Source: a virus. From it: 20,573 bases of DNA. How positions within the stretch are numbered: position 1 is the first letter of the stretch; every line of letters starts with the position of its first letter. The stretch lies in the IMG/VR virus record IMGVR_UViG_3300034061_001166, positions 1 through 20,573 of that record. The stretch is one strand, 5' to 3'. Under the pieces are notes generated by a model that was given only the letters and a program-made list of their open reading frames with translations, was not told the DNA's origin and searched no databases. The translations under genes and the position numbers were made by a program. Shown here in pieces: positions 1-20,573 of this stretch.

Positions 1-2
1 CT

Positions 3-2303
3 TTAGGTACTGCAACACAATTAACAATAGGTGGTACTGAAACTGCGGTTAGTGCAATAAGTAGAGGTCAATTAATTAATACTAATTTAGTAGCTTCTGC
101 GAATGGAGATAATTTAGTTGGGTTGGATATTCAGTCTTCGCTATCAGTAGGTTCATTTACAGGACTTCAATATTCTGCTTTAAGAGTTAATGGCAATATT
201 TTATTAAATTCTAATAGTGTTAATATTGTAGTATCACCTAATGGAACAGGAACTACAAATGAATCTTTGAATTTTAATGCAGCTAGAGCAGTTTTTGGTT
301 ATGATGCAGCCTTAGGAGGTGCATACATAAGCACATACGCAACAAGACCGATTTCTTTTTTATTAGGTTCTTCTACAATGGGTAGATTCTTTGCAACAAC
401 AGGAAACTTTACATTACAAAATGGAGGTACATTCACAGATGCAGGATTTAGATTAGATGTAAATGGTACTACTCGTTTCATAGGTACTGCTTCAAGTGAT
501 ACTGCACCATTAGGTTCGGAATTAGCAGCAGTTACAGGAACAGGAACGAATTGGACTTTAGCAGGTACTAACTTAAACGTAGGTGGTTATACGCACACAA
601 CAGGTTCAGTAGACCCTTTGACAACGGCTTTAGCTGCGGTTAATGGCACTTACTATCAAATAGCTTATAACATTACAGGTAGAACGGCAGGTACAATTAC
701 AATAGCTTATGGTGGTACAAGTACAACTGTTTCTGCGACAGGTGCAACAGGTCCATTAGCTTCATCAACGGCAGTTTTAACAATTACTCCTACAACAGAT
801 TTTAATGGTACAGTAGTTTTAAGTATAAAGACGATTATTGCATCTCCTGCTTCATCTACTTTTTCTAATAGCACCTTAGCAAGTAATATAGAATTTAGAG
901 CAAGTAATATTATATTAAATACATTTATAGGATTAAATGCAGGAAGAAGAAATACAACAGGTAATAATAATACTTTTGTAGGAAGTCAAAATGGTATTAA
1001 TAATACAACAGGAGCAGGTAATACTTTTATAGGAACAAATTCAGGACAAAATAATACAACAGGTATTAATAATACTTTTATAGGCTTAAATGCAGGTACA
1101 ACTAATTTAATAGGTCTTGATAATACATTTTTAGGAGTTAACACAGGAGTTAATACAACAGCTTCATTTAATACTTTTATAGGAACTTTTGCAGGTGCGA
1201 ATAATACCACAGGAACTAATAACAATTATGTAGGTAGGTCGGCAGGTATTAATACTACAACAGGTTCTAATAATATAATGTTTGGTAGTGATGCAGGTCG
1301 TTATCTTGCAAATGGAACTAGTCCTAATGTTTTATGTTCTACTTCAATATTTATTGGTCATGCTACAAAAGCAGCCGCAGATAATCAAACCAACCAAATT
1401 GTAATTGGTACAGGAACAACAGGCTTAGGTTCTAACACAACAATCATAGGTAATAGTTCAACTGTAACAACTGCTCTTTATGGTGATTTACTTTTAGGTA
1501 CAACAACACCATCTACTGCAACAATACTTACTGTAAGTGGTACAGAAACGGCATCAAGTGCTATTGCAAGAGGTGGATTGATAAACACTACATTAGTAGC
1601 GGCAGCGAACAATGATAACTTAATAGCTTTAGATATTGCACCTACATTTACAAACGGAGCATTTACGGGTGTTAATAATTTTGGTTTAAGAGTTTCAAAT
1701 ATAACATCAGTAGGAAATTTAGCTATTGGGTTACTTGATAATTTTCTATTTACGATTAAAAATTTTACATCACCAAGAACAATTACAATAAATCCACAGA
1801 GTAATCTTATCAGTGCATCCGATGGTTTAGCTTTAAATCATAATTCAATTTTTACAATAAGAAATAATAATGTTACACAATTTCATATGTTTGCAAATGG
1901 TAATATTATCTTACAAAATGGTGGTACTTTTACTGACGCAGGATTCCGTCTTGATGTACAAGGTACGGCAAGGATTACACAAAACTTAACTGTTCCAAAT
2001 ATTTATAGTAGAAATATATATAGTGATACTGTTGCAGGAATTTCAATATTAAGCAATGGAGGAACAAGATGGTCGCAATGGTTTGAAAGTACAGGAAATT
2101 TACAAATACAAAACGGAGGAACATTTACAGACATTGCTTCGGCAAGACTTGCGGTAAATTCAACTACTCAAGGTTTCTTACCTCCAAGAATGACTACAAC
2201 GCAAAAGTTGGCTATTGCAACACCTGCTTCGGGTCTTATGGTTTACGACACAACATTAAATCAAATGTCATATTATAACGGAACACTTTGGATTAACTTT
2301 TAA
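3..2303 (+). CDS. Tail fibre / adhesin-like repeat protein, 5' end outside window
   Basis: The frame is open from the left edge, so the true start lies upstream; an in-frame TTG at 123 is probably not the start. The visible 767 codons are rich in G, T, N and S with almost no charged stretches, typical of beta-structured phage fibres. Eight units of about 17 residues (pattern N-T-F-I-G-x-N-A-G-x-N-N-T-T-G) resemble YadA-head-like or Hep/Hag-like trimeric adhesin repeats. A block at the window start (LGTATQLTIGGTETA) recurs at about 1494, and QNGGTFTDAG-type motifs occur near 414, 1911 and 2109. The C-terminus (GFLPPRMTTTQ, then LMVYDTTLNQ and YYNGTLW) is a module common at the end of Bacteroidota surface and fibre proteins. 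Probable role: receptor binding at the tail tip. The fibre call is an inference from composition, repeats and position before the lysis genes. Confidence 0.75.
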   Translation, partial: LGTATQLTIGGTETAVSAISRGQLINTNLVASANGDNLVGLDIQSSLSVGSFTGLQYSALRVNGNILLNSNSVNIVVSPNGTGTTNESLNFNAARAVFGYDAALGGAYISTYATRPISFLLGSSTMGRFFATTGNFTLQNGGTFTDAGFRLDVNGTTRFIGTASSDTAPLGSELAAVTGTGTNWTLAGTNLNVGGYTHTTGSVDPLTTALAAVNGTYYQIAYNITGRTAGTITIAYGGTSTTVSATGATGPLASSTAVLTITPTTDFNGTVVLSIKTIIASPASSTFSNSTLASNIEFRASNIILNTFIGLNAGRRNTTGNNNTFVGSQNGINNTTGAGNTFIGTNSGQNNTTGINNTFIGLNAGTTNLIGLDNTFLGVNTGVNTTASFNTFIGTFAGANNTTGTNNNYVGRSAGINTTTGSNNIMFGSDAGRYLANGTSPNVLCSTSIFIGHATKAAADNQTNQIVIGTGTTGLGSNTTIIGNSSTVTTALYGDLLLGTTTPSTATILTVSGTETASSAIARGGLINTTLVAAANNDNLIALDIAPTFTNGAFTGVNNFGLRVSNITSVGNLAIGLLDNFLFTIKNFTSPRTITINPQSNLISASDGLALNHNSIFTIRNNNVTQFHMFANGNIILQNGGTFTDAGFRLDVQGTARITQNLTVPNIYSRNIYSDTVAGISILSNGGTRWSQWFESTGNLQIQNGGTFTDIASARLAVNSTTQGFLPPRMTTTQKLAIATPASGLMVYDTTLNQMSYYNGTLWINF
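918..1322 (+). repeat. Eight tandem 51-bp (17-residue) repeats in the fibre gene
   Basis: Units start at 918, 969, 1020, 1071, 1122, 1170, 1221 and 1272. All are 51 bp apart except the fifth, which is 48 bp. Each begins with N-T-F-I/V/L-G or a variant and most end N-N-T-T-G-x-N. The last unit is degenerate. The in-frame period suggests stacked beta-turns of a fibrous shaft or head. Confidence 0.85.
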
Positions 2304-2315
2304 AATAAAATAATA

Positions 2316-2585
2316 ATGAAAACAATCTCTCCAGTGGTATTCCCACTAAACTTAGGAACGGCTACAATTTTAAACGCTTATTGTATCAATGACAATCTAA
2401 GCGATTCAGCTACTTTTTACTATGCACTTTTAAGTGATACTCAAGCACAATTATCTCAAGGTAATTTGACTATGGAAGGTCAAGACTATGCTGATTGGGT
2501 AACAAACGATTATGCTTACAATTGGGTGGCTTCTAAAATAGATGTTACTATTGTTGGCGATTATGTAGAATTAGTAGAAAATTAG
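2316..2585 (+). CDS. Small protein after fibre gene, unknown
   Basis: An 89-residue protein starting 12 nt after the fibre stop, with an A-rich leader (AAAATAAAATAATA) before ATG. It has a mixed alpha/beta look with many aromatic residues (FYYALL, DYADW, YAYNWV) and an acidic C-terminus (YVELVEN). There is no signal peptide or membrane segment. Position directly behind the fibre gene suggests a fibre-associated or structural accessory protein, but no family was recognised. Confidence 0.7.
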   Translation: MKTISPVVFPLNLGTATILNAYCINDNLSDSATFYYALLSDTQAQLSQGNLTMEGQDYADWVTNDYAYNWVASKIDVTIVGDYVELVEN

Positions 2586-2608
2586 TATATTTGTACAAAT
2601 TTAAATTT

Positions 2609-2767
2609 ATGTTACAATTAAGCGAAAAAGACTTGAACGAACTTCAAGCGTACATCAACAAAATCCCAACTGAATTTGGGTTGCCATTGTTAAACTTCTT
2701 TGGCAAGTTAGCAGAAGACCAAAAGCCTAAAGATGAGGCTAAGGTTGTAGATTTAAAAGAAGACTAA
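2609..2767 (+). CDS. 52-residue acidic/basic helical protein, unknown
   Basis: ATG at 2609 follows the stop of the previous gene by 23 nt and the next gene starts 1 nt after its stop, which supports a real gene. The product begins MLQLSEKDLNEL and ends KVVDLKED. It is highly charged, probably helical, and has no membrane segment. A TATATTTG box lies just upstream (2586-2593) but has no TTG at suitable spacing. Function unknown. Confidence 0.6.
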   Translation: MLQLSEKDLNELQAYINKIPTEFGLPLLNFFGKLAEDQKPKDEAKVVDLKED

Positions 2768-2768
2768 A

Positions 2769-2942
2769 ATGACACAAGATAGCAGTCAAGCATTAGTTAA
2801 TACAGGCATCAGTTTAACTGCAGCTTCATTAACACTAACACAGGTACAACCTTTTGTAACTTTGGTAGCAGGTTTGACTGCTATTATTTCAGGTATCTTT
2901 GCCATTCGTTATTACTACAAAGCAAGTAAAAAATATGACTAA
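2769..2942 (+). CDS. 57-residue single-span membrane protein, holin-like candidate
   Basis: ATG at 2769 is preceded by GACTAAA. The N-terminal part is polar and S/T/Q-rich; one hydrophobic span lies at about residues 28-46 (FVTLVAGLTAIISGIFAI), followed by RYYYKASKKYD, a positive tail. It overlaps the next gene by 8 nt, which suggests translational coupling. Size, topology and position ahead of an endolysin fit a small holin or accessory lysis protein, but sequence alone does not settle this. Confidence 0.6.
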   Translation: MTQDSSQALVNTGISLTAASLTLTQVQPFVTLVAGLTAIISGIFAIRYYYKASKKYD

Positions 2943-3465
2943 GAATTTATTGTTAATTGTATTATTGGCAGTAGTTATTCTATTATTATTTACTACTCCA
3001 AAATATAGTAAGGATACAATCACAATAAAAACAGATACGATATTCAATGTTAAAACATTGACTAAGTATAAAAAGGGGGATTCTATCCCATACAAGATAA
3101 TACAACTAGATTCTGTACAGATTCCTGTACACGATACAATACGCATAATTAACGACTATGCGCAGGTTAAAGCGTATTCAGACACAATAAATCTAGATTC
3201 AAATACGTTCTACATTCAGGACACAATTACACAAAATAAAATAATAGGTAGGGGTTTTGAAGCTAAACTTCAAGAAAAAACTATATATATTACAAAGACT
3301 GTTAAACCTAAAACGGAATTATTAATAGGAGGCGAATTAAGGAACTATAATAATGTTTTGGGTGCTAGTATAGGAGTAGGGTTAAAAGTTCCAAATAAGG
3401 GACTTATAATCGTAAACTATGGCACACAGGGTTATTCATTAGGTTACTATAAAAAATTATTTTAA
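2935..3465 (+). CDS. Membrane-anchored periplasmic protein, spanin-like candidate
   Basis: The start chosen is ATG at 2935 (MTKNLLLIVLLAVVILLLF), because it places the hydrophobic anchor at residues 4-20 of a 176-residue protein; an upstream TTG at 2899 would add a polar extension in front. The middle is rich in D-T-I and K-T motifs. The last 50 residues alternate glycine and hydrophobic residues (LLIGGELRNYNNVLGASIG, then LIIVNYGTQGYSLGYY) and end in F, like amphipathic beta-hairpins at an outer membrane. One protein could therefore reach from inner membrane to outer membrane. Its place in the lysis cassette supports a spanin-like role, but that is an inference. Confidence 0.65.
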   Translation: MTKNLLLIVLLAVVILLLFTTPKYSKDTITIKTDTIFNVKTLTKYKKGDSIPYKIIQLDSVQIPVHDTIRIINDYAQVKAYSDTINLDSNTFYIQDTITQNKIIGRGFEAKLQEKTIYITKTVKPKTELLIGGELRNYNNVLGASIGVGLKVPNKGLIIVNYGTQGYSLGYYKKLF

Positions 3466-3466
3466 A

Positions 3467-3736
3467 ATGGCATTACCTGTATCGTTTAAAGACTTCGCAA
3501 AAAATCCTGTAGTTGCAACTTTGTTTATTGTGCTATGCGGAATATCAGCTTTATATATTGATGTACGTTCTACATTTAAAGACCAAATTACAAGTCAAGG
3601 TGTTAAGGTAGAAAAGCTAGATGAAAAGGTAGATATTATGCAGGTGGCATTAAGAAGATGCGATTCATCTTTGGCTTCTGCAACTGCTAAATTAAGCACT
3701 TTAGAAAGTTTAGGTAAAATACAATCTATAAAATAA
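3467..3736 (+). CDS. Small membrane protein with coiled coil, possible i-spanin-like
   Basis: An 89-residue protein starting 1 nt after the previous stop. One transmembrane segment lies at about residues 14-31 (PVVATLFIVLCGISALYI) and is followed by a helical, heptad-like stretch (VEKLDEKVDIMQVALRR, then SSLASATAKLSTLESL). A short cytoplasmic N-terminus, one span and a periplasmic coiled coil is the topology of inner-membrane spanins. No sequence family was recognised. It overlaps the next gene by 1 nt. Confidence 0.65.
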   Translation: MALPVSFKDFAKNPVVATLFIVLCGISALYIDVRSTFKDQITSQGVKVEKLDEKVDIMQVALRRCDSSLASATAKLSTLESLGKIQSIK

Positions 3737-4062
3737 TGAAATATTTGTTATTTATATTTTTAATGGGATGTACGGCATCTGCTCAAAACCAAAGCGAGGA
3801 CTTAAAAGAAGACATTGAGTTCCAAAAGTTAATGAATAAGGTAACTGAAACTAATAATTTATCAGTACAAGTACAAGCAAAAGCAAGTAAAAAAGAAGCG
3901 GAATTAGTTACAAAAGCAGTTGCAACAATTAAGGAATTAAAGACTGAAGTTAAAATATTAAAAATAGAACTAAGTGAAGTTAAAGCAACTTTGGATAATG
4001 TTAATGCTGATACAGGTATCAGTTATAAGCTATTCGCAATACCCAATAATAAAGAAAATTAA
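3736..4062 (+). CDS. Secreted lipoprotein-like coiled-coil protein
   Basis: A 108-residue protein. The N-terminus MKYLLFIFLMGCTASAQ is a clear export signal: either lipobox-like LMGC with Cys12 as the lipidated residue, or a signal peptidase I site at ASA-Q. The rest is a long charged helix with heptad-like repeats (about residues 30-90). A lipidated coiled-coil protein next to a membrane-anchored coiled-coil protein resembles an outer/inner membrane spanin pair. The final 89 nt overlap the start of the next gene in another frame. Confidence 0.65.
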   Translation: MKYLLFIFLMGCTASAQNQSEDLKEDIEFQKLMNKVTETNNLSVQVQAKASKKEAELVTKAVATIKELKTEVKILKIELSEVKATLDNVNADTGISYKLFAIPNNKEN

Positions 4063-4360
4063 AGAAGATTCTGTTGTTATTATGACCATTGAGCAAGGCA
4101 AAGAAATAAATGCCCTGTATTTAGGCTATAATAAGACAATAGATTCATTAAAAATAAAAACAAAGTACTATGATTCAGCAATTAATCAAATTAATAAAAA
4201 GCAAGATACAATCAATTTGTACAGATTTCATATCCAAAATACTAAACCAACCACAGGAATTGATGAAGAATTCAAACAAGCCTTTGAAAAAGAAAAAGGC
4301 ATAAATAGATTATGGACTTTAGTCTTATTTATGACATTAGTACTAATTAAAACACAATAA
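3974..4360 (+). CDS. Secreted protein with C-terminal membrane anchor, nested start
   Basis: A 128-residue protein read from GTG at 3974, inside the preceding gene. The GTG is favoured because it gives a textbook signal peptide: MKLKQ, hydrophobic LWIMLMLIQVSVI, and a c-region SYS-Q. ATG at 3998 would lose the basic n-region. A mostly helical polar middle is followed by a hydrophobic C-terminal span at about 111-126 (NRLWTLVLFMTLVLIK). The mature protein would sit in the periplasm, tethered at its C-terminus. Layout and nested start recall Rz/Rz1-type lysis genes, but there is no cysteine for lipidation. Function is inferred from context only. Confidence 0.6.
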   Translation: MKLKQLWIMLMLIQVSVISYSQYPIIKKIKEDSVVIMTIEQGKEINALYLGYNKTIDSLKIKTKYYDSAINQINKKQDTINLYRFHIQNTKPTTGIDEEFKQAFEKEKGINRLWTLVLFMTLVLIKTQ

Positions 4361-4361
4361 T

Positions 4362-4577
4362 ATGAAACAATTTTTTACAGAAGATAATGGTCGTTTAAGT
4401 ATGAAAAGACTTTGTGGTTTACTATGTGTAATAGCATTATGTGTTACTATGTACCATAATAGCTTTAGTGAAGAACATACTGCTCCAAGTACAATACTTG
4501 TAGAATCAGTAGCTTTATTGGCATTTGGTTGTTTAGGCTTAACTTCAATAGAGAAAATCTTTAAGAAGAATGACTAA
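4362..4577 (+). CDS. Two-span membrane protein, candidate holin
   Basis: A 71-residue protein starting 1 nt after the previous stop. It has an N-terminal polar segment (MKQFFTEDNGRLSMKR), a first span at about residues 18-31 (CGLLCVIALCVTMY), a short periplasmic-type loop (NSFSEEHTAPS), a second span at about 45-62 (ILVESVALLAFGCLGLTS), and a basic tail (KIFKKND). Two spans with both ends inside is the class II holin arrangement. It lies two genes before the endolysin, the usual place for a holin. Best holin candidate in the window. Confidence 0.65.
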   Translation: MKQFFTEDNGRLSMKRLCGLLCVIALCVTMYHNSFSEEHTAPSTILVESVALLAFGCLGLTSIEKIFKKND

Positions 4578-4656
4578 TTACGAAAAAAGGGTGCTAACTT
4601 CGGTTGGCATTTTATATATAATATTATTATTTTATTTCCTTAAATATATTTTATGA
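4570..4656 (+). CDS. 28-residue membrane microprotein
   Basis: This short frame opens with ATG at 4570, overlaps the previous gene by 8 nt and its TGA overlaps the ATG of the endolysin gene (ATGA). It encodes MTNYEKRVLTSV followed by one hydrophobic span (GILYIILLFYFL). The tight coupling on both sides argues that it is translated. It may be an accessory holin or antiholin-type peptide; this is unproven. Confidence 0.5.
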   Translation: MTNYEKRVLTSVGILYIILLFYFLKYIL

Positions 4657-5117
4657 AACTATCAGAACACCTAGACTTATCAGAAGTAATTAGAAGTGAA
4701 AGCGCAAAGCGTAATGGCATTAGTAATATGCCAACAGAGCAACATATTGCTAATTTTAAGCTATTAGCAGAAAAGGTATTTGAACCTATTAGGGCGCACT
4801 TTAGATGCCCTATTCATATTTCTAGTGGGTACAGGTCTATTGAACTTAATCGTGCGGTGAAGGGAAGTTTGACAAGTCAACATTGTCAAGGCGAAGCGAT
4901 TGATATTGATATGGATAGCACACCTAATGGGGTAACAAATAAAATGGTATTTGATTTTATTAAAAATAACCTAGAATTTGACCAATTAATTTGGGAGTTT
5001 GGGACAAACGAAAATCCTGATTGGGTTCACGTTTCTTATGAAAGCACAGGTAAACAAAGAAAACAAGTTTTAAAAGCTATAAGAAGTAATGGGAGTACAC
5101 AATACAAACAAATATAA
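4653..5117 (+). CDS. M15 family peptidase endolysin
   Basis: A 154-residue protein of the peptidase M15 / D-Ala-D-Ala carboxypeptidase-like fold, which cleaves peptidoglycan cross-bridge peptides. Zinc-site motifs are visible: S-x-H-x-x-G-x-A-x-D as SQHCQGEAID (His77, Asp84) and WVH (His126). SSGYRS at 58-62 is the usual turn before this motif. There is no signal peptide, so export through a holin is expected. Length fits single-domain phage endolysins of this family. It starts by ATGA overlap with a membrane microprotein and follows the candidate holin, completing the lysis cassette. Confidence 0.9.
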   Translation: MKLSEHLDLSEVIRSESAKRNGISNMPTEQHIANFKLLAEKVFEPIRAHFRCPIHISSGYRSIELNRAVKGSLTSQHCQGEAIDIDMDSTPNGVTNKMVFDFIKNNLEFDQLIWEFGTNENPDWVHVSYESTGKQRKQVLKAIRSNGSTQYKQI

Positions 5118-5851
5118 TGCTAAAAACAAAACGCAGAAGGCTTTTCTTTGACATTGAGACAAGTCCTAACATCGGCTTATTTTGGGAGGCAGGATACAAG
5201 AAAAATATAGACTATTCAAACATTATACAAGAAAGGGCAATTATCTGTATATGTTACAAGTGGGAAGAAGAAAAAGAAGTTTACGCATTGCAATGGGATG
5301 CAAAGCAGAATGACAAAGGAATGCTTCAAAAGTTTATTGAAGTAGCTAATCAGGCAAATGAATTGGTAGGACACAATGGGGACAAATTTGATTTAGCGTG
5401 GGTTAGGACTAGATGCCTATTCCATAAGATTGAAATGTTTCCTAAATACACAACCATAGATACATTAAAGGTAGCTAGACAAAAGTTTAGATTTAATTCT
5501 AACAGGCTTAACTACATTGCAGATTATTTAGGATTAGGGCAAAAGATTAAAACAGAGTATTCATTGTGGAAGGATATCCTATTAAAAAAGGATAAGATAG
5601 CAATGGAGAAAATGATTAAATACTGCAAAAAAGATGTAGTATTGTTGGAGCAAGTGCATAAGGCTTTATCTTTGCACATAGAACCTAAAACGCATTATGG
5701 AGTAGTATTTGGACACGATAGGGGTACTTGTCCTGAATGTGGTAGTGATGACCTGATAAGAAACAATAAGGTAATAACTGCAACAGGGTTAACTAGAATA
5801 CAGTACAAATGTAACACCTGTAATAAGTACCATTCAAAAACTGACAAATAA
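5117..5851 (+). CDS. DnaQ/RNase H-like 3'-5' exonuclease with zinc ribbon
   Basis: A 244-residue protein. The N-terminal domain has the DEDD exonuclease motifs: FFDIET (Asp12, Glu14), GHNGDKFDLAW (Asp89/Asp92 region) and YCKKDV (Tyr169, Asp173). It resembles the RNase H-like exonucleases (YprB/RNase_H_2 type) and proofreading domains. The C-terminus has a zinc ribbon, CPEC at 205-208 and CNTC at 232-235. Predicted role: single-strand DNA or RNA 3'-5' exonuclease in replication or repair. TAATG overlap joins it to the endolysin gene and to the next gene, so it belongs to the same transcript even though its role differs. Confidence 0.85.
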   Translation: MLKTKRRRLFFDIETSPNIGLFWEAGYKKNIDYSNIIQERAIICICYKWEEEKEVYALQWDAKQNDKGMLQKFIEVANQANELVGHNGDKFDLAWVRTRCLFHKIEMFPKYTTIDTLKVARQKFRFNSNRLNYIADYLGLGQKIKTEYSLWKDILLKKDKIAMEKMIKYCKKDVVLLEQVHKALSLHIEPKTHYGVVFGHDRGTCPECGSDDLIRNNKVITATGLTRIQYKCNTCNKYHSKTDK

Positions 5852-6048
5852 TGAGCAGAATATTATACTCAATCATAGATGACCTTTTATCTAGGGAAGA
5901 CAAAGGTTTAAAGGAATACGGTACTACAATGGATAGAACTGATTTAAGTGAACAGGATTGGCTGCAACACGCATACGAGGAAAGTCTTGATTTAAGTATT
6001 TATCTTAAAAAAATAATTACAATAAAGAATAAAATAAAAACTAAATAA
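5851..6048 (+). CDS. MazG-like small protein, probable
   Basis: A 65-residue protein. The pattern KGLKEYGTTMDRTDLSEQDW then LQHAYEESLDLSIYLKK resembles the short MazG/dUTPase-like helical proteins in phages that carry E-E-x-x-D type acidic motifs (EESLD at 43-47). Such proteins hydrolyse nucleoside triphosphates or are remnants of these enzymes. The protein is much shorter than a full MazG, so activity is uncertain. It starts in the TAATG overlap with the exonuclease gene. Confidence 0.6.
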   Translation: MSRILYSIIDDLLSREDKGLKEYGTTMDRTDLSEQDWLQHAYEESLDLSIYLKKIITIKNKIKTK

Positions 6049-6049
6049 A

Positions 6050-6241
6050 ATGAGATATCCAAAAAACTTTTCAAAATTGACAACACTACAACAAGAACAA
6101 TGGTTGGTAAATAAACTACAAGAATTATACCAATTAGAAAGCGAAATTAAATTAACACTTGGAAAGATAAGAGGTGGCGAAGTATTAATATTTAAAGAAA
6201 TAGACAGACCTGATTTGGCTTTAATGAAAGATGAAGATTAA
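6050..6241 (+). CDS. Small protein, unknown
   Basis: A 63-residue, mainly helical protein (LTTLQQEQWLVNKLQELYQL) followed by a short hydrophobic stretch and an acidic end (LALMKDED). It starts 1 nt after the previous stop and overlaps the metalloprotease-like gene by 11 nt. No motif was recognised. Confidence 0.6.
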   Translation: MRYPKNFSKLTTLQQEQWLVNKLQELYQLESEIKLTLGKIRGGEVLIFKEIDRPDLALMKDED

Positions 6242-6500
6242 AATTATATATAAGAAATTAGGCAGAGAACAAGCACACGGCATTGCTGAAAGTGATGGTA
6301 TTATATATATTGACCCTAGATTAAAGGGTAGAAAGAAAATGGAAATTTTAATACACGAAATTTTCCACCTGTTAAATCCTGAAGATACAGAGGAACAGGT
6401 CATAGAAAAAAGCATTACACTTACCAAAATGTTATGGTCTTTAGGCTACCGACAGGTAGATAATAGTAAGCATTTACCCCTACAGGATGGTAGCAAATAG
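6231..6500 (+). CDS. HExxH metalloprotease-like protein
   Basis: An 89-residue protein with the zincin motif HEIFH at residues 42-46 in a hydrophobic helix (MEILIHEIFHLLNPED), with several downstream glutamates (54-62) that could supply the third zinc ligand. The N-terminal part (GIIYIDPRLKGRKK) is beta-like, as in short ImmA/SprT-type metallopeptidase domains. Possible roles are cleavage of a host repressor or a remnant protease domain. It overlaps the upstream gene by 11 nt and is the last gene before a large control region. Confidence 0.7.
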   Translation: MKIKIIYKKLGREQAHGIAESDGIIYIDPRLKGRKKMEILIHEIFHLLNPEDTEEQVIEKSITLTKMLWSLGYRQVDNSKHLPLQDGSK

Positions 6501-6513
6501 CTAATTTTTTAGC

Positions 6514-6549
6514 TTGTCCGGTTTTCTGTCCGGACAAAATATCGGACAA
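6514..6549. promoter_or_regulatory. CCGGAC palindrome cluster
   Basis: A perfectly centred nested palindrome: TTGTCCG at 6514-6520 mirrors CGGACAA at 6543-6549, and the core TGTCCGGACA at 6527-6536 is itself palindromic, all about 6531.5. TTGTCCGG (6514) can alternatively pair with CCGGACAA (6530-6537) as an 8-bp stem. No T-run follows, so it is a poor terminator. It stands out as GC-rich in AT-rich DNA and is likely a protein-binding site. Confidence 0.55.
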
Positions 6550-6550
6550 T

Positions 6551-6583
6551 TTACCGTTCATCAGTCCCATTTACCGTTCATCA
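6551..6583 (+). repeat. Tandem operator-like repeats TTACCGTTCATCA, copy A
   Basis: Two exact 13-bp copies at 6551-6563 and 6571-6583, 20 bp apart (about two helical turns). Both are preceded by AT. The same pair at the same spacing occurs at 16677-16709 ahead of another promoter. Likely binding sites for an activator or repressor. Confidence 0.8.
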
Positions 6584-6611
6584 CATTTTTTAGAAATTTA
6601 GTACATAATAC

Positions 6612-6642
6612 TTGGATAGTATGTAGATAAGTTGTAGTTTCG
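6612..6642 (+). promoter_or_regulatory. Bacteroidota-type promoter, copy A
   Basis: TTGG at 6612-6615, 19-bp spacer, then TAGTTTCG at 6635-6642, a one-mismatch version of TAnnTTTG. Spacing is identical to the promoter at 16727. The sequence immediately downstream (starting GTTATGTCATTGATTG) is identical for 24 bp in both copies. Likely drives the replication-to-terminase genes beginning at 6679. Confidence 0.7.
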
Positions 6643-6678
6643 TTATGTCATTGATTGATAACCAAAAACAAAACAACT

Positions 6679-6888
6679 ATGAAAAGTTACATTAAAAGAA
6701 CTAACAAGAAAACAAATGAAGAATTGTACTTTGTGGGTTATGTACCATTAGGTGCATTGGGTCAGGCAGAACATTGGATTCCTACACCACACGAAATTGA
6801 ACTATTTGAATCAAGTGATATATTCGTTAAATTGACTACTTCTACTGAAGGTAAATACAGATATCAATTAATATTAAAAACTTCATAA
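6679..6888 (+). CDS. First gene after promoter A, unknown small protein
   Basis: A 69-residue protein starting at ATG 6679. The in-frame TTG at 6655 lies within the conserved leader and was rejected. The leader AACCAAAAACAAAACAACT is A-rich without a Shine-Dalgarno sequence. The protein begins MKSYIKRTNKKTNEELYFV and continues with beta-like segments; no family was recognised. As the first gene of the transcript it could be an early takeover protein, which is only a guess from position. Confidence 0.65.
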   Translation: MKSYIKRTNKKTNEELYFVGYVPLGALGQAEHWIPTPHEIELFESSDIFVKLTTSTEGKYRYQLILKTS

Positions 6889-6908
6889 TAACCAAAAATA
6901 AAACAAAT

Positions 6909-7127
6909 ATGAAAAATTTACTAGAAAGATTAAAACCTGAAGTTTTAAACGAAATTGAAAAATCTGTTGGTAAATATCCATTAGCAGTTATGGAATTAAA
7001 ACAAGAACTAGAAAAGTTATATTATGTAATTGATGTTAGATATGGGGATATCGTACAATTAGATACTTATTTTCTATGTGCTTTTAATAGATTACCAAAT
7101 AATGGTTGGGAACATTTCATTAATTAA
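6909..7127 (+). CDS. Small protein, unknown
   Basis: A 72-residue protein with a helical N-terminal half (LLERLKPEVLNEIEKSVG) and a C-terminus containing FNRLPNNGWEHFIN. Its 5' leader and start are nearly the same as those of the preceding gene: 26 of 28 positions match. No motif recognised. Confidence 0.65.
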   Translation: MKNLLERLKPEVLNEIEKSVGKYPLAVMELKQELEKLYYVIDVRYGDIVQLDTYFLCAFNRLPNNGWEHFIN

Positions 7128-7137
7128 AAACAAACAT

Positions 7138-7413
7138 ATGCAAAAAGAACTACACACCTACACAGAACTATGTGCCAAATATGGTACAGAAACTATTGAT
7201 GCTTTAGATACTTTTATCTATTGGCAAATGCAATACAAAGGCAGAGTTAATGTAAATAATACATTAGTATCTGTAGAAGATTATTTTAAATTCTATAACA
7301 AAAAGCCAACCTTATTTGCAGGGTATGACTATGAAGATGATGCTTTTACATTCGGACAATGGATGCAGCATCAAGCAGAAATAGAATATAATAAAATGGC
7401 AGAAATTGAGTAA
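7138..7413 (+). CDS. Small acidic protein, unknown
   Basis: A 91-residue protein. ATG at 7138 follows the leader ATTAAAAACAAACAT; an earlier GTG at 7078 would overlap the upstream gene by 50 nt and lacks such a leader. The protein is acidic and aromatic-rich (YDYEDDAFTFGQWMQHQAE). No family recognised. It precedes the ERF gene by 18 nt. Confidence 0.65.
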   Translation: MQKELHTYTELCAKYGTETIDALDTFIYWQMQYKGRVNVNNTLVSVEDYFKFYNKKPTLFAGYDYEDDAFTFGQWMQHQAEIEYNKMAEIE

Positions 7414-7431
7414 CTTTAAAAAAAACAAACA

Positions 7432-7977
7432 ATGAACTTAGTAAAAATTCAAGCTGAATTAAAAGCACCTAAAAACCAAACAAATTCGTTTGGTAAGTAT
7501 AAGTACAGAAGCGCAGAAGATATTGTAGAAGCAGTAAAGCCTATTCTAAATAAATATGGAACTGCATTAGTTATAAGTGATGAAGTAGTACAGGTAGGTG
7601 ATAGAATCTACATTAAAGCTACTGCAACACTACTTGATGGAACTGATGACAGTATTAGTGTTAGCGGTTGGGCTAGGGAAGAAGAAGTTAAAAAAGGTAT
7701 GGATGCTGCACAGATTACAGGTAGTACATCTAGTTATGCTAGGAAGTATGCTTTAAATGGTTTATTTGCAATAGATGATACAAAGGATTCAGATGCTACA
7801 AATGAGCATAAGGATGAATTAGGTGAAGAAAAAAGATTGGAACTGATTGTACTACTAGAAAATACAACTTATGATAGTACAACCAAAGATTCAATAGCAA
7901 ATAGAATAAGCCAATATACTACCTTAGAGCAGTATAAGAAAGCATTAAAAAGTATTAACGAAAATCAAATTAAATAA
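7432..7977 (+). CDS. erf: ERF family single-strand annealing protein
   Basis: A 181-residue protein. Hallmarks of the ERF superfamily are visible: YKYRSAEDIVEAVKP at 23-37 and the core GMDAAQITGSTSSYARKYAL at 89-108 followed by DDTKDSD. ERF proteins bind single-stranded DNA ends and anneal homologous strands during phage recombination and genome circularisation. The C-terminal 50 residues form a helical tail. The leader AAAAAAAACAAACAATG is the typical start context here. It sits with the exonuclease, HTH protein and DnaA-like protein in the replication/recombination segment. Confidence 0.92.
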   Translation: MNLVKIQAELKAPKNQTNSFGKYKYRSAEDIVEAVKPILNKYGTALVISDEVVQVGDRIYIKATATLLDGTDDSISVSGWAREEEVKKGMDAAQITGSTSSYARKYALNGLFAIDDTKDSDATNEHKDELGEEKRLELIVLLENTTYDSTTKDSIANRISQYTTLEQYKKALKSINENQIK

Positions 7978-7978
7978 T

Positions 7979-8182
7979 ATGGAAAATAAATGGGGTATTA
8001 AAATAAGCAGAATTGCTTTTCCTGATGAAAGATTAGACTTTAATGAATGGGTTAAAAGGTTAAATGTATCTAGTCAATATGCTGATAAAAAGCTAATCCA
8101 CAATGCAGTATCTTTAAACAATCAATACAATTTCTCAAAAATTAAAAACAAACAGTATGAGCCAACAAACGCAGGTGCTTAA
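7979..8182 (+). CDS. Small protein, unknown
   Basis: A 67-residue protein starting 1 nt after the ERF stop. It contains RLDFNEWVKRLNVSSQYADK and a basic C-terminal part (FSKIKNKQYEPTNAGA). It overlaps the next gene by 26 nt. No motif recognised; context suggests a replication or recombination accessory. Confidence 0.6.
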   Translation: MENKWGIKISRIAFPDERLDFNEWVKRLNVSSQYADKKLIHNAVSLNNQYNFSKIKNKQYEPTNAGA

Positions 8183-8366
8183 TCACCTTAAAAAAGAACC
8201 ATTAACCCCATTAGTGGCATTAAGAAAGTATGGGACATTAAGACTAGCCGCATTAGTATTTAACCTTAAAGATGAAGGGCATAATATTATTACAGAAAGA
8301 GTAAACGTAGGTAGTAAAAAGAACCCTAAATTTGTAGCTAAATATTCACTAATTAAAAATAAATAA
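8157..8366 (+). CDS. Helix-turn-helix DNA-binding protein
   Basis: A 69-residue protein resembling short winged-helix proteins of phages (HTH_39-like). MSQQTQVLNHLKKEPLTPLV then ALRKYGTLRLAALVFNLKDE forms two helices and a recognition helix, followed by a basic beta wing (ITERVNVGSKKNPKFVAKY). ATG at 8157 has the leader ATTAAAAACAAACAGT. It could be a regulator and is one candidate for binding the operator repeats at 6551 and 16677, but nothing in the sequence links it to them. Confidence 0.75.
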   Translation: MSQQTQVLNHLKKEPLTPLVALRKYGTLRLAALVFNLKDEGHNIITERVNVGSKKNPKFVAKYSLIKNK

Positions 8367-8367
8367 A

Positions 8368-8562
8368 ATGGCAGAAGAAAAAAAGAAGTATGGTGCTTGG
8401 AAAAAAGAAACAACCAAAGGTATTGTAATCAGTTTTACGATAGAAGGTAAAAGATATTCAATGTGGGAAAACAAATACAAAGATAAAAATTCCCATCCTG
8501 ACTATCAGATTTATGAAGATTTATATGAAATGAAAAACGAAAACAAAGATTTAGAATTTTAA
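8368..8562 (+). CDS. Small charged protein, unknown
   Basis: A 64-residue, lysine- and glutamate-rich protein. The central part (TTKGIVISFTIEGKRYSMWE) looks like a beta-hairpin, followed by a DYQIYEDLYEMK helix. It starts 1 nt after the HTH gene. No family recognised. Confidence 0.6.
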   Translation: MAEEKKKYGAWKKETTKGIVISFTIEGKRYSMWENKYKDKNSHPDYQIYEDLYEMKNENKDLEF

Positions 8563-8564
8563 TT

Positions 8565-8993
8565 ATGACAAATAAAGAAGAAATATACGCAGCATATGTG
8601 ATGCAAAAAGATAGCTTTAATTACCTTCAAAATCTTTTAATTAAAGAAGGAGTTATTTTAGATGATGTTAGAATACCTGTTACTGATAAAACTATTAAGC
8701 CTGAAAAGATTGTTCAGTTAGTTGAAGAAGTATTTAGTACAGACATTAAAGCAAATAACAGAAAGCAAAAAACAATCTTTGGCAGACAGGCAGCAGCTTA
8801 TATGTTAAGAATGTATACAAGGTTAAGCCTATCAGAAATAACTTCATATATTGGAGTTAAAGACCATACAACAGTATTATATTCAATCACTAAGTGTAGG
8901 GATATAATGACTACTGAATATTGGTTCAAAGAAAAAATAGAACAACTTTGTGAGGAAATGGATAAATATGCTTTATATTTGTCTTCTAAATAA
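8565..8993 (+). CDS. DnaA domain IV-like DNA-binding protein
   Basis: A 142-residue protein. Residues about 64-115 match the C-terminal DNA-binding domain of DnaA: KQKTIFGRQAAAYMLRMYT (the analogue of the ARQ-x-AMYL helix), LSLSEITSYIG, and the signature DHTTVLYS at 100-107. No AAA+ ATPase domain is present; the N-terminal 60 residues are different. It may recognise DnaA-box-like sites at a phage origin or interfere with host DnaA. It is followed by a structured non-coding stretch and the DUF1376 replication gene. Confidence 0.88.
   Translation: MTNKEEIYAAYVMQKDSFNYLQNLLIKEGVILDDVRIPVTDKTIKPEKIVQLVEEVFSTDIKANNRKQKTIFGRQAAAYMLRMYTRLSLSEITSYIGVKDHTTVLYSITKCRDIMTTEYWFKEKIEQLCEEMDKYALYLSSK
8947..8981 (+). 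promoter_or_regulatory. Possible promoter for the replication leader
   Basis: TTTG at 8947-8950 and a perfect TATATTTG at 8974-8981, separated by 23 bp, inside the end of the DnaA-like gene. The spacing is at the upper limit of the reported Bacteroidota range. A start a few bases downstream would produce a transcript whose leader carries the 9004-9078 structure. Confidence 0.4.
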
Positions 8994-9003
8994 CAAAGAA
9001 CTA

Positions 9004-9078
9004 AGTCGCATTTAGTTTATAAACAATATTGGGGGGATGATGAACTGCTAATGCGACTAGCAGGGAATCTGAACCCCA
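9004..9078 (+). ncRNA. Pseudoknot-capable structured leader candidate
   Basis: This is the longest gap in the replication segment (8994-9088). CTGCTA (9045-9050) pairs with TAGCAG (9058-9063) around a 7-nt loop ATGCGAC (9051-9057). The loop is complementary to GTCGCAT at 9005-9011. TGGGG (9030-9034) pairs with CCCCA (9074-9078) around the hairpin. AGTCGCATTTAG and CTAATGCGACT form a competing helix that breaks the hairpin. It ends 10 nt before the ATG of the DUF1376 gene, as a cis-regulatory RNA would; no known riboswitch class was recognised. Confidence 0.5.
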
Positions 9079-9088
9079 TTTTTATTTT

Positions 9089-9724
9089 ATGTCAAAAGAC
9101 CCTGCATTTTTATTCTACCCTAATGATTACATAGGGGGAACTATGGGTATGACCTTTGAAGAAAAAGGTGCATATATGGAACTGCTAATGTTGCAATTTA
9201 ATAGAGGTCATATGACCACACATATGATAGGTCAAACGGTAGGTCAAATTTGGGTCAAGATACAGGACAAATTTGTAAAAGATGCTGATGGTCTATGGTA
9301 TAATGAAAGGTTAGATATGGAAAAAGAACGTAGGAAAACTTTCACGGAATCTAGGCGCAACAACGTTTTAGGTAAAAATCAACATACTAAAAACAAAGAA
9401 AAAGAAGTAGGTCATATGACCAAACATATGACAGGTCATATGGAAAATGTAAATATAAATGTAAATACTAAAGATTTATTTATAAATAATATAAAAGAGT
9501 ATCAAGAAATTTTAGGTGATTCATTTACAGAATTTGTTGACTATTGGTGCGAACCAAATAAAAATGGTAAATTGCGATATGAATTAGAAAAGTTCTTTGA
9601 TGTAAAAAGAAGAATTAATACTTGGACTAAAAACAAACTAAGATATGGAAATTCAAAAACACTTAACCCAACTGCCACAAGCAGGGAACGAATGGATGCC
9701 CTTGCAAAGTGGGTACATAGCTGA
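9089..9724 (+). CDS. DUF1376-type phage replication protein
   Basis: A 211-residue protein with an N-terminal DUF1376-like domain (PAFLFYPNDYIGGTMGMTFE then EKGAYMELLMLQF), found in phage replication initiator or replisome organiser proteins. The domain is interrupted and followed by tracts GHMTTHMIG (40-48) and GHMTKHMTGHM (108-118), then ENVNINVN, which are encoded by palindromic repeats and an AT-rich run. The C-terminal part (EYQEILGDSFTEFVDYWCEP) looks like the helicase-loader or DNA-binding end of such proteins. Probable role: origin recognition. It overlaps the next gene by 80 nt. Confidence 0.75.
   Translation: MSKDPAFLFYPNDYIGGTMGMTFEEKGAYMELLMLQFNRGHMTTHMIGQTVGQIWVKIQDKFVKDADGLWYNERLDMEKERRKTFTESRRNNVLGKNQHTKNKEKEVGHMTKHMTGHMENVNINVNTKDLFINNIKEYQEILGDSFTEFVDYWCEPNKNGKLRYELEKFFDVKRRINTWTKNKLRYGNSKTLNPTATSRERMDALAKWVHS
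9205..9498. other. Candidate replication origin with iterons and AT-rich tract
   Basis: Inside the replication gene, the palindrome GGTCATATGACC occurs at 9206-9217 and 9410-9421. Related AGGTCA or GGTCA words occur at 9229, 9241, 9253 and 9433, and CATATG words at 9221 and 9425. Directly downstream, 9443-9498 has only 6 G/C in 56 bases. Iterons followed by an AT-rich unwinding region inside the initiator gene is the lambda ori plan. Confidence 0.5.
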
Positions 9725-10385
9725 TAATGAAATAGCTGAAGCATTCAAAGGGAACAAACTAAATCTAGTTTCACCTGTTACATTGAAGGAAAATTTAGCT
9801 TACATCTTTACTTTGCTAGGATTCACAAAATATCCTGATACACAGGAAATGGTTGTGATTGAAGATTTCATCAGAACTAGCTACCCATTGTTCACAGTTG
9901 AAGAATTCAGGTTAGCATTCAAGATGGCAGTACAGGGTAAGTTAGATTGTAGCACAGAACACTATGAAAAGTTCAGTCCAAAATTTATTGGTCAGGTTAT
10001 GTCAGCCTACACAAAAAAAGCACTAGAAGTAAGAAAAATGATAAAACCGATTATAAACGAAATTGAGCCGCCAAAATTATCAGATGATGACATTGTATCA
10101 TTCACACAGAAAGAATGGCTAGAATCGCCTAAAAATGACTTTAACAGGGTATTTAATGCTAACAAGGTATTCGCAATATTACTAAAGCAGGGCAAATTAA
10201 AATTTGAGGAACACGAAATGTTACAAATTATCAGGATGGTTAGGGAAGATAACCTAATGAAAATGAATAAATTAATTGGATTAGATGCAAAAGAGTTTAG
10301 TAAAAAACTAAAAGATGATGATTTTATTGATACACAATGTAAAAAATTAGCACTTGTCAAATACTTTGAGGGTCTTTCAGGTTAA
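9645..10385 (+). CDS. Replication-associated protein, unknown
   Basis: A 246-residue, mostly helical protein. ATG at 9645 is inside the upstream gene but has the leader CTAAAAACAAACTAAGAT; later in-frame ATG at 9696 is possible. Segments include LKENLAYIFTLLGFTKYPDT, FRLAFKMAVQGKL and FSPKFIGQVMSAYTKKAL. The last part (HEMLQIIRMVREDNLMKMN) is helical. Following a DUF1376 protein, it may play the helicase-loader or partner role, but there is no visible Walker motif and no recognised family. Confidence 0.7.
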   Translation: MEIQKHLTQLPQAGNEWMPLQSGYIADNEIAEAFKGNKLNLVSPVTLKENLAYIFTLLGFTKYPDTQEMVVIEDFIRTSYPLFTVEEFRLAFKMAVQGKLDCSTEHYEKFSPKFIGQVMSAYTKKALEVRKMIKPIINEIEPPKLSDDDIVSFTQKEWLESPKNDFNRVFNANKVFAILLKQGKLKFEEHEMLQIIRMVREDNLMKMNKLIGLDAKEFSKKLKDDDFIDTQCKKLALVKYFEGLSG

Positions 10386-10536
10386 ATATACCTACTGTGG
10401 TAGTTTAAAATATTGCTACACGATTAACTTTTTTGACTGTTTCCCAACTAGACAGGATGCCATTGATGGAACTAATAGACTTAAATTTAAAAAACAATTT
10501 TATGATTTACTATGGACATATCGGCTAACGACCTAA
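10354..10536 (+). CDS. Small protein, start uncertain
   Basis: An open frame of up to 60 residues with no ATG near its 5' end; TTG at 10354 or 10366 are possible starts. The later start gives MRVFQVKYTYCGSLKYCYTI, which begins directly in a beta strand. The remainder, FFDCFPTRQDAIDGTNRLKF, looks like an alpha/beta fold. It overlaps the upstream gene by 20-32 nt and the nuclease gene by 25 nt. Amino-acid composition looks like real coding DNA; function unknown. Confidence 0.5.
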   Translation: MSNTLRVFQVKYTYCGSLKYCYTINFFDCFPTRQDAIDGTNRLKFKKQFYDLLWTYRLTT

Positions 10537-10826
10537 CTAAATGGGCAAAGAAAAATTTAGAATATATTGGGTACAGGCTTAATAGAGTAAACAATATACC
10601 ATACGGGAAACGTAAAGGAACAATACAAAAAGGATGGGCAGACCTGCAAGGTTACACATCAGAAGGAAGGTATGTTGCAGTTGAAGTAAAAAAAATAGGT
10701 GATAAGTTAAGTCTTGAACAAAAAGAAAGATTAGAAGATATCCATAATTGTCAGGGATTAGTATATATTTGTACTGAAAAAGATAATCAGCCTGTACTAA
10801 TTGAATGGATAAAAATAAAATTATAG
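10512..10826 (+). CDS. VRR-NUC-like PD-(D/E)xK nuclease
   Basis: A 104-residue protein with the core of virus-type replication-repair nucleases: GWADLQGY (Asp44), VAVEVKK (Glu58, Lys60) and SLEQKERLEDI (Gln70). This D-x13-E-x-K pattern with downstream Q is characteristic of VRR-NUC proteins, thought to act on Holliday junctions or other branched DNA. Length matches single-domain phage members. It overlaps the upstream gene by 25 nt and the sigma-like gene by 22 nt. It probably works with ERF in recombination or before packaging. Confidence 0.85.
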   Translation: MDISANDLTKWAKKNLEYIGYRLNRVNNIPYGKRKGTIQKGWADLQGYTSEGRYVAVEVKKIGDKLSLEQKERLEDIHNCQGLVYICTEKDNQPVLIEWIKIKL

Positions 10827-11287
10827 AGCAATATTGGCTTAATGATGAAGTCAATCAGGCATTTGCAAAGATGCAGCCTGAAGAATTGCAATATGATTTA
10901 AAGGTAGAAGTATTTATGGTTCTGTTGGAAATGGATGATGCGAAGCTAGGTGGACTATACGAAAGAAATGAAATTAGATTTTACATAGTTAGAACTATGC
11001 TAAATATGATTAAATCTGATAGAAGCCAATTTTGGAAAAAGTACAGGAACTATACAGAATTTAATGGTAAGGAAGTTGCAGAGGTAGAAAACAATAGTGT
11101 GATAGATGTAATGGAACAGGGAATTGAGAAACTGCATTGGTATCAAAAGGAAATATTAAGGCTATACACTTTTGATTTTAATAAGAACGCAAAGGAATTA
11201 AGCAGACAGACAGGAATACCTTATATGTCAATCATAAGAACTTTAAAACAAACTAAAACTGAACTAAAAAAACACATACGGAAATGA
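10805..11287 (+). CDS. Sigma-70-like transcription factor
   Basis: A 160-residue protein. Residues about 28-82 resemble sigma region 2 (LKVEVFMVLLEMD, then FYIVRTMLNMIKSDRSQFWK), and 105-160 resemble region 4 with an HTH (LHWYQKEILRLYTFDF, then AKELSRQTGIPYMSIIRTLK). An acidic linker joins the two halves. A phage-encoded sigma-like protein could redirect host RNA polymerase to phage promoters for later genes. It overlaps the nuclease gene by 22 nt and its TGA overlaps the next ATG. The similarity is to divergent ECF-type factors, so the role is inferred. Confidence 0.7.
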   Translation: MDKNKIIEQYWLNDEVNQAFAKMQPEELQYDLKVEVFMVLLEMDDAKLGGLYERNEIRFYIVRTMLNMIKSDRSQFWKKYRNYTEFNGKEVAEVENNSVIDVMEQGIEKLHWYQKEILRLYTFDFNKNAKELSRQTGIPYMSIIRTLKQTKTELKKHIRK

Positions 11288-11523
11288 TTCAAATAATCTT
11301 AACAAGTATCTGTGCATCATTATTTTTTAATACTATCCACAACCTACATCGTAAATGGGGAATCAACTTCAAACCTTTCAGTTGCGGAAGTTGCTTGGCT
11401 TCATGGATTGCAGTTGTATTATATTTCACACCTGAACTGATTTTAAACATAGCTAGTGTTTTATTCATATCAGGTTTTTTGGCATCTATTGTAGAAACTT
11501 TAATTTATAAGATATGGAACTAG
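11284..11523 (+). CDS. Small membrane protein with CxxC motif
   Basis: A 79-residue protein with hydrophobic segments at about residues 3-17, 38-50 and 53-74. The conserved-looking element FKPFSCGSCLASWIAVVLY contains Cys34 and Cys37. Similar K-P-F-x-C-x-x-C-L-x-x-W segments occur in small phage membrane proteins of Bacteroidota, role unknown. It starts in an ATGA overlap with the sigma-like gene and overlaps the next gene by 10 nt. Confidence 0.65.
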   Translation: MIQIILTSICASLFFNTIHNLHRKWGINFKPFSCGSCLASWIAVVLYFTPELILNIASVLFISGFLASIVETLIYKIWN

Positions 11524-11807
11524 AACATAGGCAATATTTAAAAGAGCATTATAACAACTATGAAACTGCACAAAGTGGGTTTATTAGAAACTTAGATTTA
11601 AGTATAATGAAAATGTATGAGCATATCTACAGAACATACATAGACCCTAATTTCATTTTAACTATTTGGTGTGGTAACTGTAGAATGGATATGGTGTTAA
11701 GACTATATAAGCATTATGAAAAAGTATTAAATCAAGATGATTTATTGATGCAAACACAAATTATAGAACCAAAAAAGCGTGGTCGCAAACCAAAGACAAA
11801 TGGCTAA
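11514..11807 (+). CDS. Small protein with C-terminal AT-hook
   Basis: A 97-residue, largely helical protein containing WCGNC (Cys53, Cys56) and ending in a basic tail PKKRGRKPKTNG. RGRKP at 89-93 is an AT-hook-like minor-groove DNA-binding motif, which suits an AT-rich genome. It overlaps the acyltransferase gene by 8 nt. Possible DNA-binding or small packaging/replication accessory; no family assigned. Confidence 0.65.
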   Translation: MELEHRQYLKEHYNNYETAQSGFIRNLDLSIMKMYEHIYRTYIDPNFILTIWCGNCRMDMVLRLYKHYEKVLNQDDLLMQTQIIEPKKRGRKPKTNG

Positions 11808-12282
11808 TTTTATACATCCAACTGCAATAATAGGGGACAATGTTGTACTAGGGGACAACAATTACATAGGTGCTTATTGTATTATAGGCGACCCTGCAGA
11901 ACATAAAAAGTATTGGGGTAAGCAAAAAGGTAATGTAATCATAGGGGATAATAATATTATTACAGGATTTGTTACAATAGATGCAGGTACTGAAGATATT
12001 ACTTATATTCAGGATAATTGTTTTATAATGAAACACGCACACATAGGACACGATTGTACAATTTTTAATAATGTTACAATAAGTTGCGGTGCAAAGATTG
12101 GTGGACATTCTATTATAGAAGAAAATTCAAACATAGGATTAAACGCAGTATTGCATCAGTTCACACATATTGAAGAAGGTTGTATGATTGGAGCAAGTGC
12201 ATTTATAAAAGGTAAGACAGAACCATTTACAAAATATGCAGGAGTACCTGCAAGAAAATTAGGAGAAAATAAACCTAGATGA
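11800..12282 (+). CDS. LpxA-like left-handed beta-helix acyltransferase
   Basis: A 160-residue protein from ATG at 11800; a GTG at 11779 would add seven residues in front of the natural start. Hexapeptide-repeat sequence runs from FIHPTAIIGDNVVLGDNNYIG onward. The catalytic-region motif AHIGHDC (His81, His84) corresponds to AHIAHDC of LpxA, which contains the catalytic histidine, and VLHQF (119-121) matches the AVHQF element. It lacks the long helical C-terminal domain of full LpxA. Predicted role: O- or N-acyl or acetyl transfer to a nucleotide sugar or glycan. With two glycosyltransferases behind it, it probably modifies a surface or virion sugar. Confidence 0.85.
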   Translation: MANFIHPTAIIGDNVVLGDNNYIGAYCIIGDPAEHKKYWGKQKGNVIIGDNNIITGFVTIDAGTEDITYIQDNCFIMKHAHIGHDCTIFNNVTISCGAKIGGHSIIEENSNIGLNAVLHQFTHIEEGCMIGASAFIKGKTEPFTKYAGVPARKLGENKPR

Positions 12283-12860
12283 ACGCAGTAATATATTTAA
12301 ACTATCAAAATAGAAACATTGAAACTTTGTTTCATAACATTAAAAATGCAGGTAAGCATATAGACTTAATCAGCATTGTAGATGAAACAGGCATAGCTTA
12401 TGCAATCAATAAAGGATTGATGCAATTAAATAATTTTGACTATGTTACGATTATGGGAAATGATATACTAGAGCCTGATAATTGGTTACAGAGTAGAAAT
12501 GAATTTATGCAAGATACTACGATTGGAATATGCTCAACACCATTAGCAGGATTTGATGGTGATTCATTAGATTTAATTGGGAACTTTACAATATCAAAAG
12601 AAACAATAAACAGGCTAGGTGCATTTAATGAAGAACTAGACCCATACGGAGCAATAGACTTAGACTACTGTACTAGATGCAGGGCAGCAGGATTGCATAC
12701 AAAGTTCATACCATTAACTAAAGCTACTCATATTGAACAGAATGGTAGTGATGTTTATGGATATAATAAAATGGATTTAGTTAAAAAGACTTGGGACTTG
12801 CACACTAAAAACGTATCTGATTATTCAAATGGAACTAAAGCATATTATATTCCTTTATGA
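12279..12860 (+). CDS. GT2-type glycosyltransferase
   Basis: A 193-residue protein of GT-A fold. Visible elements are GIAYAINKGL (38-47), the metal/nucleotide-binding-type GNDILEPDNWL (60-70) and the acceptor-side GAFNEELDPYGAIDLDYCTR (114-133) followed by AAGLHTKFIPLTKATH. These match family 2 glycosyltransferases, though the canonical DxD is replaced by ND. No membrane segment is present. It is shorter than typical GT2 proteins. ATGA overlap with both neighbours ties it to the acyltransferase and the second glycosyltransferase. Confidence 0.85.
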   Translation: MNAVIYLNYQNRNIETLFHNIKNAGKHIDLISIVDETGIAYAINKGLMQLNNFDYVTIMGNDILEPDNWLQSRNEFMQDTTIGICSTPLAGFDGDSLDLIGNFTISKETINRLGAFNEELDPYGAIDLDYCTRCRAAGLHTKFIPLTKATHIEQNGSDVYGYNKMDLVKKTWDLHTKNVSDYSNGTKAYYIPL

Positions 12861-13867
12861 GAATACTAGCAATTACAAACAAATTTAGTGGGGTAGGATA
12901 TCATAGGATTATGATGCCTTTGGTTAATATGCGCAAAGACTATTGTATGATAACCGATACAATTAATGAAGCAGTATTTGATAATAACTATGACATTGTT
13001 TTATTTAATAGGTTTTTAGCTTCAACAGATGCTAAACTATTAGTAAAGATGAAGATAAAATATAAATTCAAACTGATAGTAGATAATGATGACTATTGGA
13101 TTTTACCACCTTCGCACGTTCTTGCACAAAGATATAGAGAAAGTAATATTGCTGAAATCATTACAGAGTATATGAAGGTGGCAGACCTATGCACCTGTAC
13201 GCACGAAAGATTGGCTGAAGAAATATATAAGTTAAATCCTAATGTAGAAATAATTCCTAATGCTTTACCATATGGTGAAGAACAATTTCAGGATAATAAA
13301 TTAGAATCTGATTTGGTTAGATTATTTTGGGCAGGTTCAGGTACTCACGTTCCTGACTTAGACATTCTTAGGAATCCAATGAAGAAGATTAATTTCCCTG
13401 TAAGAACAGTTATTGCAGGTTATAATCTAGGGGAAAAACATTTATGGGATAGAATGATTGGAGTATTTACAAACGGATTAAAGCTGAACCCAACTATTTA
13501 TGACTATGCAGATGTTAGTAATTATATGGGTGCTTATGCTGATTCTGATATAAGTATCATTCCTTTAGTAGAAAATAAGTTTGGTGCTATGAAATCAAAC
13601 CTGAAGGTATTAGAGACTGCAGCAAAGAAAAACCCTGCTATAGTTAGCAACGTACACCCTTATAAGGATATGCCTGTATGCTATGTAAACAATCAACAGG
13701 ATTGGTACAAATGGATTAAGCTACTGACATTTGATGAAGCAGCTAGGATTGAATATGGGCAGAAGCTATTTGATTACTGCAATACTAACTTTAACCTGCA
13801 CACCATAAATAATAAAAGATTTGCTATTTATAATAAATTGATAGGTAATGCCGATATACAAATGTAG
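12857..13867 (+). CDS. GT4-like (GT-B) glycosyltransferase
   Basis: A 336-residue protein. The N-terminal motif GVGYHRIMMPL (12-22) is typical of phage-encoded GT-B proteins. VDNDDYW (75-81), CTHERLAEEIYKLNP (114-128) and IPNAL (133-137) form the middle, and the donor-binding half has LFWAGSGTHVPDLDIL and KFGAMKSNLKVLETAA, like the E-x7-E region of GT4 enzymes. No signal peptide. It overlaps the next gene by 20 nt. Likely transfers a sugar to a glycan or protein; substrate unknown. Confidence 0.85.
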   Translation: MRILAITNKFSGVGYHRIMMPLVNMRKDYCMITDTINEAVFDNNYDIVLFNRFLASTDAKLLVKMKIKYKFKLIVDNDDYWILPPSHVLAQRYRESNIAEIITEYMKVADLCTCTHERLAEEIYKLNPNVEIIPNALPYGEEQFQDNKLESDLVRLFWAGSGTHVPDLDILRNPMKKINFPVRTVIAGYNLGEKHLWDRMIGVFTNGLKLNPTIYDYADVSNYMGAYADSDISIIPLVENKFGAMKSNLKVLETAAKKNPAIVSNVHPYKDMPVCYVNNQQDWYKWIKLLTFDEAARIEYGQKLFDYCNTNFNLHTINNKRFAIYNKLIGNADIQM

Positions 13868-14267
13868 CAATGGTAAGTACAGAATAGGTACAGGTAGTTG
13901 CATATATGACACAGAAGAAAAAGCTGCTAAAGTATGGGCAGCAATTATAGCTAGTGGTAAATATGAAGAAACTTATAATGACTATCCTGAATCAGCTAGT
14001 AACAATGCAAAGAGGGCATTAAAATGGGCAGAAGAAAACGGATGGGGTGAATGTGGAACTGCAGTAGGTAAAGCTAGGGCAAACCAATTAGCGAATAAAG
14101 AAAACATATCTAGGGATACCATAGCTAGGATGGCATCATTCAAAAGGCATCAACAAAGTAAAGATGTACCATACTCTGAAGGATGTGGTGGGTTAATGTG
14201 GGATGCTTGGGGTGGTACTTCAGGCATTGAATGGGCAATAAATAAGCTAAAGCAAATAGATAAATAA
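13848..14267 (+). CDS. Conserved phage protein with GTAVGKARANQLAN domain
   Basis: A 139-residue protein in two parts. The N-terminus (YKCSNGKYRIGTGSCIYDTE) resembles short beta modules seen in phage head and protease proteins. The second part, YNDYPESASNNAKRALKWAE then CGTAVGKARANQLANKE and ISRDTIARMASFKRHQQSKD, followed by WDAWGGTSGIEWA, resembles a domain I recall from phage structural and protease proteins, function unknown. It overlaps the glycosyltransferase gene by 20 nt and opens the packaging region. Confidence 0.7.
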   Translation: MPIYKCSNGKYRIGTGSCIYDTEEKAAKVWAAIIASGKYEETYNDYPESASNNAKRALKWAEENGWGECGTAVGKARANQLANKENISRDTIARMASFKRHQQSKDVPYSEGCGGLMWDAWGGTSGIEWAINKLKQIDK

Positions 14268-14449
14268 TGGAATACCATATTCAATTTGGCAGATTCAGAA
14301 TATCATTAGGGGTATTAACAGAAACAATACAATTAGGTATTTCAATAGGGTATTCAGTAGATGAATTTGCACAATTACATAAGAGTTTAAACATAGGATT
14401 TGTATTCGTATCTTTAAACTTTATAATAATGAATGAAGAAACACACTAA
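14267..14449 (+). CDS. Small beta-rich protein, unknown
   Basis: A 60-residue protein starting by TAATG overlap with the previous gene. Alternating strands such as IQFGRFRISLGVLTETIQLG and hydrophobic IGFVFVSLNFIIM suggest a beta-sheet fold or a membrane-associated end. It overlaps the HNH gene by 17 nt. No family recognised. Confidence 0.55.
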   Translation: MEYHIQFGRFRISLGVLTETIQLGISIGYSVDEFAQLHKSLNIGFVFVSLNFIIMNEETH

Positions 14450-14690
14450 ACTATATTTAGATTACTTTGGGTATGGCATAGAAGATTTTATCCCTTGTGA
14501 ATCCTGTGGTGCAAAGGCAGTTGACATACACCATATAGAAGCTAGGGGAATGGGCGGTGATAAAAAGGCAGACAATATAAATAACCTGATGGCATTATGT
14601 AGGCAATGTCATTTAGTTATGGGGGATACTAAGACACATATGGAATATTTAAAAAGCAAACATAAAGAGAAATTAAATGGCAAAAGGTAA
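14433..14690 (+). CDS. HNH endonuclease
   Basis: An 85-residue protein with a complete HNH module: CESC (22-25), DIHHIEARGMGGDKKADNIN (His33, His34) and NLMALCRQCH (Cys56, Cys59, His60). Phage HNH proteins beside terminase genes, as in HK97, stimulate DNA cutting during packaging, and this gene is three genes before the terminase small subunit. Homing activity is less likely because the gene is embedded in overlapping phage genes. It overlaps both neighbours. Confidence 0.9.
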   Translation: MKKHTKLYLDYFGYGIEDFIPCESCGAKAVDIHHIEARGMGGDKKADNINNLMALCRQCHLVMGDTKTHMEYLKSKHKEKLNGKR

Positions 14691-14799
14691 AAGCGATTCA
14701 TCAAAAGTTTCATTTGGTAAGCGCAAAAGAGGACAGGCAAAAAAGTCTTATAACAAACATACACCCAAACCAAAACCATCAAGGGGACAAGGCAAATGA
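14677..14799 (+). CDS. 40-residue very basic protein
   Basis: ATG at 14677 overlaps the HNH gene by 14 nt, and TGA overlaps the next ATG by 4 nt. The product begins MAKGKSDSSKVSFGKRKRGQ and ends PKPKPSRGQGK, with many lysines and arginines and no hydrophobic core. Short proteins of this layout (FGKRKRGxAKKSY) occur in other Bacteroidota phages. Likely a nucleic-acid-binding peptide; exact role unknown. Confidence 0.6.
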   Translation: MAKGKSDSSKVSFGKRKRGQAKKSYNKHTPKPKPSRGQGK

Positions 14800-15149
14800 T
14801 AATACTACCTGCACAAATAGAAGGCTTAACATCTAGAAAGGATAAAACCATTAAAGTTACCTTTGGCACACAGGAACTATCACCTGCTGATGCTGCACAG
14901 GTATTCCAACTAAATCAAAGATTCTGTTACATAGCTATCAAAGAAGAATCATTTCAACAGGATGAACTAGATAATCTAGATAGTATTAAGACAGACTTAG
15001 AATCAAATAAGACCCCATCACAAAGATTAAGGGGTATTTTATTTATAAACTATCAGCAAAACAACGAGGGGTACAAAGACTTTAGCACATATTACATAGC
15101 AAAGATGGAAGTATTATGTGAGCATTTTAAATCTAAATTAGATAAATAA
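14796..15149 (+). CDS. Conserved phage protein near terminase, unknown
   Basis: A 117-residue protein beginning MIILPAQIEGLTSRKDKTIK and containing VTFGTQELSPADAAQVFQLN. The N-terminal half looks beta-rich; the C-terminal half is helical (YYIAKMEVLCEHFKSKLDK). It starts in an ATGA overlap. Similar sequences precede terminase genes in Bacteroidota phages, so a packaging or recombination accessory role is plausible. Confidence 0.65.
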   Translation: MIILPAQIEGLTSRKDKTIKVTFGTQELSPADAAQVFQLNQRFCYIAIKEESFQQDELDNLDSIKTDLESNKTPSQRLRGILFINYQQNNEGYKDFSTYYIAKMEVLCEHFKSKLDK

Positions 15150-15165
15150 ACAGAACAATAACAGA

Positions 15166-15525
15166 ATGAGCAAAGAACATTTGATACCATTTGTAAAAGG
15201 TCAGTCAGGTAATCCCAATGGCAGACCTAGAAAATATGTCAGCCTATTGAAGGAACAGGGATACAAGCTATCAGAAATAAACGATAGCATTCAGGCTTTA
15301 ATGTCTATGGATGAAGAAGAACTTAAATCAGTTAGCACAAATGATAAAGCAACTGTACTAGAAAAGACAATAGCAAAAGCCATATTAAAATCTATGAGCA
15401 ATGGCAGCTTGTATTCTTTGGATACTTTGTTAACTAGAGTATATGGAAAACCAAAGGAGCAGATGGATATTAAATCAGATAATAAAATAGAGGTTATCTT
15501 TGTAGATGGTAAAACCATTTTATAA
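15166..15525 (+). CDS. terS: Terminase small subunit-like (DUF5681-type)
   Basis: A 119-residue protein with the signature FVKGQSGNPNGRPRKY near the N-terminus (9-24), found in DUF5681-type phage proteins, followed by helical segments (NDKATVLEKTIAKAILKSMS) and an acidic end. It ends in a TAATG overlap with the large terminase, the usual place for the DNA-recognition small subunit. Similarity to classical HTH small terminases is not evident, so the assignment rests on motif and position. Confidence 0.75.
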   Translation: MSKEHLIPFVKGQSGNPNGRPRKYVSLLKEQGYKLSEINDSIQALMSMDEEELKSVSTNDKATVLEKTIAKAILKSMSNGSLYSLDTLLTRVYGKPKEQMDIKSDNKIEVIFVDGKTIL

Positions 15526-16676
15526 TGCAGATATTCTTACCTAATCCACACGCAAACCAACAAAGAATCCTAGAATGTGATAAGCGTTTCAGGGTGGTGA
15601 TGTGTGGTCGTAGATTTGGTAAGTCAGAACTATCACAGGTACTTTCTGTTACATATGCAGTTAAAGGTCTTTCTGTTGCTTATATTACCCCTACTTATGG
15701 ATTAGCGAAGGTTTTCTTCAGTAAGCTGACAGAATCCCTAGAATTGCCTAAAAACAAGTCTGATTTAAAAATAGACTTCCCTAATGGCGGACAGGTAGAA
15801 TTCTTTACAGGTGAAAGATTAGATAATCTAAGAGGTAGAAAATTCCATTTGGTTATTGTAGATGAAGCATCCTTTATCCCTGACCTAGAAGCAGGATGGC
15901 AAAATAGTATTAGACCAACCCTAACTGACTATAAAGGGAAGGCAGTATTCCTATCTACCCCTAGAGGGAAAAACTATTTCTATAGCCTGTTTATGAAAGA
16001 TGGTGAACAGGATTGGGCATCCTTTAAATTCACTAGCTATGATAACCCATTCATAGACCCAAAAGAAATTGATGAAGCTAGGATGCAACTGCCAAACGTA
16101 GTGTTTGAACAGGAGTATATGGCTAATCCTTCAGAGAATAGCGCAAACCCATTTGGTAATAAATTTATTCAAGATTGCGTTAAGCCAATTAGCAACCAAC
16201 AAATAGTTGCATTTGGTATTGACCTTGCTAAGTCTGTAGACCATACAGTTATCATAGGTCTTGATAATGCAGGGAATGTGGCTTATTTTGACAGGTATCA
16301 AATGGATTGGCATAACACTAAGGAGAATATAAAGAGGCTGCCTAAATGCCCTATATTGGTGGATAGTACAGGTGTAGGCGACCCTATCCTAGAGGATTTA
16401 CAAAGGGAAGGTATTGCAATAGAAGGTCTAAAGTTCACGAGTTCAAGTAAGCAGCAACTTATGGAAGGTCTTGCAACTGCCATACAACAACAAAAGATAG
16501 GATTCCCTGAAGGCGCAATAACAAATGAACTGCAGGTCTTTGAATATCAGTTCACGGCTAATGGGGTTAAGTACTCTGCACCATCAGGCTTTCACGATGA
16601 CTGCGTTATGGCATTGGCTTTAGCTTGGAATAATTTCAATATGAAAAGGGGTAATGGCAGGTATTCTATGATGTAA
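15525..16676 (+). CDS. terL: Terminase large subunit
   Basis: A 383-residue protein. The ATPase half has the Walker A motif GRRFGKS (28-34), Walker B LVIVDEA (109-115) and coupling motif STPRG (144-148). The nuclease half has an RNase H fold with GIDLAKSVDH (Asp233), VDSTGVGDP (Asp280) and HDDCVMALALAW (Asp358, Asp359). All catalytic residues are present, so it should power packaging and cut concatemers. Length is a little below the average for the family. It is the last gene of the first transcription block; a second promoter module starts right after its stop at 16676. Confidence 0.95.
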   Translation: MQIFLPNPHANQQRILECDKRFRVVMCGRRFGKSELSQVLSVTYAVKGLSVAYITPTYGLAKVFFSKLTESLELPKNKSDLKIDFPNGGQVEFFTGERLDNLRGRKFHLVIVDEASFIPDLEAGWQNSIRPTLTDYKGKAVFLSTPRGKNYFYSLFMKDGEQDWASFKFTSYDNPFIDPKEIDEARMQLPNVVFEQEYMANPSENSANPFGNKFIQDCVKPISNQQIVAFGIDLAKSVDHTVIIGLDNAGNVAYFDRYQMDWHNTKENIKRLPKCPILVDSTGVGDPILEDLQREGIAIEGLKFTSSSKQQLMEGLATAIQQQKIGFPEGAITNELQVFEYQFTANGVKYSAPSGFHDDCVMALALAWNNFNMKRGNGRYSMM

Positions 16677-16709
16677 TTACCGTTCATCAGATTTATTTAC
16701 CGTTCATCA
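16677..16709 (+). repeat. Tandem operator-like repeats TTACCGTTCATCA, copy B
   Basis: Two exact copies at 16677-16689 and 16697-16709, again 20 bp apart, starting at the base after the terminase stop codon. In both regions the first copy is followed by G and the second by C. The same pair occurs at 6551-6583. Confidence 0.8.
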
Positions 16710-16726
16710 CAAAGTGTGGAAAATAT

Positions 16727-16757
16727 TTGGATAATGTGTACAGAGGTTGTATATTTG
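16727..16757 (+). promoter_or_regulatory. Bacteroidota-type promoter, copy B
   Basis: TTGG at 16727-16730, 19-bp spacer, then a perfect TAnnTTTG box, TATATTTG at 16750-16757. The 24 bp from 16757 are identical to those downstream of promoter A. The distance from the operator repeats is 17 bp here and 28 bp in copy A, a difference of about one helical turn. It should drive the genes from 16795. Confidence 0.8.
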
Positions 16758-16794
16758 TTATGTCATTGATTGATAACCAACAAAAACCAAAGTT

Positions 16795-17088
16795 ATGAAA
16801 AACCAAAAATCACCTGAAGAACTTTATGAGTATTTAAAAAGCCACAAAGGTTATGAAGTTGCAAGAGCATCTTTTCTTAGACAATTAGAGTGGGAAGGTA
16901 ATAGTCCATTAGAAAGCGCAATGGCTAATAGCTATGCAATGTTAATGGTTGCAAATGGTGGAAACAAAGAAGAAGCAGTTAAATTAATCTTGAAACTTTA
17001 TCAGCCTGAAAATTTAGTTAAGCTGATGGAGTTGGCTGAAAAGAATCAGGAAATCCATTCTGAATTAATTAATGAAATTTTAAATTAA
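16795..17088 (+). CDS. First gene after promoter B, unknown
   Basis: A 97-residue helical protein (SPEELYEYLKSHKGYEVARA, then AVKLILKLYQPENLVKLMEL). It lies 37 nt downstream of the -7 box with an A-rich leader (CCAACAAAAACCAAAGTT). No family recognised. Being first behind the shared promoter, it is the positional counterpart of the gene at 6679, but the two proteins do not look similar. Confidence 0.65.
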   Translation: MKNQKSPEELYEYLKSHKGYEVARASFLRQLEWEGNSPLESAMANSYAMLMVANGGNKEEAVKLILKLYQPENLVKLMELAEKNQEIHSELINEILN

Positions 17089-17092
17089 TATT

Positions 17093-17170
17093 ATGAAAAA
17101 AGAAAACACACAAGCCGTAATTATTCTTATATTCGCATTCTTAGTAGTTGCGATATATCAGAACATTTAA
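17093..17170 (+). CDS. 25-residue membrane microprotein
   Basis: ATG at 17093 lies 4 nt after the previous stop. The peptide is MKKENTQ followed by one hydrophobic span (AVIILIFAFLVVAIY) and QNI. Short, but its clean charge-then-span layout and position between genes favour a real product. Confidence 0.45.
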   Translation: MKKENTQAVIILIFAFLVVAIYQNI

Positions 17171-17178
17171 GAGCATAG

Positions 17179-17250
17179 ACCACCTCAAGAAAATTTTTAA
17201 TATTAAAAAATAACAAAGGTAGTAATTTGGGTACTTGGGGTGGTTTTTTT
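17179..17250 (+). terminator. Terminator or attenuator hairpin with T-run
   Basis: ACCACCTCAAG (17179-17189) pairs with CTTGGGGTGGT (17234-17244) with one G-U pair, followed by T7 (17244-17250). The 44-nt loop contains a 16-bp palindrome, TTTTTAATATTAAAAA (17194-17209). The next ATG is only 13 nt beyond the T-run, with no clear promoter between, so it may regulate read-through into the genes downstream. Confidence 0.6.
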
Positions 17251-17262
17251 AAAACAAACACA

Positions 17263-17511
17263 ATGAAAGGAAACAACTACACAATTAGTCAGGAATACTT
17301 AATAAGACTTGAAAACGAATGTCTTATTGAAAAGATAGCTAAACTTGAAAAAGAACTTGCAGAAAAAGATTTAGCTATTAAAATGCTTAAAAAAGATTTA
17401 GAACCATTTTTAACAGAGCAACAAAAGAGACAGGACTACATAAATAGAAGGGATGCAATAGATTTAAAACTTGCTCAAATGATGGCTAATTTTCATAATC
17501 AAAAAATATAA
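17263..17511 (+). CDS. Coiled-coil protein, unknown
   Basis: An 82-residue protein from ATG at 17263 with leader AAAACAAACACA; TTG at 17227 lies inside the terminator-like stem and was rejected. The sequence is a long charged helix (IEKIAKLEKELAEKDLAIKM) with heptad spacing, then FLTEQQKRQDYINRRDAIDL. No known domain. It begins directly after a terminator-like hairpin. Confidence 0.6.
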   Translation: MKGNNYTISQEYLIRLENECLIEKIAKLEKELAEKDLAIKMLKKDLEPFLTEQQKRQDYINRRDAIDLKLAQMMANFHNQKI

Positions 17512-17512
17512 T

Positions 17513-17737
17513 ATGAAAACAGCAATGCAAATAGCAGTAGAAAGCTATAAAAATGATGGGGTATCTTTTACGGATTGGTTTATTGATAATTATGAAATGT
17601 TACTTGAAAAAGAAAAAGAGCAGATAGTTACCGCTTTTGAAGTTGGGTATAAGTCCTGCGATATAGATGAAGCATTTGAAATTAATAGAAAGTTAGCAAG
17701 TGGAGAATTGCATTATAATAAAACTTATAACATATGA
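17513..17737 (+). CDS. Small acidic protein, unknown
   Basis: A 74-residue protein (AMQIAVESYKNDGVSFTDWF then EMLLEKEKEQIVTAFEVGYK). It looks alpha-helical and acidic, with no membrane segment. It starts 1 nt after the coiled-coil gene and ends in an ATGA overlap with a membrane microprotein. No family recognised. Confidence 0.6.
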   Translation: MKTAMQIAVESYKNDGVSFTDWFIDNYEMLLEKEKEQIVTAFEVGYKSCDIDEAFEINRKLASGELHYNKTYNI

Positions 17738-17847
17738 AAGCATTAGAATTATTAAAGTTTATGTTTATTTCAGTTCCTTTGGCTTGTTTAGTATATATAA
17801 TAGCAGTATCTTTATCTAAAATCAAGCAGCTATGTGGGACAAAATAA
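17734..17847 (+). CDS. 37-residue membrane microprotein
   Basis: ATG at 17734 overlaps the previous stop (ATGA) and the reading frame ends inside the start of the next gene (16-nt overlap). It encodes MKALELLKFMF, a hydrophobic span (ISVPLACLVYIIAVSL) and a basic tail (SKIKQLCGTK). The two overlaps favour a translated gene. Function unknown. Confidence 0.5.
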   Translation: MKALELLKFMFISVPLACLVYIIAVSLSKIKQLCGTK

Positions 17848-18503
17848 ACGTATGGCAATACCAACAGATTTACAATGCTTTAAATACAAAGGAGAAAGAT
17901 GCAACTGATTTAGACCTAGAAGTCAAATTAGTAGGGATAGTCAACAATATGACTGAAATGCAAATAGACAGTCTACCTTTGAATGAATATAAAGAGTTGA
18001 GCAAAACCATATCTTTCTTAAATGAACCGATAGAAGGCACACCTAAAAAGCATATATGCATATCATATAATAAGAGGTACAAGATTAATTACGATGTCAG
18101 TAAGATGCCATTCGCTAGGTATATAGAAAGCAAGGTATTTAGTGAGGATTTATACGGTAACCTGCATAAGTTAGCAGCTACAATGGTAATACCACAGAAG
18201 CGAAAGTTTGGTATTTGGTTTAATGAAAAGTACGATGCTAGTAAGCATCAGGAATATTCAGATGATATGTTAAATGCAAAGTTTGTAGATGTTTACCATT
18301 CGTTGGTTTTTTTTTATCAAGTATACAGAAATTGGATAGAAGTTTCAAAGGGTTATTTGGAGAAGAAGATGGTGGAAGCAGGGATGCAGGAAGCACAGGC
18401 GAAAGAGGTGGTTCAAAGTTTATGCATTATTTTGGATGGCAATATAGCACCAAACTTATTGCCGAGTACGAAAATTGCACAGTTAGCGAAGCCTATGAAT
18501 TAA
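17832..18503 (+). CDS. Probable tail assembly chaperone-like protein
   Basis: A 223-residue protein. It begins MWDKINVWQYQQIYNALNTK and contains LVGIVNNMTEMQIDSLPLNE, followed by KTISFLNEPIEGTPKKHICI and a helical C-terminal half. The mid-size acidic/helical layout and the overlapping second frame behind it recall the G part of G/GT tail chaperones. No tail-tube gene is visible beside it, so the call rests on layout and overlap and is uncertain. A T9 run at 18307-18315 lies in codons V-F-F-Y, at residues 159-162. It overlaps the upstream microprotein gene by 16 nt. Confidence 0.5.
   Translation: MWDKINVWQYQQIYNALNTKEKDATDLDLEVKLVGIVNNMTEMQIDSLPLNEYKELSKTISFLNEPIEGTPKKHICISYNKRYKINYDVSKMPFARYIESKVFSEDLYGNLHKLAATMVIPQKRKFGIWFNEKYDASKHQEYSDDMLNAKFVDVYHSLVFFYQVYRNWIEVSKGYLEKKMVEAGMQEAQAKEVVQSLCIILDGNIAPNLLPSTKIAQLAKPMN
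18308..18314 (+). other. Possible -1 frameshift slippery site (T TTT TTT)
   Basis: The T-run 18307-18315 contains T TTT TTT in the codon phase needed for -1 slippage (GTT TTT TTT TAT). The -1 frame is open from 18266 to 18586 and would add 90 residues after residue 161, giving a 251-residue fusion. No strong downstream structure was seen. Confidence 0.35.
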
Positions 18504-18586
18504 GTACAATAGAATGTTTAAACATATTAGCATATCTAAAAGCTAAGACAGATTACGACAATGAGCAGATAAAAAAAGTAAGATAG
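18422..18586 (+). CDS. Overlapping small protein, possible T-like chaperone part
   Basis: A 54-residue protein from ATG at 18422, in the -1 frame relative to the upstream gene and overlapping it by 82 nt. It begins MHYFGWQYSTKLIAEYENCT and continues VSEAYELSTIECLNILAYLK, a compact helical sequence that looks like true coding DNA. The frame is open further upstream; TTG at 18332 or entry by frameshift at 18308 are alternatives, but the upstream extension is glycine-rich (EEDGGSRDAGSTGERGG). Position behind a chaperone-like gene suggests the T-equivalent domain that binds the tape-measure protein. Confidence 0.55.
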   Translation: MHYFGWQYSTKLIAEYENCTVSEAYELSTIECLNILAYLKAKTDYDNEQIKKVR

Positions 18587-18613
18587 TTTTCATAGTTGGA
18601 TTTTTTGGTTAAC

Positions 18614-18649
18614 ATCCCCATCCCTAAAAAGGTGGGGATAGTTATTTTA
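18614..18649 (+). terminator. Weak terminator-like hairpin
   Basis: ATCCCCA (18614-18620) pairs with TGGGGAT (18633-18639), with two inner C-G pairs possible in the loop, followed by AGTTATTTTA. The stem is strong but the U-tract is broken. It sits in the 86-nt gap before the gene at 18673; no good promoter was found in that gap. Confidence 0.45.
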
Positions 18650-18672
18650 AGCCTGTTATACTATTTATTAGT

Positions 18673-19341
18673 ATGAGCATATCCAAAGCACAAGCACAGG
18701 CAATAGCAGATGGCTTCCTAAATACACTAGGCGAACAACCTATGAAAGAGGGAGAAATGCCTGTTGCTGAAAGGTTGCTAAAGGATTTTGGTGCAGACTT
18801 TATTAAAACTGCACAGGCTAATCTTAGGGCAAATGGGTCTATTGCTTCAGGTGCTATTGATGATATCAGAATGTACTTTAGTAAATTTGGTACAACCTAT
18901 AGTATTTCTTTAGGCTACCCAAAATCAGAAAAGGCTTCTAAGTATTGGGACTTTATAAATAAGGGTGTAAAGGGAACTAAAAATATTAAGGCTGATTCAA
19001 AAACACCTTATAAATTTAACCCATCTAAAAAAAGCATTCCTATATCAGCAGTACAGGGATGGTTAGGGTATAACAAATTAAAAGCAACTGCAGTAAAGCC
19101 ATATAGAAAATTAGGGGTAGAAGCTAAAGCAATAGATGCTAAAAAGTCTTTAGCCTATGTTGTAGCTAGGTCTATACATAGAAAAGGTATTAGGTCTACA
19201 CATTATTTTGACAATGCTCAAAAAGAGGTATTCGGTAAAAACTTCTATGAGGTAATGGAAGCTGCGCTAGGTAAAGATATTCAAATTAAAATAAGACAAA
19301 TCGGTAAAGAAATAAACAATGGCAATAACAATTCAAAGTAG
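18673..19341 (+). CDS. Probable head-tail connector or virion protein
   Basis: A 222-residue protein with a helical N-terminus (AQAQAIADGFLNTLGEQPMK, then LLKDFGADFIKTAQANLRAN), a central beta region (GTTYSISLGYPKSEKASKYW), KSIPISAVQGWLGYNKLKA and a C-terminal RSIHRKGIRSTHYFDNAQKE. The layout recalls gp10-like neck/tail-completion proteins of siphophages, which also combine a strand-rich core with Y-W-x-F-x-N-x-G elements (here YWDFINKGVKG). Assignment is by resemblance and neighbours. It overlaps the next gene by 23 nt. Confidence 0.5.
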   Translation: MSISKAQAQAIADGFLNTLGEQPMKEGEMPVAERLLKDFGADFIKTAQANLRANGSIASGAIDDIRMYFSKFGTTYSISLGYPKSEKASKYWDFINKGVKGTKNIKADSKTPYKFNPSKKSIPISAVQGWLGYNKLKATAVKPYRKLGVEAKAIDAKKSLAYVVARSIHRKGIRSTHYFDNAQKEVFGKNFYEVMEAALGKDIQIKIRQIGKEINNGNNNSK

Positions 19342-20545
19342 TCCTGCACCTTATTCAAGTATGCACGATGACTTATGGTATGTATCTAGTTCAACTAATG
19401 TAAATAACACTGCATTTAAATTCGTGTACGATGTGTTCGTTAATGGCGCACAGGTAAGTAGAACTAAAGTATACCCATCCCCATCTGCAGAAGGCAGTTA
19501 TGGTATTTTTAATCCTTCCCCTATGATTAGGTCTTTTGTTACTAATTACTTTGAGCCTTCAGGTTCATCAATCCTAGTAGCATCAAATGATAAAATAAAG
19601 GTAGATTCTCAAATAAGAATAGGAGAAGAATATGTATCAGGTGGCAATCTATTAACTTTTACTAATTTAGCTTCAGGTGCATTAAGTGCATATAATTACT
19701 ATCCACCTTTATTCGCAGACATATTGTTTACTAATGAAGATAACCCATTAGTGCTATCTGATTACTATGACAATCTATTAATAGAAAACTTTACAGATGA
19801 TTGGCTAACAGAAAGGGATACAAATAATATTACGATTGAATATGGTGATAATTTTTATGCTACATTCTTTAGGGTAACTGCAGGTGCTTATTCAGCTAAA
19901 ATAGATGTCCTTAGTGAAGCAGGTTCTATACTTGATACTGCTAGTGGTTCAATTACATTTAGCGGACAGATGAACCTATTTAACTGCTCTGCTGCTAGTA
20001 TTAATACTTTTGCAGGTAGAAGTTTAATAACTGAATCTGCTTATGGATACGATGTATATATAAAATTGGGTGCTGCTGAATCTAGAAAGTTAAGATTTAC
20101 ACAGAGGTGTTATCCTAAATACAGACAATACAACCTTAACTTTTTAAATAGATTAGGCGGTTGGGATACAATGAAATTTGCATTAGTTAACAGAAGGTCT
20201 AGTGACTTCACAAAAACAAGCTATAGAAAAAACGAATATCAGCTATCAGGCAATGCAATGACTAACATTGATGCTTATAACAAGTACAATGAAAGCACTG
20301 TTAACTATGCCATCCAACATAAGGATATGTTCCATTTAATATCTGATTGGGTAAGCCAACAGGATTATGAATGGTTAGCGCAGTTAATGTCTAGTTCTAT
20401 TGTTTATATGGAGGTTCAGGGTGCATTCTTCCCTGTTACGATTAGTAACAATAACTATCAATACAAATTAGAAAGTGCAGATAAGCTATTTAATTTTGAA
20501 ATAGACATTGAAGTATCTAAATATGTAAACAGTCAATTCAGATAA
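19319..20545 (+). CDS. Probable virion/tail structural protein
   Basis: A 408-residue, beta-rich protein with few charged runs. The N-terminus is AITIQSSPAPYSSMHDDLWY. A conspicuous segment YNLNFLNRLGGWDTMKFALV (about residue 271) is of a type seen in large virion-associated proteins of Bacteroidota phages. No transmembrane or signal segment. C-terminal residues (FPVTISNNNYQYKLESADKL then FNFEIDIEVS) look like a beta-sandwich. Likely a tail, baseplate or adsorption-apparatus component. It ends in a TAATG overlap with the next gene, so they are co-translated. Confidence 0.55.
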   Translation: MAITIQSSPAPYSSMHDDLWYVSSSTNVNNTAFKFVYDVFVNGAQVSRTKVYPSPSAEGSYGIFNPSPMIRSFVTNYFEPSGSSILVASNDKIKVDSQIRIGEEYVSGGNLLTFTNLASGALSAYNYYPPLFADILFTNEDNPLVLSDYYDNLLIENFTDDWLTERDTNNITIEYGDNFYATFFRVTAGAYSAKIDVLSEAGSILDTASGSITFSGQMNLFNCSAASINTFAGRSLITESAYGYDVYIKLGAAESRKLRFTQRCYPKYRQYNLNFLNRLGGWDTMKFALVNRRSSDFTKTSYRKNEYQLSGNAMTNIDAYNKYNESTVNYAIQHKDMFHLISDWVSQQDYEWLAQLMSSSIVYMEVQGAFFPVTISNNNYQYKLESADKLFNFEIDIEVSKYVNSQFR

Positions 20546-20573
20546 TGGTTAGTACAGAAATATACATAGAAGA
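20545..20573 (+). CDS. Start of next gene, truncated by window
   Basis: ATG at 20545 overlaps the previous stop by 1 nt and the frame MVSTEIYIE runs off the right edge. The short beginning and its coupling to the preceding structural gene suggest another virion protein, but too little is visible to assign it. Confidence 0.5.

Follow-up and report, generated by a model that had tools for sequence, protein, structure and literature searches.

The locus described here raises the question of which regulator acts on a pair of short direct repeats that stands upstream of two promoters in a viral genome, and whether that regulator is supplied by the phage or by its host. The DNA analyzed, referred to below as the window, is a virus record of 20,573 bp and is a fragment that stops at 20573. 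All features of the two promoter modules lie on the plus strand and were located by direct reading, supplemented for the -7 elements by the phased distances described below. Copy A begins with two copies of the 13-mer TTACCGTTCATCA (6551-6563 and 6571-6583; block 6551..6583), which are spaced 20 bp start to start, leaving a gap of 7 bp. These are followed by a -33 element TTGG (within CTTGG, 6612..6615), the -7 element TAGTTTCG (6635..6642), located 51 bp past the operator, and a 24-bp block, GTTATGTCATTGATTGATAACCAA (6642..6665). Copy B has the same arrangement: two 13-mers TTACCGTTCATCA (16677-16689 and 16697-16709; block 16677..16709), the -33 element TTGG (within TTTGG, 16727..16730), the -7 element TATATTTG (16750..16757), located 40 bp past the operator, and an identical 24-bp block (16757..16780). 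In both modules, N19 separates TTGG from the -7 box, which makes each a Bacteroidota promoter of the form TTGG-N19-TAnnTTyG, and the operator lies 28 bp (copy A) or 17 bp (copy B) from the -33 element. The reading thereby confirms the exact repeat pairs, the promoter-like elements, the shared 24-bp block, and the two distances given in a preliminary description of this DNA. The same description took the two sites for a co-regulated promoter pair, a reading that is supported insofar as the two do look co-regulated.

A search of both strands of the window found only the four copies of TTACCGTTCATCA with fewer than 3 mismatches. With uniform composition, 4^13 arithmetic gives an expectation of ∼0.0006 exact copies for the 41 kb of the two strands; four are present, so the 13-mer pairs are not due to chance. 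The published consensus for the primary sigma factor of Bacteroidota is TAnnTTTG at -7 and TTTG at -33 (PMC7366714). The -7 and -33 elements of copy B fit a promoter of this type, and the copy A box TAGTTTCG, which differs from TAnnTTTG by one mismatch, was found to fit it as well. The first base of the 24-bp block is also the final base of the -7 box. The block contains inverted arms, GTTAT...ATAAC, and possibly serves as a second operator or as a leader element of the mRNA. Where the window has this block, relatives have other short palindromes (TTTGATATATCAAA).

The gene context gives each promoter a block of its own on the plus strand. The block headed by promoter A (6679..16676) contains replication-to-terminase genes, which encode an ERF recombinase (7432), an HTH_39 protein (8157), a DnaA_C-like protein (8565), a DUF1376, primosomal-protein-like protein (9089), a VRR-NUC protein (10512), an ECF-sigma-like protein (10805-11287), a hexapeptide transferase (11779) accompanied by glycosyltransferase-like genes, an HNH protein (14433), and, at the end of the block, the large terminase (15525-16676). 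The first base of the copy B operator is the base directly after the terminase stop codon. Promoter B heads a block (16795..20573) of small genes followed by structural-module genes common to relatives, at which point the window ends. The earlier proposal that the two sites split the genome into two transcription blocks thus holds for the window, but complete relatives carry two to four operator sites per genome. In these relatives the sites stand at the head of the replication-to-terminase block, of the stretch after the terminase, and of a small opposite-strand cassette within the structural region. Two further repeats were seen in the window. The large tail-fibre-like gene (3-2303) carries tandem 51-bp repeats of the NTFIGxNAGxNNTTG type at 918-1259, and palindromic words of the AGGTCATATGACC type recur at 9205-9239 and 9409-9443 in the DUF1376 gene, where they possibly represent an origin or a peptide repeat (GHMTxHM).

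A scan of viral sequences found the exact 13-mer pair with its 7-bp gap in 43 stretches. A search for an 11-mer pair that left the gap free between 0 and 30 bp matched 74 viral stretches, and all 74 had the 20-bp period. The absence of such pairs from related phages, which the preliminary description had named as one finding that would speak against its reading, is therefore not borne out. A degenerate form, ACCRYTYAT-N11-ACCRYTYATCRCAA, was derived from weaker sites in the same phages and occurs in at least 120 viral stretches. Lengthening the period to 21 bp left 9 matches, shortening it to 19 bp left 1, and reversing the pattern likewise left 1. Among ∼85,000 bacterial and archaeal species genomes, the 11-mer pair with a 0-30 bp gap gave 18 matches, none of them at 20 bp; on inspection, these proved to be short tandem repeats or repeated coding words and were rejected as operators. 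The operator was not found in named phages, the nearest of which by portal protein are the flavobacterial Nonlabens phages P12024S/L (∼24% identity). A portal-profile search for prophages matched 8 Bacteroidia genomes, with the operator at none of those loci, and a literature search for the 13-mer returned no occurrence in a relevant context. Four joined carrier contigs have terminal direct repeats (G017, G030, G037, and G023). The last of these, a 46,374-bp viral contig from L071 whose terminal repeat measures 144 bp, represents a distant phage. Its gene set is different, yet it has two operators, and a TAnnTTT-like box follows each of them at 31 bp.

The position of the operator relative to the promoter was analyzed after grouping the downstream sequences at 68% identity, which gave 38 families (44 with a finer grouping). 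An exact TAnnTTTG lies 30-32, 39-42, 50-53, or 60-63 bp past the 33-bp block in 32 of the 38 families, with windows chosen after inspection of the first site set; the distances themselves are 30-32, 39-41, 50-53, or 61 bp, and in most families 31 bp. Shuffled sequences predict 0.4 families with a phased -7 box, with a maximum of 4 in 2000 trials, and the phasing gives a Rayleigh R of 0.86-0.90 at periods of 10-10.5 bp. Because the distances fall in stepped windows, the operator is helically phased to the promoter, and it lies upstream of the -35/-33 region. This phasing across 38 families also upholds the suggestion that the unequal distances of copies A and B preserve the binding face. The two promoter classes differ in their -33 element. 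In the 44-family grouping, none of the 28 families with a site 30-32 bp from the -7 box has a -33 TTTG (2.2 expected), while 11 of the 16 families with a site 39-61 bp away have one (1.9 expected). Loss of the -33 TTTG when the site is near and retention when it is far is the signature of an activator, and the pattern fits one that may be able to replace the -33 element from the nearest position.

The form of the operator points to the LytTR family of response regulators. The site consists of the 9-mer ACCGTTCAT repeated with an 11-nt spacer, the period being 20 bp in all 74 stretches. Published LytTR operators consist of 9-11 nt direct repeats with 11-13 nt spacers (PMC4847170), and those of CoxC are set 18-21 bp apart (PMC11347149). 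The half-site core CCGTTCATC matches letter for letter rhlI-ABS, a published site of the LytTR-type response regulator AlgR (PMC4064291). Like the operators of AlgR, AgrA, YpdB, and CoxC, the phage operators lie upstream of the -35 region and present two 9-11 nt direct repeats separated by roughly two helical turns. However, the period of known LytTR operators is often 21-22 bp, whereas the phage period of 20 bp is almost invariant. The phage operators also differ in that they occur in genomes without a LytTR gene and at four phased distances in two promoter classes.

The match to the AlgR core and to the repeat geometry predicts sites of the same form at chromosomal LytTR genes. A strict degenerate pattern gave 16 matches in 395 Bacteroidota genomes, versus 2 for the reversed control. 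In three genomes (G136, G376, and G337), the site precedes a histidine kinase gene by ∼120-150 bp, and a LytTR response regulator gene comes next after the kinase gene. The Pfam LytTR domain was detected in the regulators of G376 (E 8e-22) and G337 (E 4e-22); the G136 and G376 operons are orthologous and were counted as one case. Among named models, BtsR matches the G376 regulator best, at a score below the cut-off. E. coli BtsR is a LytTR-family response regulator that serves here for comparison, and the likeness of its half-site is only a lead. The G376 operon is followed by genes for a secreted T9SS-type protein and a TonB-type protein, which are possible native targets.

The operons most similar to these were then retrieved with a profile of the G136/G376/G337-type regulators, by protein sequence alone. 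Five more (G230, G415, G089, G085, and G170) carry ACC-type 20-bp pairs upstream of the kinase gene and/or directly after the regulator gene; in G230 the upstream pair has a period of 21 bp and the downstream pair one of 20 bp. The chromosomal LytTR operons carry pairs of the ACCRYTYAT half-site. In the eight whole genomes concerned, searched with up to 3 mismatches, the best or near-best sites were at the LytS/LytTR locus. Across 20 less similar operons, taken without motif selection, the best ACC-type pair had a spacing of exactly 20 bp in 4.4 cases, where 1.06 would be expected (0/300 shuffles). A two-mismatch scan of the 395 Bacteroidota genomes gave a modest excess over the reversed control, from which no regulon could be discerned alone. 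In a second sample, of 395 Bacteroidia genomes, the pattern matched in 9 genomes and the control gave 4 matches, and none of the pattern matches was at a LytTR operon; the chromosomal link therefore rests on one regulator group and a weaker trend elsewhere. A Spirosoma match by a LytTR gene (L174) lies downstream of the gene with 2 mismatches and was left out of the count. The chromosomal sites (ACCGCTTATCGCAA) and the phage sites (ACCGTTCATCACAA) differ in detail, and the chromosomes may not be those of the host. Among orthologous LytS/LytTR operons on Bacteroidota chromosomes (L214, L219, L229, and L230), an operator of 20 or 21 bp is conserved ahead of the kinase gene, and a second 20-bp pair stands just past the regulator gene.

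An activator could instead be encoded by the phage. The ECF-sigma-like protein (10805), the DnaA_C-like protein (8565), the HTH_39 protein (8157), or an unrecognized small protein would bind the repeats and activate the phage promoters in the manner of a late activator. We consider this unlikely. In its favor, the operators occur in viruses, whereas the species genomes have no exact pair, and several operator-carrying lineages have the sigma-like protein. The kinship of this protein to ECF sigma factors is distant (a match to TIGR02937 at E 1.8e-6, short of the cut-off), and no relative was found in the PDB. DnaA_C was found in 15 of 50 operator carriers, and the 8565 protein was rejected as the binder for this reason. 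The HTH_39 and sigma-like proteins, which the preliminary description had proposed as binders, are both absent from some long carriers; the sigma-like protein, moreover, is only 16-22% identical between lineages that have identical 13-mers. Neither is likely to bind the sites. No candidate DNA-binding protein common to all operator carriers was found, many of the carriers being fragments. The -7 boxes are, in addition, of the host primary-sigma type, and a phage activator leaves the 20-bp pairs at chromosomal LytTR operons unexplained. A shared host factor would explain an invariant site in diverged phages better than phage proteins. Diverged counterparts of the sigma-like protein occur in other phage lineages, and the protein may serve phage promoters that form a set of their own. 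As for a LytTR regulator carried by the phages themselves, the Pfam LytTR domain was not detected among 100 operator-carrying contigs, nor did a custom LytTR profile, run without filters, find one in the joined contigs, including the four with terminal direct repeats. A viral scan for the regulator gave two distant receiver-domain matches only. Since most carriers are fragments, a LytTR gene may be missed, and a phage LytTR-like protein could possibly lie outside the reach of the profiles.

It is quite improbable that a host LytTR regulator binds the sites and represses the phage promoters, either as host control or as a brake kept by the phage. Some LytTR proteins do repress, such as CoxC, whose site overlaps the -35 region (PMC11347149), but the phage sites always lie upstream of the -33 and -7 elements in phased steps and never across the -7 box, and loss of the -33 element next to a near site fits activation. 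That the pairs function outside transcription, as replication iterons or packaging signals, is hardly credible. They are direct repeats with a two-turn period, and a DnaA_C-like gene is nearby; an iteron system, however, would be a repeat array at an origin beside a rep gene, independent of promoters. Here, a site has two repeats and a genome has several sites. A promoter lies downstream of each site at a phased distance, and one site on the opposite strand heads an opposite-strand gene cassette.

Taken together, the sequence comparisons lead us to consider it likely that the phage promoters are activated by a host LytTR response regulator of a LytS/LytTR two-component system. As the phages have no detectable LytTR gene, the host is the most likely source of the regulator. 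Each 33-bp block would be an activator site at which two regulator subunits bind two half-sites on one face of the DNA, two helical turns apart. The bound regulator would recruit host RNA polymerase containing the primary Bacteroidota sigma factor to the downstream TAnnTTTG promoter. With its site ∼3 turns away from the -7 box, the regulator would replace the -33 element in a class II-like manner; from 4, 5, or 6 turns, as predicted for copies A (51 bp) and B (40 bp), it would act beside the -33 TTTG in a class I-like manner. One host system would then turn on both the replication/packaging block (copy A) and the block that follows (copy B). The sequences themselves show the repeat pattern with its spacing and phasing, two classes of promoter, the occurrence across viruses, the lack of a detected LytTR gene in operator-carrying contigs, and like sites at chromosomal LytS/LytTR operons; from these we infer binding, activation, a regulator native to the true host, and the signal that it would relay. 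Whether, in several diverged lineages of Bacteroidota phages, a single type of host LytS/LytTR system controls the main transcription units, with a lytic programme that reads a host metabolic or density signal rather than a phage-encoded timer, we judge to be evenly balanced.

Activators of the RinA/ArpU type are late transcription activators of Gram-positive phages and are a lead only. Such systems resemble the window in having a small sigma-like protein and an operator beside the terminase gene, but differ in that no phage activator common to all carriers was found here and the promoters are of the host primary-sigma type. A parallel to the proposed regulation is PhoB, which controls the stx2 promoter of prophage BP-933W (PMC3978041). 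There, a host two-component response regulator activates phage genes by binding to direct repeats at a phage promoter; however, PhoB controls one prophage promoter, whereas the promoters described here are repeated, head the main gene blocks in many lineages, and would depend on another regulator family.

The 38 promoter families, with four phased distances and two classes, provide a natural data set on activator geometry for the little-studied RNA polymerase of Bacteroidota, and from the operator one can predict the site to which a group of LytTR regulators binds, a group in which we found no studied member. If the proposed regulation is true, a host two-component system would be one of the main switches by which a large assemblage of uncultured phages controls its gene expression, tying phage development to a bacterial sensory signal. 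The operator would then be a searchable marker for such phages, and loss or change of the sensor would be predicted to alter phage susceptibility.
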